The position numbers and the translations under genes were made by a program. The notes beneath the pieces are model-generated. The model saw only the letters and a list, made by a program, of their open reading frames with translations. It was not told the DNA's origin and searched no databases. From assembly GCF_014204915.1 (NCBI RefSeq), contig NZ_JACHMH010000001.1, forward strand, positions 7,837,501 to 7,901,500: DNA of 64,000 nucleotides, in the 5' to 3' direction. Below, piece by piece: positions 1-64,000 of this stretch. Numbering within the stretch: the stretch's first letter is position 1; each line of letters begins with the position of its first letter. The stretch comes from Crossiella cryophila. GTDB taxonomy: Bacteria; Actinomycetota; Actinomycetes; Mycobacteriales; Pseudonocardiaceae.

Positions 1-364
1 GCCTGCCCCGCCACAGCAACGCGCGCACCCTGGCCATCAGCTCCCGCGGGCTGTACGGCTTGGTGAGGTAGTCATCGGCCCCGGCGGCGAACCCGCGCAG
101 CAGATCGTCCTCTGTGGACCGTGCGGTGAGCATGAGCACCGGTAGGTCGAACTCCGCGCGCAGCGACCGGCACACCTCGATGCCCTCGACCTCGGGCAGC
201 ATCAGGTCCAGCACCAGCAGGTCCGGCCGCCGGGCACGGACCAGGCGCAACGCCGCGTGGCCGTCCTCGGCCACCTGCACGGTGTGGCCCTCCCGGCTGA
301 GCTGGAAGGTCAGCAGCTCGGCCTGCCTGGGGTCGTCCTCGGCCACGACGATGTAGGCGCACAC
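1..364 (-). CDS. OmpR-type response regulator, N-terminal receiver domain (partial)
   Basis: The gene runs off the left edge, so only the receiver domain is present. Reading down from a GTG at 364 gives YIVVAEDD (acidic pocket), then LLVLDLMLPE with the phospho-acceptor Asp, then LMLTARS with the conserved Thr, and TKPYSPREL with the conserved Lys and cis-Pro. The last visible residues, LMARVRALLWRGR, are the usual linker into a winged-helix DNA-binding domain that would lie outside the window. The domain accepts phosphate from a partner histidine kinase, which is not visible. It lies 33 bases downstream of the GntR gene on the same strand but looks like an independent unit. The OmpR subclass is inferred from the linker. 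Confidence 0.85.
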   Translation of the reverse strand, partial: MCAYIVVAEDDPRQAELLTFQLSREGHTVQVAEDGHAALRLVRARRPDLLVLDLMLPEVEGIEVCRSLRAEFDLPVLMLTARSTEDDLLRGFAAGADDYLTKPYSPRELMARVRALLWRGR

Positions 365-397
365 GAGCCCATTATGGACAGTGCGGCGGACCGGCCG

Positions 398-1072
398 TCA
401 GAACCGGGCCAGCAACCGGTCGCGGGCGATCTCCAGGTGCTCGGTCATCGCCTTGCGCGCGGCCACCGCCTTGCCCTCGATCAGCGCGGTCACGATCAGC
501 CGGTGCTCCTCGATGGTCTGCTCCCCCGCCGGCTGCTGGTAGGACAGCCGGAAGAAGTGCAGGTGACAGTGGGTGCGGCTGAACGCCTGCTCGACCGCGG
601 CGTTCCCGGCCACCCGCAGGATGAGCTGGTGCAGCCGGGTGTCGTGCGCGGAGAGCAGCTTGTACCCGTCATAGCCGTCGCCGGTGGGCGCGCTCGGGCA
701 GCTGGCCAGCTCGGCGGTCAGCTCCGCGGCGAAGGCCTTGGTCATGGCCTTCGCCGCGGTGGCCGCGCTGGGTGGTTCGAGCAGCAGGCGGAGGCCGTAC
801 ATGTCCTCGACCTCCTTGCGGGTCAGCAGCGGGGTGGTGCGGTAGCCGCGCAGTGGCAGCCTGCTGACCAGGCCCTCCGACTCCAGCCTGGCCAGCGCCT
901 CGCGCACCGGGGTGCCCGAGACGTCCAGTTCACGGGCCACCTCGTCGATGTTGACCCGCTCGCCCGGCTCGATGCCGTGGTTCATGATCAGCGCGCGGAT
1001 CTGCTCGTACACCCCGTCCGCGAGCACCTGGCGACCCGGCAAGGCCGCCATCCGCCTGCCCCCGTCCGACAC
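398..1072 (-). CDS. GntR family transcriptional regulator, FCD subfamily
   Basis: 224 residues. An N-terminal winged helix (about residues 20-80) contains VNIDEVARELDVSGTPVREA and LVSRLPLRGY, the typical GntR helix-turn-helix and wing. The C-terminal all-helical FCD domain (about 95-215) has the usual metal/ligand pocket pattern, with HDTRLHQLI, RTHCHLHFF and EEHRLIV supplying Asp/His residues. FCD regulators usually respond to small acids or sugar acids. The gene lies 22 bases after the GH36 gene, at the end of the carbohydrate locus, which suggests local control of that locus. A plausible operator is the dyad at 12970-12983 upstream of the first gene. The ligand is unknown; an intermediate around the enolase-superfamily dehydratase step is an inference. 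Confidence 0.88.
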   Translation of the reverse strand: MSDGGRRMAALPGRQVLADGVYEQIRALIMNHGIEPGERVNIDEVARELDVSGTPVREALARLESEGLVSRLPLRGYRTTPLLTRKEVEDMYGLRLLLEPPSAATAAKAMTKAFAAELTAELASCPSAPTGDGYDGYKLLSAHDTRLHQLILRVAGNAAVEQAFSRTHCHLHFFRLSYQQPAGEQTIEEHRLIVTALIEGKAVAARKAMTEHLEIARDRLLARF

Positions 1073-1094
1073 GACACCCTCCCCTAGAACGTTT

Positions 1095-3254
1095 TCACTC
1101 CCGCCGGAATTCGATCAGCATGGCCTGTTGCGGGTCCAAAGTCGGCAACGGCACACCGGCGGTGGTCAGGATCGCACCGGGCAACCGCACCCAGTCCCGC
1201 TGGGCTTCGGTGATCCACCCCGGCGCGGCTACCTGCCGACCGGTCGGTAGGCCCAGCTCGGTGCGGATCCGCACCTGGTAGTCGGCGGTGGCGTCGAGGC
1301 CGGGGAAGCGCACCCGCCCGGACTGGCCTTCCACCGAGCTGGCCAGGCGGGCCCAGCAGAACAGCGCGGAGTCCGGGCCGACCACGCCGTGCAGCAGGGT
1401 GGCCTCGCCCGCCAGGTCGGCGCGGACGACCCGGCCGCCGTGCAGCAGCGGCCGGAACTCGCGGTACAGCCCGGCCCAGGCGGTGAACTTGGCCAGCTGC
1501 TCGGTGGACAGCCTGGTCAGATCGGCCTCGATGCCGGCGTGCCCGAACAGCGCGGTGGCGAAGCGGAAGGAGTCGTCGGTGTCCCGGCCGGTGGTGTGGC
1601 TGTGCCGGTCGCCGACGTGCGCGCCGATCAGCTCCGGCGGGATGAGCTGGGTGGTCCAGCGCTGGATCTGCTGGCGTTCCACCGGGTCGTTGCAGTCCGA
1701 GCCCCACACCCGGTCGGTGCGGGCCAGGATGCCCAGGTCCACCCGGCCGCCGCCGCCCGCGCAGCTCTCGATCTCCAGGGCGGGGAAGCGGGCCTTCAGC
1801 TCGTCCAGCATCCGGTACAGCGCCAGCGTCTGCGCCCTACCGGCCGGTCGGTCGCCTGCCGGGTCGCGGTGCACGGCCTCGTGCAGCTCGCGGTTGTGGT
1901 CCCACTTGAGGTAGTCGATCCGGTACTCCTCGACCAGCGCGACCAGCCTGCCCAGGATGTGCCGGTAGGCGTCGGGGTGGGCGATGTTGAGCACGTACTG
2001 GTGCCGGGAGGGTGCGCCGAGGCCGACGCTGGGGCCGAGCAGCCAGTCCGGGTGCGCGCGGGCCAGGTCGGAGTCCAGGTTGATCATCTCGGGTTCGACC
2101 CACAGGCCGAACTCCAGGCCGAGGCCGCGCACGTGTTCGACCAGCGGCCCGAGGCCCTGCGGCCACATCTCGTCGGAGACGTACCAGTCGCCGAGGCCGC
2201 GGGTGTCGTTGCGGCGGCTGCCGAACCAGCCGTCGTCCAGGACCAGGCGTTCCACCCCGACCTTGGCCGCGGCGTCGGCCAGGCCGCGCAGCCGGTCCAG
2301 GTCGTGGTCGAAGTAGACGGCTTCCCAGGTGTTGAGCACCAGCGGGCGCGGGTTGGCCGGGTGCGTCGACCGGGCACGCAGCCGGGTGTGGACACGCTCC
2401 GCGATCCCGTCCAGGCCCGCATTCGAAAAAATGAACAGGCATTCTGGACTTTCGTACACCTCGCCGGCGCCCAACCGGACCTCGCCGGGGGTCAGCAGCT
2501 CGCCACCGCCGAGCACCGAAGCGTGTGCCCCGGCGCCCTCGGGGAGCTGCTCGGCGAGGTAGCGCTGGTTGCCGCTCCAGGCCACGTGCACGCCCCACAC
2601 CTCCCCGCTGCCGAAGTCGAAGCCAGGGGTCCCGGCCAGCAGCAGGTGCGGCGAGTCGTGCCCTGGCTTGCCGCGCCGGACCTCACGGACGTGGCTGCCG
2701 TAGTGGAGCGGGGTGCGCTGCGGGGAGCGTTCGCGGCACCACTTGCCGGTGAAGTCGAGCAGCTCACCGGCCCGCCGGGGCAGCGGCAGCAGCGTGCTCA
2801 CCCCGGCCAGGTCGTACGGCTCCCCTACCGAACGGTCGGTAAGGACGCTGCGCACGGAGAGCACACCGGCCGCGTCGAGCTGGTAATGCAGCTCGACGTG
2901 CAGTTCGGAGACCTCGTCGGTCAGCCGCATGACCAGCGACGTTCCGTCGAGTTGTGCCTCGGTGAGCCGTAACCGCGGGGTGGTGCGGCGGCCTGCCCGG
3001 TGGCCCTGGTGCGCGGGGGTGCCGGACCAGCCGTCGGCCTCGGTTGGCCACACGGTGAGCGTGCGCGGCAGGTCCGGCGCGTTGTTGAGCACGGCGGGCG
3101 TCGCGGTGCTCGCCAGCGCGGCCAGTCCGGAAGCGGTCAGCTCGCCGAGGTCGGCGCCCCAGTGCAGCAGCACCGGGACGTCGCCGCTCAGGTCCACCAC
3201 CACGCCGACCCCGGCGGCACGCAACTGGACGATCTCCCCGTCACACCTGGGCAT
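1095..3254 (-). CDS. alpha-galactosidase, glycoside hydrolase family 36
   Basis: 719 residues, a typical GH36 length, with no signal peptide, so probably cytoplasmic. It removes terminal alpha-galactosyl groups from imported oligosaccharides. The N-terminal beta-sandwich is followed by a (beta/alpha)8 barrel with VLNTWEAVYFDHD, LVLDDGWFG and LWVEPEMIN. The nucleophile is the Asp in YLKWDHN (about residue 452) and the acid/base is the Asp in SDCNDP (about residue 520). The ATG at 3254 follows a strong GGAGGAAGGGG site. It sits 24 bases after the sugar-binding protein gene and 22 before the GntR gene, so it is probably co-transcribed. Two copies of the dispersed ACCG-CGGT palindrome lie inside this gene (near 1233 and 2825). 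Confidence 0.92.
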   Translation of the reverse strand: MPRCDGEIVQLRAAGVGVVVDLSGDVPVLLHWGADLGELTASGLAALASTATPAVLNNAPDLPRTLTVWPTEADGWSGTPAHQGHRAGRRTTPRLRLTEAQLDGTSLVMRLTDEVSELHVELHYQLDAAGVLSVRSVLTDRSVGEPYDLAGVSTLLPLPRRAGELLDFTGKWCRERSPQRTPLHYGSHVREVRRGKPGHDSPHLLLAGTPGFDFGSGEVWGVHVAWSGNQRYLAEQLPEGAGAHASVLGGGELLTPGEVRLGAGEVYESPECLFIFSNAGLDGIAERVHTRLRARSTHPANPRPLVLNTWEAVYFDHDLDRLRGLADAAAKVGVERLVLDDGWFGSRRNDTRGLGDWYVSDEMWPQGLGPLVEHVRGLGLEFGLWVEPEMINLDSDLARAHPDWLLGPSVGLGAPSRHQYVLNIAHPDAYRHILGRLVALVEEYRIDYLKWDHNRELHEAVHRDPAGDRPAGRAQTLALYRMLDELKARFPALEIESCAGGGGRVDLGILARTDRVWGSDCNDPVERQQIQRWTTQLIPPELIGAHVGDRHSHTTGRDTDDSFRFATALFGHAGIEADLTRLSTEQLAKFTAWAGLYREFRPLLHGGRVVRADLAGEATLLHGVVGPDSALFCWARLASSVEGQSGRVRFPGLDATADYQVRIRTELGLPTGRQVAAPGWITEAQRDWVRLPGAILTTAGVPLPTLDPQQAMLIEFRRE

Positions 3255-3278
3255 CGGGCCCCTTCCTCCGCAGCTCGA

Positions 3279-4616
3279 TCACTTCTTCGCCAGCAGATCC
3301 TTGCTCTTCTGCGCCATTTCCGCGAACACATCCTCGTTCCGGGTGCCTGCGAAGTACGCCTCGAACAAGGGTTCCACAGCGGACTGGATGGCCGCGCCGT
3401 TGCCGTAGACGACCGAGGGGTAGAGCACGCCGGTCTTCATCGCCTCGGTGAACACCGACAGGTCCACGCCTTGGGACGCCATGGTCCTGGCGGTGGCGTC
3501 CATGGCGGCCGGGATGGAGGGGAAGAAACTGCCGCCGGCGCCCGCGGTGGTCTGGCATTCCAGCGAACCCATGTGACTGAGCCACTTCCAGGTCGCCTCG
3601 GCCTTCTTGGTGCCCGCCCAGATGACGTTGCCGTTGGAGTTGCTCAGCACCGCCCTGGTCTTGTGGTCGGGGCCGAGCACGGTGGGCGCGAGGCCGACCT
3701 TGATTCCAGGCAGTTTGGCGAAGGTGGCCGCGGTCCAGGAGCCGCCGGTGCTCATCGCGACCTTGCCGGAGGCGAGCTGGTCGGTCTCGGTGCCGGACTT
3801 GAACTCGCCGAGTTTGGGCGCGAAGCCGCGGTCGACCAGGGAACGCACCCAGGTCATGGTCTTGGTGAAGCGCGGGTCGGTGTAGTTGAAGGTGCTGGGC
3901 CAGGACTGGGTGTCGCCCTGCCGCCAGCCGAGGGTGGAGACGAAGCTGCTCCAGGTGGTCTGGCCGATGAAGTCCTTGGCGGCCAGCGCGCCGAAGCCGT
4001 AGACGGCGACGTTGTTCTTGTCGTAGCCGGGCTGGTCGCCGCGCACGCCCTTGCCGTCCACGCTGAGCTTGGCCACCAGGCGCTCGAAGGAGCCGCCGTT
4101 GTCCGGGTTCCAGTCCAGGTCGCTGACCGCCTTGGGGTCCACACCGGCCTTGGTGAGCAGGTCGGTGTTGTAGTAGAGCCCGGTGGCGGCCCAGTCCAGG
4201 GGCAGCGCGTACTGCTTGCCGTCGGTGAACTTCCACGAGTCCACGCCGACGGAGAACTTCTTGAGGTCGAAGTTACCGGCCTTGATCAGGTCGTCCAGGG
4301 GTAACAACTGGTGTTGTGCGGCATAGGCCTGGAAGAACTGCACGCTGTTCTGGAAGCCGTCGGGGGCGTTCCCGGCCACGAACCCGGCGGTGATCTTGGT
4401 GAAGTAGTCCTCCACCGCGTACTGGCTGATCTTCACCTTGAGTCCGGGGTTGGCGGCCTCGAAGCCGGGCACGCACTGCTGGTAGGCGGCGGCCTGCTTG
4501 TCGTCCCAGGTCCACCACTGGATGGTGTCGCCGTCGGCGCCGGCGTTGCCGGAGCAACCCGCCAGTGCGGTGGCGCTGACCGCGAGCGCGGCGGCCGCGA
4601 GGGCGCGAAACCTCAT
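3279..4616 (-). CDS. ABC transporter sugar-binding lipoprotein
   Basis: 445 residues. The N-terminus MRFRALAAAALAV with LAGC is a lipoprotein signal and lipobox, placing the mature protein on the outer face of the membrane. IQWWTWDDKQAA followed by the FEAANPGLKVKISQY region matches family 1 extracellular solute-binding proteins for oligosaccharides. The ATG at 4616 overlaps the stop of the CE7 gene by four bases (ATGA) and has an upstream GGAGGA site. It is the substrate receptor for the two permeases at 7998-9788. No ATPase subunit is encoded in the window, so a shared MsiK-type ATPase elsewhere probably energises the transporter. That last point rests on how such actinobacterial importers usually work. 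Confidence 0.92.
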   Translation of the reverse strand: MRFRALAAAALAVSATALAGCSGNAGADGDTIQWWTWDDKQAAAYQQCVPGFEAANPGLKVKISQYAVEDYFTKITAGFVAGNAPDGFQNSVQFFQAYAAQHQLLPLDDLIKAGNFDLKKFSVGVDSWKFTDGKQYALPLDWAATGLYYNTDLLTKAGVDPKAVSDLDWNPDNGGSFERLVAKLSVDGKGVRGDQPGYDKNNVAVYGFGALAAKDFIGQTTWSSFVSTLGWRQGDTQSWPSTFNYTDPRFTKTMTWVRSLVDRGFAPKLGEFKSGTETDQLASGKVAMSTGGSWTAATFAKLPGIKVGLAPTVLGPDHKTRAVLSNSNGNVIWAGTKKAEATWKWLSHMGSLECQTTAGAGGSFFPSIPAAMDATARTMASQGVDLSVFTEAMKTGVLYPSVVYGNGAAIQSAVEPLFEAYFAGTRNEDVFAEMAQKSKDLLAKK

Positions 4617-5605
4617 TGTTCCTCCATTGTGGACGGTCGGAGCAGGGGGTCGAAGCCAGCGAGCACGATCGCGAGATCCTCCGGTCCGCCCGCCTCGTGG
4701 CCGTTGTGATCCCAGACCTGGATCTGTTTGGGGCCGCGGTAGACGTGGTAGGCGCCGAAGGCGGTGGAAGGCGGGCAGATGTCGTCGCACAGTCCGGTGG
4801 AAAACCAGGCGGCGGCGTTCGCCCTTGCCGCGAAAGCGATTCCGTCGAAGTAGCCGAGGGTGCGGAAGACCCGGTCGGCACTGTGCCTGCGGGCGGCGAG
4901 GTAGCCGGTGATCTCGCGGTAGGGCGCGGTGCCGGTGATGCGCAAGGCCCGCTGGATGTCGGTGAGGAACGGGGCCTGGGCGAACAGCGCGGTGAGGTCG
5001 GGCACGAGTCCGGCGGCGGCCAGTGCGATGCCGCCGCCCTGGCTGTTGCCGACCACCGCGACCCGCCGCGGATCGACGAAGTCCAGTGACCGCACGGTGT
5101 CCACGGCGCGGACCGCGTCGGTGAAGATCCGGCGGTAGAGGTAGTCGTGCGGGTCCTCGATGCCCCTGGTGAGGAAGCCGGGGTAGGACGGCGCGCTGCC
5201 CACCGGGTCGGCGGTGGCGCCACCGGCGTGGTCGCCGCCCTGACCGCGGGCGTCCATGATCAGGTGCGCGTATCCGGCGGCGGACCAGACCAGGTCGTCC
5301 AGTGGGTGACCGCGTCCGCTGCCGTAGCCGTGGAACTGCACGATCGCGGGCAGGCGGCCGGTGCGCTGCCGGGGCAGGCGCAGCCAGCCACGGATCGGGT
5401 GGCCGCCGAACCCGGCGAAGGTCAGGTCGAAGACCTCGACCGCACGCAGGTGGGTGGCGACCGGGTCCAGGCGCACGGCGAGGTCGTGGGTGCGGGCTTC
5501 GCGCAAGGTGTTGTGCCAGAAGGCGTCGAAGTCGGCGGGTGCGGTGTAGTCGCTGCGATAGGCCAGGAGTCGCGGGCGGTCGAGGTCGGTGATCATGCCG
5601 GTCAC
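4613..5605 (-). CDS. acetylxylan esterase / cephalosporin C deacetylase-like (CE7)
   Basis: 330 residues, with no signal peptide. This is an alpha/beta hydrolase of the CE7 type, which removes O-acetyl groups from oligosaccharides in the cytoplasm. The RGQGGD segment typical of CE7, the nucleophile elbow VVGNSQGGGIAL, the acid Asp region CDDICPPST and the catalytic His in HNGHEAGG are all present in order. The GTG at 5605 overlaps the stop of the GH95 gene by four bases. An in-frame ATG three codons later (5596) is the alternative start. The stop overlaps the binding-protein start by four bases, so translation is probably coupled. Its place in the cluster suggests the imported glycan is acetylated. 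Confidence 0.88.
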   Translation of the reverse strand: MTGMITDLDRPRLLAYRSDYTAPADFDAFWHNTLREARTHDLAVRLDPVATHLRAVEVFDLTFAGFGGHPIRGWLRLPRQRTGRLPAIVQFHGYGSGRGHPLDDLVWSAAGYAHLIMDARGQGGDHAGGATADPVGSAPSYPGFLTRGIEDPHDYLYRRIFTDAVRAVDTVRSLDFVDPRRVAVVGNSQGGGIALAAAGLVPDLTALFAQAPFLTDIQRALRITGTAPYREITGYLAARRHSADRVFRTLGYFDGIAFAARANAAAWFSTGLCDDICPPSTAFGAYHVYRGPKQIQVWDHNGHEAGGPEDLAIVLAGFDPLLRPSTMEEQ

Positions 5606-8001
5606 CGCACCGTGAGCGAGTCGAGCCGGGCTGAGGCACCCACGTCGAGGCGGACCTCGGTGGTGCGGTCCCGGTGCCGCACCCGGATCGGCCGGTCCGG
5701 ATCACCGGACAGTCTGCGCACCACACATTGGGTGAGTTGTCCGTCCTGCCAGGTCAGGTCGACGGCGAGGCCGCCGCGGCAGCGCAGGCCGGTGACCGCG
5801 CCGTCCGGCCAGGCTTGTGGCAGCGCGGGCAGCAGGTGTACGGCGGAACCGTGGCTCTGCACCACGAGTTCGGCCAGTGCGGCGGTGAAGCCGTAGTTGC
5901 CGTCGATCTGGAACGGCGGGTGCGTGCTGAACAGGTTGGGCAGCAGGCCGCCCCATTCCGAGCCGTCGACCGGGGCGTTGCGGTGCGGGTCGCCGGTGAA
6001 GGGGCGGCTGGCTTCCAGGAACAGCTCGCGGGCGGTCTCGCCGTCGCCGAGCCGGGCGCGCAGCGCGATCTTCCAGGCCCAGGACCAGCCCATGGCGCCG
6101 TTTCCGCGCCGGTCAAGGAGATTGCGGGCGGCCTCGGCGAGTTCGGGGGTGTCGTCGGGGTTGATCTGGTTGAGCGGGAACACCGCGACCATCTGGGACA
6201 TGTGCCGGTGCTGGGGATCGACCTCGGGCAGGTCCTGCGCCCACTCGCCCAACCAGCCGCCCGCGGTGATCGGCAACGGCCGCAGCCTGGGCAGCACCGA
6301 GTCGATCTCCAGGCAGACCGGGTCCTGGCGCAGACCAAGGACTTCGGCGGCGGCCAGGCAGCGGGTGAGGACCGCGCGGATCAGCGCGACGTCCATGGTG
6401 GGGCTGTGGGTCAGGGATTCCGGGCTGCCGCCGGCGGCGTGGAAGAGGTTCTCCGGGGAGGTGCCGGGCAGGGTGTCCAGGCGCCCGTCGGTGCTCTCGA
6501 CCAGCCAGTCCAGGCAGAACTCGGCGCAGCCACGCAGCAGTGGCCAGCCGCGCTCGCGCAGGAAGTCACCGTCCACTGTGTACTCGTAGCGGTCCCAGGC
6601 GTGCTGCACCAGCCAGGCCCCGCCCAGCATCCACAGTGCCCAGGACGGGTTGCCGTGCCCCATTCCGGCTGGCAGCGCGTATCCCCAGGGGTCGGTGTTG
6701 TGGTGGGTGACCCAGCCGCGGGCGCCGTACAGTTCGCGGGCTACCTCGGTTCCGGTGACGGCAAGCCGGTCCAGCAGGTCGAACAGCGGGTCGTGGCACT
6801 CGCTGAGTCCGGTGGATTCGGCGGGCCAGTAGTTCATCTGGGTGTTGATGTTGATGGTGTAGTTCGAGGACCAGGCCGGGCGCAGGTCGGTGTTCCAGAT
6901 GCCCTGGAGGTTGGCCGGTGGTCCCCCGCCGGGCCGGGAGGCGGCTGCCAGCAGGTAGCGGCCCCATTGGAAGAGCACGGTGGCGGTGAGCTGTTCGTTG
7001 TTGCCGGACAACACCTCGCGGGCGACATCGACCACGCCGCCACGCTGCTCGCCGATGCGCAGGGTGGTGGCGGCGAGCAGTGGGCGCAGGTCGGCTTCGT
7101 GTTCGGCACGCAGTTCGGCGGGGTCGCGCCGGGCGGCGCGGGCGGCGATGCCGGTGGCGGTGGCGATGTGGGACTGGCGGGTTCGTCCCGGTGCGCCGGT
7201 CCAGTGGTCGGCGGCGCTGGTGGAGGTGGCCAGGGTGATCAGCAGCCGGGTCAGGCCGGTGACCACCAGTCGTCCGTCCACAGCGGAAACCGCGCCGTCG
7301 GTGTTCAGGCGCAGGGCGAGCACGCCGAAGGGGTCGTAGCCGTCGACCGGGCCGTCGGCGTAGCGGAGGGGTTCGGCGACCTCGGGTTCGTGCAGGGGTG
7401 CGCCGTCGACCGGGATCTCCACGCCGAGCACGAGCCCGCCTGGGTCGGCGGTACTCAGGACTGTCCGGAGTGGACTGGACAGGGCGAGTCCGGCGTCGAG
7501 GGCGCCACCGGTGACGGTGAGCGAGACGGTGACGGTGCCGCTGGGTCGGCTGACCCAGGTCTCGCGCAGCACCTTGCGATTGTCCACAGTGGACTTCTCG
7601 CGGATTATTCCGTTGTCCAGGTTGAGGTATCGGCCGTGGTAGTCGCCCGCGCCATCCAGAGTGAGCAGCAGGTCGCCGAAGGGCAGGAACTCCTGGCTGT
7701 ACGGTCCCTCGAAGGTCATCAGCAGTTTCTCGGCCAGCCGGTGATCCCCGGCGAGCAGTGCGGTGCGCACCTCGGCCAGTCGCGCCGGTCCGGCCCCGGC
7801 CGCCAGCACGTCGGCCAGTGCGGCGGCCGGTCCGCCGGGGGTGCCGGACCACACGGTGGCGTCGTTGAGCTGGATCCGGGCGGTGCCGATCCCGCCGAAG
7901 ACCATCGCGCCCAGGCGGCCGTTGCCCAGTGGCAGGGCCTGATTCCAGTGCTCGGCCGGGTCGGGCCAGAACAGTTCGAGGTCGGTCATCCGCTCGCTCA
8001 C
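5602..8001 (-). CDS. glycoside hydrolase family 95 (alpha-L-fucosidase / alpha-L-galactosidase)
   Basis: 799 residues with the full GH95 architecture: an N-terminal beta domain beginning LFWPDPAEHWNQALPLGNGR, then an (alpha/alpha)6 barrel. Diagnostic motifs are TININTQMNYWPAE (the two catalytic-water Asn residues), GTSPENLF (general acid Glu) and FQIDGNYGFTAAL (activating Asp). The family inverts alpha-1,2-fucosyl or alpha-L-galactosyl linkages, as found on xyloglucan side chains. No signal peptide, so probably intracellular. The GTG at 8001 overlaps the permease stop by four bases, as at the next two junctions. The ATG at 7989 is an alternative start. Fucose versus L-galactose specificity cannot be read from sequence. 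Confidence 0.92.
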   Translation of the reverse strand: MSERMTDLELFWPDPAEHWNQALPLGNGRLGAMVFGGIGTARIQLNDATVWSGTPGGPAAALADVLAAGAGPARLAEVRTALLAGDHRLAEKLLMTFEGPYSQEFLPFGDLLLTLDGAGDYHGRYLNLDNGIIREKSTVDNRKVLRETWVSRPSGTVTVSLTVTGGALDAGLALSSPLRTVLSTADPGGLVLGVEIPVDGAPLHEPEVAEPLRYADGPVDGYDPFGVLALRLNTDGAVSAVDGRLVVTGLTRLLITLATSTSAADHWTGAPGRTRQSHIATATGIAARAARRDPAELRAEHEADLRPLLAATTLRIGEQRGGVVDVAREVLSGNNEQLTATVLFQWGRYLLAAASRPGGGPPANLQGIWNTDLRPAWSSNYTININTQMNYWPAESTGLSECHDPLFDLLDRLAVTGTEVARELYGARGWVTHHNTDPWGYALPAGMGHGNPSWALWMLGGAWLVQHAWDRYEYTVDGDFLRERGWPLLRGCAEFCLDWLVESTDGRLDTLPGTSPENLFHAAGGSPESLTHSPTMDVALIRAVLTRCLAAAEVLGLRQDPVCLEIDSVLPRLRPLPITAGGWLGEWAQDLPEVDPQHRHMSQMVAVFPLNQINPDDTPELAEAARNLLDRRGNGAMGWSWAWKIALRARLGDGETARELFLEASRPFTGDPHRNAPVDGSEWGGLLPNLFSTHPPFQIDGNYGFTAALAELVVQSHGSAVHLLPALPQAWPDGAVTGLRCRGGLAVDLTWQDGQLTQCVVRRLSGDPDRPIRVRHRDRTTEVRLDVGASARLDSLTVR

Positions 8002-8891
8002 TTGATGCCGGTGAAGCCGATGGAGTTGACGATCCGCTTGCCGAAGGCGAGCACCAGCAGGAACATCGGCAGCGCGGCGACCAGGGTGGCCGCCATCAGC
8101 CCGGCCCAGTCCAAAGCGGACTGTGGGGAGGACTGCTTGAACACGGCCAGTGCCAGGGTCAGCGGACGGGTGTCCTCGCTGTTGCTGACCAGCAGCGGCC
8201 AGATGAAGTAGTTCCAGGTGTTGATGAAGTTGAGCAGGAACACGGTGGCGATCGGCGCGGCGGACATCGGCAGCACGATGGTGAAGAAGATCCGCAGCGG
8301 CCCGGCACCGTCCACTGTGGCCGCTTCCTCGATCTCCCGGTTGAGGCCGAGCATGAACTGCCGCAGGAAGAACAGGGTGAAGCCGGAGAAGATGCCGTAG
8401 GGCAGCACCAGTCCGCCGAAGGTGTCGGTCAGGCCGAGGTCGCGCACCAGCACGAAGTTGGGCAGCAGGGTCAGGATCTCCGGCACCATCAGCGAGCACA
8501 GCAGCACGCCGAAGACCAGGTTGCGGCCGCGCCAGCGCAGCCGGGCGAAGGCGTAGGCCGCGGCGGCGGAGAAGAACACCACCAGCACGGTCTGGGTGGT
8601 GGCGTAGATGATGGAGTTCCGCAGGTACAGCGCGGTGTTCAGCGAGGCACCGGATCCACCCTCGGCCAGTGCCTCGGCGGTGCTCGCCAATCCCAGCACC
8701 CGCTTGAACGCGCCCCAGGTGAAGCCCACCGGGAACAGCGAGGACGGGTCGGTGAGCAGCGCGAAGTTGTTGGACAGCGCGGTGCGCAGGATCCAGTAGA
8801 ACGGGAACAGCGTCACCGCCATGATCACGATCAGGCACAGCCAGGCCAGGATCCGACCCGGCGACAGCGGTTTCCGCGTGCTGGTTGCCAT
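7998..8891 (-). CDS. ABC sugar transporter permease, MalG-like
   Basis: 297 residues with about six hydrophobic segments; the first is WLCLIVIMAVTLFPFYWIL. The cytoplasmic EAA loop EEAATVDGAGPLRIFFTIVLP identifies an inner-membrane permease of the carbohydrate type 1 family, MalG side. The ATG at 8891 has a GGAG site upstream. It lies nine bases after the MalF-like gene and overlaps the GH95 gene by four. With its partner it should form the channel fed by the lipoprotein at 3279-4616. Confidence 0.93.
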   Translation of the reverse strand: MATSTRKPLSPGRILAWLCLIVIMAVTLFPFYWILRTALSNNFALLTDPSSLFPVGFTWGAFKRVLGLASTAEALAEGGSGASLNTALYLRNSIIYATTQTVLVVFFSAAAAYAFARLRWRGRNLVFGVLLCSLMVPEILTLLPNFVLVRDLGLTDTFGGLVLPYGIFSGFTLFFLRQFMLGLNREIEEAATVDGAGPLRIFFTIVLPMSAAPIATVFLLNFINTWNYFIWPLLVSNSEDTRPLTLALAVFKQSSPQSALDWAGLMAATLVAALPMFLLVLAFGKRIVNSIGFTGIK

Positions 8892-8900
8892 GTCTGCTCC

Positions 8901-9788
8901 TCAGTCCAGATCGGACTCGTTGGCGCGGGCGAGTCGCAACTGGATGAAGGTGACCACGATGAGCATCGCGAACAGGGTCAGCGACATCGTGGCGGCGTAG
9001 CCGAAGTCGAACTGGCTGAACGCCTTGTTGTAGATGTACATGTTGAGCACGTTGGAGGCATTGGCCGGGCCGCCCTTGGTGGTGACCTGGACGATGTCGA
9101 AGATCTGGAAGGCGCTGATGATGTTCAGGATGACCACCATCGCCAGCACCGGCCGCAGCAGCGGCAGGGTGAGGTGCCGGAACATCTTCAGTTCGCTGGC
9201 CCCGTCCACCCGCCCGGCCTCGTACACGGTGGCCGGGATGGCCTGCAGCCCGGCGAAGACCAGCACCGCGTAGTAGCCCATCCACTTCCACACGTTGATC
9301 ACCGCGAGGGTGGGGATGGCCCAGCCCTCGTTGAAGAAGAACACCGGCTGCCCGAACAGCTCGCGCAGCCACACGTTCACGATGCCCAGCTGCGGGTCCA
9401 GCATGAGCTGCCACACCAGTGCGGCCACCACGCCGGAGATGAGAAACGGCAGGATGATCACGCCGCGGATGAGCACCGACTGGGTCAGCCGGTGCAGCAT
9501 CACCGCGGTCAGCACGGACAGGAACACCCCGAGCAGCACCGAGAGCACCACGAACTGCACGGTGATGCCCAGTGCGTTCCAGAAGACGTCGTCCTGCCAG
9601 AGTTGCCGGAAGTTGTCCAGACCGATCCACTTCGGCGGGGTGAGCACGTGGAACTCGGTGAAACTGAGGTAGACCCCGCGCAGTGCCGGGTAGGCGAAGA
9701 ACACGCCGAAGCCCAGCAGCGCGGGCGCCACCAGCAGCCAGGCCACCGGGGTGTCCCGGCGCCGGATCCTGTTGCGTCGCAAGGTCAT
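8901..9788 (-). CDS. ABC sugar transporter permease, MalF-like
   Basis: 295 residues with six predicted membrane segments, starting with VAWLLVAPALLGFGVFFAYP. The EAA loop reads YEAGRVDGASELKMFRHLTLP, typical of the MalF-side carbohydrate permease. I chose the ATG at 9788 because GAGGTGA lies at good spacing in front of it. A GTG at 9797, one base after the previous stop, would add three residues. The gene follows the GH27 gene almost without gap, so the secreted glycosidase and the importer are probably made together. Confidence 0.92.
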   Translation of the reverse strand: MTLRRNRIRRRDTPVAWLLVAPALLGFGVFFAYPALRGVYLSFTEFHVLTPPKWIGLDNFRQLWQDDVFWNALGITVQFVVLSVLLGVFLSVLTAVMLHRLTQSVLIRGVIILPFLISGVVAALVWQLMLDPQLGIVNVWLRELFGQPVFFFNEGWAIPTLAVINVWKWMGYYAVLVFAGLQAIPATVYEAGRVDGASELKMFRHLTLPLLRPVLAMVVILNIISAFQIFDIVQVTTKGGPANASNVLNMYIYNKAFSQFDFGYAATMSLTLFAMLIVVTFIQLRLARANESDLD

Positions 9789-9798
9789 CGGAGTCACC

Positions 9799-11832
9799 TC
9801 AGACCGTGATCTTGTCGATGTCGGCGACGTACTCGCGGGGATTGCCGAACCGCACCGCGTTGGCGCCCGCCTTGAGCCGCACCGGCACGGTGATCCGCTG
9901 GGTGCGGTCCCACTCGTTGTCGTTGCTGCCCGGCATCGGGATCTGGATCTCCTGCTCCCCCGCGGAGAGCACGGCGACCCGGCCGGAGTCGGCGGCCACG
10001 TAGTCGATGGTCATCAGGTAGGTGCCGTCGGCCGGGACGGTGACCGCGGGGAAGGTGAGGGTTCCGGTGCCGCCGAGGTTGCCCGCCTTGCCGCCCTGGG
10101 AACATCCGGAGCAGCCCGACCTCCCGGCACCGCCCGTCAGCACGTTGGCCTGGTCCTCACCCTCGTAGCCGCGCGGACCGCCGGAGACAGTGGCCGGGAA
10201 CTCGCTGCTGGGCAAGGATTTCCGGCCGTCCTTGCCAACGGCGAGCACGGTGATCCGGTGGGCGCTGCCCGGTTCCAGGCCGGTGAGGGTGACCGCGGGG
10301 CCGGGCACGGTGAGCACCCGGTTGCCGTCCAGCAGCACGTCGTAGCCGCTGATCCCCTTGCGGTAGGCGGAAGGTTGCCAGGCCAGGGCGAGGCTGCCCG
10401 CACCGGTTCCGGTGCCGCGGATGATCGTGGGGATCGTCGGCCGATCACCACGGTCTGGCGGCGTGACCCGCAGCAGCCGGGAACCGTGTGCGGGCAGTTG
10501 GGCCGAGAACCCGTTGACGCGGCCGAGTTCCCGGTGGCTCCAGAGGTCACGCACCCTGGCCTCGCCGGTGAAACCGAGGTCCCGCCAGTCCGCGCGCACG
10601 GTGGCCGGGGCCGCGCCGAGGTTGAACAGCGCGACTGTGTAGCTGCCGTCGTCGTCGCGCGCGTACCAGACCTGCTGATCACCGGCCTGACTCACCGGGC
10701 GGGCGGGTTTCCCGGCCTGGTTGACACCGATCACCTCGTCGTTGGTGATCAACGAGAGGCCATAGCTGTCCAATTTGGTCAGATCATCGCCGAGGTAGAG
10801 CGGACTGGCCTGAATGGCCCAGAACGTCATATGGCTCTGGCGTTCCGCCTCGGTGAGTCCGTCCATCTCGCCGTTGCCGACGTTGACCGAGTCCAGGTTG
10901 TTCCAGTGCCCCGGCCCGGCGTCGTCGATCCACTGCACCACATCGGTCCAGCGCTGCCGCACCGACTGGTCCCACTTGACCAGGGTCTCGCAGTAGCACT
11001 CGACGTCGGTGTCGATCCGCCAGCCGGTGGTGTGCTGCTTCCACTCGGCGGCCTTGGTGTGGGTCAGCGCCCAGGAGATGAGGAACTCCATCGGCCGCCC
11101 GGTCCGCTTGATCGCCCGCGACCAGGCGGCCACATCGGCGGTGTTGTCGTAGTTGGGGCCGCCCTTGAACGAACCGGGGCCGACGCCGTCCAGCTTCAGC
11201 AGGTCCACGCCCCAGCCTGCCAGGTGCGCGGCGAGGGAGTCCAGGTACTTCTCGGCGCAGGGCTTGCCGAAGTCCATCCGGTAGGCGCTGTCCCAGCCGT
11301 TGGTGCGGCGCAGATCCGGGTAGACGATGTCCCTGGTGTGGCAGCCCGGCGCGCCGAAGATCGGCGTGGCGCCGTCGCGGTAGGCCGCCGGGTCGAGGCC
11401 GACCGCGAGGTAGGAACCCATCTTGAGGCCCTTGCGGTGCAGGTGGTCGCCGAGGAACTTGATGCCACGCGGAAAGGTCTTCGGATTGGCCAAGGGCCGC
11501 CCGTACTCGTCGAATCCACCGGCCCACCCGGCGTCCACGTTCACGTACTCATAGCCGTGCTTGCGCAGCTTCGCGGCCATGACATCGGCCTGGGCCAGCA
11601 CGTTCTGCTCGGTCAGCCAGCTCGCCGGACCGGTCGGGTTGACCCCGGGGTACTTGGTGGCCTGCAGACTCCAGCTGCTCCAACCCAGGTACGGCTTCTG
11701 CGCGACCTTGCCCGCCGAGATGTCCACTGTGGACTCTGCCGGCGCCGCGGTCGCGGTGACCGGTTGCAGTAGTGCCAGGGTCAGCGCGCCCGTGCTGAGC
11801 ACCGCCGCGGCCCGTAACCGACCGACTCCCAT
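9799..11832 (-). CDS. secreted alpha-galactosidase, GH27, with fibronectin-III-like and CBM35-like domains
   Basis: 677 residues. A Sec signal peptide (about residues 1-30, hydrophobic VLSTGALTLALLQP, ATAA before the mature end) predicts export. The GH27 barrel (about 40-430) shows YLGWSSWS at its start, YVNVDAGW, the nucleophile Asp in LLKLDG (about 215) and the acid/base Asp in RIDTDVE (about 274-276). A beta-sandwich with a fibronectin-III feel follows (about 470-560, GYDVLLDGNRV). The C-terminal ~120 residues, starting YEGEDQANVL and ending ADIDKITV, look like a CBM35-type carbohydrate-binding module. The ATG at 11832 has an AGGGCGAGG site. It would clip galactose outside the cell before import. 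The module names are inferences from pattern. Confidence 0.88.
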   Translation of the reverse strand: MGVGRLRAAAVLSTGALTLALLQPVTATAAPAESTVDISAGKVAQKPYLGWSSWSLQATKYPGVNPTGPASWLTEQNVLAQADVMAAKLRKHGYEYVNVDAGWAGGFDEYGRPLANPKTFPRGIKFLGDHLHRKGLKMGSYLAVGLDPAAYRDGATPIFGAPGCHTRDIVYPDLRRTNGWDSAYRMDFGKPCAEKYLDSLAAHLAGWGVDLLKLDGVGPGSFKGGPNYDNTADVAAWSRAIKRTGRPMEFLISWALTHTKAAEWKQHTTGWRIDTDVECYCETLVKWDQSVRQRWTDVVQWIDDAGPGHWNNLDSVNVGNGEMDGLTEAERQSHMTFWAIQASPLYLGDDLTKLDSYGLSLITNDEVIGVNQAGKPARPVSQAGDQQVWYARDDDGSYTVALFNLGAAPATVRADWRDLGFTGEARVRDLWSHRELGRVNGFSAQLPAHGSRLLRVTPPDRGDRPTIPTIIRGTGTGAGSLALAWQPSAYRKGISGYDVLLDGNRVLTVPGPAVTLTGLEPGSAHRITVLAVGKDGRKSLPSSEFPATVSGGPRGYEGEDQANVLTGGAGRSGCSGCSQGGKAGNLGGTGTLTFPAVTVPADGTYLMTIDYVAADSGRVAVLSAGEQEIQIPMPGSNDNEWDRTQRITVPVRLKAGANAVRFGNPREYVADIDKITV

Positions 11833-11857
11833 GTCCTCGCCCTTTCGCCGCGCTGGG

Positions 11858-12946
11858 TCAGGCGATCCGCAGATCGTCCATGGCATCCCGGTCCCAGGCG
11901 ATGCCCAGGCCGGGGGTCTCCGGCGCGACCGCGTGACCGTCCACAATGGTCAGCTCCGCCGTGGTGATCGCCCGCAACTGCGGGATGTGCTCGACGTAGC
12001 GGCCGTTGGGCACCGCCGCGGCCAGGCTCACGTGCAGTTCCATCAGGAAGTGCGGGCACACGGCCACGTTGAACGCCTCGGCCAGGTGCGCCACCTTGAG
12101 CCACGGGGTGATACCGCCGATCCGGGCCACGTCCACCTGCACGATCCCGGCCGCGCCGCGTTGCAGGTACTCGCGGAACTGGGCGATCGAGTACAGCGAT
12201 TCGCCCACCGCGATCGGGATGCTGGTCGCGGCGGCCAGCCGCTCGTGCCCGGCCAGGTCGTCGGCCGGCAGTGGTTCCTCCAGCCAGCCCAGGTCGACCT
12301 GCTCGAACAGCCGGGCCCGCCGGATCGCCTCGGCCGCGGTCATCGACTGGTTGGCGTCCACCATGAGCGCGAACTCCGGCCCGACAGCGGCCCGCACCGC
12401 GTGCAACCTGGCCAGGTCCTCGGCCGCGTTGGGTTTGCCCACCTTGACCTTCACCCCGCGCCACCCGGCCGCGGCCGCCGCGACCGCCCCGGCGACCAGC
12501 TCGTCGGCGCTCAGGTGCAGCCAGCCGCCCTCGGTGTCGTAGGCGGGCACCCGGGAGCGGAAGCCACCGGCCATGCGCCACAACGGTTCCCCGGCGCGCA
12601 GGCAGCGCAGGTCCCACAGCGCGGTGTCCACCGCGGCCAGGGCCAGGGAGGTGATCGCGCCGACCGTGGTGGAACGGGTGGAGGCGAACAGCTGCTGCCA
12701 CAACGATTCGATCAGCCGGGTGTCCACGCCTTCCAGCTGTGGCAGCAGGTGGTCGCGCAGCAGGGCGAGTACCGCGGAGCCGCCGGTGCCGATGGTGTAG
12801 CTGTAGCCCAGCCCGACCGCGCCGTCCTCGGTGGTGATCTCCACGAACACGGTCTCCTGGGCCCGGAAGGCCTGAACCGCGTCGGTGCGCACCCGCTCCA
12901 CCTCAAGCTCGACCAGGAACGCCGCCGCCCTGCGCACCGTCGCCAC
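11858..12946 (-). CDS. enolase-superfamily (mandelate racemase/muconate lactonizing type) sugar-acid dehydratase
   Basis: About 362 residues. The metal ligands of the barrel are visible as VDANQS, WLEEPLP and VGESLY. The KVKVG motif supplies the KxK Lys pair, and VDVARIGG plus CPHFLMELH provide the Asp/His dyad of the mandelate racemase subgroup. Such enzymes usually dehydrate sugar acids (fuconate, galactonate, galactarate) or epimerise acids. I took the GTG at 12946, preceded by GGGAG, because the family usually starts just before the VATVRRAAAFLVE stretch. An upstream start at 13063 would add 39 low-complexity residues and bury the dyad at 12970. It is first in the carbohydrate locus. The exact substrate is unknown. 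Confidence 0.85.
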   Translation of the reverse strand: MATVRRAAAFLVELEVERVRTDAVQAFRAQETVFVEITTEDGAVGLGYSYTIGTGGSAVLALLRDHLLPQLEGVDTRLIESLWQQLFASTRSTTVGAITSLALAAVDTALWDLRCLRAGEPLWRMAGGFRSRVPAYDTEGGWLHLSADELVAGAVAAAAAGWRGVKVKVGKPNAAEDLARLHAVRAAVGPEFALMVDANQSMTAAEAIRRARLFEQVDLGWLEEPLPADDLAGHERLAAATSIPIAVGESLYSIAQFREYLQRGAAGIVQVDVARIGGITPWLKVAHLAEAFNVAVCPHFLMELHVSLAAAVPNGRYVEHIPQLRAITTAELTIVDGHAVAPETPGLGIAWDRDAMDDLRIA

Positions 12947-12969
12947 TCGCAGCTCCCGCCGTCTCCATG

Positions 12970-12983
12970 GATCGTATAGGATC
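12970..12983. promoter_or_regulatory. near-perfect dyad upstream of the carbohydrate operon (candidate GntR/FCD operator)
   Basis: GATCGTATAGGATC differs at one base from the perfect palindrome GATCGTATACGATC. On the minus strand it also offers TATACGAT as a possible -10 region. It lies 24 bases upstream of the chosen GTG of the first gene. Many GntR/FCD operators are short dyads around GTATAC, so the GntR protein at 398-1072 is the natural candidate to bind it. Binding is inferred, not shown. Confidence 0.45.
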
Positions 12984-13099
12984 GTGGAAAACGCATTCTT
13001 GGGAGCGGGCGGCCTCGCTGTCAACACCCCACGCGAAACCGTGCCCCGCGGGACACGGGACACGGCACGCGTTGCCAGGTAGGTGGAAACCCGCCGTGA

Positions 13100-14134
13100 T
13101 CAGCGGTGGGAGGCGCTCGCGTAGAGCTTGCCGGTGATCGCCGGGGTGAACTGCGGTCCGGTCAGGAACCGGGTGCACCCGGGTGCGGGCTGCTGGCCCG
13201 GCCGCGGCGACTCACAGCGGTTGCCCTTGCCGTCGAGGTAGCCGCCCTGGGTGTTGACGCCGACCACGGCGCCCAGGCCGAGGTGGTCGTTGAGCAGGGC
13301 GATCCGCGGCCCGCCACTGGACCCGCCGCCCATATCGCAGCCGAGGCCCCACATGTCCGGCGACGAGGGGTGTTCGGCGTCGCCGAGGTCGCGTCGCGGC
13401 GTGCCCCAGCACTTGGCCAGTCGCATCCCGGTGAACTCCGGCCGGCCCTGGTGCCCCGGCTTGCGCGCGGCCCGCGGGTAGCCGAACTCGGTCGCGGGCA
13501 GCCCGCCCGGCAGGCCGATCGCCAGGCTCTGCGCGATCACCCCGTCCTCGGCCTTGCGACCCTTGGCATCCGGGCCGAGCACCACGAATGCCTGGTCGAA
13601 GTTGCTCTGCTGGTCATCCTCGCGCCAGGTGCGGTGCACGACGAGACTGCGGGCCACGAACGCGCCGTTGGGCATGGTGTTGTCCCGGAACCCTGGCGCC
13701 CACAACACCTTCTCGTGCCACTGCGGGTCCCGCCCGAGCAGGTCCGCGGTGTGCACGCAGTGCCCGCCGGTCACCAGGGTGCTGCGGTTGGCCGAGCGGA
13801 CCAGGGTGGCGGTGCAGCTGGAGTCCTCGCCCCGCCCTACGAAGAAGAGCCGACCAACCGTTCGGTCGAGGGCGGTGCCCGGCGGCACGCTCGCCCCGTC
13901 CGGCCCGTTCTCCGGCGGCCCGCCCGGCCCGGGATCGCCGACCTCCAGGCGGGCGATCCGCTCCGGCGTCCAGTAGTCGCGCACGGCCTGCTGTTCGGCC
14001 GCGGACTGGGCGAGGTCGTGCACCAGCACGTCCTCCGGCGCGGCGGTGGCGACCGGGCTGATCAGGCTCGCGCCCAAGGCAAGCAGGGCGATGGCCACGG
14101 TCCGCGACCGCCCCCGGAACTCGAAGTTCGTCAT
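13100..14134 (-). CDS. secreted trypsin-like serine protease (S1 family)
   Basis: 344 residues. A signal peptide (VAIALLALGASLISPVATAA) indicates secretion. A propeptide-like stretch of about 60 residues precedes the protease domain. The triad is visible as VTGGHCVHT (His), NFDQAFVVL (Asp) and MGGGSSGGPRI (Ser in GxSGGP). Cys residues around SSCTATLV/GGHC and CWGTP/GCDMG could form the disulfides usual in exported S1 proteases. The gene stands alone. Its upstream region has two direct repeats of TGTTTGGAA at an 11-base period (14158-14177), which hints at control by an OmpR-class response regulator. It resembles the second S1 protease at 21973 in layout. Confidence 0.88.
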   Translation of the reverse strand: MTNFEFRGRSRTVAIALLALGASLISPVATAAPEDVLVHDLAQSAAEQQAVRDYWTPERIARLEVGDPGPGGPPENGPDGASVPPGTALDRTVGRLFFVGRGEDSSCTATLVRSANRSTLVTGGHCVHTADLLGRDPQWHEKVLWAPGFRDNTMPNGAFVARSLVVHRTWREDDQQSNFDQAFVVLGPDAKGRKAEDGVIAQSLAIGLPGGLPATEFGYPRAARKPGHQGRPEFTGMRLAKCWGTPRRDLGDAEHPSSPDMWGLGCDMGGGSSGGPRIALLNDHLGLGAVVGVNTQGGYLDGKGNRCESPRPGQQPAPGCTRFLTGPQFTPAITGKLYASASHR

Positions 14135-14157
14135 GTCGGGGGATGCTCACCGACCGG

Positions 14158-14177
14158 TGTTTGGAACCTGTTTGGAA
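14158..14177. promoter_or_regulatory. 11-bp-period direct repeat in front of the protease gene
   Basis: TGTTTGGAA occurs at 14158-14166 and again at 14169-14177, exactly one helical turn apart, 24 bases upstream of the protease ATG. On the coding strand it reads as tandem TTCCAAACA boxes. Tandem boxes spaced 11 bases apart are characteristic of OmpR/PhoP-class response regulators. The regulator is unknown. Confidence 0.4.
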
Positions 14178-14240
14178 ACGGTGATGATCTCGTCTGTCAC
14201 ACCATCCGGGCAGCCGGTTCCGCCAGCGCCGCGAACGTCA

Positions 14241-14246
14241 TAAAGT
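14241..14246 (+). promoter_or_regulatory. -10 element for a probable leaderless transcript
   Basis: TAAAGT fits the TANNNT consensus of actinobacterial -10 elements and lies seven bases in front of the ATG at 14254. Transcription would therefore start at or next to the start codon, which would explain why no ribosome-binding site is visible. The -35 region (TTCCGC near 14218) is weak. Confidence 0.45.
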
Positions 14247-14253
14247 GCACGCC

Positions 14254-14364
14254 ATGTCACAGCCTGTTTCCGACCCCCAGCCCAACCCCTCCGCCCCGGC
14301 CCCGAAGCCGATGGAGGACACCCTGACCATGAGCCTGGAAGAACTCCGAGCCCTGATCGACTGA
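14254..14364 (+). CDS. 36-residue peptide, possible leaderless mini-gene
   Basis: The reading frame starts MSQPVSDPQPNPSAPAPKP and continues with an acidic amphipathic end, MEDTLTMSLEELRALID. The first half is Pro/Ser/Ala-rich and probably disordered; the second half is a likely short helix. A TANNNT -10 element sits at leaderless spacing in front, and a strong 11-bp hairpin follows 21 bases after the stop, so promoter, frame and terminator form one compact unit. There is no signal peptide and no Cys. I do not recognise a family. A RiPP-like precursor or a small regulatory protein are possibilities, but no modifying enzyme of a known RiPP class is adjacent. Confidence 0.5.
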   Translation: MSQPVSDPQPNPSAPAPKPMEDTLTMSLEELRALID

Positions 14365-14385
14365 CCCGGCCATCGCACGCCACCG

Positions 14386-14413
14386 GATCCCACCTGCGCC
14401 GCCAGGTGGGATC
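14386..14413 (+). terminator. hairpin terminator after the 36-residue peptide gene
   Basis: GATCCCACCTG pairs perfectly with CAGGTGGGATC around a six-base CGCCGC loop, an 11-bp stem. There is no T tract, as is common in actinobacteria. It lies between the peptide gene and the convergent minus-strand gene at 14459, so it could serve both. Confidence 0.75.
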
Positions 14414-14458
14414 ATCCGTGTCTACGCCCGCTGGACAGCCTGCGGCGCAACGGAACCG

Positions 14459-14797
14459 CTAGTCGAGGACGACCTCGATGTCCGCGGTGGCCACGGTCCG
14501 CGGACCTTCCAGCACCAGCAGCCGGGCGCCGGCACGCAGGTGCGGCCGCATGAGATCCGGCGCGAGGAAGCCGACCAGGCACCGCCGCCGACCATCCGGT
14601 AGGCACTCGGTCTCCTGGAGCAGCACGGTGTGCGCCTCGGTCGGCGGCCGGGGCTGGTCCAGCGGGTCGCGTTCAGACTGGAAGGACGCGGTGGACCGGT
14701 AGACCGTCGCGGTCGGCGGCCCGCTCTGGCGACCACCCTCCGCCGCGGTCAGCCAGCGGACCAGCGCCTGGGCCAGCGGCCGCTCGATTCGCTGCAT
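14459..14797 (-). CDS. small unknown protein with an EF-Tu-like beta-barrel signature
   Basis: 112 residues from the ATG at 14797 (MQRIERPLAQALVRWL). The C-terminal part, LRAGARLLVLEGPRTVATADI, resembles the 'LRPGDRFELREGRRVVGTG' style segment of beta-barrel domains in translation-factor relatives found as short actinobacterial proteins. That similarity is an impression from pattern only. There is no signal peptide or membrane segment. The gene converges on the terminator at 14386-14413. It ends 87 bases upstream of the ligase stop region and has no evident operon partner. Function unknown. Confidence 0.6.
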   Translation of the reverse strand: MQRIERPLAQALVRWLTAAEGGRQSGPPTATVYRSTASFQSERDPLDQPRPPTEAHTVLLQETECLPDGRRRCLVGFLAPDLMRPHLRAGARLLVLEGPRTVATADIEVVLD

Positions 14798-14884
14798 CCC
14801 CGGATCATGCTGGAGGCAGCCCGCCCGCGCAGTGGATTTCCGCACCCCGCCCGACCGGTCGGTAGGGACGCGATCCGCCGCCGC

Positions 14885-16378
14885 TCACTGCCGCGGCAAC
14901 TCCGTCAGCAGCGCCCGCTTGTCCGGCTTGCCACTGGGTGCCACCGGCACCGACTCGCGCACCGCGATGGTCGCGGGCACCGCCGCCGCCCCCAGTTCCG
15001 CCGCCACCCGCGCCCGCAGCTCGGCCAGGTCCGGCACCCGCCCCCGCACCGGCACCACGAACGCGTGCGCCGCCTCCCCGGTCCGTTCGTCCGGCGCCCC
15101 CACCACATATGCCTGATCCACGTCCGGATGGCTGGCCAGTGCCTGCTCGATCGCGCCCGCGTAATGGATGATCGCGTTGACGATCACCACGTCCCTGGCC
15201 CGGCCGGTCAGGTACAGGTACCCGTTCTCGTCCAGGCGGCCCAGGTCACGGGTGCGGAGCCAGCCGTCCTGGAGGATCTCCCCGGTCTGCCCGGGGTCGT
15301 CCCAGTAGCCGACCGTCTGGTAGGCGGCCCTGACCCAGATCTCGCCGGAGGTGCCGGCCGGGACGGGGTTGTGCTGGGGGTCGCGGATCTCCAGGGTGAC
15401 GGCCGGGTAGGGCTTGCCTACCGATCGGATGGTTTCCGGGTGGGCGGCGACGTCGGTGGGGGTCAGCAGGGCGAGCAGGCCGACCTCGGTCTGACCGTAG
15501 GCCTGGTGGATCGCGGGCCCGATGCGTTGGTATGCCTCGGTCAGCCGGTGCGGGGCCAGCGGTGAGCCGGAGACGATCAGGGCACGCAAGGTGCCGAGGT
15601 CGACCTCCTTGGTGCGCAGGGTGTCCAGCACGTGGTGCAGCCGCGGCACGGTGAGCATGCTGGCGGTGATCCGCAGGTCCTCGATCACCGAGGGGAAGTC
15701 GGGCAGCCCCTGTGGGATCACCGCGGTGCCGCCGGAGCACAGGCACAGCCCGAGGAACTCCTGCATGACCGCGCTGCTCAGCGTGCCGAAGAGCAGGAAC
15801 CGGCGGAACGCCTCGGCCAGCCGGATCGCCGGAGCCGTCCAGGTCTCGGGATTCCACGACCACTGGGTGGTCAGCGCGCCGTAGGTGAGCGCGGCGCGCT
15901 TGGGGGTGCCGGTGCTGCCGCTGGTGAGGATGAGCAGCGCGACGTCCGCCGGATCGCCGGTGGCCACCGGTTCCTCATAGCCACCGAGCAGGTCCGGTCC
16001 CAGGCACAGGAACTGGACCTCGCCCGCGGCGGTCCGTAGGTCCGGGGTGTCGGTGGTGTGGTCGATGACCAGTGCGTCCAGCCCGGCCAGCGCGGCAGGA
16101 AGCTGGGTGGCACTCAGGCCGGGCCGCAGGCCCAGCACCCGGCAGCCGAGGGTCAGCGCGGCCAGGTGCAGCGCGAACGCGTCCGGGGTGACCGCGGTGG
16201 ACACCCCGAGTCCGCTGCCCCGCCCCAGCCCGGCGGCGCGCAGGCCACCGCGGAACCGGCCGACCAGGTCGAGCAGTTCGGCGCGGGTGAGCACCCGGGA
16301 GCCGTGCTCGAACGCGGGCGCGTCGGGGGCGCCGGCCAGGGCGTCCAGCAGGGACTGGGGGTAGACACCGCTGCGCAT
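14885..16378 (-). CDS. AMP-forming acyl/aryl-CoA ligase or adenylation enzyme
   Basis: 497 residues. Core motifs of the adenylate-forming (ANL) superfamily are in order: LILTSGSTGTPKRA (A3), AYGQTEVGLL (A5), TRDLGRLDENGYLYLTGRARD (A7-A8) and PSGKPDKRALL with the A10 Lys. There is no carrier domain, so it is stand-alone and should activate a carboxylic acid as adenylate, then pass it to CoA or a carrier. The ATG at 16378 was chosen over an upstream frame extension because the upstream sequence is palindrome-rich regulatory DNA. It is divergent from the FAD/FMN/P450/antiporter genes, sharing a 212-base control region. The acid it activates is unknown. Confidence 0.88.
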   Translation of the reverse strand: MRSGVYPQSLLDALAGAPDAPAFEHGSRVLTRAELLDLVGRFRGGLRAAGLGRGSGLGVSTAVTPDAFALHLAALTLGCRVLGLRPGLSATQLPAALAGLDALVIDHTTDTPDLRTAAGEVQFLCLGPDLLGGYEEPVATGDPADVALLILTSGSTGTPKRAALTYGALTTQWSWNPETWTAPAIRLAEAFRRFLLFGTLSSAVMQEFLGLCLCSGGTAVIPQGLPDFPSVIEDLRITASMLTVPRLHHVLDTLRTKEVDLGTLRALIVSGSPLAPHRLTEAYQRIGPAIHQAYGQTEVGLLALLTPTDVAAHPETIRSVGKPYPAVTLEIRDPQHNPVPAGTSGEIWVRAAYQTVGYWDDPGQTGEILQDGWLRTRDLGRLDENGYLYLTGRARDVVIVNAIIHYAGAIEQALASHPDVDQAYVVGAPDERTGEAAHAFVVPVRGRVPDLAELRARVAAELGAAAVPATIAVRESVPVAPSGKPDKRALLTELPRQ

Positions 16379-16442
16379 GAGCCGACTCCTACCACCGCCG
16401 GTCGCACCCGCCGATAGCCGACAGAATGTCGACAGCAAATTA

Positions 16443-16456
16443 GGGCCGATCGGCCC
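16443..16456. promoter_or_regulatory. perfect palindrome GGGCCGATCGGCCC in the divergent promoter region
   Basis: A 14-base perfect palindrome sits 65 bases upstream of the ligase ATG. Its CCGAT core recurs in the inverted repeat at 16518-16559 and singly near 16471, so the region looks like a cluster of related operator half-sites. No regulator gene is present in the cluster. Confidence 0.4.
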
Positions 16457-16517
16457 ACTCCGTAACTTGATCCGATTTGTTTCGCCACCTACTTTTGACT
16501 GTGAACCAGATCACCTG

Positions 16518-16559
16518 GTGCCGATACACTGCCGTTGTTGACTATTAAAGGATCGGCAC
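16518..16559. promoter_or_regulatory. inverted repeat GTGCCGAT / ATCGGCAC in front of the FAD oxidoreductase gene
   Basis: GTGCCGAT (16518-16525) and ATCGGCAC (16552-16559) form 8-bp perfect arms separated by 26 bases. A TTGACT hexamer (16538-16543) lies between the arms and could be a -35 element for the plus-strand genes. The arms share the CCGAT core with the palindrome at 16443. Confidence 0.4.
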
Positions 16560-16590
16560 GTCGTCTCGTTCACGGATGTGGAGAAATCAG

Positions 16591-18177
16591 ATGACGGAAG
16601 AGCGCTCGGTGGAATATCTGGTGGTGGGCGGCGGGCCGGCCGGACTCCAGATGGGATATTTCCTGGAGCAGGCGGGACGCGACTACCTGATCGTCGAGGG
16701 CGGCGCGGCGCCCGGCGCGTTCTTCGCCCGCTTCCCCCGCCACCGGAAGCTGATCTCCATCAACAAGGTGCACACCGGCTGGGACGACCCGGAGCTGCGA
16801 CTGCGCACCGACTGGAACTCGCTGCTCTCCACCGAGTTCTCCCCGCTGTTCACCGGCTACACCCCGCGCTACTTCCCCGACGCCGAGGACATGGTCCGCT
16901 ACCTCGCCGACTTCGCCACCGAGCACAAGCTCCGGATCAGGCATAACACCCGGATCGCCCGGATCAGCCGGCCGGACGGCTTCGTGGCGACCGACAGTGA
17001 CGGCAATACCTACCGGGCCGAGCGGATCATCATGGCCACCGGGGTGTCCCGGCCGCACATCCCGGCCGACATCGAGGGCGTCGAACTGGCCGAGCCCTAC
17101 GGCGAGGTGTCCACCGATCCGGCGGACTTCGTGGGTCAGAAGGTGCTGATCATCGGTCGCGGGAACTCCGCGTTCGAGACCGCGGACAGCCTGATCGAGA
17201 CCGCCGCGGTGATCCACCTGGCCGGGCCGCGACCACTGCGGTTCGCCTGGCAGACCCACTTCGTCGGGCACCTGCGGGCGGTGAACAACAACTTCCTGGA
17301 CACCTACCAGCTCAAATCCCAGAACGCGCTGCTGGACGGCCGCATTGTCAGCATTCGGCGCGATGGGGAGAAGTTCCTGGTGCGGGTGGGCTTTGTCAGG
17401 GTGAACGAGGTGGTCAAGGAAATCTCCTATGATCGGGTGATCCTGGCGACCGGCTTCCGGTTCGACGCCTCGATTTTTGATCAGGAATGCCGACCGGAAC
17501 TGACCATTTCCGATCGTTTCCCGGCGCAGACCGACGCCTGGGAGTCGGTGAACGTGCCCGGCCTGCACTTCGCCGGCACGATCACCCAGGTCCGCGACTT
17601 CAAGAAGTCCACCAGCGGGTTCATCCACGGCTTCCGCTACGGCGTGCGCGCCCTGCACCGCATCCTGGAACAGCGCCACCACGAACAGGCCTGGCCCAGT
17701 CACGACCTCTCCCCCACCGCCGAGGCGGCCACCGACGCGATCATCGAGCGGATCAACCGCACCTCGGCGCTGTGGCAGCTCTTCGGTTTCCTCGGTGACG
17801 CGCTGCTCATCCGACCGGACGGTAGGTTGCGCTTCACCGAGGAGGTGCCGGTGGCGCACCTGCACACCGCGGTCGCCGGCGGCGAGTTCGGCCCGGTCGA
17901 CTCCTATCTGAGCGTGACCCTGGAGTACGGGCTGGACCACGATCAGGTGGACCCGTTCGACATCAAGATCGACCGGATGTCGCAGCAGGACACCAGCGGC
18001 CTGGACGCCCGCTACCTGCACCCGGTGGTGCGACATTTCCGGGCCGGGGAACTGCTCGCCGAGCACCACATCACGGAGAACCTGGAGAACGAGTGGGACA
18101 GCGAGGCCGTCCACCGGGCCCCGCTGCGGGAGTTCCTGCGCCGTCAGCTCGCCCCGGCCCAGGTCGGCATGCCGTGA
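16591..18177 (+). CDS. FAD-dependent oxidoreductase, flavin-monooxygenase / FOXRED2-like
   Basis: 528 residues. VVGGGPAGLQMGYFLEQAG (about 10-28) is the FAD-binding Rossmann loop and VLIIGRGNSAFETADSL (about 184-200) the NAD(P)-binding loop. IMATGVSRPHIP and VILATGFRFD are the ATG motifs that follow each loop. This arrangement fits two-dinucleotide-binding oxidoreductases such as flavin monooxygenases, although the FMO fingerprint FxGxxxHxxxY/F is not clear. The ATG at 16591 has GGAGAAAT upstream; an ATG at 16576 would lack one. Its stop overlaps the FMN oxidase start by four bases. It is the first gene of a four-gene plus-strand run and presumably oxidises the product of the ligase pathway. 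Substrate unknown. Confidence 0.85.
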   Translation: MTEERSVEYLVVGGGPAGLQMGYFLEQAGRDYLIVEGGAAPGAFFARFPRHRKLISINKVHTGWDDPELRLRTDWNSLLSTEFSPLFTGYTPRYFPDAEDMVRYLADFATEHKLRIRHNTRIARISRPDGFVATDSDGNTYRAERIIMATGVSRPHIPADIEGVELAEPYGEVSTDPADFVGQKVLIIGRGNSAFETADSLIETAAVIHLAGPRPLRFAWQTHFVGHLRAVNNNFLDTYQLKSQNALLDGRIVSIRRDGEKFLVRVGFVRVNEVVKEISYDRVILATGFRFDASIFDQECRPELTISDRFPAQTDAWESVNVPGLHFAGTITQVRDFKKSTSGFIHGFRYGVRALHRILEQRHHEQAWPSHDLSPTAEAATDAIIERINRTSALWQLFGFLGDALLIRPDGRLRFTEEVPVAHLHTAVAGGEFGPVDSYLSVTLEYGLDHDQVDPFDIKIDRMSQQDTSGLDARYLHPVVRHFRAGELLAEHHITENLENEWDSEAVHRAPLREFLRRQLAPAQVGMP

Positions 18178-19238
18178 TCGACTCGCTGGCCGGGCTGCAC
18201 GAGCGGGCACGCCAGCGCCTGGACCCGGTGCACTACGACTTCTTCGCCGGCGGGGCGGGCGCGGAGGTCGCGCTCGCGGAGAACGAGCGCGCCTTCGGCC
18301 GCCTCGCCCTGCGGCCCAGGGTGTTGCGCGGCAACGACATCCGCGACCTGCGGACCACACTGCCCGGGGCGCGGGCGGCGGTGCCGATCTTCGTCTCACC
18401 GACCGCCTTCCACCGCCTCGCCCACCCCGACGGCGAACTGGCCACCGCGCGGGCCACCGCCGCGGCCGGGGCGGTGCTGATCTCCAGCATGGCCGCCACG
18501 GTGGCCATCGGCGAGGTGGCGGCCGCGGCCAGGGCGGTGGATCCGGCCGCCGCGGTGTGGTTCCAGCTGTACCTGCAACGGGATCCGGCGGTCACCGAGC
18601 ACCTGGTGCGGCACGCGGAGGCGGCGGGCTGCTCGGCGCTGGTGATCACCGTGGACTCACCGGTGTTCGGGCACCGGGAACGCGATCAGCACAACGGTTT
18701 CCACGATCTGCCGGCCGGGTTGACCACGGCGAACATGCAGGACCTGCCGGGCGGGCCGAGGGAGATCGACATGTCCGCGGCCTTCACCTGGGCACACCTG
18801 GCCAGACTGCGCGCACTGACCCGGTTGCCGTTGCTGCTCAAGGGAATCCTGCACCCGGCGGATGCCAGGCTGGCCGTGGAGGCTGGGCTGGACGGGATCA
18901 TCGTGTCCAACCACGGCGGCCGCCAGCTCGACGCCGCCCCGGCCGGCATCGAGGCACTGCCGCCCATCGTGTCCACTGTGGACGGCGAGATCCCGGTGCT
19001 GCTGGACGGCGGGGTGCGCCGCGGCAGTGACGCGGTGATCGCGCTGGCCCTGGGCGCGACCGCGATCGGCCTGGGCCGCCCGGTGCTGTGGGGACTGGCC
19101 GCGGCCGGGGAATCCGGTGTGCGCCAGGTACTCGAGCTGATCCGGGCCGAACTGGACCACGTGCTCACCCTGTGCGGGGCGAGCCGCCCGGCGGAGCTGA
19201 CCCCGGATCTGGTGGTGCCGAGGGGGTGCCGGTGCTGA
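18174..19238 (+). CDS. FMN-dependent alpha-hydroxy-acid oxidase/dehydrogenase
   Basis: 354 residues from a GTG that overlaps the previous stop (GTGA). The (beta/alpha)8 FMN barrel is recognisable from HYDFFAGGAG near the N-terminus, VSPTAFHRLAHPDGE, WFQLYLQRD, LVITVDSPVFGHRERD, LLKGILHP (Lys of the active site) and IVSNHGGRQLD (catalytic His and Arg), then VLLDGGVRRGSD for phosphate binding. The family oxidises 2-hydroxy acids (lactate, mandelate, glycolate) to 2-oxo acids. The sequence looks closer to hydroxymandelate-oxidase-type secondary-metabolism enzymes than to plain lactate oxidase, but that is an impression. It overlaps the P450 gene by seven bases, so it belongs to the same operon. 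Confidence 0.9.
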   Translation: MIDSLAGLHERARQRLDPVHYDFFAGGAGAEVALAENERAFGRLALRPRVLRGNDIRDLRTTLPGARAAVPIFVSPTAFHRLAHPDGELATARATAAAGAVLISSMAATVAIGEVAAAARAVDPAAAVWFQLYLQRDPAVTEHLVRHAEAAGCSALVITVDSPVFGHRERDQHNGFHDLPAGLTTANMQDLPGGPREIDMSAAFTWAHLARLRALTRLPLLLKGILHPADARLAVEAGLDGIIVSNHGGRQLDAAPAGIEALPPIVSTVDGEIPVLLDGGVRRGSDAVIALALGATAIGLGRPVLWGLAAAGESGVRQVLELIRAELDHVLTLCGASRPAELTPDLVVPRGCRC

Positions 19239-20599
19239 AACCGTTGCGCTGGCTGGCCGCGGCGGCCGTGCTGACCGTGCCGTACTGGCTGCCCAAGCGG
19301 GTGACCGCGTTGCGCGGCAAGGTGTTCACCCTGGTCAACGGCGATTCCGCGGTGACCTTCCCGAACGCCGAGGTCGGCCCGGAACGGTTCCAGGAGATCT
19401 ACGCGCACCCGGCCGCGACCGGCCGCAGCAAGGGCGCCGGGCTGTCCGACCTGTTCTGGTACTGGCTCGCGCCCGGCCCGGAGATCCACCAGGAGCACCT
19501 GGAACCGGGCCCGCGCTATGACGAGGTCGCCGCCGCCACCGCGCGGATCCTGGCCGGTACCAGCGAGGAGCTGGCCGCGCTGGCCGCCCGCTGTGCGGGC
19601 AAGGTGCTCGACGAGCTGGCGCCCGGCGAGGTCACCCTGGTCCGGTTGCGGGATCTGATGATGCCGGTGTGGGCGGAGTTCTTCCACGAACTGGTCTTCG
19701 GCGAACCCTGCCCGCGCGCGGCCCGTGACCTGATCATCGGGCACGCCGACGACGTGGTGACCGCGTTGAAGTGCACCGGACTGCGCCACCCGGAACGCCG
19801 CGCCCGGCTCACCCGCTATCTGCACCGCCGGGTCCAGGACGGCGACATTCCACACGAACTCCCCAGTGGACTGTCCACACTGGACACGGCGCACTACCTG
19901 CAGGGCACCTTCTTCAACACCGCGGTCGTGCAGACCTCAGAGGCGATGGCGCACCTCCTCCTTGCCCTGGCGCAGAATCCGCCGGTGCGCCGACGCTTGA
20001 CCGAGCAGCCAGCGGACGCCCGCTACTTCAACCAGGTGCTGGACGAGACCTTCCGGATGTACCCGCTGTTCGGCATCGCGCACCGGATCGCCACCGCCGA
20101 CATCGAACTCGACGGCGGCCCGACCTTCCCGCGCGGCAGCGTGCTGTGCTTCAGCTATCCCGACTACCAGGCCACCGGCTGCCCGCGTCCGGAGGTCTTC
20201 GACCCGGAGCGCTGGACCGACCGCACCACCCGCCCGCAGCACCACATCCCGTTCGGCATCGCGGCGAACCGGCCCTGCCCCGCCTGGCGACTGTCCCCGT
20301 TGGTCATGCGCGCGGTGAGCCGGGAAGTGTTGCGGCGCTTCAGGTTGGACTCCCCGGTCAGCCACACCCGGCCACTGCCCAACCGCGCCCCCTGCCTGTT
20401 GATCCGGCACGGCGCCCGCGTCCCGCAGCTGCCCGCGGTCCGGGTCTTCCTGCGAGTGCGGGACCGGTGCGAGGATCTCGCCCGCAGCCTGGTCCAGCTC
20501 GTGCTGGGCACCGTGATGGTCCTGGACGCCCGGCGGCAACGCCTGGCCGGCCGCTACTTCGACACCCACACCGAGCAGGGTTGCCCGGCACACCACTAG
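19232..20599 (+). CDS. divergent cytochrome P450
   Basis: About 455 residues from the GTG at 19232, which follows an AGGGGG site inside the end of the FMN gene. P450 identity rests on the K-helix DETFRMYP (ExxR), the PERW segment FDPERWTDRT and a Cys loop IPFGIAANRPCPAW. Two features are unusual. The heme loop has one extra residue before the Cys and lacks the conserved Gly on both sides. The I-helix stretch GTFFNTAVVQTSEA lacks the usual acid-Thr pair for oxygen activation. An N-terminal hydrophobic segment (WLAAAAVLTVPYWL) could anchor it. It may catalyse an atypical or non-oxygenating reaction. No ferredoxin or reductase is nearby. Confidence 0.8.
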   Translation: MLKPLRWLAAAAVLTVPYWLPKRVTALRGKVFTLVNGDSAVTFPNAEVGPERFQEIYAHPAATGRSKGAGLSDLFWYWLAPGPEIHQEHLEPGPRYDEVAAATARILAGTSEELAALAARCAGKVLDELAPGEVTLVRLRDLMMPVWAEFFHELVFGEPCPRAARDLIIGHADDVVTALKCTGLRHPERRARLTRYLHRRVQDGDIPHELPSGLSTLDTAHYLQGTFFNTAVVQTSEAMAHLLLALAQNPPVRRRLTEQPADARYFNQVLDETFRMYPLFGIAHRIATADIELDGGPTFPRGSVLCFSYPDYQATGCPRPEVFDPERWTDRTTRPQHHIPFGIAANRPCPAWRLSPLVMRAVSREVLRRFRLDSPVSHTRPLPNRAPCLLIRHGARVPQLPAVRVFLRVRDRCEDLARSLVQLVLGTVMVLDARRQRLAGRYFDTHTEQGCPAHH

Positions 20600-20626
20600 G
20601 TTTCTCTCAGCGAAGGACGGAAACCC

Positions 20627-21886
20627 ATGTCCAACACCGAGTTAGCCCCGGCGTTCTTCCTCGCGGTGGTGGTCATCCTGGTGACCTGCCGACTGGCCGG
20701 TTGGGCGCTGCGCGCGCTCGGCCAGCCGCCGGTGGTCGGCGAGATGGTCGCCGGTGTCGTGCTGGGTCCCTCGGTGCTGGGCCTGATCGCGCCTGCCGCC
20801 GAGGCGGCGATCTTCCCGCAGCAGCTGCGGCCGGTGCTCTACGTGGTGGGGCAGATCGGCCTGGTGGTGTTCATGTTCCAGGCGGGCTATGAGTTCCGGG
20901 TGGACCGGCTGCGCGCGGTGGCCCGCTCGGCCACCGCGATCTCACTGGCCGGGGTGCTCGCGCCGCTGCTGCTGGGCATCGGGCTCACCGTGGTGGCCGA
21001 CGGGCTGGTGGATGTGTTCCCGGACAACGTGTCGCTGACGGTGTCCGCGTTGTTCGTCGGCGTGGCACTGTCCATCACGGCCTTTCCCATGCTGGCCCGC
21101 ATCATCACCGAACGCGGCCTGACCGGCTCCCGGTTCGGTTCCATCGCACTGGCCTCCGGCGCGCTGGACGACGCGGTGGCCTGGGTGCTGCTGGCCGGGG
21201 TGCTCAGCATCGCCGGGGGAAGCGTCGGACCGTTCGCGGTGGCCATCGGCGGCACCCTCGGCCTGGTGCTGATCCTGACCGTACTGGCCCGTGGCAGCAA
21301 CAGGGTGGCCGCGCTGGCCGGCCGGGTCACTGCGGAGAACCTGGTGCTGGTACTGGTGATCGCGCTGTTCCTGGCCGCCTGGTACACCGATGTGATCGGT
21401 CTGTACGCGGTCTTCGGCGCGTTCAGCCTCGGCGTGGTCTTCCCCAAGTCCGAGGCGGTGGACCAGGCCGTGCACACCCTGCGGCCGGTCGGCGCGGTGC
21501 TGCTGCCGCTGTTCTTCACCTACTCCGGGCTCAACACCGACTTCGGCCTGCTCTTCCACACCGACCTGCTGCTGTTCACCCTGGCCTGCGTGCTGGCCGC
21601 GGTGGCCGGCAAGTTCGGCGCCTGCTGGCTGGCCGCCCGGCTCACCGGTGAGGAACCGGCGGTGGCGGTGCGGGTCGGCACGCTGATGAACGCGCGCGGG
21701 CTGATGCAGCTCATCGCGATCAACGTGGGGCTGGCCGCCGGGATCGTGACCAAGGAGCTGTTCAGCGCGCTGGTGGTGGTCGCGCTGGTGACCACCATGA
21801 TGGCCACGCCGATGCTCGGTTTCTGGGACCGGCGGGACCGCAGGCGGGCCGAGGCCGGGCAGCGCGACTTTGCGCCGCGGCACTGA
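20627..21886 (+). CDS. cation:proton antiporter, CPA2 (KefB/NapA-like) family
   Basis: 419 residues with about twelve hydrophobic segments and a short charged tail; no C-terminal RCK domain. RALGQPPVVGEMVAGVVLGP at the start is the standard CPA2 entry helix, and GALDDAVAWVLL holds the two adjacent Asp residues typical of electrogenic CPA2 exchangers. LMNARGLMQL is the conserved late helix. The start at 20627 has GGAAACCC upstream. It is 27 bases after the P450 and should be co-transcribed. In biosynthetic clusters such antiporters often accompany export or ion homeostasis; here that is inference from position. Confidence 0.88.
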   Translation: MSNTELAPAFFLAVVVILVTCRLAGWALRALGQPPVVGEMVAGVVLGPSVLGLIAPAAEAAIFPQQLRPVLYVVGQIGLVVFMFQAGYEFRVDRLRAVARSATAISLAGVLAPLLLGIGLTVVADGLVDVFPDNVSLTVSALFVGVALSITAFPMLARIITERGLTGSRFGSIALASGALDDAVAWVLLAGVLSIAGGSVGPFAVAIGGTLGLVLILTVLARGSNRVAALAGRVTAENLVLVLVIALFLAAWYTDVIGLYAVFGAFSLGVVFPKSEAVDQAVHTLRPVGAVLLPLFFTYSGLNTDFGLLFHTDLLLFTLACVLAAVAGKFGACWLAARLTGEEPAVAVRVGTLMNARGLMQLIAINVGLAAGIVTKELFSALVVVALVTTMMATPMLGFWDRRDRRRAEAGQRDFAPRH

Positions 21887-21972
21887 CGGCTAGCCGCCAC
21901 GCCGACCGGCCGCGTCCAGCCGCGCTGATATCACCGATGGCGAACTCGCCCTTGCCCAGTAAGGAGTTCGTC

Positions 21973-22782
21973 ATGGTCACGAGATCGGCAACCCTGCTCG
22001 GCGCGCTGCTCGCGGTGGCGCTGCTGGTACCCGGCCCCGCCGCCAGCGGCACGCCGTCGGACACCCTCGGCCACTGGACGCCAGCGCGGATGGCCGCCGC
22101 CACCTCGCCGGACACCGGCGAACCGGCTCGCGACCCGGCCCTCGGCGTCCTGGCCGAGCTGACCAAGGCCGCCCGGCCCTACACCGCGCCCGGGATCCGG
22201 GTGCACGGCAAGGTGTTCTGGACCAAGAGCGGCCGGGACAGCTGGTGTTCGGCCAGCGTGGTCACCGCGCCGAACAAGAGCGTGGTGTGGTCGGCCGCGC
22301 ACTGTCTTTCCGGCACCACCAACGTGATGTTCGTGCCCGCCTACAACTCCGCGGGCAGCGGGGACGCGCCGTACGGGCGCTGGCCCGCGCGCAAGGTGGC
22401 CATCAGCGGCAACGACCACGCGCTGGCGGTGGTAGGCCAGGTCGGCGGGAAGAACCTGGAGGATGTGGTGGGCGCCAACGGGATCCGGTTCACCGGGCCG
22501 ATCGGCGGGCGCACCACGGTGTGGGGTTACCCGGCGGCGCGGATCTGGACCGGGCGGGATCTGACCTACTGCAACCAGCCGACCCAGCTCAGCGGGTCGA
22601 GTGTGCGCACCGCCTGTGACACCGAGGGAGGCAGCAGCGGCGGCGGGTACGTCACCGGGGCGAGCACACCGACCGGGCTGGGCTACCTGTGGGCCAACCA
22701 CTCGGCCGGGGCCGGCGCGACCGCGATCGGCGTGGTCTTCGGCGCGACCGCGGAACGGTTGTACCGGGCCAACATGAACTAG
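21973..22782 (+). CDS. secreted trypsin-like serine protease (S1 family)
   Basis: 269 residues. A signal peptide (SATLLGALLAVALLVPGPAAS) precedes a short propeptide containing HWTPARMAAA. The triad is visible in VWSAAHCLSG (His), SGNDHALAVVG (Asp) and TEGGSSGGGYV (Ser). The Ser loop reads GGSSGGG rather than the usual GDSGGP. SWCSASVV/SAAHC and TYCNQ/RTACD give two Cys pairs for disulfides. The ATG at 21973 has a good AAGGAG site. It is a single gene ended by a bidirectional terminator. HWTPARM in its propeptide echoes YWTPERIARL in the protease at 13100, so the two may share ancestry. Confidence 0.88.
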   Translation: MVTRSATLLGALLAVALLVPGPAASGTPSDTLGHWTPARMAAATSPDTGEPARDPALGVLAELTKAARPYTAPGIRVHGKVFWTKSGRDSWCSASVVTAPNKSVVWSAAHCLSGTTNVMFVPAYNSAGSGDAPYGRWPARKVAISGNDHALAVVGQVGGKNLEDVVGANGIRFTGPIGGRTTVWGYPAARIWTGRDLTYCNQPTQLSGSSVRTACDTEGGSSGGGYVTGASTPTGLGYLWANHSAGAGATAIGVVFGATAERLYRANMN

Positions 22783-22793
22783 TCCACGACAGC

Positions 22794-22829
22794 GCGGCGC
22801 CCCTCCAAGCCGGATCGGAGGGGCGCCGC
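22794..22829. terminator. bidirectional hairpin terminator
   Basis: GCGGCGCCCCTCC pairs perfectly with GGAGGGGCGCCGC around a ten-base loop, a 13-bp stem. It sits between the convergent protease (+) and small secreted peptide (-) genes and should end both transcripts. Confidence 0.85.
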
Positions 22830-22846
22830 GTGCTGGGCTCGGGTCG

Positions 22847-23032
22847 TCAGCAGGTCACGCCGAGCAGGGCCGCCAGGGCCTTGACCACGGACTTGGAGGT
22901 GCTGGCCACGGTCGCGTCCAGGTACTCCGCGATCGGGGTCAGCTCCGCGGCCGAGGCGGAGCCGCTCGCGACGAGGGCGAGGACCGGGATGGTGAGCGCG
23001 ACGGCTGCGGTGCGGCGGGCCCAGGTGCGCAT
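22847..23032 (-). CDS. small secreted peptide with one C-terminal Cys
   Basis: 61 residues. A twin-Arg-bearing but Sec-like signal (MRTWARRTAAVAL, then ASGSASA) is followed by a mature peptide of about 32 residues starting near AELTPIAEYLDATV and ending LLGVTC. The mature part is Ala/Val/Leu-rich, mildly amphipathic, and has a single Cys as its last residue. The ATG at 23032 has AAGGAG at ideal spacing. One copy of the dispersed palindrome lies 63 bases upstream (23095-23112). I do not recognise the family. A surface-active or dimeric peptide is possible, but there is no direct evidence. Confidence 0.7.
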   Translation of the reverse strand: MRTWARRTAAVALTIPVLALVASGSASAAELTPIAEYLDATVASTSKSVVKALAALLGVTC

Positions 23033-23094
23033 GTCTTCTCCTTCAGATCGACCAGGTGGAGCAGCGGGGGCTGCTCTGTGCGGAATACTGGCCA

Positions 23095-23112
23095 CTACCG
23101 AACGGTCGGTAG
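23095..23112. promoter_or_regulatory. TetR-operator-like palindrome CTACCGAACGGTCGGTAG
   Basis: 18 bases with 16 paired. It lies between the small secreted peptide gene (-) and the large ATPase gene (+). The ACCGAMCGGTCGGT core has the layout of many TetR-family operators. The same core also occurs at several non-promoter positions in this window, so it may be a dispersed repeat rather than a dedicated operator. Confidence 0.45.
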
Positions 23113-23308
23113 GCGCGCTTTACCAGGGGTTTGCGCCACGGAAACGGCCACCACCCTGCCGGGTGACGCCCGGTAACCCGGCCGACACGGGCCGAGGGCC
23201 GGGCGGTGTCAACGACCGGGCGGGCGGACCTGGGGGCCGCCCTGCGTTCCGGCGGATTGCGGTGCCACGGTGGCACCGGGGATGCTGGAGTTGGATCAAG
23301 GGGGCGGG

Positions 23309-26134
23309 ATGCGGACACTTCTCGGCCGGGAGCTGCCCGAGGCCGAGCTGGCCGCCGCGCTGGACCTGGCCGCGGCGGGGCGAGGCGGACTGGTGCTGCT
23401 CACCGGCGAGGCCGGGATCGGCAAGACCGCGCTGGCCGAGCAGGTCAGCGCGAACGCCTCCGCGCGCGGGTTCCGGACCCGCTGGGGCGCCAGTGGCGGA
23501 CCGGCGTTCTGGCCGTGGATCCAGGTGCTGCGGCAGCATCACGGCGAGCTGGGCACCGGCGGCGAGCACCCGTGGCTGCGCCCGTTGCCCGCCTCGGCGC
23601 GGCCGGATGAGTACGCGCGGTACCGGCTCTTCGACGATCTGGCCGGGCTGCTGACCGCCGATGGTGTGCCGACGCTTGTGGTGCTCGACGACCTGCACTG
23701 GGCCGATGAGGGCACGGTGCGCTGCCTGGAGTTCCTGGTGCCGCAGCTGCGGTCGGCGTCCGTGCTGGTGCTCGGGACCTGCCGGGAGGCGCCCGAGGGT
23801 GAGCTGGCCCGGCTGGGTGCCCGGATCGAGCTGGGCGGGCTGGACGTGGGCGCGACCGGGTCGCTGCTGGGGCGGGTCACCGGGACGGAGCCGGAGCCCG
23901 CGCTGGTGGCCGCGGTGCACGAACGATGCGGCGGGAACCCGTTCCTGGCCACCGAGGTGGCCCGGTTGCTGCGGCACACCACGGCCCCGGTGGCGCTGAC
24001 CGCGGTGCCCTCGGGAGTGCGGCAGGTGACCGCGTTGCGGCTGGCCGAACTGTCCAGGGAAGCGGTGGAACTGCTGTGCCAGGCCGCGGTGCTTGGCCTG
24101 TCGGTGGACGTCGCCGAGCTGGCCGAACTGGCCGGGATCGACCCACCCGAGGTGTGGTCCCGCCTGGCCGAACCCCTCCGCCGCGGCCTGATTGGCACCC
24201 AACCGGAGCAAGTGCTACGCTTCCCGCACAGCCTGCTACGGGAAGCGGTGGCCGACCGGATCCCCGCACCGGAGCGAGCCGCGTTGCATCGCCGGGCCGC
24301 CACGGCGATCGCCACGCGCGCCCGCGCCGATGAGGCATCCACCAGGCTCGCCGACCACCTCACCCTGGGCGACCGGCCGGACGAGGCCGCCGTGCACCGG
24401 GTCCGCGCGGGCCGCGCCGCACTCCGGGCGCTGGCCTACGAGGACGCGGCCGTCAGCTTCCAACGGGCCCTGGACCTGTTGGGAGACGACGACCGCGACC
24501 GGGTCCGGCGCGCCCGGATCCTGCTGGCGCTCGCGGAGGCACGCTCGTACTCGGGCGCGCTCACCGAAGCGGTGGCCGACTACGAACGCGCCTTCGAGCT
24601 GGCTCGCACGGTCCAGGACGGCGAGACCGCGGCCCGAGCCGCACTGGGCTGCTGCGTAGGCAACCAGCTCGCCCTGCACGAACCCCGCCTACTCCGCCGC
24701 CTGGAACAGGCCCTGGCCGGCCTGCCCCCAGGCGACGGCGAACTGCGCGCCCGGGTACTGGCCCGCCTGGCCAAGGAACTGGACCCAGCCGACACCAGCC
24801 GGGAACGCCGGAGTCTGGTCGCCGGACAGGCGCTGGCCATGGCCCGCAGACTGTGTGATCCAGCGTCGCTGGGGAGCACGGGTGAGCTGGGCAGCACGGG
24901 TGGATCGGGCCGCCCGGCCTTGCAGGGCGAGGCCGGGCGACAGCTCAGCTCGGGCGAATCAGGCAGCTCGGGCGGACCGGGCAGCCCGACCAGACCGGGC
25001 AGCCCCGCCGGGCCGCGCAGGTCAACCAGCTCGGGCACTCCGGCACCCCTGGGCAACCCCGCCAACCCGGGCAGCCCAGCCAACCCGGGCAACCCGCCCG
25101 CCCTAAGCTCTCCCACCGGGCTGAGCGCTCAGGCCACCCTGGCCGAGGTGCTCAGCGTTTACCACCAGGCCATGTGGTCGCCGCACAACGCACGCGAGCG
25201 GCTGGTGATCGCCACCGAGGCGGCGGCCGCGGCCGAGCAGGCCGGTGCCGACCTGGTCGCCATGGAGGCGCACCTGTGGTGCCTGCTGGCCAACCTGGAC
25301 CTGGGCGAGCGCAACGCGATGGAGTCCGGGCTGGCCATCACCGGCACCCTGGCCGAACGGCTGCGGCATCCGCTGTGGCTGTACTACCAGCGGCTGTGCG
25401 CGGCCACGATCCGGCACGCCGACGGCGACTTCGCCGAGGCCGAGGCGCTGACCCGCCAGGCCCTGGTACACGGCCGCCAGGCCAACCATCCCCTGGCCGA
25501 AGCCTCCTTCCAGCACCACCTGGCCCGACTGGCCCTGGACCGCGGCGACCAGTCCACCGCACAGGCCGCCACCGACGCCTACGTCACCCTGGTGAGCGCG
25601 GTGCCCGTGCTGTCCCCGGCGCTGCGTTGCGTCACGCTGTGGCTGCGCGCCCACCTCGGCCACCACGTGGAGGCGCGGGCTCTGCTCGACCGCCTGCTGG
25701 CCGACGGCGCCAAACCCCTGATCGAAACCACCGTCGGCATGCCGGTGACCCTGCTCCTGGCCGAGGTGGCCCACCTCACCGGCGCGGCCGAACACGCCCC
25801 CACCCTCGCCGAAACCCTGCGCCCATACGCGGGCCTGGTCGCCACTTCGGCGGGCTGCCCCCTGGGCCTGATCTCGCACGCCCTGGCGAACCTGGCCGTG
25901 CTGACGGACCGGCCGGAGGAGGCCGAGTCGCATTTCCAGTCCACTGTGGACCAGGCACGGCGGATGGGTGCGCGGCCGTGGCTGGCCAGGGCTCGGGCGG
26001 ACTACGCGACGTTTTTGTTGGCGGGTGGGGATTCCGCGGGGCTGGAGCAGGCGCGGTTGGCCGAGGTGGAGGCGAGCGCGTTGGGGATGCCGGTGGTGGC
26101 GGCGCAGGCGAAGGCGTTGCGCGAAGCGCGGTAG
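23309..26134 (+). CDS. large AAA/STAND-type ATPase with TPR-like helical region, no DNA-binding domain
   Basis: 941 residues from an ATG behind AAGGGGG. RTLLGRELPEAELAAAL starts the NTPase; GEAGIGKT (33-40) is Walker A and LVVLDDLHWADEG Walker B, followed by LVLGTCREAP (sensor 1). This matches the N-terminal half of LuxR-type LAL/MalT-like regulators. The C-terminal half is all-helical with TPR-like repeats (RAGRAALRALAYEDAAVSFQ and similar). It ends at QAKALREAR with no helix-turn-helix, unlike most LAL proteins of this length. About residues 520-605 are a low-complexity Gly/Ser/Pro/Asn insert. The gene's last codons are part of a 115-bp tandem duplication, so the original C-terminus may have been lost. 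Role unknown. Confidence 0.82.
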   Translation: MRTLLGRELPEAELAAALDLAAAGRGGLVLLTGEAGIGKTALAEQVSANASARGFRTRWGASGGPAFWPWIQVLRQHHGELGTGGEHPWLRPLPASARPDEYARYRLFDDLAGLLTADGVPTLVVLDDLHWADEGTVRCLEFLVPQLRSASVLVLGTCREAPEGELARLGARIELGGLDVGATGSLLGRVTGTEPEPALVAAVHERCGGNPFLATEVARLLRHTTAPVALTAVPSGVRQVTALRLAELSREAVELLCQAAVLGLSVDVAELAELAGIDPPEVWSRLAEPLRRGLIGTQPEQVLRFPHSLLREAVADRIPAPERAALHRRAATAIATRARADEASTRLADHLTLGDRPDEAAVHRVRAGRAALRALAYEDAAVSFQRALDLLGDDDRDRVRRARILLALAEARSYSGALTEAVADYERAFELARTVQDGETAARAALGCCVGNQLALHEPRLLRRLEQALAGLPPGDGELRARVLARLAKELDPADTSRERRSLVAGQALAMARRLCDPASLGSTGELGSTGGSGRPALQGEAGRQLSSGESGSSGGPGSPTRPGSPAGPRRSTSSGTPAPLGNPANPGSPANPGNPPALSSPTGLSAQATLAEVLSVYHQAMWSPHNARERLVIATEAAAAAEQAGADLVAMEAHLWCLLANLDLGERNAMESGLAITGTLAERLRHPLWLYYQRLCAATIRHADGDFAEAEALTRQALVHGRQANHPLAEASFQHHLARLALDRGDQSTAQAATDAYVTLVSAVPVLSPALRCVTLWLRAHLGHHVEARALLDRLLADGAKPLIETTVGMPVTLLLAEVAHLTGAAEHAPTLAETLRPYAGLVATSAGCPLGLISHALANLAVLTDRPEEAESHFQSTVDQARRMGARPWLARARADYATFLLAGGDSAGLEQARLAEVEASALGMPVVAAQAKALREAR
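24866..25115 (+). repeat. imperfect short tandem repeats encoding a Gly/Ser/Pro insert in the ATPase
   Basis: Units resembling GGGCAGCNCGGGC and AACCCGGGCAACCC repeat through 250 bases, staying in frame to encode GSTGELGSTGG-, GSSGGPGSP- and GNPANPGSP-type stretches. The insert separates the ATPase/early helical part from the later helical repeats. The antisense strand encodes a collagen-like GLPGLAGLP frame, which I take as a by-product. Confidence 0.8.
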
Positions 26135-26360
26135 CGGCGCGGGTGAAGACTCGGTGTCCACTTCCTTCCCGACACGCCTACCGAACGGTCGGTCGGCGGC
26201 GACGTTGATCCAGTTGCCCCAGGCGAAGGCGTTGCGCGAAGCGCGGTAACGGCTCGAGCGAAGACTCGGTGTCCACTTCCTTTCCAGCACGCCTACCGGA
26301 CGGTTGGTCGGCGGCGACGACGATCCGGTTGCCCCGGGCGAAGGCGTCGCACGAGCGGCG
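26105..26360 (+). repeat. 115-bp tandem duplication covering the 3' end of the ATPase gene
   Basis: A unit starting CAGGCGAAGGCGTTGCGCG at 26105 begins again at 26220 and, degenerate, at 26335, an exact 115-base period. Each full unit includes the last codons and stop of the ATPase gene, GACTCGGTGTCCACTTCCTT, and one copy of the ACCG-CGGT palindrome (26178-26195 and 26293-26310). The stop codon therefore exists twice. This is a local duplication of a gene end together with its downstream palindrome. Confidence 0.85.
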
Positions 26361-26887
26361 ATGGCGACCTGAGCGAAAGTGTGGCAAGAGCGGCGGCAGC
26401 AGTCCGAACAAGGCGTTGCGCGAATGGAGGCAGCCCGAGCAAGGAAGTTCCGCGTGCCGGAGCACCAGCTCGGCGCGACCCAGGCGGCCCGACCCAGGCG
26501 GCGCGGCCGGAGCGAGGCGGCCGGAGCGAGGCGGCCGGAGCGAGGCGGCCGGGGCTAGGTGGGCGAGTCGGGTGGCAGCCGACTTGTCCGTGCATGCCGA
26601 CCGAACGGTCGGTCGGCGGGGGTGCTCCGGTCGCTTCTCGCGAAGCTGGGGCGGGGTCGGCGGTTGGGGGGTGGTGCCGCCGACCCCGCTTGCGTGCCGG
26701 GGGGTCTCGACCGCGACGATGTCGTCGGGGTGATGTCGTCGCGTCGCCCGGCGGAACGGTGGTCCGTGTTGAACCGAGTATGGCCGGTAATCGTGTGCTG
26801 GCAACGGTTCTAGTACCAAAGTCCGGCCATGGCTGCCCGAAGGGTCAGTCTTTCGTCCTTGCGCTGCCGGTGCGGGCGATAAGTGTG
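26361..26887. other. non-coding, repeat-rich intergenic stretch
   Basis: I see no convincing gene. It contains 14-bp tandem repeats (26503-26552), one 20-base ACCG-type palindrome (26597-26616, 18 of 20 paired), and G-rich sequence on the plus strand. The part nearest 26361 looks like decayed copies of the 115-bp unit. The last 130 bases before the monooxygenase stop are unremarkable. Confidence 0.6.
26503..26552 (+). repeat. 14-bp tandem repeat GCGGCCGGAGCGAG, 3.5 copies
   Basis: Three exact copies at 26503, 26517 and 26531 and a partial fourth at 26545. The period is not a multiple of three, which argues against coding. It sits in the non-coding stretch after the ATPase gene. Confidence 0.85.
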
Positions 26888-28099
26888 TCAGCGGTTGAGC
26901 AGGGTGGTGTCCAGCTGGGGTGGACGCGGGCCGTAGGCGTTGCGGCGAGCGGAGCGGGTGCGGATCCAGGGCAGGGCGGTGAGCAGGCGCAGGAACGATG
27001 GCGGGGCGAGGTTCTTGCCCTGTTCGCGTGCGGTGGCCACCCGGCGTTCGATGCGGGTCTGGTCCGCCTGCACCTGGACGATGGCGGGTTCCCTCGCGGC
27101 CTGGATCGCGGCGAGGGTGGACTCGGTGAGGGTGCCCGCGCGCAGTGCGGGGATCAGCTGGTTGGCGGCCTCGACCGCGTCCTGGATCGCCATCAGGATT
27201 CCGTTGCCGCCCACCGGGGAGATGACGTGCGCGGCGTCGCCGAGCAGCAGCACACCCGGGCGATGCCAGCGCGGGGCGCGGGCGATGTCCAAGGACAGCA
27301 GGGTGATCTGGTCGAAGTCGGTCAACTGGGTGATGCGGTCGGACAGCCAGGGCACGTGCCGGCGGATGAAGTCCTGGATGGGGGTCACGCCGGCCTGTTT
27401 CGCCGTTGGGAAGCCACCTTTGGGCAGGGTGTAGCCGATCTGCCAGTCGCTGACACCGCCGAGCAACGCGACGTAGTGGTCACGGCCGAAGTACAGGTCG
27501 ACGTCGGCCTCTGGTGGATCCGCCGGGTGCCGGGGCAGGCGGAACCAGAGCAGGTCGCTGCTGGCGCCCAGGGGTTCGACCGGCAGGTCGGCCAGGCGGC
27601 GCAGCCGGGAGAAGCGGCCGTCGGCGCCGATGACCACGGTGGCGGGCAGGTCGTGTTCGCCGTGCTCGTCCCGGTAGCGGACGCCGGTCACCACCTCACC
27701 CTCGCGAAGCAGGCCGATCACCTTGGCGGCCATGCGGATCTGGCAGGACGGCAGGGCTTTTGCCTTACTGGCAAGGAAATCCAGGAAGCGGACCTGTGGC
27801 ATCAGTGCCACGTAAGGGAATGGGGAGTCCAGGCCGCGGTAGTCGGCGGCGGTGATGGTGCCGTGCGGGGTGTGGAAGCGGAAGCTGCGGGCCGGGTGGT
27901 GCGGCAGGCGGAGCAGGTCCTCGGCCAGACCGAGGGTGTCCAGGAGTTCCAGGGTGTAGGGGTGCAGGGAGTCACCGCGGAAGTCGCGGTCGAAGTCGGG
28001 CTGGGCCTCCAGCAGGGTCACCGGCACCCCGGCGCGGCCCAGCAGGTAGGCGAGCACCATGCCGCCGGGGCCACCCCCGGCCACCACCACCCCGGTCAC
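26888..28099 (-). CDS. FAD-dependent monooxygenase, p-hydroxybenzoate hydroxylase type
   Basis: 403 residues. VVVAGGGPGGMVLAYLLGRAG is the FAD GxGxxG loop, VVIGADGRFSRLR the middle DG motif and GVLLLGDAAHVISPVGGNG the GD motif that binds the flavin ribityl chain. This is a group A aromatic/polyketide-type hydroxylase. No signal peptide; it should be cytosolic with NAD(P)H as donor. It starts with a GTG that overlaps the stop of a 41-codon frame (28096-28221), so it may be translated by coupling. The substrate is unknown and no polyketide or aromatic pathway genes are adjacent. Confidence 0.9.
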   Translation of the reverse strand: MTGVVVAGGGPGGMVLAYLLGRAGVPVTLLEAQPDFDRDFRGDSLHPYTLELLDTLGLAEDLLRLPHHPARSFRFHTPHGTITAADYRGLDSPFPYVALMPQVRFLDFLASKAKALPSCQIRMAAKVIGLLREGEVVTGVRYRDEHGEHDLPATVVIGADGRFSRLRRLADLPVEPLGASSDLLWFRLPRHPADPPEADVDLYFGRDHYVALLGGVSDWQIGYTLPKGGFPTAKQAGVTPIQDFIRRHVPWLSDRITQLTDFDQITLLSLDIARAPRWHRPGVLLLGDAAHVISPVGGNGILMAIQDAVEAANQLIPALRAGTLTESTLAAIQAAREPAIVQVQADQTRIERRVATAREQGKNLAPPSFLRLLTALPWIRTRSARRNAYGPRPPQLDTTLLNR

Positions 28100-28221
28100 C
28101 GGCTGGCCCGCCCGACCAGCTCGGCCCGGCTCGACCGGGTGGCGGCGTGCAGGGTCTCCGTACTGGCCCGATGTCGCTCCGGGTTGATGGGCTCGGCCTT
28201 CCGCGTGTTCACCCGGACCAT
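28096..28221 (-). CDS. possible basic micro-protein coupled to the monooxygenase
   Basis: A 41-residue frame, starting MVRVNTRKAEPINPERHRA and ending SSRAELVGRASR, whose TGA overlaps the GTG of the monooxygenase (GTGA). It is rich in Arg, with no Cys and no signal peptide. The ribosome-binding site (AGGCAAG) is weak. The overlap is the main support. It could merely be an upstream leader frame that feeds ribosomes to the monooxygenase. Confidence 0.35.
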   Translation of the reverse strand: MVRVNTRKAEPINPERHRASTETLHAATRSSRAELVGRASR

Positions 28222-28240
28222 CTTGCCTGCCCCGGCCGCG

Positions 28241-28363
28241 TCAGTCCTGCCCCGCGGCCTGGTTCTCGCCCGGCTCCGGCACCCCGGCCTCCTCGCGTCC
28301 CTTGGTGAGTGTGGCGGCACTCCACTGCTGGTCATCGTGCTCGTCCAACCGGTGTCGCCCCAT
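28241..28363 (-). CDS. possible acidic micro-protein upstream of the monooxygenase
   Basis: A 40-residue frame starting MGRHRLDEHDDQQWSAATL and ending GENQAAGQD. It is acidic, with a single Trp and no Cys. AGAGGTG lies seven bases before the ATG, a better ribosome-binding site than its neighbours have. It ends 19 bases before the basic micro-frame. The pair (acidic, then basic) precedes the monooxygenase on the same strand. No family recognised. Confidence 0.4.
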   Translation of the reverse strand: MGRHRLDEHDDQQWSAATLTKGREEAGVPEPGENQAAGQD

Positions 28364-28458
28364 GACTGGCACCTCTCCGTGGTTGCGGCGGGAATACCCC
28401 GTAGGCGGTGAGTCGAATCCGCGGGCCTGGGCGGTGTCACCACTCCGGGGGACAGCGC

Positions 28459-28480
28459 CCCTACCGACCGGTCGGTAGGG
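28459..28480. promoter_or_regulatory. 22-bp perfect palindrome, TetR-operator-like
   Basis: The core CTACCGACCGGTCGGTAG is extended by two further paired bases on each side, giving 22 bases of perfect symmetry. It sits between the minus-strand micro-ORF/monooxygenase unit and the plus-strand ANT(6)-like gene, 42 bases from the GTG of the latter. It is the most perfect member of the dispersed palindrome family and is best placed to be a real operator. Confidence 0.55.
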
Positions 28481-28522
28481 AGACGGAGGTCGCTGTTGCC
28501 GCGGCCCGGGTAGCGTGGCTTT

Positions 28523-29335
28523 GTGATCACCGAAGCGGGGCTCGCCGGGTGGGCGGCGGGCAGGGCGGATATCCGGCTGGTGCTGCGCACCGGCTCACGG
28601 GCGCGACGGGACGGCACCGCGGATGCCTTCTCCGACCACGACATCGAGCTGTTCACCACTGACCCCGACGCCTACGCCGACGACGCGGACTGGCCGGCCG
28701 AACTCGGTCCGGTGCTGGTCAGCGTCGGACTCGACGGACCGTGGGACAACCCGGCCCGATTGGTGCTGTTCACCGACGGCGTCAAGGCCGACTTCCAGGT
28801 CGTGCCGTTGGCGCTGGTGGAGGAGTTGGCCGGGGAACTCGACGATCTGCACGAGCGTGGGTACGAGGTGCTCTACGACCCGGACGGGCTGGCCGCGCGG
28901 TTGCCGGCGCCCACTGGGCGGCCGCGGCCGGAGCCGGTGACCGAGTCGGACTTCCGGGAACTGTGCGCGGAGTTCTGGTTCGAGATCGCGCACCTGCCGC
29001 GGTACCTGGCTCGCGGGGAGCTGTGGGTGGTGCAGTCGCGGGACTGGACGACCAAGGAACTGCTGCAGACCCTGGTCGAGTGGCATGCCCAGGCGGTGCG
29101 CGGGGCGGATCTGGACGTGTGGCACGGCGGCACCCGGATGCGGGAGTGGGCCGCGCCCGGGGTGTGGGAACGGTTGCCGGAGACCTTCGGCGGGTTTGAC
29201 GCGGAGGGGGCACGGCGGGCCGCGCATGCGACCGGGGTGTTGTTCGCCGAGCTGGCCCGCGAGGTCGCCAAGATCCACGACTTCCCCTACGACCCGGCCC
29301 CCGAAACCGCGATCCTGCCCCAGCTGACCCCCTGA
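28523..29335 (+). CDS. aminoglycoside 6-adenylyltransferase-like nucleotidyltransferase
   Basis: 270 residues from a GTG. VLRTGSRARRDGTADAFSDHDIELF carries the GSxR loop and the DxD metal-binding pair of the ANT(6)/streptomycin adenylyltransferase family, and the third acidic residue may lie in GVKADFQVVPL. The middle (FWFEIAHLPRYLARGELW, TTKELLQTLVEWHA) matches the helical C-terminal half of that family. Members adenylylate streptomycin at position 6, but many chromosomal homologues have no demonstrated resistance role. A palindrome sits 42 bases upstream, and repeat array A begins just after the stop. Confidence 0.82.
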   Translation: MITEAGLAGWAAGRADIRLVLRTGSRARRDGTADAFSDHDIELFTTDPDAYADDADWPAELGPVLVSVGLDGPWDNPARLVLFTDGVKADFQVVPLALVEELAGELDDLHERGYEVLYDPDGLAARLPAPTGRPRPEPVTESDFRELCAEFWFEIAHLPRYLARGELWVVQSRDWTTKELLQTLVEWHAQAVRGADLDVWHGGTRMREWAAPGVWERLPETFGGFDAEGARRAAHATGVLFAELAREVAKIHDFPYDPAPETAILPQLTP

Positions 29336-29345
29336 CCCCTGCCCC

Positions 29346-29500
29346 ACAACGGCCAACACTCCGTACGAGAACGGCCAACACTCCGGGAGAAGGAACGGCG
29401 AGCAGCCCTCCTCCGGAGTGTTGGCCGTTCCGGACGGTGTGTTGGCCGATCTGGGACGGTGTGTTGGCCGTTGTGGGATGGCAGGTGGGCGTTGTGGGGC
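29346..29500. repeat. repeat hairpin array A: inverted 22-bp units around AACGGCCAACAC
   Basis: Two direct units (AACGGCCAACACTCC at 29348 and 29370, 22 bases apart) are followed by inverted units with GTGTTGGCC at 29418, 29439 and 29461 and a degraded one near 29481. The halves can pair into one long hairpin with CTCCGG/CCGGAG near the apex. It fills the space between the convergent ANT(6)-like and PLP-enzyme genes. The same unit builds array B at 42535-42700. The 22-base period rules out coding. Confidence 0.85.
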
Positions 29501-29531
29501 GGGGGGCGGAGTGGTGGGGGGTGGGGGTGGG
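29496..29531 (+). other. dense G-run (possible G-quadruplex) at the end of array A
   Basis: GGGGCGGGGGG, then GGGGGG, GGGGG and GGG runs within 36 bases, with short loops. This satisfies the usual four-run quadruplex pattern on the plus strand. It directly abuts the stop codon of the minus-strand PLP-enzyme gene. Confidence 0.6.
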
Positions 29532-30677
29532 TTAGTTGGGGGATTTCAGGCCTGCGCCGGAGAGGGCGAGGGTTAGGTTGGGGGTGGTTAGGTGGGGGGT
29601 GGCGGTGGTCCAGGAGGGGGTGGTGGGGGCGGTGGCGGTGCGGGCGGCGGTGATGGCTGCCCAGCAGACCGCTGAGGTGGGTTCGACGTAGAAGCCTGCC
29701 GCGGCCAGTTCGGTGCGGGCCTTGAGGACCTGGTCGTCGGTGACGCCCAGGATGGTGCCGCCGGTGTCGGCTACCGCTGCCAGGATGGCTTCGCCGCGGG
29801 CCGGTTCGGCGATGGCGATGCCCTCGGCCTTGGTGGGGATCGGGGTGATGGTGGCGGGGCCGGGGGCGCCCGCGTCAGCCGCCGTGGCCAGGGGGGCGCA
29901 GTTGGCGGACTGGACGCCGATGATGGTGGGGAGCTTGGGGATCAGGCCCTGGGCGAGGAGTTCGCGGAAGCCGAGGTAGGCGCCCAGGAGCAGGGTGCCG
30001 TGGCCTACCGGGAGGACGACGGTGTCCGGCATGCCCTGTTCCCACAGCTCGAAGGCGAAGGTCTTGGTGCCGTGCAGGAAGTACGGGTGGAACATGTGGC
30101 TCGCGTAGCTGGCGTCGGGGGCCTCGGCGGCGACCTTTGCCGCGCGGGCGGCGTCCTCGCGGTTTCCCTCGATCAGGTGGACGTTGGCGCCGTGGGCGCG
30201 CATCTGGCCGAGTTTGCCGGGTGAGGTGCTCGCGGGCACGTAGATCTCGCAGGGGATGCCGATGCGGGCGGCGTAGGCCGACAGCGCCGTGCCCGCGTTG
30301 CCACTGCTGTCGGCGATCAGGCGGCGGACGCCCAGCAGGTGGGCCAGGGTGGCCAGCATGACCGCGCCGCGGTCCTTGAAGGACAGGGTCGGGGACAGGT
30401 ATTCGAGCTTCACGCGGGCGTCGGGCAGGCCGACCGCCGGGACCACGGGGGTCATGCCCTCACCCAGGCTGACCTGGGGCAACTCCGGCACCGGCAGGGA
30501 CTCGGCGTAGCGCCACAGGGTGGCGGGGCGGGTGGCCAGTTCGGACCGGCTGGGCAGCTTGGCGCCGAAGTCGGCGACGTCCAGGACACCGCCGCACGGG
30601 CAGAGCCAGACCAGGCTGTCCACCGGGAACTCGGTGGCACAGCGGGAACAGCGCAGCGGCGGCAACTGGTGGGCCAC
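29532..30677 (-). CDS. threonine-synthase-like PLP-dependent enzyme
   Basis: 381 residues from a GTG with GGAG upstream. An N-terminal zinc-ribbon-like pair, CSRCATEF and CPCGG, precedes the fold-type II PLP core: SPTLSFKDRGAVM holds the Schiff-base Lys, SSGNAGTALSAYA the phosphate-side Asn loop and LPVGHGTLLLG the Gly-rich phosphate loop. This matches threonine synthase and close relatives such as cysteate synthase. It is divergent from a YheO/DauR-like regulator, which suggests a catabolic or specialised role rather than core threonine synthesis. The last 30 codons are low-complexity (TATAPTTPSWTTATP) in a patch of extreme G-over-C skew on the plus strand. Confidence 0.85.
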   Translation of the reverse strand: MAHQLPPLRCSRCATEFPVDSLVWLCPCGGVLDVADFGAKLPSRSELATRPATLWRYAESLPVPELPQVSLGEGMTPVVPAVGLPDARVKLEYLSPTLSFKDRGAVMLATLAHLLGVRRLIADSSGNAGTALSAYAARIGIPCEIYVPASTSPGKLGQMRAHGANVHLIEGNREDAARAAKVAAEAPDASYASHMFHPYFLHGTKTFAFELWEQGMPDTVVLPVGHGTLLLGAYLGFRELLAQGLIPKLPTIIGVQSANCAPLATAADAGAPGPATITPIPTKAEGIAIAEPARGEAILAAVADTGGTILGVTDDQVLKARTELAAAGFYVEPTSAVCWAAITAARTATAPTTPSWTTATPHLTTPNLTLALSGAGLKSPN

Positions 30678-30719
30678 GTTTTTCTCCTCCACGATTGGAC
30701 TGGACTGATCGTCTAGAAA

Positions 30720-30739
30720 ACTTGGACAGATTGTCAAGT
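30720..30739. promoter_or_regulatory. inverted repeat between the PLP-enzyme gene and its divergent regulator
   Basis: ACTTGGAC (30720-30727) and GTCAAGT (30733-30739) form an imperfect dyad, ACTTG-AC/GT-CAAGT. It lies in the 77-base divergent promoter, 16 bases before the regulator start. It is the natural place for autoregulation by the YheO-type protein. Confidence 0.4.
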
Positions 30740-30754
30740 CCGGTTTAGGCTGGG

Positions 30755-31384
30755 GTGGTGAGCGACACGATGGACCGCGCGGCCGACGACCTGTTCGACT
30801 CGGTGCGCCCGCTGGTCGACGGCCTGGCCGCCACCTTCGGCCCCACCGCCGAGATCGTCCTGCACGACTACCGCACACCCGAGGCGAGCGTGGTCGCGAT
30901 CAGCGGCTCGGTGACCGAACGGCACGTCGGTGGCGCGATGAGTGAGATCGGGCTGGGCCTGCTCGCCGCGGGCGCCGAGGCCGAGGATCGGCTCAACTAC
31001 CTCACCCGCACCCCGGACGGCCGCCTGCTGCGCTCCTCCACCATGCTGCTTCGCCTGCGCGGCAAGGTGATCGGCGCGTTGTGCGTCAACCTGGACGTCA
31101 CCGCGCTGCGCCAGGCCGCCGACACCCTCGCCGGTCTGGCCGGTCCGCTGGAACCCGCGCCGGTCACCGTGTTCTCCGACGATGTGGACCAGGTGGTGGA
31201 CGCGGTGATCGCCGAGGAGGGCGGCTGCGACCGCACCGACCGGGCCGACCGCCGCCGGATCATCGCCGCGCTGGACCGGCGCGGGGTGTTCGCGGTGCAG
31301 CGCTCGGCCGCCAGGGTCGCGGAGTACCTGGGTGTCTCGCGGGCCACGCTGTACAACGACCTGACCAAGGTGCGGGCCCGATGA
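30755..31384 (+). CDS. YheO/DauR-type transcriptional regulator
   Basis: 209 residues. The N-terminal PAS-like YheO domain (FGPTAEIVLHDYRTPEASVV, then LRSSTMLLRLRGKVIGALCVN) is followed by a C-terminal helix-turn-helix (FAVQRSAARVAEYLGVSRAT). This is the layout of DauR, which senses D-amino-acid-related signals. Start choices are GTG 30755, GTG 30758 or ATG 30770; the last has GGTGAG at good spacing, so the true protein may be five residues shorter. Divergent from the PLP enzyme, which it probably regulates in response to an amino-acid-like ligand (inference). Confidence 0.83.
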   Translation: MVSDTMDRAADDLFDSVRPLVDGLAATFGPTAEIVLHDYRTPEASVVAISGSVTERHVGGAMSEIGLGLLAAGAEAEDRLNYLTRTPDGRLLRSSTMLLRLRGKVIGALCVNLDVTALRQAADTLAGLAGPLEPAPVTVFSDDVDQVVDAVIAEEGGCDRTDRADRRRIIAALDRRGVFAVQRSAARVAEYLGVSRATLYNDLTKVRAR

Positions 31385-31553
31385 CGTTGCCGCGCAACCG
31401 ATCCACTCCGCCGGACGCGCACCACAGGGCCGGGGGCGATTACGCCGAAGGGCCCACCGCGTGCCCGGCGATCGGGCTACCCTGGCAAGATCTGGCCTCG
31501 GCCTGACCGGTGTGCCGGCCGGCCGGGACGAACACCGATCGGGGAGGCTGCGG

Positions 31554-32648
31554 GTGACCTGGGAAGACCGTGTGCTGGGCTGCATGCTGGGCGGCGCCAT
31601 CGGCGACGCGCTGGGCGCGGACGTGGAGTTCGAGTCGATCAGCTCGATCCGGCGGCGGCACGGCGCGGACGGCCTCACCGACCTGGTCGCCGCCTACGGC
31701 AAGGTCGGCGCGATCACCGACGACACCCAGATGACCCTGTTCACCATGGAGGGCATGGTCCGGGCGCATGTGCACCAGCGCCGGCACGGGGCCACCGATC
31801 CGGTGCCGTTCCTGCTCTCGGCCTACCAGCGCTGGCTGCACACCCAGGGCTACCCGTGGGCCGACGCCATGGGGTCACTCGCGCAGGCGCACCCCCAACC
31901 GGACGGTTGGTTGATCCGCGAGCCGGACCTGTTCGACCGCCGCGCCCCCGGCAAGACCTGCATCCGCGCGCTGGAGGACATCGGCCGCGGCCAGGCGCCG
32001 GGCTCGTTCACCAACAAAATCAACAACTCCAAGGGCTGCGGCGGCGTGATGCGCGCGGCCCCGGTGGCCTTGTGGGGCAACGATCCGGCCGAGGTGTTCC
32101 GGATCGCCGCGGCCGGCGCCGCGCTCACCCACACCCACCCCAGCGGCTACCTGTCCGCGGGCTGCCTCGCGGTGATGGTGTGGGCGCTCTTCCACGGCGC
32201 GCACATCAACGTGGCCATCGACAAGGCCGAGCAGATCCTGCGCGGCTACGACCAGCACGAGGAAACCCTCGAAGCCATCGAGGGCGCGGTCCGTCTTGGC
32301 GGGCCGATCGACTCGACCACGCCGGAGCGGATCGAACGCGAACTGGGCGGCGGCTGGGTCGGCGAGGAGGCCCTGGCGATCGGGCTCTACGCGTTCCTGC
32401 ACGGCGGCGGCGAGTTCCGGGAGACCATGCGGGTCGCGGTCAACCACACCGGGGACAGCGATTCCACCGGCGCGATCGCCGGGAACCTCTTCGGTGCGGC
32501 GCACGGGATGTCCGCGCTGCCCAAGGACTGGCTGGACAAACTGGAACTCCGCGCGGCGACCGAGCTGTTGAGCCGGGACGCCGTCGCGGAGTTCAGCGCG
32601 AACCCGCCCACCTCGAGCGGGTTCCTGCACTGCTATCCCACCTGGTGA
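31554..32648 (+). CDS. ADP-ribosylglycohydrolase (DraG/ARH-like) family protein
   Basis: 364 residues from a GTG behind GGGGAGG. The start, VLGCMLGGAIGDALGADVEF, and AITDDTQMTLFTMEG give the first metal-binding acidic triplet; KGCGGVMRAAPVAL, THTHPSGYLSAGCLAVM and VNHTGDSDSTGAIAGNL give the second. This is a complete di-magnesium ADP-ribosyl hydrolase fold. The substrate could be ADP-ribosylated protein, nucleic acid or a small molecule. No ADP-ribosyltransferase is visible nearby, so pairing cannot be assigned. It stands alone on the plus strand, with the DUF1304 gene convergent two bases away. Confidence 0.9.
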   Translation: MTWEDRVLGCMLGGAIGDALGADVEFESISSIRRRHGADGLTDLVAAYGKVGAITDDTQMTLFTMEGMVRAHVHQRRHGATDPVPFLLSAYQRWLHTQGYPWADAMGSLAQAHPQPDGWLIREPDLFDRRAPGKTCIRALEDIGRGQAPGSFTNKINNSKGCGGVMRAAPVALWGNDPAEVFRIAAAGAALTHTHPSGYLSAGCLAVMVWALFHGAHINVAIDKAEQILRGYDQHEETLEAIEGAVRLGGPIDSTTPERIERELGGGWVGEEALAIGLYAFLHGGGEFRETMRVAVNHTGDSDSTGAIAGNLFGAAHGMSALPKDWLDKLELRAATELLSRDAVAEFSANPPTSSGFLHCYPTW

Positions 32649-32649
32649 C

Positions 32650-33012
32650 TCAGCCGGCCACGAACACCGCGGCCAGCGCCAGCACCGAGGGCACCACCTG
32701 GACGTAGAGGATCTTCTTGCTGGCCGTGGCCGCGCCGTAGACCCCGGCGACGAACACGCACACCAGGAAGAAGATCTTCGCCTGGTAGCCGACCGGGTCG
32801 GCCGCGATCAGCGACCAGATCAGGCCGGCGGCCAGGAATCCGTTGTACAGGCCCTGGTTCGCGCCCAGGGTCTTGGTCGCCTCGGCGAACTCGGGGGTGA
32901 GCCCGAACGCCTTCTGGCCCCGTGGGGTGGTCCACAGGAACATCTCCAGCACCAGGATGTACACGTGGATCAGCGCGACCAACCCGACCAGGATCCCTGC
33001 CACGACACCCAT
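32650..33012 (-). CDS. DUF1304-family membrane protein
   Basis: 120 residues with four hydrophobic segments (VAGILVGLVALIHVYILVLE; FLAAGLIWSLIA; IFFLVCVFVAGVYGA; VVPSVLALAAVFVAG). HVYILVLEMFLW and LGANQGLYNGFLA are typical DUF1304 sequences. The ATG at 33012 has AAGGAG. It lies 61 bases downstream of the CYP102-type gene on the same strand and may share its transcript. Function unknown; members are predicted small integral membrane proteins. Confidence 0.8.
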   Translation of the reverse strand: MGVVAGILVGLVALIHVYILVLEMFLWTTPRGQKAFGLTPEFAEATKTLGANQGLYNGFLAAGLIWSLIAADPVGYQAKIFFLVCVFVAGVYGAATASKKILYVQVVPSVLALAAVFVAG

Positions 33013-33073
33013 CAGAACTGCTCCTTCATCATTCCACTGTGGACAGCCATTGTGCGCTTGACCCGGGGGTTCG

Positions 33074-36000
33074 TCATCCCGAGTAGACGTCTTCGATGTA
33101 ACGGTCCCGCGCGATGAGATCCGCCAGCCAGGCCTCGGCGGCGTTCTGGTCGCCGCCGGTGTGCTTGCGGTGCAGGTCGAGGAAGGCCGCGCGCACGCCG
33201 GGGGCCATCCGGGCGCCGTCGCCGCAGACGTAGACCGCCGCGCCGCTGTCCAGAAGCTGCCACACCTGCTCGCCCTCGGCGGCGATGCGGTGCTGCACGA
33301 ACTGCACGTCCTCCACCGGCGCCTGGGAGAACGCGGGCCGCATCGAGACGACTCCGGCGGCCTCAGCCGCTTCCAACTCCGACCGGTGCAGGTAGTCGAC
33401 CTCGGGGTGGTCGCAGCCGAAGTAGCACAGCGCCGGGCCGGTGTTGCCGACGGCGAGGCGGTCGGCGATGGCACCGCGGAACGGGGCCAGGCCGGTGCCC
33501 GCGCTGATCATGATCACCGGGCGGTCGGCGGCCGGGTCGAGCCGGAAGGCCTCCCGGCAGGGCTGGACCTTGGCCAGCACGGTGTCACCGGGGCGCAGAC
33601 CGGTCAGGTAGGCCGAGCCGATGCCGCGGAAGGTGCCGTCAGCGCACCGGGACGGGGCTTCCAGCAGGGACACCATCAGGTCGACCGCACCCGGCTGGCT
33701 CGCGGCCGAGGAGGAGATCGAGTAGTGCCGGGGGCGCAGCGGCGGCAGCAGTTCCAGGGCGATGTCCAGGGTCAGCTGACAGGCCGGGTTGACCTCCAGG
33801 AGGTCCAGCACGCTGCGGCCATCCGGTTGCGCGGCAAGGGCTTCCAGGGCCTTGCGCTCGGGCGGGCAGGGGTTGATCGCGGCCAGCGCGGTGAGCTGGG
33901 CGGGGGTGGCCGGGTCCTGCAGTTCGACGAAGTGGGTGAGCAGGGCGCGGGCGGTGACCGGTCGGTCGATGCCCAGCGCGCCGCGGCCGGGGCGGCGGTC
34001 GGCGATCTCCAGGACGTCGTCCAGGCCGAGCTGGAGGAGCTGGGCGGCGCGTTCGACCTGGGCCGGGTCGTTGGCCGGCAGCACGGTGAGGTGGTCGGCG
34101 GTGCGGTAGGTCACGCCCTCGGGCAGCGCGATCCGCAGGAACCGCTTGGACCGGCCCAGCGGGTGGTCCAGCTCGGCCAGGTCGGCGGTGTCCAGGACGG
34201 TCATCGGCAGCACCTCGTGCCGGGCGTCGCGGGCCGCGGTGACCGGGCCGGACAGCGTGCGCACCGCGTACCTCGGACCGTCGGTGGTGTCCACTGTGGA
34301 CACCGCGTCCGGGTCGCCGTACTCGGCCAGCAGCGCGGTCCAGAGCTGTTCGCTCCAGTCGGTGACCGCGCCGGCCAGGTCGCCGGAGGCGTCCGCCTCG
34401 CCGCGGTCGAGCAGGCGGGTGGCGCCGAGTTCGGTGAGGCGGGCGTCCATGGCGGTGGGCACGTGCATGTAGGTGGCGGCCCAGTTGCGGTCGCCGACGC
34501 CGAGCAGCGCGTACCGGACGCCGTCCAGGGAGCCGGGTTCGGCTTGGTTGAGCCAGTTCCAGAACTCGGCGGCGTCGTCGGTCGGGCGCCCGTTGTAGGA
34601 TGCCGCGACGATCACCACTGGGGAGCCGGCCGGCAACGACCGAGTGGCGACGTCCAACGGGTCAACGGAAACGTCGCAGCCGTGCTGCTCCCCTGCCTCG
34701 GCGATCTCCTTGGCCAGGGTGCGGCAGGTGCCCAGGTTGGAGCCGTGCAACACGGTGAGCCTGGTGCCCTGCCGCATCCGCCCGGCCGACTTCGCGGTGG
34801 CGTGCGCGGTCTCGGCGACCGCGGGCTTGCGCCGGTCGGCGCTGGTGCGGCGGGCCAGGCCCAGGTGCAGGCCCTCGGGCTTGAGGGTCAGCGTCTCCTT
34901 GACCTTGAGCTGGTAGTTGTCCTGGTCCAGGAAGCGGAAGCGGTGGATCAGCAGGCCCAGCAACAGGGTCGCCTCGTGCAGGGCGAACTGGCGGCCGATG
35001 CAGGCCCGCTCGCCGGTGCCGAAGGGCTTGAACGCGTGCACCGGGCGCTCCCGCTCGCGTTCGGGGCTGAAGCGCTCCGGGTCGAAGGACTCCACGTTGT
35101 CGCCCCACACCGGATCCCGGTGCAGCATCGGGGTCAGCACCAGCATCGCCTCGCCCTTGGCCACCGGGTACTTGCCGCCGATCTCGGTGTCCCGCAACGC
35201 CTGGCGGGCGAAAATGGCCGCGGTCGGCCACAGTCGCAGCGTCTCGTTGAGGATCTGCCGCACATAGCGCAGCTTGCCGATGTCCTCGAAACTCGGGTCA
35301 GGGTCCTCGACATCGCCCCAGAGCGCGTCCACCTCGGCCTGGGCGCGGGCCAGCACGGCCGGGTTCTTGGTCAGGAAGTGCAGCGCGAAGGACAGCGTGC
35401 CGGAGGTGGTCTCGTGCCCGGCGATCAGGAAGGTGACCACCTGGTTGCGGATGTTGACCTCGTCCAGGGTCTCCCCGGACTTCGGGTGCGGGGCGTTGAG
35501 CATCAGGCCCAGCAGGTCGTCGGTGCTGGTGTCACCACTGGCGATCCGCTCCTTGATCACCTCGTCCACCACGCCGTTGAGGAAGGCCACATCCGCGGCG
35601 AACTGCTCGTTTCCCTTGCGGTAGAGGAAGTCCAGGCCGGGCACGTGCCGGTTCTTGGCCTGGGCGAAGGCCAGGCCGCGGACCAGCGCGGTGACGAACG
35701 GGTGGGTGTCCTCGCTCTCGAAGGAGCCGAAGTCGTAGCCGAAACCGGCCAGGCCGATGGTGTCCAGGGTCAGCTTGGTCATGTCCCCCGAAACGTCCAC
35801 AGTGGACTGTCCGGTGTGGCCGTCCCAGGAGTTGATCAGCTTGCGGGCCACCGCGAGCATGGTCGGGTGGTAGGTGCGCATCGAGGACATCGCGAAGGCG
35901 GGCAGCAGGATGTCGTGCGCCTTGGCCCAGTTGGGCTCGTCGTTGAAGGCGGTGAACAGGCCGTCGCCGGTGAGGCCGCGGATGGTGACCAGGGAGTTGC

Positions 36001-36238
36001 CCACGTGCTTGGCGAAGCGATCCTCGTCGGCGAGTTCGGCGACCAGGTCGGCGCCGGAGACGAAGACGACCTCGGTGTCGAAGAACTTGCGGGTGAAGAT
36101 CGGGCCCAGCGCCCTGGCGTCGTCCATCGCGCTCTGCACCAGGCGGTCCGACGGCGCGCCGAGCACATCGCCGATGACCGGCAGGCGGTTGGCCGGGTGC
36201 GGCAGTTCGACCCGGTCGGTGGTGTGTGCAGTGCCCAT
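33074..36238 (-). CDS. self-sufficient cytochrome P450-NADPH reductase fusion, CYP102 (P450 BM3) type
   Basis: 1054 residues, the length of P450 BM3. The heme domain (about 1-460) starts LPHPANRLPVIGDV and contains FLIAGHETTSGTLSF (oxygen-activation helix), ETLRLWP (ExxR) and FGTGERACIGRQFALHEA (heme Cys). A linker leads to a flavodoxin-like FMN domain (VLHGSNLGTCRTLA). The FAD/NADPH reductase domain has RHYSISSSA (FAD), MISAGTGLAPFRG (NADPH) and VYVCGDGARMAPGV. Family members hydroxylate fatty acids below the carboxyl end. A palindrome (36321-36338) and a PAS/LuxR regulator are divergent, so expression is probably inducible. Two GTCCACWGTGGAC sites lie within the gene. Confidence 0.95.
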   Translation of the reverse strand: MGTAHTTDRVELPHPANRLPVIGDVLGAPSDRLVQSAMDDARALGPIFTRKFFDTEVVFVSGADLVAELADEDRFAKHVGNSLVTIRGLTGDGLFTAFNDEPNWAKAHDILLPAFAMSSMRTYHPTMLAVARKLINSWDGHTGQSTVDVSGDMTKLTLDTIGLAGFGYDFGSFESEDTHPFVTALVRGLAFAQAKNRHVPGLDFLYRKGNEQFAADVAFLNGVVDEVIKERIASGDTSTDDLLGLMLNAPHPKSGETLDEVNIRNQVVTFLIAGHETTSGTLSFALHFLTKNPAVLARAQAEVDALWGDVEDPDPSFEDIGKLRYVRQILNETLRLWPTAAIFARQALRDTEIGGKYPVAKGEAMLVLTPMLHRDPVWGDNVESFDPERFSPERERERPVHAFKPFGTGERACIGRQFALHEATLLLGLLIHRFRFLDQDNYQLKVKETLTLKPEGLHLGLARRTSADRRKPAVAETAHATAKSAGRMRQGTRLTVLHGSNLGTCRTLAKEIAEAGEQHGCDVSVDPLDVATRSLPAGSPVVIVAASYNGRPTDDAAEFWNWLNQAEPGSLDGVRYALLGVGDRNWAATYMHVPTAMDARLTELGATRLLDRGEADASGDLAGAVTDWSEQLWTALLAEYGDPDAVSTVDTTDGPRYAVRTLSGPVTAARDARHEVLPMTVLDTADLAELDHPLGRSKRFLRIALPEGVTYRTADHLTVLPANDPAQVERAAQLLQLGLDDVLEIADRRPGRGALGIDRPVTARALLTHFVELQDPATPAQLTALAAINPCPPERKALEALAAQPDGRSVLDLLEVNPACQLTLDIALELLPPLRPRHYSISSSAASQPGAVDLMVSLLEAPSRCADGTFRGIGSAYLTGLRPGDTVLAKVQPCREAFRLDPAADRPVIMISAGTGLAPFRGAIADRLAVGNTGPALCYFGCDHPEVDYLHRSELEAAEAAGVVSMRPAFSQAPVEDVQFVQHRIAAEGEQVWQLLDSGAAVYVCGDGARMAPGVRAAFLDLHRKHTGGDQNAAEAWLADLIARDRYIEDVYSG

Positions 36239-36320
36239 CTCGAATCCCCGATTTCGCTGTGCGCGCTTGTCCTGTCGAGATCAACAGTGCCAGCGCTGAT
36301 CCACAGTCTCGGACCACAGC

Positions 36321-36338
36321 ACTACACAATCTTGTAGT
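36321..36338. promoter_or_regulatory. palindrome ACTACA-N6-TGTAGT in the CYP102 divergent promoter
   Basis: Perfect 6-bp arms (36321-36326 and 36333-36338), 22 bases before the regulator start and 83 before the P450 start. It is AT-richer than the surrounding DNA. The position fits an operator for the divergent PAS/LuxR regulator or another repressor. Confidence 0.5.
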
Positions 36339-36359
36339 CCTCGGCTACGTTTCCTCCTT

Positions 36360-37751
36360 GTGAGCGATCCGCTGTCCCGGCTCGGTCTGGCCGAACTGCT
36401 GGCCGCCTCCGGCGCGCTGGCCTCGCTGCGCGACCGGACAGGGCGGTTCACCTGGGCCTCGCCGAGTTACCGCGAGCTGATCGGGGCCGGCGAGGCCGAG
36501 ATCGCGGGCCGCACCCTGGCCGACTGGCTGGGTCCGGAACTGGCCGCGCCGGTGGACGCCGAGGACGAACGGGTGTGGCGGACCGGGGAGCCGGTGCGCT
36601 GGCGGCCCAGCGATCCGGTGCCGACCGCGCTGCCGGGGCGGTCCGGCAGGCAGGTGTGGCTGGCCGGGCACAAGCTGCTGCTGCACCCGGCGGACGGGGA
36701 ACCGTTGCTGGGCATGGTCGCGGTGGACGTCGGGGACTGGCTGGCCGACCGGGCCGCGCTGGCCGCGGCCGAGCAGCGGCTGGCCCAGTTCGTCGCGCAC
36801 GTGCCGGTGCTGGCCATGATCACCGACGCGCAGCACCGCTACGTCTGGTTCGGCGACGCCGGGCACCGGCTGCTCGACCGACCGGTCGGTGAGGTGGTCG
36901 GGCGGACCGTGCCGGAGGTGCTGCCGCCGGACCTGGCCGAGCAGTCGGTGGAGCAGAACGCGGCGGTGCTGCTGTCCGGGGCGGCCCGGCAGGTGCGGAT
37001 GCGCACCGAGCAGGACGGGCGGGAGATCGAGTGGTCCGGCTACCGGTTCCCGCTGCCGCAGCCGCAGGGCCCGCCGCACGTGGGCACCATCCTGTTCGAC
37101 GTCACCGAGTTCCGCACCGCCCAGCGGGACGCGGCGTTGTGGCGCAACCGGTTCCTGGCGCTGCTGGACCGGATCTCGGTGCCTGCCGCGGTCTGCCTGC
37201 CCGACGGCACGCTGAGCATGCTCAACCCGGAGTTCGCCGCCCTGTTGGGCAGCAGTCCGGGCCGGTTGCACGGCACCGTGCTGACCACCCTGATGCAGGC
37301 CCGTGACCAGGAGAAACACGATCGGCTGATGCGCGAGTTCGCGTCCGGGGCGCGGGGGCGGCGACGGCTGGCGGTGCGCTGGAAGCCGCGGCGCGGGAGT
37401 GTGGAACGCACCGGCGAGCTGACCCTTCAGCTGGTCAAGGACGTGGAGACCGGGTTGCTGCTGACCCTGGCCGCCGACCCGGAGCAGCCGCCGCCGGCCG
37501 AGGTGTCGCCGGAAATCAGTTCCCGGGAGGCGGAGATCATCACTAGGGTCGCCGCCGGGGACACCACCGCGGCCATCGCGGCCGCGGTCGGCCTGACCCC
37601 GGACGGGGTGACCTACCACGTCACCCGGCTCTGCCAGCGGTTCGACGCGGCCAACCGCACCGCGCTGGTGGCCAGGGCGTATGCCACCGGGGTGCTGGAC
37701 GCCTCGGTGTGGCCGCCCGCGCTGCGGGAGAACGGAGTTGCCCATGCATGA
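36360..37751 (+). CDS. PAS-domain LuxR-type transcriptional regulator
   Basis: 463 residues from a GTG. Three PAS-like segments are suggested by FTWASPSYRELIGAGEAEIAGR, AMITDAQHRYVWFGDAGHRLL and ISVPAAVCLPDGTLSMLNPEF. The C-terminal LuxR helix-turn-helix reads ISSREAEIITRVAAGDTTAAIA and then LTPDGVTYHVTRLCQRF. There is no kinase or receiver domain, so it probably binds its ligand directly through a PAS pocket. Divergent from the CYP102-type gene, which makes control of that gene likely; the ligand may be a fatty acid or another P450 substrate (inference). Its stop overlaps the GNAT gene start by eight bases. A 14-base ACCG-CGGT palindrome lies inside it (36877-36890). Confidence 0.82.
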   Translation: MSDPLSRLGLAELLAASGALASLRDRTGRFTWASPSYRELIGAGEAEIAGRTLADWLGPELAAPVDAEDERVWRTGEPVRWRPSDPVPTALPGRSGRQVWLAGHKLLLHPADGEPLLGMVAVDVGDWLADRAALAAAEQRLAQFVAHVPVLAMITDAQHRYVWFGDAGHRLLDRPVGEVVGRTVPEVLPPDLAEQSVEQNAAVLLSGAARQVRMRTEQDGREIEWSGYRFPLPQPQGPPHVGTILFDVTEFRTAQRDAALWRNRFLALLDRISVPAAVCLPDGTLSMLNPEFAALLGSSPGRLHGTVLTTLMQARDQEKHDRLMREFASGARGRRRLAVRWKPRRGSVERTGELTLQLVKDVETGLLLTLAADPEQPPPAEVSPEISSREAEIITRVAAGDTTAAIAAAVGLTPDGVTYHVTRLCQRFDAANRTALVARAYATGVLDASVWPPALRENGVAHA

Positions 37752-38490
37752 GGAACTGCTCGACGGCGCGGGCCGGGTGGTGGCCACCTACGAGCGCGGC
37801 ACCCGGATGGAGCTGCCCTACGCGGACGAGCTGCGCCCGGTGGACATCGCGCCGGACGACCTGGTCAAGCTGCTCTTCGCCGAGCGCAAGGGCTGGGTGT
37901 TCAGCGCCGCACCGGAGATCTGCCAGGTGGCCAAGGCCAGTGGCGGCACGGTGGTCCGGCACGCGCACTGCTACAGCTACGACCTGCGCACCCAGCCGGT
38001 CGATCCTGGCTGGGCGGCCGGGCCGCTGCCGGAGGGGCTGCGGTTCAGCGAGTTCAGCGCGACCCTGGACGAGATCTACCGCGCCTACGAGCTGGCTTTC
38101 CCGCCTGGCCACGTGGATCACGTGCTGGACCCCGAGAGCGAGCGGCGGAACTTCGCCCGGCTGCTGGCCGGGGAGGTGCTCGGGCCGGTGCTGCCGTGCA
38201 GCAGCCTGGTGTGGGACGGCGAGACGGTGGTCGGCGTGATCGTGGTCAACGACCGCGAGGGCGAGCCGCCGCTGGGCGGGCCGTGGATCTCCCAGGTCTA
38301 CCGGGATCCCGCGCCGCGCTATCGCGGGCTGGGCACGCTGCTGCTGCGCCGGGCACTGGCGCTGGGCGCGCGGGCCGGGTTGCCTGCGATCGGGCTGGCG
38401 GTGACGGAGGGGAATCCGGCGCGGTGGGTGTACGCGAAGGCGGACTTCCAGCACGTCGAGGAGTCCATGACGGTGCTCATCCCGGACTGA
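37744..38490 (+). CDS. GNAT-family N-acetyltransferase with an extra N-terminal domain
   Basis: 248 residues. The C-terminal half is a GNAT fold: VVGVIVVNDR, then the acetyl-CoA loop DPAPRYRGLGTLLLRRALALG (R/Q-x-x-G-x-G/A pattern) and LAVTEGNPARWVYAKADF. The first 90 residues (MHEELLDGAGRVVATYERG, RHAHCYSYDLRTQP) do not match a domain I know. The ATG at 37744 lies inside the end of the PAS/LuxR gene, so the two are translated together. Acceptor substrate unknown. Confidence 0.82.
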   Translation: MHEELLDGAGRVVATYERGTRMELPYADELRPVDIAPDDLVKLLFAERKGWVFSAAPEICQVAKASGGTVVRHAHCYSYDLRTQPVDPGWAAGPLPEGLRFSEFSATLDEIYRAYELAFPPGHVDHVLDPESERRNFARLLAGEVLGPVLPCSSLVWDGETVVGVIVVNDREGEPPLGGPWISQVYRDPAPRYRGLGTLLLRRALALGARAGLPAIGLAVTEGNPARWVYAKADFQHVEESMTVLIPD

Positions 38491-38534
38491 CCCTCTAGAC
38501 TGGCCGGGTTGGCACCGAACTGAGGAGGTCGGCC

Positions 38535-38927
38535 GTGCGCGAGCACCGGGTCCCGCCTCGCTCCGTGCTGCTCCGGCTCATCCAGGCGGTGCTGCTCACC
38601 GCGCTGCTGGTGCTGGTGGCCGCACCGGTGGCCACGGCCGCGCCGATCACGTTGGCGGACAACGAGGTCGCGGTGTCCACCCATCTCGGTGGGTCCTCTT
38701 CGGACCACCGGGACACCCGGCTCAACCACGCCGACCGGGTGGCCATCAACAACCCGCACGCGCACCAGCACTTCGCCGAGCTGCCAGCCGGGTTGCCGGT
38801 GGCCAGGCCCGCGTTCCCTCGGCCCAGCGTCGACTTCGCCACCGATCAGAACGCCCTCGACGCCGCGGACGGGGTCGGGCCGCGGCAGGCGCCCACCAGA
38901 GGGCCACCGTCCACTCCAGGAATCTGA
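38535..38927 (+). CDS. small secreted or membrane-anchored protein of unknown function
   Basis: 130 residues from a GTG with GAGGAGG-like sequence upstream. A hydrophobic signal (LIQAVLLTALLVLVAAPVATAA) is followed by a polar, His/Asp/Pro-rich tail (SSDHRDTRLNHADR, NNPHAHQHF). No Cys in the mature part. The His-rich pattern might bind metal, but this is speculative. It precedes secDF by 51 bases on the same strand. Confidence 0.6.
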   Translation: MREHRVPPRSVLLRLIQAVLLTALLVLVAAPVATAAPITLADNEVAVSTHLGGSSSDHRDTRLNHADRVAINNPHAHQHFAELPAGLPVARPAFPRPSVDFATDQNALDAADGVGPRQAPTRGPPSTPGI

Positions 38928-38978
38928 CCGTCACGCCGTCCTTTGTGGACGGACATCGATCCTGGAGGAACCTCACCC

Positions 38979-41285
38979 ATGTCACGCCCTTCGGCGTGGC
39001 GGGGACTTCTCGTGCGTGGGCTGCTGTCCCTCGCCGTGCTCGTCACCGCCACCTATCTCGTGCTCAGCACCGCCCCGCGCCTTGGTCTGGACCTGCGCGG
39101 CGGCACCCAGATCGTCCTTGAGGCCAAGTCCACCCCGACCGTCACCGCCGACGCCAACGCCACCGACCGGGCCCTGGAGGTGATCCGCCGCCGGGTGGAC
39201 AGCCTTGGCGTGGCCGAGCCGGGGCTGGTGCGATCCGGGGAGAACCGGATCATCGTCGAACTGCCCGGCGTGCAGGACCCGAAAGAGGCGGTCGCGGTGC
39301 TCGGCCGGACCGCCCAGCTGACCATGCACCCGGTGCTCGGGGTGGTGCCGCCGGGCACGCCGCCCGCTCCGGGCGAGAAGGTGCTGCCGGATGAGTCCGG
39401 GGCGCCGTTGCGGCTGGCCGCGGCCGCGCTGACCGGGGAGAACGTGGCCGGGGCGAACTCGGGGCCGGTGCCGCAGGGGGTGGGCTGGCAGGTCGGGATC
39501 GACTTCTCCGGGCCGGGCGGGGAGAGCTGGCGGAAGCTGACCGGGCAGGCGGCGTGCTCCGCGCCGGGTGACCCGAAGCGCCGGGTGGCGATCGTGCTGG
39601 ACGACAAGGTGATCTCCTCGCCGCAGGTGGACCCGTCGGTCGGGTGCCAGGCCGGGATGGGCGGCGGCAACACCCGGATCACCGGCAAGTTCACCCAGGC
39701 CGAGGCCAACGAGCTGTCCCTGCTGATCAGCGGCGGCGCGCTGCCGGTGCCGGTGGAGGTCCTGGAACAGCGGACGGTGGGCCCGACCCTGGGCGCGCAG
39801 GCGATCGAGGCGAGTGCCTGGGCCGCGCTGATCGGCGTGGGCATCACCGGGTTGTTCCTCACCTTCGTCTACCGGTTGGTCGGTTTCCTCGCGGTGCTGG
39901 CGCTGGCCGGGTACGCGGCGCTGTCCTACTCCTCGCTGCTGGCGATCGGGGCGACACTGACCTTGCCGGGGCTGGCGGGCCTGGTGCTCGCGGTGGGTAT
40001 GGCGGTGGACGCGAACGTGCTGGTGTTCGAGCGGGCCCGGGAGGACTTCGCGAGCAGATCCGGGCTGCCGCCACGGCAGCGGTTGAGCCGGGCGATGGAG
40101 GGCGGGTTCAAGGGCGCGGTGTCGGCGATCGCGGACTCCAACGTCACCACGCTGCTGGCGGCCGGGTTGCTGTTCTTCCTGGCCAGCGGGCCGGTGCGCG
40201 GGTTCGGCGTGACGCTGTCGGTGGGTGTGCTGGCCTCGCTGTTCAGTGCGCTGGTGCTGACCAGGGTGCTGATGATCGCGGTGTGCGACAACGAGTTCGT
40301 GGCCAAACGGCCGTGGCTGACCGGTTTGGGCAGCCTTGGCCGGGTGCGGACCTGGCTGACCGGGCGGTTCAGTGGCCTGTACGCCAACCCGAAGCGCTGG
40401 CTGCTGGCCACCGGGGCGATCACGCTGCTGATCGCGCTGGGGCTGGTGATCCGGGGGCCGGAGCTGGGCGTGGAGTTCACCGGCGGCAGGCTGATCGAGT
40501 ACACCACACAGCAGCAGGTCAACCCCGATGCGGCGCGGGATGCGTTGCAGGCGGCCGGTTTCGACCGGGCCACGGTGTCCACCAGCGGTGAGAAGGAACT
40601 GACGATCAAGACCGCGCCACTGGACGAGACCCAGGCGGCCAAGGCCAAGGAGGTCGTGGCCGGGCTCGGCGGCGGGGCGGAGCAGGTGCGCAGTGAGCTG
40701 ATCGGGCCGAGCCTGGGTGACGAGTTGCGCACGAAGGCGTTGCTGGCCTTGGCGATCGCGGTGGCGGCGCAGCTGGCGTACCTGGCGATCCGGTTCGACT
40801 GGCGGCTGGGGGTGGCCACGGTGGCGGCGTTGTTGACGGATGTGGTCGTGTTGCTGGGGTTGTTCTCCTGGCTGGGGATCACCATGGACGCGGTGTTCCT
40901 GGCGGCGTTGCTGACGGTGATCGGTTATTCGGTGAACGACTCGGTGGTGGTCTTCGACCGGGTTCGCGAGCTACGCGGGTTGCGGCCCAAGGAGCATTTC
41001 CACCAGGTCGCGGGTACCGCGGTGCTGCAGACCTTGCCGCGCACGGTGAACACGGGTGTGGGTGTGCTGGCGGTGTTGCTGTGCTTGCTGTTCCTGGGTG
41101 ACGGGTCGCTGGCCGACTTCGCGCTGGCGGTGCTGGTGGGTGTGGTCGCGGGCACGATCTCCACGGTGGCCACGGCTTCGCCGCTGGCGGTGTTGCTGGA
41201 CCGGAAGTCGCCGGGGGCCGGGCGGCAGCGGGCCAAGCCCCGGCAGCAGACGCGGCGGCGGGTGGATTCCGGGGCGGTGGTGTGA
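38979..41285 (+). CDS. secDF: fused protein-export membrane protein SecDF
   Basis: 768 residues combining SecD and SecF. The SecD half starts with a membrane segment and LGLDLRGGTQIVLEA, followed by VIRRRVDSLGVAEPGL and IIVELPGVQDP in the periplasmic-side P1 region, then six membrane segments with LVLAVGMAVDANVLVFER. The SecF half contains LGVEFTGGRLIEY and VIGYSVNDSVVVFDRVRELR. Both carry the conserved Asp regions that couple the proton gradient to the late steps of Sec export. The ATG at 38979 has TGGAGGAA. A single fused protein outside the usual yajC-secD-secF neighbourhood suggests a second, accessory SecDF. Confidence 0.92.
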   Translation: MSRPSAWRGLLVRGLLSLAVLVTATYLVLSTAPRLGLDLRGGTQIVLEAKSTPTVTADANATDRALEVIRRRVDSLGVAEPGLVRSGENRIIVELPGVQDPKEAVAVLGRTAQLTMHPVLGVVPPGTPPAPGEKVLPDESGAPLRLAAAALTGENVAGANSGPVPQGVGWQVGIDFSGPGGESWRKLTGQAACSAPGDPKRRVAIVLDDKVISSPQVDPSVGCQAGMGGGNTRITGKFTQAEANELSLLISGGALPVPVEVLEQRTVGPTLGAQAIEASAWAALIGVGITGLFLTFVYRLVGFLAVLALAGYAALSYSSLLAIGATLTLPGLAGLVLAVGMAVDANVLVFERAREDFASRSGLPPRQRLSRAMEGGFKGAVSAIADSNVTTLLAAGLLFFLASGPVRGFGVTLSVGVLASLFSALVLTRVLMIAVCDNEFVAKRPWLTGLGSLGRVRTWLTGRFSGLYANPKRWLLATGAITLLIALGLVIRGPELGVEFTGGRLIEYTTQQQVNPDAARDALQAAGFDRATVSTSGEKELTIKTAPLDETQAAKAKEVVAGLGGGAEQVRSELIGPSLGDELRTKALLALAIAVAAQLAYLAIRFDWRLGVATVAALLTDVVVLLGLFSWLGITMDAVFLAALLTVIGYSVNDSVVVFDRVRELRGLRPKEHFHQVAGTAVLQTLPRTVNTGVGVLAVLLCLLFLGDGSLADFALAVLVGVVAGTISTVATASPLAVLLDRKSPGAGRQRAKPRQQTRRRVDSGAVV

Positions 41286-41286
41286 G

Positions 41287-42129
41287 TCAGAGCAGGCCGG
41301 TGAGCAGGAACGGCGCGTTGATGACCCCGTGCACGAGGAGCAGGACGGGGAAGTTGCGGTAGCGCGCCCAGAGGTAGCCGAGGAACATCCCGCGGACGCC
41401 GTGGCCCGCCAGCACGGTGAGCACGCCGAGGCCGACGCCGTGGTGGGACTGGATCCCGATGTGCCACACCGCCCAGAGCACGGCGGCCAGCACGATCCCC
41501 GGCCATAGTCCCAGCACGGCCTCGAGCCGGGTTTGCAGCCAGCGGCGGAAGAAGAGTTCTTCGATGACCGCGTTGAAGAGGAAGACGACCAGGATGGTCT
41601 GGACATCCGGGATGAGGCGGGATTCGGGGTAGGCGCCCAGGAGATAGGTGAGGCCGAGGAAGACGGCGGCGGGTACGAGCGGGGCGATCCAGCGGGTGGG
41701 GGTCATGGGGCACCAGCGTTCGCGCTTGCCGCCGTTTCGGCGCAGGTACCAGAAGAGGGTGAGCGGGATCGCGATCAGCAGGACTGGTTTGGCGATCAGG
41801 AACCAGAGGGGGGCGCCGGGTAAGACCATGACGATGGCGAAGGCGGTGGCGAGGGCGGTGAGCCAGGCGGCTTCGAGGCGGGTGCGGGGTGGGTCTAGGC
41901 GGAACGGGTTCTCCCACTTGACGGTGGGTGGGGTGAAGCGGGTGGCGACTATGGCCAGTAGGGCGGGGACGGTGAGGATCCAGAGGGGGAGGGTGCCGTC
42001 GTGGTCGGCGGTGTAGTGGACGCTGAAGTGGCCGGTCAGGAGGAGGAGGAGCAGGCAGCCGAAGATTGTGGTGAGGCAGCCGACCAGGATGAAGCCTCCG
42101 AGCCGGGCCCAGGATCGCCGTTGCCCCAT
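41287..42129 (-). CDS. CPBP-family intramembrane metalloprotease
   Basis: 280 residues with about eight hydrophobic segments. The CPBP/Abi signature is present: NAVIEELFFRRWLQ (EExxxR), AVWHIGIQSHH (His) and LVHGVINAPF (His/Asn). Family members are membrane-embedded proteases or putative bacteriocin-immunity proteins. It is convergent with secDF, one base apart. The ATG at 42129 borders the long intergenic region with hairpins. The plus strand here is markedly G-over-C skewed. Confidence 0.85.
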   Translation of the reverse strand: MGQRRSWARLGGFILVGCLTTIFGCLLLLLLTGHFSVHYTADHDGTLPLWILTVPALLAIVATRFTPPTVKWENPFRLDPPRTRLEAAWLTALATAFAIVMVLPGAPLWFLIAKPVLLIAIPLTLFWYLRRNGGKRERWCPMTPTRWIAPLVPAAVFLGLTYLLGAYPESRLIPDVQTILVVFLFNAVIEELFFRRWLQTRLEAVLGLWPGIVLAAVLWAVWHIGIQSHHGVGLGVLTVLAGHGVRGMFLGYLWARYRNFPVLLLVHGVINAPFLLTGLL

Positions 42130-42309
42130 GCTGCCAACATATCTGGGTGGAGGTGGGTGTGGTGGTGGGGCCATCTTTTTCGCTCTTGGCTGTTGCGTTG
42201 TTGGCCTCTGGTGCTGAGGTACCCGAGCGACGATCAAGGGCGTCCTCGCCGGACGGGCAGGAATCAAAGGATGGGGGGGAAAATCAAAGGCAGAGAGCAG
42301 TGCTCGTGT

Positions 42310-42461
42310 GCGGTTCCCCATCCCCGTCAGCCTTCCGATACCAAACCACATCCTGGGCGCGCAGACCCCTGCGGTTGGGTGGCTAGGGCGGCGGCGGGTT
42401 GCGGGTCCGCGCGCCCAGGATGCGGTGTGTCCTCTCCAGGCTGACGGGGATGGGGAACCGC
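42310..42461. repeat. 152-bp long hairpin with 24-bp perfect terminal inverted repeats
   Basis: The outer arms at 42310-42333 and 42438-42461 are perfect 24-base inverted repeats beginning GCGGTTCCCCATCC. Inner arms CATCCTGGGCGCGC (42349-42362) and GCGCGCCCAGGATG (42409-42422) pair perfectly, and GACCC/GGGTC can close the apex. Almost the whole element can fold on itself. It could be a MITE-like remnant or a structured RNA. No open frame fits, and no clear target-site duplication is visible. Confidence 0.8.
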
Positions 42462-42534
42462 TCAGGGGATGTTTGAAAAGCCACCCCGTCTGCTTGTGTG
42501 CGGGCTTCGCCCGGTCGCGATCGCCCAAGGCGTA

Positions 42535-42700
42535 CAAGAACGGCCAACGTGGCGTACGACAACGGCCAACACGCCGTACCAGTACGGCCAACACGCGCGG
42601 AGGGTTGAAACCCTCGTCGGCGTGTTGGCCGTTGTCGTACGGTGTGTTGGCCGTTCTTGTACGGTGTGTTGGCCGTTGTGGGACGTCGGGTTGGCACTTG
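42535..42700. repeat. repeat hairpin array B: 22-bp units, three direct then four inverted
   Basis: CGGCCAAC occurs at 42541, 42563 and 42585, exactly 22 bases apart. Then GTTGGCC occurs inverted at 42624, 42646 and 42668 and, degenerate, at 42690, again 22 apart. Units read roughly GTACNANAACGGCCAACACNCC. A perfect 7-bp hairpin, GAGGGTT-GA-AACCCTC (42600-42615), caps the structure between the two halves. The rest of this 778-base intergenic region (42130-42309, 42462-42534, 42701-42895) holds nothing I can name. Confidence 0.88.
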
Positions 42701-42907
42701 TTGTACGCGGGTCGCTCGGAACCGTGCCGCCGGCTCGCCGGGGCTTCGCCTGCTCGCCCGTGACAACCGCTCGGCCCCCAGCCCCCGGCCTCCGGGCTTT
42801 GCCCGCGCTCCGCGATCGTCACCGCCCCTCCCCCAACCCCCTCCCCACCGCATGTCCCGCTATCCGGGGATACGGCACCGGCCGGTTCTCGATCTATGGT
42901 GGACCCC

Positions 42908-43720
42908 ATGGACCTGGTCTACGAACGGCGCGGAGTCGGTGCGGGGGCGCCGTTGGTGTTGCTGCATGGGGTTGGGCATCACTGGCAGGCTTGGGAGCCG
43001 GTGTTGGATCTGGTGGCTGAGCAGCGGGACGTTATCGCGCTGGACTTTCCCGGGTTTGGGGCCTCGCCGATGTTCGCGGAGGGGGTTCGGGTTCATCCGG
43101 GGTTGCTGGCCGATGTTGTTCAGGAGTTTTGTGCTGACCTTGGGTTGGTGCGGCCGCATGTGGCGGGGAATTCCATGGGTGGGTTGGTGGCCTTGTTGTT
43201 GGGGCAGCGGGGGGTTGTCAGCAGTGTGACGGCTTTGTCTCCTGCTGGGTTGTGGACTGATCGCGAGCGGGCTTGGGCTTTTCGGGTATTGCGGGCTTGT
43301 CGGGGGGCCGCTCGGGTTACGCCGCCGGGGGTTGTTGCCCGGTTGGCTGAGTCTGGGGTGGCTCGGACTTTGTTGACGGGGATGATTTATGGGCGGCCTG
43401 CTGCTCGCTCCGCTTCGGCTGTGGTGGCTGAGGTGCGGGCCTTGCGGGAGGCGGCTGGGTTTGACGTTGCTTTGCGGGTGGGGCGGGAGTTTCGGTTCAG
43501 TGGGGTGGTTCCGGCCGATGTGCCGGTGACTGTCGCCTGGGGGGATCGGGATCGGGTTTTGTCTCGGCGGCAGGGGTTGCGGGCCCGGGAACTGGCTCCG
43601 CAGGCCCGGTTGGTGGAACTGCCGGGGTGTGGGCATGTGCCGATGAGTGACGATCCGGAACTGGTGGCTTCGGTTTTGTTGCGGGGGTCGGATTCGGTCA
43701 GGTCTGCTTCGCCACTGTGA
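42908..43720 (+). CDS. alpha/beta-hydrolase
   Basis: 270 residues. LVLLHGVGHHWQAWEPV is the oxyanion-hole HG region, VAGNSMGGLVALL the nucleophile elbow, AWGDRDRVLS the acid Asp and LPGCGHVPMSDDP the catalytic His. The ATG at 42908 follows GGTGGA; an ATG at 42896 is an alternative. Codon use differs from the neighbours: many TTG, GTT and GCT codons and a high G+T content on the coding strand, which may reflect the local strand skew or transfer. It overlaps the convergent ligase gene by 23 bases. Substrate unknown. Confidence 0.85.
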   Translation: MDLVYERRGVGAGAPLVLLHGVGHHWQAWEPVLDLVAEQRDVIALDFPGFGASPMFAEGVRVHPGLLADVVQEFCADLGLVRPHVAGNSMGGLVALLLGQRGVVSSVTALSPAGLWTDRERAWAFRVLRACRGAARVTPPGVVARLAESGVARTLLTGMIYGRPAARSASAVVAEVRALREAAGFDVALRVGREFRFSGVVPADVPVTVAWGDRDRVLSRRQGLRARELAPQARLVELPGCGHVPMSDDPELVASVLLRGSDSVRSASPL

Positions 43721-45047
43721 CCAACTTGAATTTGCCGGTGCTGGGGTCTCGTTGCGGCGGGGTTTGGTCGAGGGTGACTTCTACTGTGCCCAGACCTTGT
43801 TTGGCGAGGTAGGTGGTGAGTTTTTCGCGGAGGCGGGGCCAGGCGTCGGGGTTGGTCGCGTCCAGGCGGATGTGCAGGTGGGTTGGGGTGGTTTGGACTA
43901 TTTGGAAGCGGCGGACTCCGGGCAGGCCGTCTACGACTGTGGTGACGGCCAGGGGGAGCAGTCTTACTGTGGTGCCGTCGGGGGCTTGTAGTTCCAGGAG
44001 GTCGTTGGTGCGGCCTTGGACTCGCAGGGTGGGGTACTGGCGGCCGCAGCCGCAGATGTCCGGGTCGATGGTGATCGAGTCGCCCAGGTTGTAGCGGATG
44101 ATGGGTTGGACTCGGTTGGCCAGGTTGGTTAGCAGAACCGAGGTCGACGGGACTCCGGGGGACACCGGGTGGCCTCGGTCGTCCACGGGTTCCAGGATGG
44201 CCCAGTCGTCGTTGATGTGCAGGCGGTCCAGGGCACAGGCGAAGGTCAGCAGCATGAACTCGGAGCAGCCGTACTGGTTGCGCACCTCGGCGCCGAAGGC
44301 CTGGGCCAGCAGGGCGCGGTCGGCGGCGGGGATGGCCTCGCCACCGGTGGTGATCAGGACGGGGGCGATGCGCAGGCGTCCGGCCAGCTGTTCGTGGGCC
44401 AGGGCGACCTGGGCGGTGGCGTAGCCGCCGAGCATGGCGGGCTGGTACTCGTTGAGCGCGGCCACCGTCTCCTCGATCGGCGCGTGCACCGAGAACACCC
44501 GCAGGCGGTCTGCCCGGGACGGGCGCTGGGCGCGCTGGAACTCGGCGGTGGCCACGCCGCCGAAGTGGCCGTCGGTGGCCACCAGGTTGGCCATCCGGCC
44601 GCCCCTGGCGGCGATCTCGCGGACCAGGCCCACGCCCAGGGCCGGCATCGCGCGCAGGGCGCCCAGGGTGTTGGCGACCTTGCGCATGGGCTCGTCCTGC
44701 AGGAGCACCGCGCGCTGGCCGCTGCTGCCCGAGCTGGTGGACACCAGGTAGCGGTCGCGGAACAGGGTGCCGATGCGGGCCGGGTCGGCCAGGTGGACGT
44801 CCAGGTCGGACAGTCGGACGGCGGGGTCGGTGACCCACTCGTCGAAGTGGGCCATCAGCTCCGGTTTGGCCGTCGGCGGCAGGTCGGTGAGGCGGAAGTC
44901 CCTGGTCAGGTCGGTGTAGAGGGATCGGTAGTAGGGCGAGTGCTGCCGGGCGTAGGCGACCAGTTCGGTGATCCGGGCCTGTTGCCGGGACAGCACCCTG
45001 GTCCGGTCGCCGCGGCGGTCCCGCCATGCCTGCCACTGCACGTTCAT
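43698..45047 (-). CDS. phenylacetate-CoA ligase-like adenylate-forming enzyme
   Basis: 449 residues. STSSGSSGQRAVLLQD is the P-loop-like A3 motif of the PaaK branch, LITTGGEAIPAADR and RNQYGCSEFMLL the substrate/adenylate core, and IIRYNLGDSITIDPDICGCGR the Cys-bearing loop typical of PaaK/CapK-type enzymes. FQIVQTTPTHLHIRL and DPSTGKFKLV form the small C-terminal domain with the terminal Lys. The acid activated is unknown. I chose the ATG at 45047 because GGGGGA sits at proper distance; 45053 is the alternative. Divergent from the beta-lactamase-like gene. Its 3' end lies in the G/T-skewed patch. Confidence 0.83.
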   Translation of the reverse strand: MNVQWQAWRDRRGDRTRVLSRQQARITELVAYARQHSPYYRSLYTDLTRDFRLTDLPPTAKPELMAHFDEWVTDPAVRLSDLDVHLADPARIGTLFRDRYLVSTSSGSSGQRAVLLQDEPMRKVANTLGALRAMPALGVGLVREIAARGGRMANLVATDGHFGGVATAEFQRAQRPSRADRLRVFSVHAPIEETVAALNEYQPAMLGGYATAQVALAHEQLAGRLRIAPVLITTGGEAIPAADRALLAQAFGAEVRNQYGCSEFMLLTFACALDRLHINDDWAILEPVDDRGHPVSPGVPSTSVLLTNLANRVQPIIRYNLGDSITIDPDICGCGRQYPTLRVQGRTNDLLELQAPDGTTVRLLPLAVTTVVDGLPGVRRFQIVQTTPTHLHIRLDATNPDAWPRLREKLTTYLAKQGLGTVEVTLDQTPPQRDPSTGKFKLVTVAKQT

Positions 45048-45174
45048 GCCCATCCCCCAGCCGCTGGTCGGGCGACCACGGTATTTCCTCCCGCGTACCG
45101 CCACAACCGAGTGCGGTAGCGTCCGCCGGGAAGAAAACGACCAGACATCCGGCCAGTTCGAGGGAGAGCCTTCC

Positions 45175-46551
45175 ATGTCGTCCAGTGAGCTGCTGCCCGG
45201 CACGCGACGAGCGCTGGTGCGGCGGGTGGCCGTTGAACAGGCCGGCAGCCGGCTCCCCTCGCTCACCGCGGGGCTGGTCCGCGACGGCGAACTGATCTGG
45301 AGCGGCGCCCGCGGCCAGGTCGACGGGGCCGCGGTCACCCTCGACACCCAGTATCGCATCGGGTCGATCACCAAGACCTTCATCGCGCTGCTGGTCATGC
45401 GCCTGCGCGACGCGGGCAAGCTCGACCTGTCCGACCAGCTGGACCAGCACCTGACCGGCACGCCGCTGGGTGAGCGGAGCATCGCCCAGCTGCTCTCGCA
45501 CACCTCCGGCATCACCGCCGAATCCCCCGGCCCCTGGTGGGAGCGCGCCCCGGGCTACCCGGCCAGCGAGCTGATCGAGGGCCTCACCGGCGCGGACGTC
45601 CGGCACCGGGCCGGTCGCCGGTTCCACTACTCCAACGTCGGCTACGGCCTGCTCGGCGAACTCGTCTCCCGGCTGCGCGGACAGTCCTGGGAGGACGTGC
45701 TGCGCGCCGAACTCCTGGAGCCGCTGGGCATGCAGCGCACCACCAGCATGCCCAAGCCGCCGCACGCGCACGGCTGGGCGGTGCACCCGTGGGCCGATGT
45801 GCTGCTGCCCGAACCCGCGCACGACGCCGGTTCGATGGCCCCGGCCGGACAGCTCTGGTCCACCATCCCCGACCTCGCCCGGCTGGCCCGGTTCCTGCTC
45901 GGGGACACCGCCGAGGTGCTGCACCCGGACACCGTGGCCGAGATGCGCGAACCGGCCACCGTTGACGACGGCGACGAGTGGCGCGCCGGGTACGGCCTGG
46001 GGCTGCAACTGGTGCGGCACAAGGGCAGGCGGCTGGCCGGGCACACCGGGTCGATGCCGGGCTTCGTCTCCACGGTGTGGGTGGACCCGAAGGAGGACAC
46101 CGCGGTGCTGTACCTGACCAACAGCACCGTCGGCCCCTCCGGCCCGGTGGCCACCGACCTGCTGGACCTGCTGCACGAGCTGGAGCCGCACATCCCGGCC
46201 GAGTGGGCGCCGCAGCCCGCCGCCGATCCGGCGCTGCTGGCGCTGACCGGCCAGTGGTACTGGGGACCGAGCCCGTACGCGCTGCGGCTGCTGCCGGACG
46301 GCCTGCTCGACCTGAACCCGTGGAACGGCCGGGGCCGCGCCTCCCGCTTCCGGGCCAACGACGACGGCACCTGGACCGGGCTGGACGGCTACTACGCCGG
46401 GGAGCTGCTGCGGATCGGCCGCGCCGCCGACGGCACCGCCACCCACCTGGACCTCAACACCTTCATCTTCACCCGCACCCCCTACGATCCGGCCGCGCCG
46501 ATCCCCGGCGGGGTCAACCCGGACGGCTGGGTGCCGGTCGACCCGGCCTGA
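45175..46551 (+). CDS. serine hydrolase of the class C beta-lactamase/penicillin-binding family
   Basis: 458 residues with no signal peptide, so probably cytoplasmic. RIGSITKTFIALL holds the catalytic SxxK, FHYSNVGYGLLG the YxN motif and LAGHTGSMPGF the HxG motif, in standard order. A C-terminal domain of about 110 residues (LTGQWYWGPSPYAL onward) is the lipocalin-like extension seen in many esterase-like members. The likely activity is an esterase or peptidase rather than a resistance beta-lactamase, since export is absent. The ATG at 45175 has GAGGGAGA. Divergent from the PaaK-like ligase. Confidence 0.88.
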   Translation: MSSSELLPGTRRALVRRVAVEQAGSRLPSLTAGLVRDGELIWSGARGQVDGAAVTLDTQYRIGSITKTFIALLVMRLRDAGKLDLSDQLDQHLTGTPLGERSIAQLLSHTSGITAESPGPWWERAPGYPASELIEGLTGADVRHRAGRRFHYSNVGYGLLGELVSRLRGQSWEDVLRAELLEPLGMQRTTSMPKPPHAHGWAVHPWADVLLPEPAHDAGSMAPAGQLWSTIPDLARLARFLLGDTAEVLHPDTVAEMREPATVDDGDEWRAGYGLGLQLVRHKGRRLAGHTGSMPGFVSTVWVDPKEDTAVLYLTNSTVGPSGPVATDLLDLLHELEPHIPAEWAPQPAADPALLALTGQWYWGPSPYALRLLPDGLLDLNPWNGRGRASRFRANDDGTWTGLDGYYAGELLRIGRAADGTATHLDLNTFIFTRTPYDPAAPIPGGVNPDGWVPVDPA

Positions 46552-46606
46552 ATCTCCTACCTACCGGTGTTGGCGGGGCTGGACGGATCGGCCAAGATTC
46601 CGTGGC

Positions 46607-47518
46607 ATGCCGTCCAGTCCCCGCCGACGACGTCCCCGGCTGACCGCCGCCGCCAGCCGCATCCGCCGTAGCCGGGTCCGCCCGGCCGCGCGCCCGGCGC
46701 CGGTTCCGGTGGCCCCGCCCAGTCCCGCACCGAGTGCCCCGCCAGGGCGACGGCGTGGCCGGGGCTGGGTGTTGCCGGTGGCGGCGCTGGTGGTCGGGGT
46801 GGCCGCGCTGGGGTCGCTGTGGTTCACCTCGCGTTCGCTGGCCGCCACCGAGGCGCAGCTGGTGCTGAGCGCGCAAACCCAGGCGGCGCAACGGTTCACC
46901 GAGGCCGTCGGCCAGCTCGGCGCGGACAAGCTGGACGTCCGGCTGGGTGCGATCTACGGTCTGGACGGGCTGATCAGGGACTCCGCCAAGGACGCGGCCC
47001 GCGGGGTCGAGGTGCTGACCGCGTTCGTGCGCACCAGGGCCCCGATCGAGAACTGCGGTGACGGCGCCACCGCGCAGGCCCTGCAACGCCCGGCCGAGGA
47101 CGTGCAGGCCGCGATCACCGTGATCGGCCGCCGCGGCAGCCCCGCCGGTGACCGGCTCAACCTCACCCGCGCCTGCCTGGCCGGGGCCGATCTGCACCAG
47201 GCCCAGCTGGATCGCGCCGACCTCTCCGGCACCGACCTGAGCCGGGCCAACCTGGCCCGCGCCCGGCTGCGCTCGGCCGACCTGAGCGACGGTGTGCTGG
47301 TGCAGGCCGACTTCACCGGCGCGGACCTGCGTCGCGAGGACAGCTCCCCCGCCGCCTGGACCACCCGGCTGCGTCAGGCGAACCTGACCGGCGCGAACCT
47401 CACCTCGGCCAACCTGACCGGCGCCGACCTGGCCGGCGCGGAACTCACCTCGGCCCGCCTCACCGGCGCCGATCTCACCGGCGCCGACCTGCGGGAAGCC
47501 ACCGGCCTGAACGGCTGA
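46607..47518 (+). CDS. membrane-anchored pentapeptide-repeat protein
   Basis: 303 residues. A basic, Pro/Arg-rich N-terminus (about 1-52) leads to one membrane helix (WVLPVAALVVGVAALGSLWF) and a coiled region (LAATEAQLVLSAQTQAAQRF). The C-terminal ~110 residues are A(D/N)LxX pentapeptide repeats: LAGADLHQAQLDRADLSGTD, then LTGANLTSANLTGADLAGAE. These form a right-handed beta-helix. The layout (membrane helix, then repeats) is common in actinobacteria; function is unknown. It is convergent with the kinase gene, end to end with no gap. Confidence 0.88.
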   Translation: MPSSPRRRRPRLTAAASRIRRSRVRPAARPAPVPVAPPSPAPSAPPGRRRGRGWVLPVAALVVGVAALGSLWFTSRSLAATEAQLVLSAQTQAAQRFTEAVGQLGADKLDVRLGAIYGLDGLIRDSAKDAARGVEVLTAFVRTRAPIENCGDGATAQALQRPAEDVQAAITVIGRRGSPAGDRLNLTRACLAGADLHQAQLDRADLSGTDLSRANLARARLRSADLSDGVLVQADFTGADLRREDSSPAAWTTRLRQANLTGANLTSANLTGADLAGAELTSARLTGADLTGADLREATGLNG

Positions 47519-49279
47519 TCAGCGCGGCAACCGCCCGGCCACCGCCCTGGCAAGCTCGGTGACCTGTGGGCACAGCGTCTCCCCCGGCGCGGCGTCGCGC
47601 AGGTAGAGCCGGACCACCTCGAGCATGGGATGGCCGCCGGAATCACTCAGCGACCGGTGCGGCACCACGGCCTCGCATGCCTCCTTGTCCGGGTCCAGCA
47701 GGCCCTCCACGCCCGCGCCGAGGTCGATCCGGCGGCCGCCCTTCTTCTCCGCCAGCGGCGGCCTGCGATCGAACTCGATCATGACCTCGCGCCGGCCGCG
47801 CACCCATTCGCAGTCCCAGCCGCCGAAGCCGGGGTCGGCCTCGGCCGCGCCGATCAGCGGGGCCAGTTCGGCGCGGGTGAGCAGCGCGCAGGCGTCCAGG
47901 CCCCGCAGCGAGTCGGCCGCGGTCTCGGTGGGCCTGCGCCGGACCTGGCCCTGGTTGAGCACCGAGAGCACGCCAAGGGCCAGGGATTCGGCGACGTCGC
48001 ACAGCGGGGCCGGGCGGTCCTGGCGGTGCTTGGCCCGGACGCGGACGCGGTGCCCGTCGGGCAGGTGCACGGTGCGTTCGCACTCGTCGCCGCGCTGGGC
48101 CGGGCGCTGCACCGGGGCGATCACGGTCGCGGTCGGTGTCGGCGTGTGCGGGCCGGGGTAGCCCTGCAACTGCACCTGGGCCTCGACCTCGTCGGCGGGG
48201 TCGCCCGGTCTCAGCCGCAGCAGCACCCGGCAGCGGTTGAAGTTGCCGTAGTCCTGGTCCAGCACGGCCTGACCGAACCGGTTGAGCGCGCCGACCTCGG
48301 TCAGCGCGCACGGGTCGACCGTGCGCGGGTCGCCGAGCAGCCGCAGCCGGTCCTCGGGCGGCGACTCGGAGGGCCAGAACACCGCGGCGGCGGCCACCAC
48401 CGCCAGCACGGTGCCCACCGCGGTGAGCACCGGCCAGCGACGGCGGCGCGGGGGTGGCGGGACGCGCAGGGGCAGCTCGGCCCCGTCGGCCACCTCGGCG
48501 AGCATGGCCTGGGCGTCCTCGGCACTGGGCCTGCGGCGCGGATCCTTGTGCAGCAACACGTCCAGGACCTTGCCGAGTGGCCCGTCCTGGTGGTGCGGGT
48601 CCAGCCGGTAGGCGGCGGCGCGGGCGAGTTTGCCCTGCGGTCGCACCCCCGCGCCGCCCCATGGCGACTGGCCCTCCACCGCGGCGTAGACGGTGGCGCC
48701 CAGGGCGAAGACGTCGGCGGCGCTGGTCGCGGCGGCGTTGCCGGCGACCTCGGGGGCGACGTAGCCGGGGGTGAAGTCCAGGCTGTCGCCGGACAGGTCG
48801 GTCTCCTCGGCCCAGCGGGCGATGCCCAGGTCGGTCAGCTTGGCCTGGCCGGTCGCGGTGACCAGCACGTTGGCCGGTTTGACGTCCAGGTGCACGATCC
48901 CGGCCCGGTGGATGGCCGCCAGCGCGGCGGCCACCTGCTCGCCGATCCGGGCGGCCCGCTCCGGGGAGAGCGTGCCGTCCTGGTCGACCACCTTGGCCAG
49001 ATCGCGGGATTCCAGGTGCTCGGTGACCACCCAGTGGTCCTCGCCCGCGGTGAACGAGGTGAGCACCATGATCACGTTCGGATGGGTGAGCGCCGCGCCC
49101 TGGACGGCCTCCCTGCGGGTCTGCCGCTGCCCCTGTTCCCGGTCGGCCGCGCGGGAGCGCTTCATGGCCACGACCCGGTTCAGTTCGACGTCGCGGGCCC
49201 GCCAGACCTCCCCCTGGCCGCCACTGCCCAACCTGGCCAGCAGCTGGTAACGGCCCGCGATCAGCTCGTCACTCCCCAT
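47519..49279 (-). CDS. transmembrane Ser/Thr protein kinase with a Cys-bearing extracellular domain
   Basis: 586 residues. Kinase domain (about 1-265): GSGGQGEV loop, VVAMKRSR with the ATP Lys, HLDVKPANVLV catalytic loop, LTDLGIA metal loop and YVAPEV. The catalytic loop is HLD rather than HRD and the metal loop DLG rather than DFG, so regulation by activation-loop phosphorylation may differ. One membrane helix (WPVLTAVGTVLAVVAAAAVFW) is followed by an outside domain with two repeats of the VDPCALT / LDACALLTRAELAPLIG type, resembling DUF3558-like sensor modules. It is the last gene of a five-gene minus-strand run, 28 bases after the Lrp gene. Confidence 0.9.
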   Translation of the reverse strand: MGSDELIAGRYQLLARLGSGGQGEVWRARDVELNRVVAMKRSRAADREQGQRQTRREAVQGAALTHPNVIMVLTSFTAGEDHWVVTEHLESRDLAKVVDQDGTLSPERAARIGEQVAAALAAIHRAGIVHLDVKPANVLVTATGQAKLTDLGIARWAEETDLSGDSLDFTPGYVAPEVAGNAAATSAADVFALGATVYAAVEGQSPWGGAGVRPQGKLARAAAYRLDPHHQDGPLGKVLDVLLHKDPRRRPSAEDAQAMLAEVADGAELPLRVPPPPRRRRWPVLTAVGTVLAVVAAAAVFWPSESPPEDRLRLLGDPRTVDPCALTEVGALNRFGQAVLDQDYGNFNRCRVLLRLRPGDPADEVEAQVQLQGYPGPHTPTPTATVIAPVQRPAQRGDECERTVHLPDGHRVRVRAKHRQDRPAPLCDVAESLALGVLSVLNQGQVRRRPTETAADSLRGLDACALLTRAELAPLIGAAEADPGFGGWDCEWVRGRREVMIEFDRRPPLAEKKGGRRIDLGAGVEGLLDPDKEACEAVVPHRSLSDSGGHPMLEVVRLYLRDAAPGETLCPQVTELARAVAGRLPR

Positions 49280-49307
49280 GTGGGCGGAGTGTAGGCACCG
49301 TGGCTAC

Positions 49308-49757
49308 CTAGACAGCTGGTGGCCGGTCCTCGTACGGCGTGGAGAGCACCACCGTGGTCCGGGTGGAGACGTTGGCGACCTCGCGGATCCGCCGCAGCAG
49401 ATCCTCCAGGGCCGTCGCCTTGGCCACCCGGACCAGCAGGATGTAGGACTCGTCGCCGGCGACCGAGTAGCAGGACTGCACCTCGGGCAGGGCGGCCAGC
49501 CGTTGCGGGTAGTCATCCGGAGCCGACGGGTCGATCGGGGTGAGCGAGATGAACGCGGTCAGCGGCAGCCCGACCTGTTCGTGGTCAAGGCGTGCCGCGT
49601 AGCCGCGCAGCACTCCGCGTTGCTCCAGCCTGCGCACCCGTTGGTGCACGGCCGAGACGCTCAGCCCCACCTTCTCCGCGAGATCGGTGAAACTGCAGCG
49701 GCCGTCCTCGGACAGCACCCGCAGGATCGCGCGGTCGATCGGCTCAAGATTCGTCAC
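49308..49757 (-). CDS. Lrp/AsnC family transcriptional regulator
   Basis: 149 residues from a GTG. The N-terminal helix-turn-helix (LEPIDRAILRVLSEDGRCSF, LAEKVGLSVSAVHQRVRRLE) is followed by the RAM/ligand domain (LTAFISLTP, VQSCYSVAGDESYILLVRV). The family senses amino acids and binds DNA as oligomers. Its start overlaps the M24 peptidase stop by four bases (GTGA), so the pair is coupled. A regulator responding to the amino acids released by the peptidase is a reasonable inference. Confidence 0.9.
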   Translation of the reverse strand: MTNLEPIDRAILRVLSEDGRCSFTDLAEKVGLSVSAVHQRVRRLEQRGVLRGYAARLDHEQVGLPLTAFISLTPIDPSAPDDYPQRLAALPEVQSCYSVAGDESYILLVRVAKATALEDLLRRIREVANVSTRTTVVLSTPYEDRPPAV

Positions 49758-50905
49758 GCGGGTAGTGATACCAGGTCATGCGGCTGGTTGTTCAGTCGCT
49801 CGACACCGGTTTCCGTAACGACCACGATGTCCTCGATCCGCGCGCCCCACCGGCCCGGCAGGTACACGCCCGGTTCGACGCTGAAGGCCATGCCCGCTTC
49901 CAGCACCAGGTCGTTGCCCGCGACGATGTAGGGCTCCTCGTGCACTTCGAGTCCGATGCCGTGGCCGGTGCGGTGCACGAAGTACTCGGCGAGCCCGGCC
50001 CGCTCCAGCACCTGGCGGCCCGCGGCGTCCACCGATTCGGCGGTGACACCGGGGCGGACGGCCCGCACGGAGGCTTCCTGGGCGGCGAGCAGGGCGGCGT
50101 AGCCGGTGGCCACGTCGGCGTGCGCGGGGGTGCCCAGCACGTAGGTGCGGGTGCAGTCGGAGTTGTAGCCCTCGGCGACCGGGCCGCCGATGTCGACCAC
50201 GACCACGTCGCCTGCCTGGATGACCCGGTCCGAGAGCGAGTGGTGCGGGCTGGCGCCGTTGGGGCCGGAGCCGACGATGACGAACTCGGCGTGGGTGTGC
50301 CCCTCGGCCTCGATGGCGGCCGCGATGTCCGCGCCCACCTCGGCCTCGGTGCGCCCGACCTTGAGCCATTCGGCCATCCGGGCGTGCACCCGGTCGATGG
50401 CCGCGCCCGCCTTGCGCAGTCCGGCGATCTCACTGGCGTCCTTGCGCATCCGCAGTTCACGCAGCACCGGACCGGCCAGCACCTGCTCGGCGCCGGGCAG
50501 CGCGGCGCGCAGCGGCAGCACGTGCCGGGCGGTCATCGCGTCGGCCACCGCGACCCGGGCCGGGGCGCGCCCAGTGCACTGGAGCAGGTCGGCGACCAGG
50601 CGGTAGGGGTCCTCGCCGTCGACCCAGGTGACCAGTTCCACGCCCAGTTCGGCCAGCGGCAGCGCGTCGTAGCCGGGGGCTTCCAGCTTGGGCAGCACCA
50701 GTGCGGGCGGCGCGCCGTCCTCGGCGGGCAGCACCAGGCAGGTGAGCCGTTCGAAGGAATCCCCGCCCGCGCCGAGCAGGTAACGCAGGTCCGAGCCCCC
50801 AGCGACGAGCAGCGCGTCCACCCCGGCGGCGGTGGCGGCCGAAGCCGCCCGTGCCAGCCTGCTGGTGTGCGCCTGAACGTCCACTTCTCCGGTCGTCGTC
50901 GACAT
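49754..50905 (-). CDS. M24-family metallopeptidase, Xaa-Pro aminopeptidase-like
   Basis: 383 residues. The N-terminal creatinase-like domain contains GVDALLVAGGSDLRYLLG. The C-terminal pita-bread domain supplies the five metal ligands: VVVDIGGP and YNSDCTRTY (two Asp), HRTGHGIGLEVHEEP (His) and two Glu residues, one in FSVEPGVYLP and one in ARIEDIVVV. It should cleave X-Pro peptides or proline dipeptides in the cytosol. The ATG at 50905 is five bases after the MFS stop, and its own stop overlaps the Lrp gene. Confidence 0.9.
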   Translation of the reverse strand: MSTTTGEVDVQAHTSRLARAASAATAAGVDALLVAGGSDLRYLLGAGGDSFERLTCLVLPAEDGAPPALVLPKLEAPGYDALPLAELGVELVTWVDGEDPYRLVADLLQCTGRAPARVAVADAMTARHVLPLRAALPGAEQVLAGPVLRELRMRKDASEIAGLRKAGAAIDRVHARMAEWLKVGRTEAEVGADIAAAIEAEGHTHAEFVIVGSGPNGASPHHSLSDRVIQAGDVVVVDIGGPVAEGYNSDCTRTYVLGTPAHADVATGYAALLAAQEASVRAVRPGVTAESVDAAGRQVLERAGLAEYFVHRTGHGIGLEVHEEPYIVAGNDLVLEAGMAFSVEPGVYLPGRWGARIEDIVVVTETGVERLNNQPHDLVSLPA

Positions 50906-50910
50906 GAGGC

Positions 50911-52152
50911 CTACTTTATGCGGTCCATCCGCCGCCACACCCGGAAGACCAGCGGACACAGCGTCGCCACCAGGTAGAGCCCGCCGGCCAGCCACATGGT
51001 GACGGCCAGGCCGAGGTGGTCCACGGAGAGCCCGGCGAGCACGGTGCCCACCGGCATGCCCGCCGCGCAGCCGGCCGCGGTCACGCCGAAGACGACCGGG
51101 CGCTGGTCCTCGGGGATGCGCTCGTACTCGACCACCGACAGGATCGGGTTGATCGCCCCGCACAGCAGGCCGATCACCGCCATGCCCGCGACCAGCGCGA
51201 ACAGTCCCGGTTCGGCGAGCAGGAGGAGTTGTTTGGGCGCGCCGACGGCCAGGAAGGCCACGGTGTAGACCGGCCAGCGCGGCAGTCGCGGCCCGAGCCA
51301 GCCGTAGAGCAGGGTGCCCAGCAGCGCGGCCCCGCCGAACACGCCGGTGATCACGCCGAGGGCGACGCTGCTGCCGAGCACGTCCTTGGCGTAGCGGGGT
51401 AACAGCACCGAGTAGACGGCGGCGTCCATCATGTTGGTGGCCATCAGCATCAGCGTGATCGCGCCGATCAGCCGGTCCCGGCGCAGGTAGCCGATGCCGG
51501 CGCGCAGATCGGCCAGGTAGGCGCGCATGCCGCGGCTCGGCTGCGTGTCGCCGGTGCGGTCGCCGGGCACGAACAGGCCGACCAGCAGCGCGGAGGCCAG
51601 GAAGGTGGCCGCGTCCACGAAGAGCACCTCGGCCGCGCCGGTGACCGCGATCAGCACCCCGGCCAGCAGCGGCCCGACCATCTTGGCCGCCCTGGAGGCC
51701 CCGTCGGCGGCGCTGGCCGCGCGTTCCAGCGGGGTGCCGCCGAGTGCGGCCAGGTCGGGCACTGCCGAGGCGCGCGCGGTCTCCCCCGGCGCGCGGCTGA
51801 GGCCGAGCACCGCGACCAGCAGCACGAGCTGCCACAGCGCCAGGCCGACGGTGAGGTGCAGCACCGGGATGGCCAGCACGGCCAGTGCGGCGAGCAGGTC
51901 GGAGAGCACGCTGGCGCCGCGCACCCCGAACCGGGCGACCATGGGTCCGCCGAGTGCCGAGGAGGCGACCACGGCGATCAGTTCGACCGCGGCGACCAGG
52001 CCGGTCTGGGCCGAGCTGCCGGTGGTCTCCAGCACGAACCACGGGATGGCCAGGAAGGTCATCATGGTGCCGCACACCGAGATCCCGTTGGCCGCGAACA
52101 ACGCGACCAGCGGCAGGCGGCGGCGCACCGGGGTCAGCTCCTGGACGCTCAT
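50911..52152 (-). CDS. MFS transporter, multidrug-efflux type
   Basis: 413 residues with about twelve membrane segments, beginning LPLVALFAANGISVCGTMM. GLSRAPGETARASAVPDLA and GPMVARFGVRGASVLSD match the loop motifs of the enterobactin-exporter/MFS_3-type family. It starts at an ATG overlapping the ArsR-like regulator stop by four bases, so repressor and exporter are coupled. The ligand is unknown. Confidence 0.9.
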   Translation of the reverse strand: MSVQELTPVRRRLPLVALFAANGISVCGTMMTFLAIPWFVLETTGSSAQTGLVAAVELIAVVASSALGGPMVARFGVRGASVLSDLLAALAVLAIPVLHLTVGLALWQLVLLVAVLGLSRAPGETARASAVPDLAALGGTPLERAASAADGASRAAKMVGPLLAGVLIAVTGAAEVLFVDAATFLASALLVGLFVPGDRTGDTQPSRGMRAYLADLRAGIGYLRRDRLIGAITLMLMATNMMDAAVYSVLLPRYAKDVLGSSVALGVITGVFGGAALLGTLLYGWLGPRLPRWPVYTVAFLAVGAPKQLLLLAEPGLFALVAGMAVIGLLCGAINPILSVVEYERIPEDQRPVVFGVTAAGCAAGMPVGTVLAGLSVDHLGLAVTMWLAGGLYLVATLCPLVFRVWRRMDRIK

Positions 52153-52745
52153 GACTTGTCCCCCTTGGGTTCCCGGCCGCGGCGCGGGAAGGACTGCCAC
52201 TGGGTGACCACCGAGGTGTCGCCTTCGCGGCGCGGTCGCTCGTAGCGGTCCAGTACCTGTTCCAGTTCGCCGTTGAGCGCGGTCAGTTCCTCGGCGGTGA
52301 GCCACATCAGCCGGTCGGACATCCCGGCCGCGTCGATCCACTCCCGTGGCCAGCCCGCCGCGCCGGTCACGAACTCGGTGGCCTTGCGGTGGTAGATGTC
52401 GACGATCTCCTGCAGGAACGCGCCCATCGCGCCGCGGTGGGCCGGGTCGCTGAGGAAGTCGCCGAACTCGAAGTCGGTGTACTGGTGCCGGGCCCGCCAC
52501 CAGCGGTCCCGCCGGTTGCCGCGCTCCGGGTCCTCCTCGATGAAGCCGTACTCGGCGAGCTGGCGCAGGTGCCAGCTGGTGGTGCCGGAACTCTCGCCGA
52601 GCCGTCCGGCCAGTCCGGAGGCGGTGGCCGGGCCGTCGGCGCGCAGCAGGCCGAGGATCTCCAGCCGCAGCGGGTGCGCCAGGCCGCGCAGGGTGCGCGC
52701 GTTCAGCTCGATGGCCCGTTCCAGGGGGCGTTCGTCCTCGCTCAC
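52149..52745 (-). CDS. ArsR/winged-helix repressor of the MFS operon
   Basis: 198 residues from the GTG at 52745; a TTG at 52760 would add five residues but lies next to the dyad. LRGLAHPLRLEILGLLRADG and SGTTSWHLRQLAEYGFIEED are the winged helix, and the following WWRARHQYTDF is usual in this DUF/ArsR group. The C-terminal ~100 residues are helical and probably dimerise or bind ligand. No metal-binding CVC motif, so it likely senses an organic compound. A 38-bp dyad directly upstream (52759-52796) is the obvious operator. Confidence 0.88.
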   Translation of the reverse strand: MSEDERPLERAIELNARTLRGLAHPLRLEILGLLRADGPATASGLAGRLGESSGTTSWHLRQLAEYGFIEEDPERGNRRDRWWRARHQYTDFEFGDFLSDPAHRGAMGAFLQEIVDIYHRKATEFVTGAAGWPREWIDAAGMSDRLMWLTAEELTALNGELEQVLDRYERPRREGDTSVVTQWQSFPRRGREPKGDKS

Positions 52746-52758
52746 CCGCCGACCGTAC

Positions 52759-52796
52759 AATCGCCAAGGACTCTTTGCAAAGGGTTCTTGGCGATT
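52759..52796. promoter_or_regulatory. 38-bp near-perfect dyad between the ArsR-like gene and the exonuclease gene
   Basis: From AATCGCCAAGGACTCTTTG to its mirror CAAAGGGTTCTTGGCGATT the sequence is symmetric, with only two mismatched pairs out of 19. The centre TTTGCAAA is AT-richer than the region. It ends 14 bases from the regulator GTG and 32 bases from the exonuclease GTG. Its length and position fit a repressor operator overlapping the promoter. Confidence 0.75.
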
Positions 52797-52827
52797 TCTG
52801 TCGGTGGGTCGTGGCAGGCTGTGCGGG

Positions 52828-53775
52828 GTGAACGCTCCCCTCGTGCTGATCGACGCGGCCAGCCTGTGGTTCCGGGCCTTCTACGCCGTGCCGGAGTCGA
52901 TGACCGCCCCCGACGGCACCCCGGTCAACGCCGTGCGTGGTTTCACCGACATGGTCGCCCGGCTGATCGGCGACCGCCGGCCCGGCCGCCTGGTCGCCTG
53001 CCTGGACGCGGACTGGCGCCCGGCCTTCCGGGTGGCCGCGCTGCCCTCCTACAAGGCGCACCGGGTCGCCGAGGGCTCCGACGGCAGCGAGGAAGAGGTG
53101 CCGGACACGCTGGGCCCGCAGGTCCCGGTGATCCTGGACGTGCTGGACGCGGCCGGCATCGCCACCGCGGAGGCCGACGGCTACGAGGCCGACGACGTGA
53201 TCGGCGCACTCGCCTTCGCCGAGACCAAGGACCCGGTCGAGGTGGTCACCGGCGACCGCGACCTGTTCCAGCTGGTGCGCGACCAGCCGGTGCCGGTGCG
53301 GGTGGTCTACGTGGGCAAGGGCATCGCCAAGGCGGAGACCTTCGGCCCCCTGGAGCTGGCCGCCAAGTACGCGCTGCCGGAGAAGGAAGCCGGCGCGGCC
53401 TACGCGGCCATGGCGGTACTGCGCGGCGACCCCAGCGACGGCCTGCCCGGCGTCGCGGGCATCGGCGAGAAGACCGCGGCCAAGCTGATCACCCAGTTCG
53501 GTTCCCTCGACGCGCTGATCGCCGCGGTGGACGACCCGATGGACCGGGTGCTGACCGCCCGCGCCCGCACCAGCCTGACCGCCGCCGCGGACTACCTGGC
53601 GGTGGCGCCCAAGGTGGTCAACGTGGCGGTGGACGCCCCGGTCCGGATGTACCGCGAGGACCCGCTGCCCGCCACCCCCGCCGACCCGGCCCGCTTCGCC
53701 GCGCTGGGCCGCCGCTGGGGCATCGACCGCTCCCTGGACCGCCTGCTCAAGGCCCTCAAAGCCAACGCCTCCTGA
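52828..53775 (+). CDS. 5'-3' exonuclease (PolA N-terminal/FEN-like)
   Basis: 315 residues from a GTG. PLVLIDAASLWFRAFYAVPE holds the first metal Asp, VACLDADWRP the next, and ADGYEADDVIGALA and VVTGDRDLFQLV the acidic cluster. GVAGIGEKTAAKLITQFGS is the helix-hairpin-helix with K for duplex binding. This is the stand-alone actinobacterial paralogue of the DNA polymerase I 5'-nuclease domain, likely acting on RNA primers or flaps. It is divergent from the ArsR operon and shares its dyad region, though co-regulation is not implied. Confidence 0.9.
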   Translation: MNAPLVLIDAASLWFRAFYAVPESMTAPDGTPVNAVRGFTDMVARLIGDRRPGRLVACLDADWRPAFRVAALPSYKAHRVAEGSDGSEEEVPDTLGPQVPVILDVLDAAGIATAEADGYEADDVIGALAFAETKDPVEVVTGDRDLFQLVRDQPVPVRVVYVGKGIAKAETFGPLELAAKYALPEKEAGAAYAAMAVLRGDPSDGLPGVAGIGEKTAAKLITQFGSLDALIAAVDDPMDRVLTARARTSLTAAADYLAVAPKVVNVAVDAPVRMYREDPLPATPADPARFAALGRRWGIDRSLDRLLKALKANAS

Positions 53776-53780
53776 CCCGG

Positions 53781-53808
53781 TACCCGCTCGGCCTCACCCG
53801 AGCGGGTA
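53781..53808. terminator. hairpin at the end of two convergent genes
   Basis: TACCCGCTCGG pairs perfectly with CCGAGCGGGTA around a six-base loop (11-bp stem). It begins five bases after the exonuclease stop and includes the last codons of the minus-strand gene ending at 53794, so it serves the plus strand first. Confidence 0.75.
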
Positions 53809-54456
53809 ACCCAGGGCCGCCACCTCGTCCCGCACCCGCGCCCAGTCCGCCTCCGGCGCCAGCCGCCGGGTCAGCGCCTCGGTGACCGGCCCGCCCAGCC
53901 ACACCTCACGCACCGCGCGATAGTCCAGTTTCCGCTGGTAGTAGTCCTGCGCGAACTCGTGATACCCGTTGGGCCCCTCGGTCACGACGACCTGGAACAA
54001 CCAGCGCGCGCCATCGGGATCGTCCCCGGCCGGGAACACCAGCTCGCCGGTCTGCCAGCGCGTCCCGTTCCACCGCCGCCAGACGACGACGGTCGCGGCC
54101 AGCACGTCGTCCACGCTGAACGCCGGTTCCTCGACCAGGTCGTGGAAGTCGGTGGGCAGATCGTCGACCAGGCCCGGCCAGAGTTCGCCGTCGTCGTTGA
54201 GGCAGGGGCTCATCGCCGACTCGTGGTCGAACCCGCGGACGAACACCCCGGCTTCCTGGAACACGATCGAGTACTCATCGCCGGAGCCGTTGGCCATCCA
54301 GGCGAGTGCCCGTTCCGGGGTCCAGTCCGGGTCGAAGCCGAAGTAGCGGGCGGCGGGGTCCTCGTTGAGCACGATCTCCAGGGCCGCCATGGCCCGGCAC
54401 CGGGTTCGCAGCACCTCGATGTCGGGCAACTCCCGCACAAGATCCAGAGCAGTCAC
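53794..54456 (-). CDS. unknown protein, 220 residues
   Basis: Starts with a GTG that overlaps the stop of the preceding gene (GTGA). No signal peptide or membrane segment. Acidic and Trp-rich, with stretches such as FGFDPDWTPERALAWMANGSG and VVWRRWNGTRWQTGELVFP. The alternation of short strands and Trp residues suggests a beta-rich, immunity-protein-like or SMI1/SUKH-like fold, but I cannot assign a family. Last of a three-gene unit with the two genes upstream. Confidence 0.65.
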   Translation of the reverse strand: MTALDLVRELPDIEVLRTRCRAMAALEIVLNEDPAARYFGFDPDWTPERALAWMANGSGDEYSIVFQEAGVFVRGFDHESAMSPCLNDDGELWPGLVDDLPTDFHDLVEEPAFSVDDVLAATVVVWRRWNGTRWQTGELVFPAGDDPDGARWLFQVVVTEGPNGYHEFAQDYYQRKLDYRAVREVWLGGPVTEALTRRLAPEADWARVRDEVAALGYPLG

Positions 54457-54869
54457 GGGTCCATGAGAGCACGGGGGGCCGACATCTCGGCGGTCACCAC
54501 GACCTCGCCGCCGTAGGAGCGGGTGCACACCTGGTGCCCGCCGATCTCGAAGTCCGCCCGGTACAGCTCGCCGACCTCGTTGTCCGTGGTCCGCACCGAG
54601 GTGATCACGGCCCCCTCCCAGCGATGCCCCGGCACCAGCGGTTCCAGGGCGAAGTCCGCGGGCGGCCAGAAGTAGTCCGGGATCACCGGGTCGGCCCGGT
54701 GCTCGGCGATCAGCGTCCAGTCGGTCCAGACCTTGCACACCAGCGCGGAGCCGTCAGCCAGCACGATCCGCAGCGCCTCGGTCGACCCGGAGTTGTGCAC
54801 GATCAGGTCGAGTGAGACGACCTCAAGTCCGTGCAGGGTCCGGAAATCCACGCACACTGGTTTGCCCAT
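54453..54869 (-). CDS. unknown protein, 138 residues
   Basis: Starts MGKPVCVDFRTLHGLEVVSL and has no signal peptide. The sequence has a beta-strand-like pattern (IVLADGSALVCKVWTDWTLI, YGGEVVVTAEM). No motif recognised. It lies 12 bases after the 335-residue gene and overlaps the next gene, so the three are probably expressed together. Confidence 0.65.
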   Translation of the reverse strand: MGKPVCVDFRTLHGLEVVSLDLIVHNSGSTEALRIVLADGSALVCKVWTDWTLIAEHRADPVIPDYFWPPADFALEPLVPGHRWEGAVITSVRTTDNEVGELYRADFEIGGHQVCTRSYGGEVVVTAEMSAPRALMDP

Positions 54870-54881
54870 GCCCGCCTCCCC

Positions 54882-55889
54882 TCAGCGGTACTTGGCCGAG
54901 CGCTGGTGGTACTCCTCCAGCACATCCGCCCCCAGATAAGCCCACGGAATCCCGTGCAGCCGGTCCCCCATGCCATCCAGGTGGATCTTCGCCCGGTCCT
55001 TGTCCATCGCCATGCAGAAGGCCGCCGCGAACAGGTTGTGCGCCTCGTAGTCGCGCACGTGCGGTTCCGGCCCGGTCTGCCACCGGTCCGCCGCCTCGGC
55101 CAGTTCCTCGGCCACCTTCGCGAAGTGCCGGACCTGCAAGGTGGCGATCTTGAGTGGGCTGCGTTCCTCGAGGAGTTTGCGGAAGCGCGGCAGGTAGGTC
55201 TCGAAGTGCGCCAGGGGCAGCATCGCGACCAGGGGGTTGCCGGGGGTGGACTTGTCCACGCAGCCGTGCGCGAAGGCGAGCATCTCCTCCTCGGAGCCGC
55301 CCCATTTCGCGGCCAGGTACTGCAATCGCTGCCAGTGCGCGGGATACAGCATCGGAGCGCGGTCGATGATCTTGCGCCAGAGGTCGTCGTGTTGTTCGCG
55401 GTCGACGTTGAGGCCGCGGGCCACCGGCATCAGGCTGACCCACGGCGCGGCGTCCTTCGGCAGGAGTTTCGCGCTGCGGTGCAAGGGTTCCACCGCGCGG
55501 CGCAGGGTGCTGTGGAACAGTTTGGCCCGGTCCGCGCCGACGCTGGCGCCGCTGCCGGAACCGCGGATCGCCCACGCCTCCTGGATCCGGGCCTCCCCGA
55601 CCAGCAGCCACAGGTCGGGGTCCTCGGCCTGTTCGGCGATGGTGGTCAGCTCGTCGCTGTGGCCGATCGCGGTCTTGCCCAGCACGGCCGCGCGCAGGGT
55701 GCGGGTCTCGGGGTCCTCGCGGCATTCGGCCAGCACGGTCAGACCGGCCTGCAGGCTGCCCTCGCTCACCTCGGCCACCGCGGCGTCGAGCACCGGGTCG
55801 TCGTAGGTGCGGTGCTGGATCATCACCGGCTTCGGCAGGGCCGCTTCCTTACGGGCGGCCGACCTCTTCCCCCAACCGAACAACCCCAT
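54882..55889 (-). CDS. unknown helical (TPR-like) protein, 335 residues
   Basis: Starts MGLFGWGKRSAARKEAALP, then an all-helical body with TPR-like spacing (LRAAVLGKTAIGHSDELTTI, AQAEDPDLWLLVGEARI, LHSTLRRAVEPLHRSAKL in outline). WVSLMPVARGLNVDREQHDD, YPAHWQRLQYLAAKWGGSEE and HNLFAAAFCMAMDKD recall a family of actinobacterial helical-repeat proteins of unknown role. No signal peptide. First gene of the three-gene unit, 42 bases after the Eis-like gene. Confidence 0.65.
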   Translation of the reverse strand: MGLFGWGKRSAARKEAALPKPVMIQHRTYDDPVLDAAVAEVSEGSLQAGLTVLAECREDPETRTLRAAVLGKTAIGHSDELTTIAEQAEDPDLWLLVGEARIQEAWAIRGSGSGASVGADRAKLFHSTLRRAVEPLHRSAKLLPKDAAPWVSLMPVARGLNVDREQHDDLWRKIIDRAPMLYPAHWQRLQYLAAKWGGSEEEMLAFAHGCVDKSTPGNPLVAMLPLAHFETYLPRFRKLLEERSPLKIATLQVRHFAKVAEELAEAADRWQTGPEPHVRDYEAHNLFAAAFCMAMDKDRAKIHLDGMGDRLHGIPWAYLGADVLEEYHQRSAKYR

Positions 55890-55931
55890 TAGGCCACAGT
55901 ATCCCGATCACGCCCGCCCCAGCGAGGCACC

Positions 55932-57221
55932 TCAGAAGAACGTGCCCGACCACGGCGGCCTGCCGGTGCCGAACAACCGGTCGGCCGAGGGCAGCGCCGA
56001 GGGCGTGCTCACGGTGAGCCTGCCCGCCTCGGCGAGTTCGGTGGGCCGGGTGCCGCCGAGGTAGAGCGCGGCGAGCGCGTCGACGTCGAGTTCCAGGTCC
56101 GCGGCGGCCTCGGTGCGGCTCGCACCGTCCTGGCCGATCCGGTAGTGACCGGTGTTGGCAGGCAGGAAGCGATCCCGCACGGACAGCACCACCGGCTCGG
56201 CCGCCTCGTAGGTCCGGGCGGCCAGGGCTTCGGGGACGTCGACCAGACGGAGCCAGATCTCGTCCTGCACGGCGGTGGTGCGCACCGCGTCCCGGTCGGT
56301 CAGCAGCAGTTCCAGGGGCAGGTCCAGGGGCAGCGGGTCGTCGGTGGTGATCCGGCTGACCAGGTCAACGCCGAGCAGGAACCGCCACAGTCCGGCCTGC
56401 GCGCCGGGGGTGCTCGCGTGCAGTTCGCGGATCTCCAGCGCGCGGCCGTGTTCCTCGCGGACGAAGGTGTAGAGCACGTAGCCGTCCGGGCCGGCCGGTC
56501 CGGTGTGCACGGCGGCGACCAGGTATTCGTCCCCGGCGTGGTACCGGGCCAGGGCGAGGGCCCAGTAATGCGCCGAGCGTTCCTGCCAGCCGGGGCGGGA
56601 CGGGTCGAGCCGGGCGTAGACCTCCGGCACCACCGTGTCCAGCTCCTCCGGCGCGAGCAGCCGCACCTCGCCGGTGACCGGGGCGCCGGGGTGCAGCCGG
56701 GCCCGCGCCCGGTCGACCGCGAGCATCCGGCCGCGGCTGGCCACGCCGTAGCCGAAGCGCCCGTAGATGGCGGCCTCGCTGGCCCGCAGGCTGGCCAGCA
56801 CCTCGCCGCGCTCGGCCAGGTCCCGCAGCTGGGCGCGCATGAGTTCGGTGACCACGCCGCGCCGGGTGTGGTCGGCGCGCACGCCGACCCTGGTGACGCC
56901 GGCGTGCGGCACCCCGGTCCGGCCGGGCACGGTCAGCGGCGCCGGGAACGAGGTCGTGGTGCCCACCAGCAGCTCGCCACCGCGCACCCCCAGCGTGCGG
57001 CCCGGCACGTAGGCGTGCCTGGTGTGCGCCCACTGCTCGTCCTGGGCGGCCGGATGGTGCATGGCGGCGCGGAAGAGCGTGTGCGCGGCGCGCACCTCGG
57101 CATCGTCGAGCACCTGTACCTCGTGGTCGGTCACCAGCGCATCGTGCCTGGCCGCGGCTGCCCTGACGAACGGATTAACCGGCAGGACAATGCCATTCAC
57201 TCCCCGGTGCGACCCCGGCAT
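55932..57221 (-). CDS. Eis-like GNAT N-acetyltransferase
   Basis: 429 residues, the Eis family length. The first GNAT domain has VTRVGVRADHTRRGVVTELMR with the acetyl-CoA loop and ASLRASEAAIYGRFGYGVAS; the second, degenerate, GNAT domain and the C-terminal sterol-carrier-like domain (ELDVDALAALYLGGTRPTEL) follow, ending with LFGTGRPPWSGTFF whose terminal carboxylate is usually catalytic. Eis enzymes acetylate lysines and aminoglycosides; the substrate here is unknown. The ATG at 57221 has GAGG upstream. It is divergent from the AraC genes 44 bases away. Confidence 0.85.
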   Translation of the reverse strand: MPGSHRGVNGIVLPVNPFVRAAAARHDALVTDHEVQVLDDAEVRAAHTLFRAAMHHPAAQDEQWAHTRHAYVPGRTLGVRGGELLVGTTTSFPAPLTVPGRTGVPHAGVTRVGVRADHTRRGVVTELMRAQLRDLAERGEVLASLRASEAAIYGRFGYGVASRGRMLAVDRARARLHPGAPVTGEVRLLAPEELDTVVPEVYARLDPSRPGWQERSAHYWALALARYHAGDEYLVAAVHTGPAGPDGYVLYTFVREEHGRALEIRELHASTPGAQAGLWRFLLGVDLVSRITTDDPLPLDLPLELLLTDRDAVRTTAVQDEIWLRLVDVPEALAARTYEAAEPVVLSVRDRFLPANTGHYRIGQDGASRTEAAADLELDVDALAALYLGGTRPTELAEAGRLTVSTPSALPSADRLFGTGRPPWSGTFF

Positions 57222-57264
57222 GATTACCTCAAGGGTCCAGTCGACCAGCTTGGGTGGGGAAAGC

Positions 57265-58221
57265 ATGATCGAGACCTGGTTCCACACCACCGACGTGCCC
57301 GCGGCCGAACGCTTCGACTACTGGCGGGAGCTGGCCGCGGGCCTGTGCGGCGAGTCCATCATCCAACGGCTCGGCCCCGGGGACTTCCACTCCGAGGTCC
57401 GGGCCCTGGACATCGGCTCGGTCGGCGTGGTGCTGGAACACCATTCGCCGTACTCCCTGGTGCGCACCGCCAGGCACGTGCGCCGCGAGGACCCGGACCG
57501 CTGCTACCTCATCCTGCTCGAGGACGGCGCGGTCGGCTTCGAGCAGGACGGCCGGTCCGGGGTGCGCCGCCCCAGCGACCTGATCGTGCACCACACCAGG
57601 AGCCCGTCGGTCACCTTCGGTGGCACCATGCGCCGGTCCATCCTGCTGCACTTCCCACGCACCCTGCTGCCGCCGGTGGCCGAGGCGATGCTGGGGGTCG
57701 TCCTCTCCGGGCGCGACGGGCTGGGCGGACTGGTCGCGGGCGCCCTGCGCGAACTGGTCCTGCTCGGCGCCGACCGGGACGAGGAAGGATCCCGGCTGAT
57801 CCGGATCACCCTGGACCTGCTCGCCGCGCTGTGCCACCGGGAACTCGGCACCGAAAGCCCGGCCGCCACCACCCCGGCGGCGGTGCTGCACCAGGTGCGC
57901 ACCTTCGCCCGCGAGCACCTCGGCGATCCGGATCTGGGCCCGGTCACCCTCGCCGCCGCGCACCACATCTCCGTGCGCTACCTGCACCGGCTCTTCCAGC
58001 AGCAGAACCAGACCGTGGCAGGCTGGATCCGGGACCAGCGGCTGGAGAACTGCCGCCGCGACCTGGCCGACCCCGCGCTGCACGACCGTCCGGTGCACGC
58101 GGTGGCCCGCCGCTGGGGCTTCACCGACGGCGCGCATTTCAACCGCGTCTTCCGCGCCGCGTTCGGTCTGCCGCCAGGGGAATACCGCAAGCTGTTCCTG
58201 GCACCGGAGGTGCGACGATGA
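57265..58221 (+). CDS. AraC family transcriptional regulator (first of three paralogues)
   Basis: 318 residues. The N-terminal ~200 residues (MIETWFHTTDVPAAERFDYW) form an AraC_binding_2-type cupin ligand domain. The C-terminal AraC DNA-binding domain has AAHHISVRYLHRLFQQ and the second helix-turn-helix VARRWGFTDGAHFNRVFRAA, followed by FGLPPGEYR. The ATG at 57265 has GGGGAAAG. Its stop overlaps the second gene by four bases. Divergent from the Eis-like gene, which any of the three might regulate. Confidence 0.9.
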   Translation: MIETWFHTTDVPAAERFDYWRELAAGLCGESIIQRLGPGDFHSEVRALDIGSVGVVLEHHSPYSLVRTARHVRREDPDRCYLILLEDGAVGFEQDGRSGVRRPSDLIVHHTRSPSVTFGGTMRRSILLHFPRTLLPPVAEAMLGVVLSGRDGLGGLVAGALRELVLLGADRDEEGSRLIRITLDLLAALCHRELGTESPAATTPAAVLHQVRTFAREHLGDPDLGPVTLAAAHHISVRYLHRLFQQQNQTVAGWIRDQRLENCRRDLADPALHDRPVHAVARRWGFTDGAHFNRVFRAAFGLPPGEYRKLFLAPEVRR

Positions 58222-59186
58222 TCGAGACCTGGTTCCGGACCACCGATGTGCCCGCGGCCGACCGCTTCGACTACTGGCACACGCTGGCCACCGGCCTGTG
58301 CGGCCCGTCGAGGATCGACAGCCTCGCCGTCGAGCCATTCCACGCCGAGGGCCGGGCCCTGGACCTGGGGGCGATGGGCGTGGTGACCGACAGCAAGTCG
58401 GCCTTCTCGATGGCCCGCAGTTCCGCCCAGGCCCGCCGGGACAGCGTGGAGCACTGCTACCTGACCCTGGTCGAGGACGGTCTGGTCGGCTGCGACCAGG
58501 ACGGTCGGCAGAGCACGCTGACCGCGGGCGAGATGATCATCCATCACAGCATGTCGGCCTCGGTCACCTCGGCGGTGACCACCGGCCGCTCGGTGATGCT
58601 GCACTTCCCGCGCACACTGCTGCCGCCGGTGGCGCTGGATCTGCTGGCCACCAAGCTGTCCGGGCGGGAGGGTCTTGGCGGGCTGGTCGCGGGCGGGCTG
58701 CGCGAGCTGGCCGTGCTGCCCGCGGACCGGGACGAGGAGATGGCCCGGCTGGCCGGGATCACCCTGGACCTGCTCGCCGCGCTCTGTCACCGCGAGCTGG
58801 GCACCGAACGGCCGGCCGCCACCACCCCGGCGGCGCTGCTCGGCCAGGTGCGCGCCTTCATCAGGACACACCTCGGCGATCCGGACCTGGCGCCCGCCAC
58901 CGTGGCCGCCGCGCACCACATCTCCGTGCGCTACCTGCACCGGCTCTTCCAGCAGGAGGGCCAGACCGTGGCGGGCTGGATCCGGGACCAGCGCCTGGAG
59001 AACTGCCGTCGCGACCTGGCCAACCCGGCCCTGCACGACCGTCCGGTGCACGCGGTGGCCCGCCGCTGGGGCTTCACCGACAGCGCGCACTTCAACCGCA
59101 CCTTCCGCGCCGCCTTCGGCCTGCCACCGGGTGAGTACCGCAAACTCGCCCAGGTGCCGGTACCGGCCCAGCGGGTGCTGAGCTGA
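58218..59186 (+). CDS. AraC family transcriptional regulator (second paralogue)
   Basis: 322 residues, closest to the first paralogue: MIETWFRTTDVPAADRFDYW at the start and AAHHISVRYLHRLFQQ with VARRWGFTDSAHFNRTFRAA in the DNA-binding domain. ATGA overlap with the first gene implies coupled translation. The ligand domain diverges in the middle (FSMARSSAQARRDSVEHCYL), which suggests a different ligand or cooperative partner. Confidence 0.9.
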   Translation: MIETWFRTTDVPAADRFDYWHTLATGLCGPSRIDSLAVEPFHAEGRALDLGAMGVVTDSKSAFSMARSSAQARRDSVEHCYLTLVEDGLVGCDQDGRQSTLTAGEMIIHHSMSASVTSAVTTGRSVMLHFPRTLLPPVALDLLATKLSGREGLGGLVAGGLRELAVLPADRDEEMARLAGITLDLLAALCHRELGTERPAATTPAALLGQVRAFIRTHLGDPDLAPATVAAAHHISVRYLHRLFQQEGQTVAGWIRDQRLENCRRDLANPALHDRPVHAVARRWGFTDSAHFNRTFRAAFGLPPGEYRKLAQVPVPAQRVLS

Positions 59187-59208
59187 GCACCACCGGGGGT
59201 GCGTCGCG

Positions 59209-60168
59209 ATGACCGAGACCTGGCTTCGCACCATGGACCTGCCGGCCGAGGACCGGTTCGACCACTGGTACCACCTGGCCGCCCTGGGCTGGGGGGAGAT
59301 CACCGTCGAGGTCGAGGACAGCACCGACTTCCACAGCGTGGGCAGGCTGGTCGACCTCGGCGGCATGCTGATGACCACCGAGGAGCTGCAGCCGGTGCGC
59401 CTGGACCGCAGCGCCGCCCAGGTCCGCCGCTCGGACCCGGAACGCTGGCACCTGACCCTGCTCGCCGAGGGCAGCTCCAGGTTCGAGCAGGACGGCCGCC
59501 AGGCCGAGCTGAGCGCGGGCGACCTGCTGATCTACCACAGCTCCGCGCCCTTCCGCGGCACCGTGACCTCCTCGAAGACGGAGTTCCTGCAGTTCCCGCG
59601 CGAGCTGAACCCGAGCGGGCTGGCGGAGCTGGTGGCGGTGCCGCTGTCCGGTCGTTCAGGCATCGGCGCGCTGGTCGCGGGCTGCCTGCGGGAGCTGGCC
59701 GCGCTGCCGGGCAACCGGCAGGAGGAGGCGAGCAGGCTCACCGCGATCACCCTGGACCTGCTCGGCGTGCTCGGCGCGCGGGTGCGGGGCGCCCCGGCCG
59801 CGCCGGAGTCCACCCCGGCGGCGCTGATCACCGCGGTGCGCGCGTTCATCCGCGCCAACCTGGCCGATCCGGCGCTGGACCCGGCCGCGATCGCCGCCGC
59901 GCACCACATCTCCGTGCGTTACCTGCACCGGCTCTTCCAGCAGCAGGAGCAGACCGTGGCCGGCTGGATCCGGGACCAGCGGCTGGAGAACTGCCGTCGT
60001 GACCTGGCCAATCCGGCCCTGCACGACCGTCCGGTGCACGTGGTGGCCCGGTGCTGGGGCTTCACCGACAGCGCGCATTTCAGCCGCGCGTTCCGCTCGG
60101 CGTTCGGGCTGCCACCCGGTGAGTACCGCAGGCTGGTGCGGACCGGCCTCCAGCCACCGCCGGGCTAG
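59209..60168 (+). CDS. AraC family transcriptional regulator (third paralogue)
   Basis: 319 residues. MTETWLRTMDLPAEDRFDHW at the start and AAHHISVRYLHRLFQQ, VARCWGFTDSAHFSRAFRSA in the DNA-binding domain. It keeps the same layout but its ligand domain is the most divergent of the three. It starts 23 bases after the second gene. All three share the identical 16-residue helix-turn-helix core AAHHISVRYLHRLFQQ, so they probably recognise similar DNA. Confidence 0.9.
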   Translation: MTETWLRTMDLPAEDRFDHWYHLAALGWGEITVEVEDSTDFHSVGRLVDLGGMLMTTEELQPVRLDRSAAQVRRSDPERWHLTLLAEGSSRFEQDGRQAELSAGDLLIYHSSAPFRGTVTSSKTEFLQFPRELNPSGLAELVAVPLSGRSGIGALVAGCLRELAALPGNRQEEASRLTAITLDLLGVLGARVRGAPAAPESTPAALITAVRAFIRANLADPALDPAAIAAAHHISVRYLHRLFQQQEQTVAGWIRDQRLENCRRDLANPALHDRPVHVVARCWGFTDSAHFSRAFRSAFGLPPGEYRRLVRTGLQPPPG

Positions 60169-60406
60169 ATCTTTGTGCCCGCACCGTCAATGGCGGTGCG
60201 TCCGGAGTCAACGACTCCCCGGCCCGGCTCGGCCAAGATTCTTTCCAGGCGGTCACCGGTTCCCGGGGAGGAGAACCCGGACCGCCGGGCCAGCACTGGC
60301 GGCGTTCCTGGGGGCCGCCGCCAGTCTGGCCCCTCCACACTCGCCGGTGCGCGCACTCCCAGTGGTCGCGCACCGGTGGGGCCGGGTCAGGGCTGCCACC
60401 TGGCCC

Positions 60407-60445
60407 GCGCCGACCCCGCACGCCGGGCGGGCTCGGGGTCGGCGC
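60407..60445. terminator. bidirectional hairpin between the AraC and DUF4333-type genes
   Basis: GCGCCGACCCCG (60407-60418) pairs perfectly with CGGGGTCGGCGC (60434-60445) around a 15-base loop. It lies 13 bases beyond the stop of the minus-strand gene and can end both convergent units. The rest of 60169-60406 shows no gene. Confidence 0.75.
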
Positions 60446-60457
60446 ACCGGTCCATTA

Positions 60458-61213
60458 CTACTTCGGCAGGCTGACCTCGTAGACGGCCTTGCTGTCCTTG
60501 ACGGTGATGGTGACCGTCTTGTCCTTGCCGTCGATCTTGACCTTGCACTCGAAGGTCGAGCCCTGGGTCACGGCCTGGCCGGACGGGCAGGTGGCGTTCT
60601 CCACCTTCTGCACGTTGTACCGCTCGACCAAGATCTTCTTCACGCCCTCCTGCACGGCGTTCTCGTCGAAGACCTTCTTCAGGAACCAGCCGGGCCAGAC
60701 GAAGCCGAGCACGGCGACCGCGGCCACCAGCAGCACCGCGAGCCCGCCGAGGATCAGCGGCAGCGCGGACTTCTTCTTCGGACCGGTGGGCGGCTGGCCG
60801 TAGCCGGGCTGCTCACCGAAACCGGGCTGGGGCTGACCGAACGGGCCGGGCTGGCCGGGCTGCCCAGGGAATCCCTGGGTCGGCTGGCCGTAGGGGCCAC
60901 TCGGCTGCTGGCCGGGCTGCGGCTGGCCGTACTGACCCGGCTGCGGCTGACCGGGCTGCTGGCCGTAACCCGGCTGCGGCTGCCCGTACTGGCCGGGCTG
61001 CGGCTGTCCCGGCTGGGGCTGGCCGTACTGGCCGGGCTGCGGCTGGCCGGGCTGCTGGCCGTAACCGGGCTGGCCGGGCTGGGGCTGACCGGGAGGCTGG
61101 CCCGCGGCCGGGAAACCACCGGAGGGGGTGCCCTGGCCATAACCCGAGCCGTACGGCTGCTGGCCCCACTGCTGCGGGTTGTTCTCCCCGGGCGGGCCAT
61201 ACGGGCTGGTCAT
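60458..61213 (-). CDS. DUF4333-type membrane protein with a PGQ-rich N-terminus
   Basis: 251 residues. About residues 1-135 are low-complexity Pro/Gly/Gln/Tyr repeats, facing the cytoplasm. A basic stop (GPKKKSALP) and one membrane helix ([21 protein letters not shown]) follow, then a ~75-residue outside domain with [20 protein letters not shown] (two Cys) and [17 protein letters not shown], the DUF4333 pattern. The ATG at 61213 has GGAGG. Such proteins are common in mycolata and relatives; function unknown. Confidence 0.85.
60843..61110 (-). repeat. tandem repeats coding for PQPGQYGQ-type units
   Basis: Repeats on the minus strand encode units such as [11 protein letters not shown] and [11 protein letters not shown] within the cytoplasmic tail of the DUF4333-type protein. 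The copies are near-identical at DNA level, so length variation between strains is likely. Confidence 0.8.
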
Positions 61214-61349
61214 CCTGAGCCTCCGAGTTCGTGGTTGTCCTGCCTGGTCACGCACACGCTGCGAGCGATCAAACCACAGCGCGCCCCGCCGTACCCGGCC
61301 GACCGGCCAAGTTGCGGCAAGAGGTGGCTACCCGCGGTCCGGACGCGGC

Positions 61350-64000
61350 TCACGTGACCATCGCGACCACGCCGCGGCGCAGCGAGGCCGCCGCCTTGAT
61401 CGCGGTCGCGCCGACCGGGTCCTCGCCGCCGAGCACGTCCCTGAGCTGCTCCAACAGGTCGACGACCTGGCGGCACCAGCGCACGAAGTCACCGGCGGAC
61501 AGCTCCTGCCCGTTGGCCTCGGCCGCGCTGAGCACCTTCTCCAGAGACTCCCCGCGCGACCACCGGTAGACCGGCCAGGCGAACCCGGCGTCGGGTTCCC
61601 TGGTGCGGTCCAGCCGGTGCTTGCCCTCGTCGTCCTCGAGTTCGGCCCAGATGCGCATGGTGTTGTCCAGCGCCTCGGCCACCCCGCCACCGGGCAGCCG
61701 GGGCTGGGTGGGCGCGTCCCGGCGGGACTCGAAGACCAGCGCGGAGACCACCGCGGCCAGCTCGGCCGGGTCCAGGTCCAGCCAGGCGTCGGTGCGCAGG
61801 CATTCCGCGGCCAGCAGGTCGGACTCGCCGTAGAGCCGGGCCAGCCTGCGCCCGTGCTCGGTGACGATCTCGCCCACCTCGTCCTCGGTCTCCGGACCGC
61901 GCAGGTAACCGCGGTCGCGCAGCAGGGCGCGGATCCGGTCGAAGGCGCGGGCCAGCGAGTGCGTGGTGGCCGCGACCTGGCGTTCCAGCTTCTCGGTCTC
62001 GGCCAGCAGCCGGTGGTAGCGCTCGCCCCAGCGGGCGTGCTGTTCCCGGTCCTCGCAGGCGTGGCAGGGGTGCGCGCGCAGCGCCCGGCGCAGCGCGGCG
62101 AGTTCGGCGTCCTCGACCGCGCCGCCGGAGGAACGGCGGCGGTTGCGGCCGGGCGGCTGGATGCCGGTGTTGCGCAGGGTGGCGGCCAGGTCCCGGCGGC
62201 TGCGCGGGGAGCGGACGTCGACCTGCTTGGGCAGCCGGACCCAGCCCAGCGGCACCACCTCGGACGGGAAGTCGTGCACGGACAGCCGTCCGGCCCACCG
62301 GTCCTCGGTGACCACCAGCGGGCGCGGGTCGTCGTTGGGGTCCAGGCCGGGGTCGATGACCAGCGCCAGGCCGCTGCGCCGCCCGGAGGGCACCGCGATG
62401 ACATCGCCCTTGCGCAGCTTCTCCAGCGAGGCCGCCGCCTCCGAGCGCCGCACCGTGCTGCTCTGCCTGGCCAGGGTCTTCTCCCGCTCGGAGATCCGCT
62501 TGCGCAGGTTGGCGTAGTCACTGAAGTCGCCGAGGTGGCAGGTCATGGACTGCTCGTAGCCGGAGAGTCCCTCCCGGTTGCGCTCGATCCGCCGGGACAG
62601 CCCGACCACCGAGCGGTCGGCCTGGAACTGGGCGAAGGACTGTTCGAGCAGTTCGCGGGCTGCCGCGGCGCCGACCCGGTGCACCAGGTTGACGGCCATG
62701 TTGTAGCCGGGCTTGAAGGAGGAGCGCAGCGGGTAGGTGCGGGTGGAGGCCAGGCCGCCGACCGTCCTGGGGTCCATGCCGGGCTGCCACACCACCACGG
62801 CGTGGCCCTCCACGTCGATGCCGCGCCTGCCTGCCCGGCCGGTGAGCTGGGTGTACTCGCCGGGGGTGAGGTCGACGTGCGCCTCGCCGTTGTACTTGAC
62901 CAGTTTCTCCAGCACCACGGTGCGGGCTGGCATGTTGATGCCCAGCGCGAGGGTCTCGGTGGCGAAGACGACCCGGACCAGGCCGCGGACGAACAGCTCC
63001 TCCACGGTCTCCTTGAACGCGGGCAGCAGGCCGGCGTGGTGGCTGGCGATACCGCGTTCGAGTGCCTCCCGCCATTCCCAGTAGCCGAGCACGGCCAGGT
63101 CGGGTTCGGGCAGGCCGCCGGTCTTGGCCGCGATGATGGCCCGGATCTCGGCCACCTCGGCCTCGGTGGTCAGCCGCAGCCCCGAGCGCACGCACTGGTT
63201 CATCGCCGCGTCACAACCGTTGCGGCTGAAGATGAACACGATCGCGGGCAGCAGGCCCTTGGCGTCGAGCTGGCGCACCACGTCGTTGCGCGAGGGCGGC
63301 CGGAAGGTGCCTGCCCTCGGTCCGCTGCCGCCGCGCCGGTCCGGCCGCTGCCTGCCCCAGGGCAGATGCCTGCGTTCCATCTCCTGGGTGGCCCGGTTCA
63401 GCTCCGGGTTGATCCGGATGTGGCCTTCCCTGGAGTCCTCGGCGAAGAGGTCCATCACCCGGCTGCCGACCTGCATGTGCTGCCACAGCGGCACCGGCCG
63501 GTGCTCGTCGACGACCACGGTGGTGTCCCCGCGCACCTCGACCAGCCATTCGCCGAACTCCTCGGCGTTGCTGACGGTGGCGGAGAGCCCGGCCACCCGC
63601 ACCTGTTCGGGCAGGTGCAGGATCACTTCCTCCCACACCGCGCCGCGGAAGCGGTCGGCGAGGTAGTGCACCTCGTCCATGACCACGTAGCCGAGGTTGT
63701 CCAGCGCCCGCGAGCCCGCGTAGATCATGTTGCGCAGCACCTCGGTGGTCATGATCACCACCGGCGCGTCCCCGTTGATCGAGGTGTCCCCGGTGAGCAG
63801 GCCGACCTGTTTGGGCCCGTACCGGGCGGCCAGGTCGGCGTGCTTCTGGTTGGACAGCGCCTTGATCGGGGTGGTGTAGAAGCACTTCTTGCCCTCGGCG
63901 AGGGCAAGGTGCACGGCGAACTCGCCGACGATGGTCTTGCCGGCGCCGGTGGGCGCGCACACGAGCACGCCGTGCCCGTCTTCGAGGGCCTGGCAGGAAC
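61350..64000 (-). CDS. helY: Ski2/Mtr4-like DExH-box helicase, HelY type (5' end outside window)
   Basis: At least 883 residues; the start lies beyond the right edge. Visible motifs: CAPTGAGKTIVGEFA (I), TTPIKALSNQKH (Ia), GLLTGDTSINGDAP, VVMDEVHYLAD (II, DEVH), VAGLSATVSNAEEF (III), then FIFSRNGCDAAM, FATETLALGINMPAR (V) and QLTGRAGRRGIDVEG (VI). The C-terminal part (LHDFPSEVVPL outline, LARAFDRIRALLRDRGYL) is the arch-less helical region of bacterial HelY proteins. It is thought to unwind or remodel RNA or RNA-protein complexes. The gene is at least 2.65 kb. Confidence 0.92.
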   Translation of the reverse strand, partial: SCQALEDGHGVLVCAPTGAGKTIVGEFAVHLALAEGKKCFYTTPIKALSNQKHADLAARYGPKQVGLLTGDTSINGDAPVVIMTTEVLRNMIYAGSRALDNLGYVVMDEVHYLADRFRGAVWEEVILHLPEQVRVAGLSATVSNAEEFGEWLVEVRGDTTVVVDEHRPVPLWQHMQVGSRVMDLFAEDSREGHIRINPELNRATQEMERRHLPWGRQRPDRRGGSGPRAGTFRPPSRNDVVRQLDAKGLLPAIVFIFSRNGCDAAMNQCVRSGLRLTTEAEVAEIRAIIAAKTGGLPEPDLAVLGYWEWREALERGIASHHAGLLPAFKETVEELFVRGLVRVVFATETLALGINMPARTVVLEKLVKYNGEAHVDLTPGEYTQLTGRAGRRGIDVEGHAVVVWQPGMDPRTVGGLASTRTYPLRSSFKPGYNMAVNLVHRVGAAAARELLEQSFAQFQADRSVVGLSRRIERNREGLSGYEQSMTCHLGDFSDYANLRKRISEREKTLARQSSTVRRSEAAASLEKLRKGDVIAVPSGRRSGLALVIDPGLDPNDDPRPLVVTEDRWAGRLSVHDFPSEVVPLGWVRLPKQVDVRSPRSRRDLAATLRNTGIQPPGRNRRRSSGGAVEDAELAALRRALRAHPCHACEDREQHARWGERYHRLLAETEKLERQVAATTHSLARAFDRIRALLRDRGYLRGPETEDEVGEIVTEHGRRLARLYGESDLLAAECLRTDAWLDLDPAELAAVVSALVFESRRDAPTQPRLPGGGVAEALDNTMRIWAELEDDEGKHRLDRTREPDAGFAWPVYRWSRGESLEKVLSAAEANGQELSAGDFVRWCRQVVDLLEQLRDVLGGEDPVGATAIKAAASLRRGVVAMVT

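What the first reader, a model, noticed from the sequence alone, without database searches (positions are those of the whole stretch)
29346..42700. A two-member family of long hairpin repeats built from inverted 22-bp units (arrays A and B)
Array A (29346-29500) and array B (42535-42700) both consist of direct copies of an AACGGCCAACAC-centred unit followed by inverted copies. In B the period is exactly 22 bases throughout (direct at 42541, 42563, 42585; inverted at 42624, 42646, 42668, 42690), and a perfect 7-bp hairpin caps the middle. This is not a simple terminator: it has multiple units per arm, it is dispersed, and it sits once between convergent and once between divergent genes. It could be a dispersed intergenic element, a protein-binding array with two-turn helical spacing, or a structured RNA. 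I know of no described family with this layout.
Basis: seen in the sequence. Interest (0 to 1): 0.75.

Follow-up and report, generated by a model that had tools for sequence, protein, structure and literature searches.

The report
22-base repeat arrays at gene ends
The two odd hairpin repeats belong to a large family of repeat arrays that sit just behind the stop codons of genes, mostly where two genes run towards each other, and whose 22-base building block can differ between closely related bacteria while its spacing stays the same.

Summary
In detail: arrays A and B are direct runs of a 22-bp unit facing inverted runs. The "two-member" reading is wrong. The genome (a Crossiella, Pseudonocardiaceae, 10.06 Mb) holds 423 adjacent unit pairs (control 0), about 200 arrays by extrapolation. 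In 1.6 Mb sampled, 22-bp-lag arrays occupy 26 of 68 convergent, 12 of 282 co-directional and 0 of 168 divergent gaps; 30 of 35 convergent arrays lie within 25 bp of a stop. B is a divergent exception, beside a second dispersed element (H). Sites are polymorphic: array A is absent (9 bp between stops) in G002 and SN42. In sister S99.2, ten compared sites all carry units of this kind, but four are essentially of another 22-bp unit, found as 157 pairs there and 2 here; S99.2 keeps type I units too. Arms and caps do not covary, so a selected RNA hairpin is not supported. The linker instead keeps four bases in 369-371 of 372 units. Some other genera have 22-bp GTAC-phased arrays with other cores. 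Best reading: a REP/BIME-like repeat family of gene 3' ends, with no RAYT found beside it, whose unit is probably a protein-recognised DNA word. New variant of a known kind.

The parts
29348..29381 (+). Array A, direct arm: two 12-bp cores (29348-29359, 29370-29381) 22 bp apart
29382..29417 (.). Array A, central spacer (cap), with a decayed third direct unit (3 mismatches) at 29394
29418..29472 (-). Array A, inverted arm: cores at 29418-29429, 29439-29450, 29461-29472
42202..42530 (+). Element H: dispersed noncoding element with a long imperfect inverted repeat (arms about 42312-42370 and 42402-42459, read by eye); the 40 best-scoring places in the genome include this one and 39 others at 83-96% identity; abuts array B
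42539..42594 (+). Array B, direct arm: cores at 42539-42550, 42561-42572, 42583-42594, period 22
42595..42621 (.). Array B, cap, with the perfect 7-bp stem GAGGGTT/AACCCTC
42622..42699 (-). Array B, inverted arm: cores at 42622-42633, 42644-42655, 42666-42677 and a decayed unit (3 mismatches) at 42688-42699, period 22
28523..29335 (+). Flanking gene of array A, 3' end towards the array (PF04439 streptomycin adenylyltransferase family)
29532..30692 (-). Flanking gene of array A, 3' end towards the array (PF00291 PALP; threonine-synthase-like by my reading)
41287..42129 (-). Flanking gene of H + array B, 5' end towards the element (PF02517 Rce1-like)
42896..43720 (+). Flanking gene of array B, 5' end towards the array (PF12697 alpha/beta hydrolase; GC3 0.70, missed by my gene finder)

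Best explanation
A and B belong to a REP/BIME-like family of dispersed repeats that accumulates at gene 3' ends, chiefly between convergent genes. The typical element is a palindromic array of up to five 22-bp units per arm around a cap that is mostly 25-28 or 33-37 bp long. The unit is probably a DNA word recognised by a sequence-specific protein (GGCCAAC-n5-GT[A/C]C-n-A), spaced about two helical turns apart. Shown: genome-wide copies, 3'-end placement, presence/absence between species, copying of unit blocks between loci, a different unit at some orthologous sites of the sister species, no arm covariation, no RAYT beside arrays in this genome. Inferred: arrays spread and are homogenised by copying between loci (gene conversion, or a trans-acting enzyme that recognises the unit), persist where insertion does least harm, and as a by-product or selected effect end or insulate converging transcription.
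For: Copies: 209+214 unit pairs, control 0/0; 94+99 triple-unit matches, control 0/0. Placement: 22-bp-lag arrays in 26/68 convergent, 12/282 co-directional, 0/168 divergent gaps of 90-1500 bp; Fisher p 1.5e-16 convergent against divergent; 30 of 35 convergent arrays within 25 bp of a stop, median 12. Indel: 196 bp between the stop codons at array A here, 9 bp in G002 and in SN42/G004. Different unit: of 10 sites compared in G001/S99.2, 4 carry essentially type II units and 1 a mixture; type II pairs 157 in G001, 2 here, 0 in G002-G004, controls 0. Block copying: 46 adjacent-linker coincidences against 12.8 +/- 4.0 shuffled. Motif constraint: G16 371, T17 370, C19 371, A21 369 of 372, with position 13 free and 20 and 22 weakly constrained. 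Same kind elsewhere: three GTAC at 22-bp period match 80 times in G034, 29 in G291, 19 in G166, 15 in G216, 9 in G022, controls 0-1 in these; the two such arrays that I fetched fill gaps between convergent ORFs.
Against: No enzyme or binding protein was found: the one Y1_Tnp match of the genome is a remnant without arrays in its 3.2-kb locus, and no Pfam family matches more than 3 of 76 flanking proteins. I recognised no target-site duplication by eye. Array B lies between divergent genes. Positions 1-12 of the unit are conserved partly because I searched with them; only the linker positions are unbiased. Some of the constraint could reflect recent copying from a limited set of master units (90 distinct linkers among 372). 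S99.2 keeps type I units beside type II (11.0 and 7.0 words per 100 kb in 100 kb), so the unit change there is partial. The gene calls are my own and miss genes of unusual codon usage.
Confidence: 0.6

Rival explanations
1. Bidirectional intrinsic terminators: the RNA hairpin itself is what selection keeps, stopping RNA polymerase from both converging genes.
For: Placement at stop codons of convergent genes; stable folding of both arrays, and of array A on either strand; 70 of 110 distinct arrays are direct-then-inverted.
Against: No compensatory change between arms or in caps; native arms fold slightly worse than swapped arms (-71.6 against -73.1 kcal/mol, 58 of 60 shuffles reach); 26 of 110 arrays are direct-only (some are halves on either side of H); no T-tract terminator was called at either array. 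Actinobacterial terminators can lack T-tracts (recalled), and termination may still be an effect of the hairpin.
Confidence: 0.2
2. Binding arrays of a host DNA-binding protein (nucleoid-associated or roadblock protein) with a chromosome-scale role: arrays mark converging gene ends on the two chromosome arms and are kept away from the origin region.
For: Bipartite, position-specific constraint and 22-bp phasing; 22-bp GTAC phasing recurs with other cores in other genera; none of 52 merged exact triple-unit sites lies within 0.7 Mb of dnaA (expected 7.2, p 4e-4); some sites of the sister species stayed arrays with another unit.
Against: Sites come and go between species, odd for a positioned chromosomal function. 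The origin depletion is not absolute: unit pairs lie at 1.739 and 1.773 Mb, 0.59 and 0.62 Mb from dnaA, and an H copy at 1.666 Mb. Convergent gaps in the 0.8-1.0 Mb sample are short (median 8 bp against 41-52 bp in the array-rich samples), so purifying selection on core gene neighbourhoods could explain it. The terminus depletion is not significant (4 against 8.3, p 0.07).
Confidence: 0.17
3. Classical REPIN: palindromic repeats mobilised by a RAYT (Y1) transposase.
For: High copy number, inverted pairing, 3'-end placement like REPs.
Against: Only one Y1_Tnp match in the genome, partial, with a stop, beside what I read as a TnpB-like ORF, and no array in its locus; the type I unit is not itself a palindrome; no GTAG tag.
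Confidence: 0.02
4. Remnant of a decayed protein-coding gene, simple repeat, or assembly artefact.
For: None found; ORFs run through the arrays in several frames at once, as expected of GC-rich repeats.
Against: Hundreds of unit pairs with conserved positions, intergenic placement, and the same kind of element in other assemblies.
Confidence: 0.01

Closest known systems
REP / BIME elements (GTAG- and CGTC-tagged repetitive extragenic palindromes; REPINs)
   Same: High-copy, dispersed, intergenic; mostly between convergent or unidirectional genes and within about 20 bp of 3' ends; inverted pairs that can fold; species-specific families; CGTC REPs also lack a dedicated transposase (PMC3733652: abstract and passages; PMC3116915: passages).
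   Different: Type I unit not itself palindromic and untagged by GTAG or CGTC; up to five units per arm at a 22-bp period with GT[A/C]C in the linker; found in Pseudonocardiaceae, whereas the main text of PMC3733652 has 0 occurrences of streptomyces, actinobacter or frankia; no RAYT beside arrays.
Bidirectional intrinsic terminators
   Same: Stable hairpin just after the stop codons of converging genes.
   Different: Multi-unit tandem arms, no T-tract called at A or B, no covariation, another unit at some orthologous sites of the sister species.
DNA uptake sequences (Neisseria DUS, Haemophilus USS) (recalled, not tested)
   Same: Genome-specific short word, hundreds of copies, often as inverted pairs at gene ends.
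   Different: Single words of about 10-12 bp, not 22-bp-phased arrays; no evidence of uptake here.
Plasmid iterons (recalled, not tested)
   Same: Direct repeats of about 22 bp phased on one face of the helix, bound by a protein.
   Different: Iterons mark one replication origin; these are dispersed at many gene ends and palindromic.

Membership tests
REP/BIME (general) | High copy number, extragenic | tested here: met
   54 of 57 sampled arrays overlap no called gene
REP/BIME (general) | Located at 3' ends, between convergent or unidirectional genes | tested here: met
   array B is an exception
REP/BIME (general) | Each repeat is itself a 20-40-bp palindrome | tested here: not met
   Type I unit AACGGCCAACACnSSGTMCnAS has no long self-palindrome; opposite units pair. 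The type II unit in G001 is near-palindromic.
RAYT-REPIN | RAYT (Y1 transposase) gene flanked by the repeats | tested here: not met
   (own genome only)
GTAG- or CGTC-tagged REP | Unpaired GTAG or CGTC tag at one end of a stem | tested here: not met
   Linker reads GTAC or GTCC in nearly all of 372 units. CGTCC occurs in some linkers but is not at the foot of a unit hairpin.
Intrinsic terminator | GC-rich stem followed by a T-run | tested here: not met
   five terminator-like sites in 26000-45500 (shuffled mean 6.8), none at A or B
Structured RNA family | Compensatory base changes in the stem | tested here: not met
Structured RNA family (Rfam) | Match to a known family | tested here: not met
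   0 matches at gathering score in the window
Host DNA-binding-protein array | Specific binding of a protein to the unit | not testable with these tools
   Only indirect: position-specific constraint
MITE / DNA transposon end | Target-site duplication and clean empty site | tested here: inconclusive
   Unoccupied sites exist (9 bp between stops in G002 and SN42) but no duplication was recognised by eye

The most novel reading that the evidence does not exclude
An undescribed repeat system of Pseudonocardiaceae: arrays at converging gene ends built from a lineage-specific 22-bp 'dialect'. A fast-evolving DNA-recognising protein (transposase-like or nucleoid-like, not a RAYT) drives the array population towards a new unit sequence, caught half-way in S99.2 (sister species at 91-96% DNA identity), while sites, 22-bp period and GTAC phase remain: a bacterial counterpart of concerted satellite evolution that shapes transcription ends on the chromosome arms.
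Probability: 0.25. Interest if true: 0.82.

Novelty: new variant of a known kind. Interest (0 to 1): 0.58.

Why it matters
The REP families surveyed in PMC3733652 reside mainly in Proteobacteria, and the GTAG class is tied to RAYT transposases. This family is in an actinomycete lineage, has no RAYT beside it, uses multi-unit 22-bp arms and has a second unit at some orthologous gene ends of a sister species. That makes it a tractable case for how a bacterial genome copies and homogenises many dispersed repeats, and a candidate set of natural bidirectional gene-end insulators in GC-rich hosts. It also bears on assemblies: two contigs of the S99.2 draft end within about 100 bp of array A.

Tried and rejected
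Arm covariation of linkers, units, caps and whole arms: tested and absent. My first impression from array B alone (linkers complementary in a shifted register) did not survive the 89-pair test.

RAYT transposase: one partial Y1_Tnp match, a remnant with no arrays in its locus. A recurrent neighbouring protein: none; the commonest Pfam families match 3 of 76 flanking proteins (88 flanking genes found and 82 expressible as single-locus references, 76 of these submitted).

Rfam: no match in the window. Phage and plasmid origin: 0 exact unit-pair matches in viral contigs; no match of array B in the plasmids collection.

Synteny to G002 over 800 kb collapsed after about 180 kb, so of 32 G000 arrays only the sites at 7833052 and array A, plus one composite site with a different gap in G002 (918 against 1288 bp, no array called there), could be anchored.

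The class-wide survey (four GTACs in a row) was less sensitive than the family survey (7 matches in the own genome against 100), so near-absence outside the family is weak evidence; its control pattern rang 41 times in G347 and 1-2 times in four others. In the family survey 49 of 297 genomes match; 35 of these have a single match, which I did not examine one by one (a few look like true relatives, others are probably chance), and controls are 0-3 except G247 (116) and G290 (12), not followed up.

The calls do not bear that out: S99.2 keeps type I words at 11.0 per 100 kb beside 7.0 type II (own genome 13.8 and 0), and 3 type I pairs in 100 kb (own 123 in 1.6 Mb). I corrected this and lowered the probability of the novel case from 0.30 to 0.25.

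Literature: searches (open-access PMC only; titles and abstract starts seen) listed no paper that I recognised as describing this element. PMC4210621 (Kutzneria albida genome) was only searched for three words. PMC1525189 was seen as abstract and outline, PMC3733652 as abstract, outline and passages, PMC3116915 as passages.

Chromosome-scale depletion: the origin side is significant in one count, chosen after seeing the gap; the terminus side is not. The list used is the 58 exact triple-unit matches, typed into the script by hand. One-mismatch triples do occur nearer dnaA (1,738,844). A second, weak Bac_DnaA match lies at 3.98 Mb (E 9.6e-6) and was not taken as dnaA.
Full report
WHAT IS THERE. 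Array A (29348-29472) and array B (42539-42699) are as described, with B's coordinates two bases lower than given. Each is a run of direct 22-bp units, a cap, and a run of inverted units. The window has 15 matches to the 12-bp core at up to two mismatches, against a shuffled mean of 5.8 and maximum of 12. Both arrays fold strongly as RNA (z -7.4 to -11.2 in four folds). Rfam has no match in the window.

A LARGE FAMILY. The window is part of a 10.06-Mb single-contig genome. Two core units 22 bp apart (one mismatch allowed) occur 209 times on one strand and 214 on the other, with 0 for the reversed control. Scaling by the 57 arrays and 123 such pairs in 1.6 Mb gives about 196 arrays in the genome (an extrapolation, since only the first 100 places were listed). 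The closest relatives by a flanking gene are Crossiella sp. S99.2 (98% protein identity) and SN42 (89%), so I take the genome to be a Crossiella (Pseudonocardiaceae). The four other genomes of the genus that are held all match array B's sequence.

ARCHITECTURE. Among 110 distinct own-genome arrays, 70 are direct-then-inverted, 26 direct only, 6 inverted-then-direct and 8 mixed. Same-strand neighbours are 22 bp apart in 372 cases and 21 bp in 30, of 421 in the twelve commonest spacings. Over 372 units the linker (not used to find them) is nSSGT[A/C]CnAS: G16 in 371, T17 in 370, C19 in 371, A21 in 369, while position 13 is nearly free and positions 20 and 22 only weakly constrained. This looks like a bipartite recognition word rather than a stem.

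NO COVARIATION. If the hairpin were the selected object, nested linkers, units and caps should match within an array better than between arrays. They do not: linkers 6.42/10 against 6.71 (sd 0.13, n=89); units 11.13/12 against 11.19 (n=186; 1961 of 2000 shuffles reach; 4 matched against 157 one-arm-only deviations); short caps -10.6 against -11.2 kcal/mol when halves are swapped (37 caps, 265 of 300 reach); long caps -18.9 against -18.5 (9 caps, 101 of 300 reach); two-unit arms -71.6 against -73.1 when arms are swapped (53 arrays, 58 of 60 reach). If anything, native arms are slightly less complementary than chance, perhaps because perfect long palindromes are unstable (inference).

PLACEMENT. 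In four regions totalling 1.6 Mb (two chosen because dense in arrays, two because sparse), I used my own gene finder and a sequence-blind test (best lag of 12-35 is 22, at least 32 of 44 bases matching). Arrays are in 26 of 68 convergent gaps of 90-1500 bp, 12 of 282 co-directional gaps and 0 of 168 divergent gaps (Fisher p 1.5e-16 convergent against divergent). In G002 (800 kb) the same test gives 3 of 33, 1 of 128 and 0 of 82; in G001 (100 kb) 1 of 5, 1 of 19 and 0 of 10, with a further 2 and 1 at lag 21. Of 35 convergent arrays in G000, 30 lie within 25 bp of a stop codon (median 12); of 19 co-directional arrays, 13 are nearer the upstream stop than the downstream start. Array B is an exception: its right-hand neighbour, an alpha/beta hydrolase with low GC3 (0.70) that my gene finder missed, makes its gap divergent; as called, that gap (1568 bp, co-directional) lay outside the size range of the lag test. 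Other genes of unusual codon usage may have been missed likewise.

TURNOVER BETWEEN SPECIES. Between the stop codons at array A there are 196 bp here, but 9 bp in G002 and in SN42/G004 (aligned blocks), while S99.2/G001 has a smaller array. G002 also lacks the array at 7833052 (27 bp against 639 between anchors). In 100 kb of G001 (91-96% identical in the aligned blocks that flank arrays), the ten own arrays that could be compared (the eleventh, 8028813, lay beyond the fetched end) all face repeat units of this kind: five type I, one mixed, and four (B, 7986094, 8001228, 8005849) essentially a different, near-palindromic unit of the form GAGTTGGCCCAACTCGTACGCC, 7986094 with one type-I-like unit at its edge (the assignment to types is my reading of the printed sequence). 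Pairs of that type II unit number 157 in G001, 2 in the own genome and 0 in G002-G004, controls 0. The change is partial: in 100 kb of G001 type I words are 11.0 and type II 7.0 per 100 kb, against 13.8 and 0 in 1.6 Mb of the own genome and 2.0 and 0 in 800 kb of G002. So two close species use different unit mixtures at the same gene ends while the 22-bp period is kept.

COPYING. Adjacent linker pairs recur between arrays 46 times, against 12.8 +/- 4.0 when shuffled, so blocks of units are copied between loci. A second dispersed noncoding element, H (window about 42202-42530), with its own long inverted repeat, has 40 scored places (of 125 candidates), 39 of them other than the window's at 83-96% identity, and weaker relatives in G001, G002 and G004 but none found in G003. 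In 22 of 30 copies read, H lies between a left-hand inverted unit and a right-hand direct unit within 750 bp. At 7986094 H and type I units lie inside what G001 has as an uninterrupted, mainly type II array, so arrays may be insertion or recombination targets (inference from one site).

OTHER GENERA. A core-blind pattern (three GTAC at 22-bp period) over 297 Pseudonocardiaceae genomes gives clear excess in G000 (100), G003 (41), G001 (36), G002 (19), G034 (80), G291 (29), G166 (19), G216 (15) and G022 (9), with controls 0-1 in these; five more genomes have 2 and 35 have 1; the Crossiella genome G004 has 0. Controls elsewhere are 0-3 except G247 (116) and G290 (12). The cores differ: for example GTACGTTCCGGGCCGGTGAGTC in G034 and GTACGTCCAGGTCCCGCGAGTC in G291. 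The two of these arrays that I fetched (L354, L355) both fill a gap between convergent ORFs, and two arrays of G022 (core AAGCGCCGACAC) run from stop to stop by eye. In a class-wide sample of 246, with a stricter four-GTAC pattern, only two genomes other than the own one match, once each.

CHROMOSOME. dnaA lies at 1.152 Mb. None of 52 merged exact triple-unit sites lies within 0.7 Mb of it (7.2 expected, p 4e-4, a limit chosen after seeing the gap); near the antipode there are 4 against 8.3 expected (p 0.07). Weaker matches come nearer: unit pairs at 1.739 and 1.773 Mb and an H copy at 1.666 Mb. Median convergent gaps in the sampled origin and terminus regions are 8-9 bp against 41-52 bp in the two array-rich regions.

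WHAT IT IS. The family behaves like REP/BIME elements: dispersed, at 3' ends, inverted, lineage-specific. A survey of REPs reports the same placement, within 20 bp of the 3' ends of convergent ORFs, and a class (CGTC) without a transposase (PMC3733652). It is not a member of the RAYT-associated or tagged REP families as defined: no RAYT beside arrays, no GTAG/CGTC tag, and a unit that is not self-palindromic. It works like a REP-type 3'-end repeat; whether its effect is transcription termination, insulation or none is untested. I think the unit is a DNA word read by an unidentified protein, because sequence rather than pairing is conserved; that step is inference.

LIMITS.

Noticed in passing
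window 42202-42530; G000 genome-wide: Element H: a noncoding dispersed element with long imperfect inverted repeats, 40 scored places of 125 candidates, bracketed by outward-pointing array units in 22 of 30 copies; in several copies part of a composite of about 670 bp with further hairpins.
   Followed up: partly
L318, position 9121-9285 (G001:C2): A 165-bp insertion right after a stop codon in S99.2, bounded by GTCGTGTTTGGTGG and its reverse complement, absent from the own genome: looks like a MITE.
   Followed up: no
G247 (genus g21): 116 matches to the reversed control pattern (CATG at 22-bp period, three times): perhaps a CATG-phased relative of the arrays, or an unrelated tandem repeat. 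G347 rings 41 times for the four-fold CATG control.
   Followed up: no
G000:C1:6800204-6800452 (L323): The only Y1_Tnp match of the genome, with a stop inside and what I read as a TnpB-like ORF alongside: an IS605-type remnant.
   Followed up: partly
L355, about 407-481: Centre of an array in G291 carries a second, different unit (about GGCCTGAGCGTGGAATTCAGGA) also repeated at about 22 bp: two unit types nested in one element.
   Followed up: no
window 42896-43720: Alpha/beta hydrolase gene with low GC3 (0.70) in a 71% GC genome: perhaps recently acquired.
   Followed up: partly
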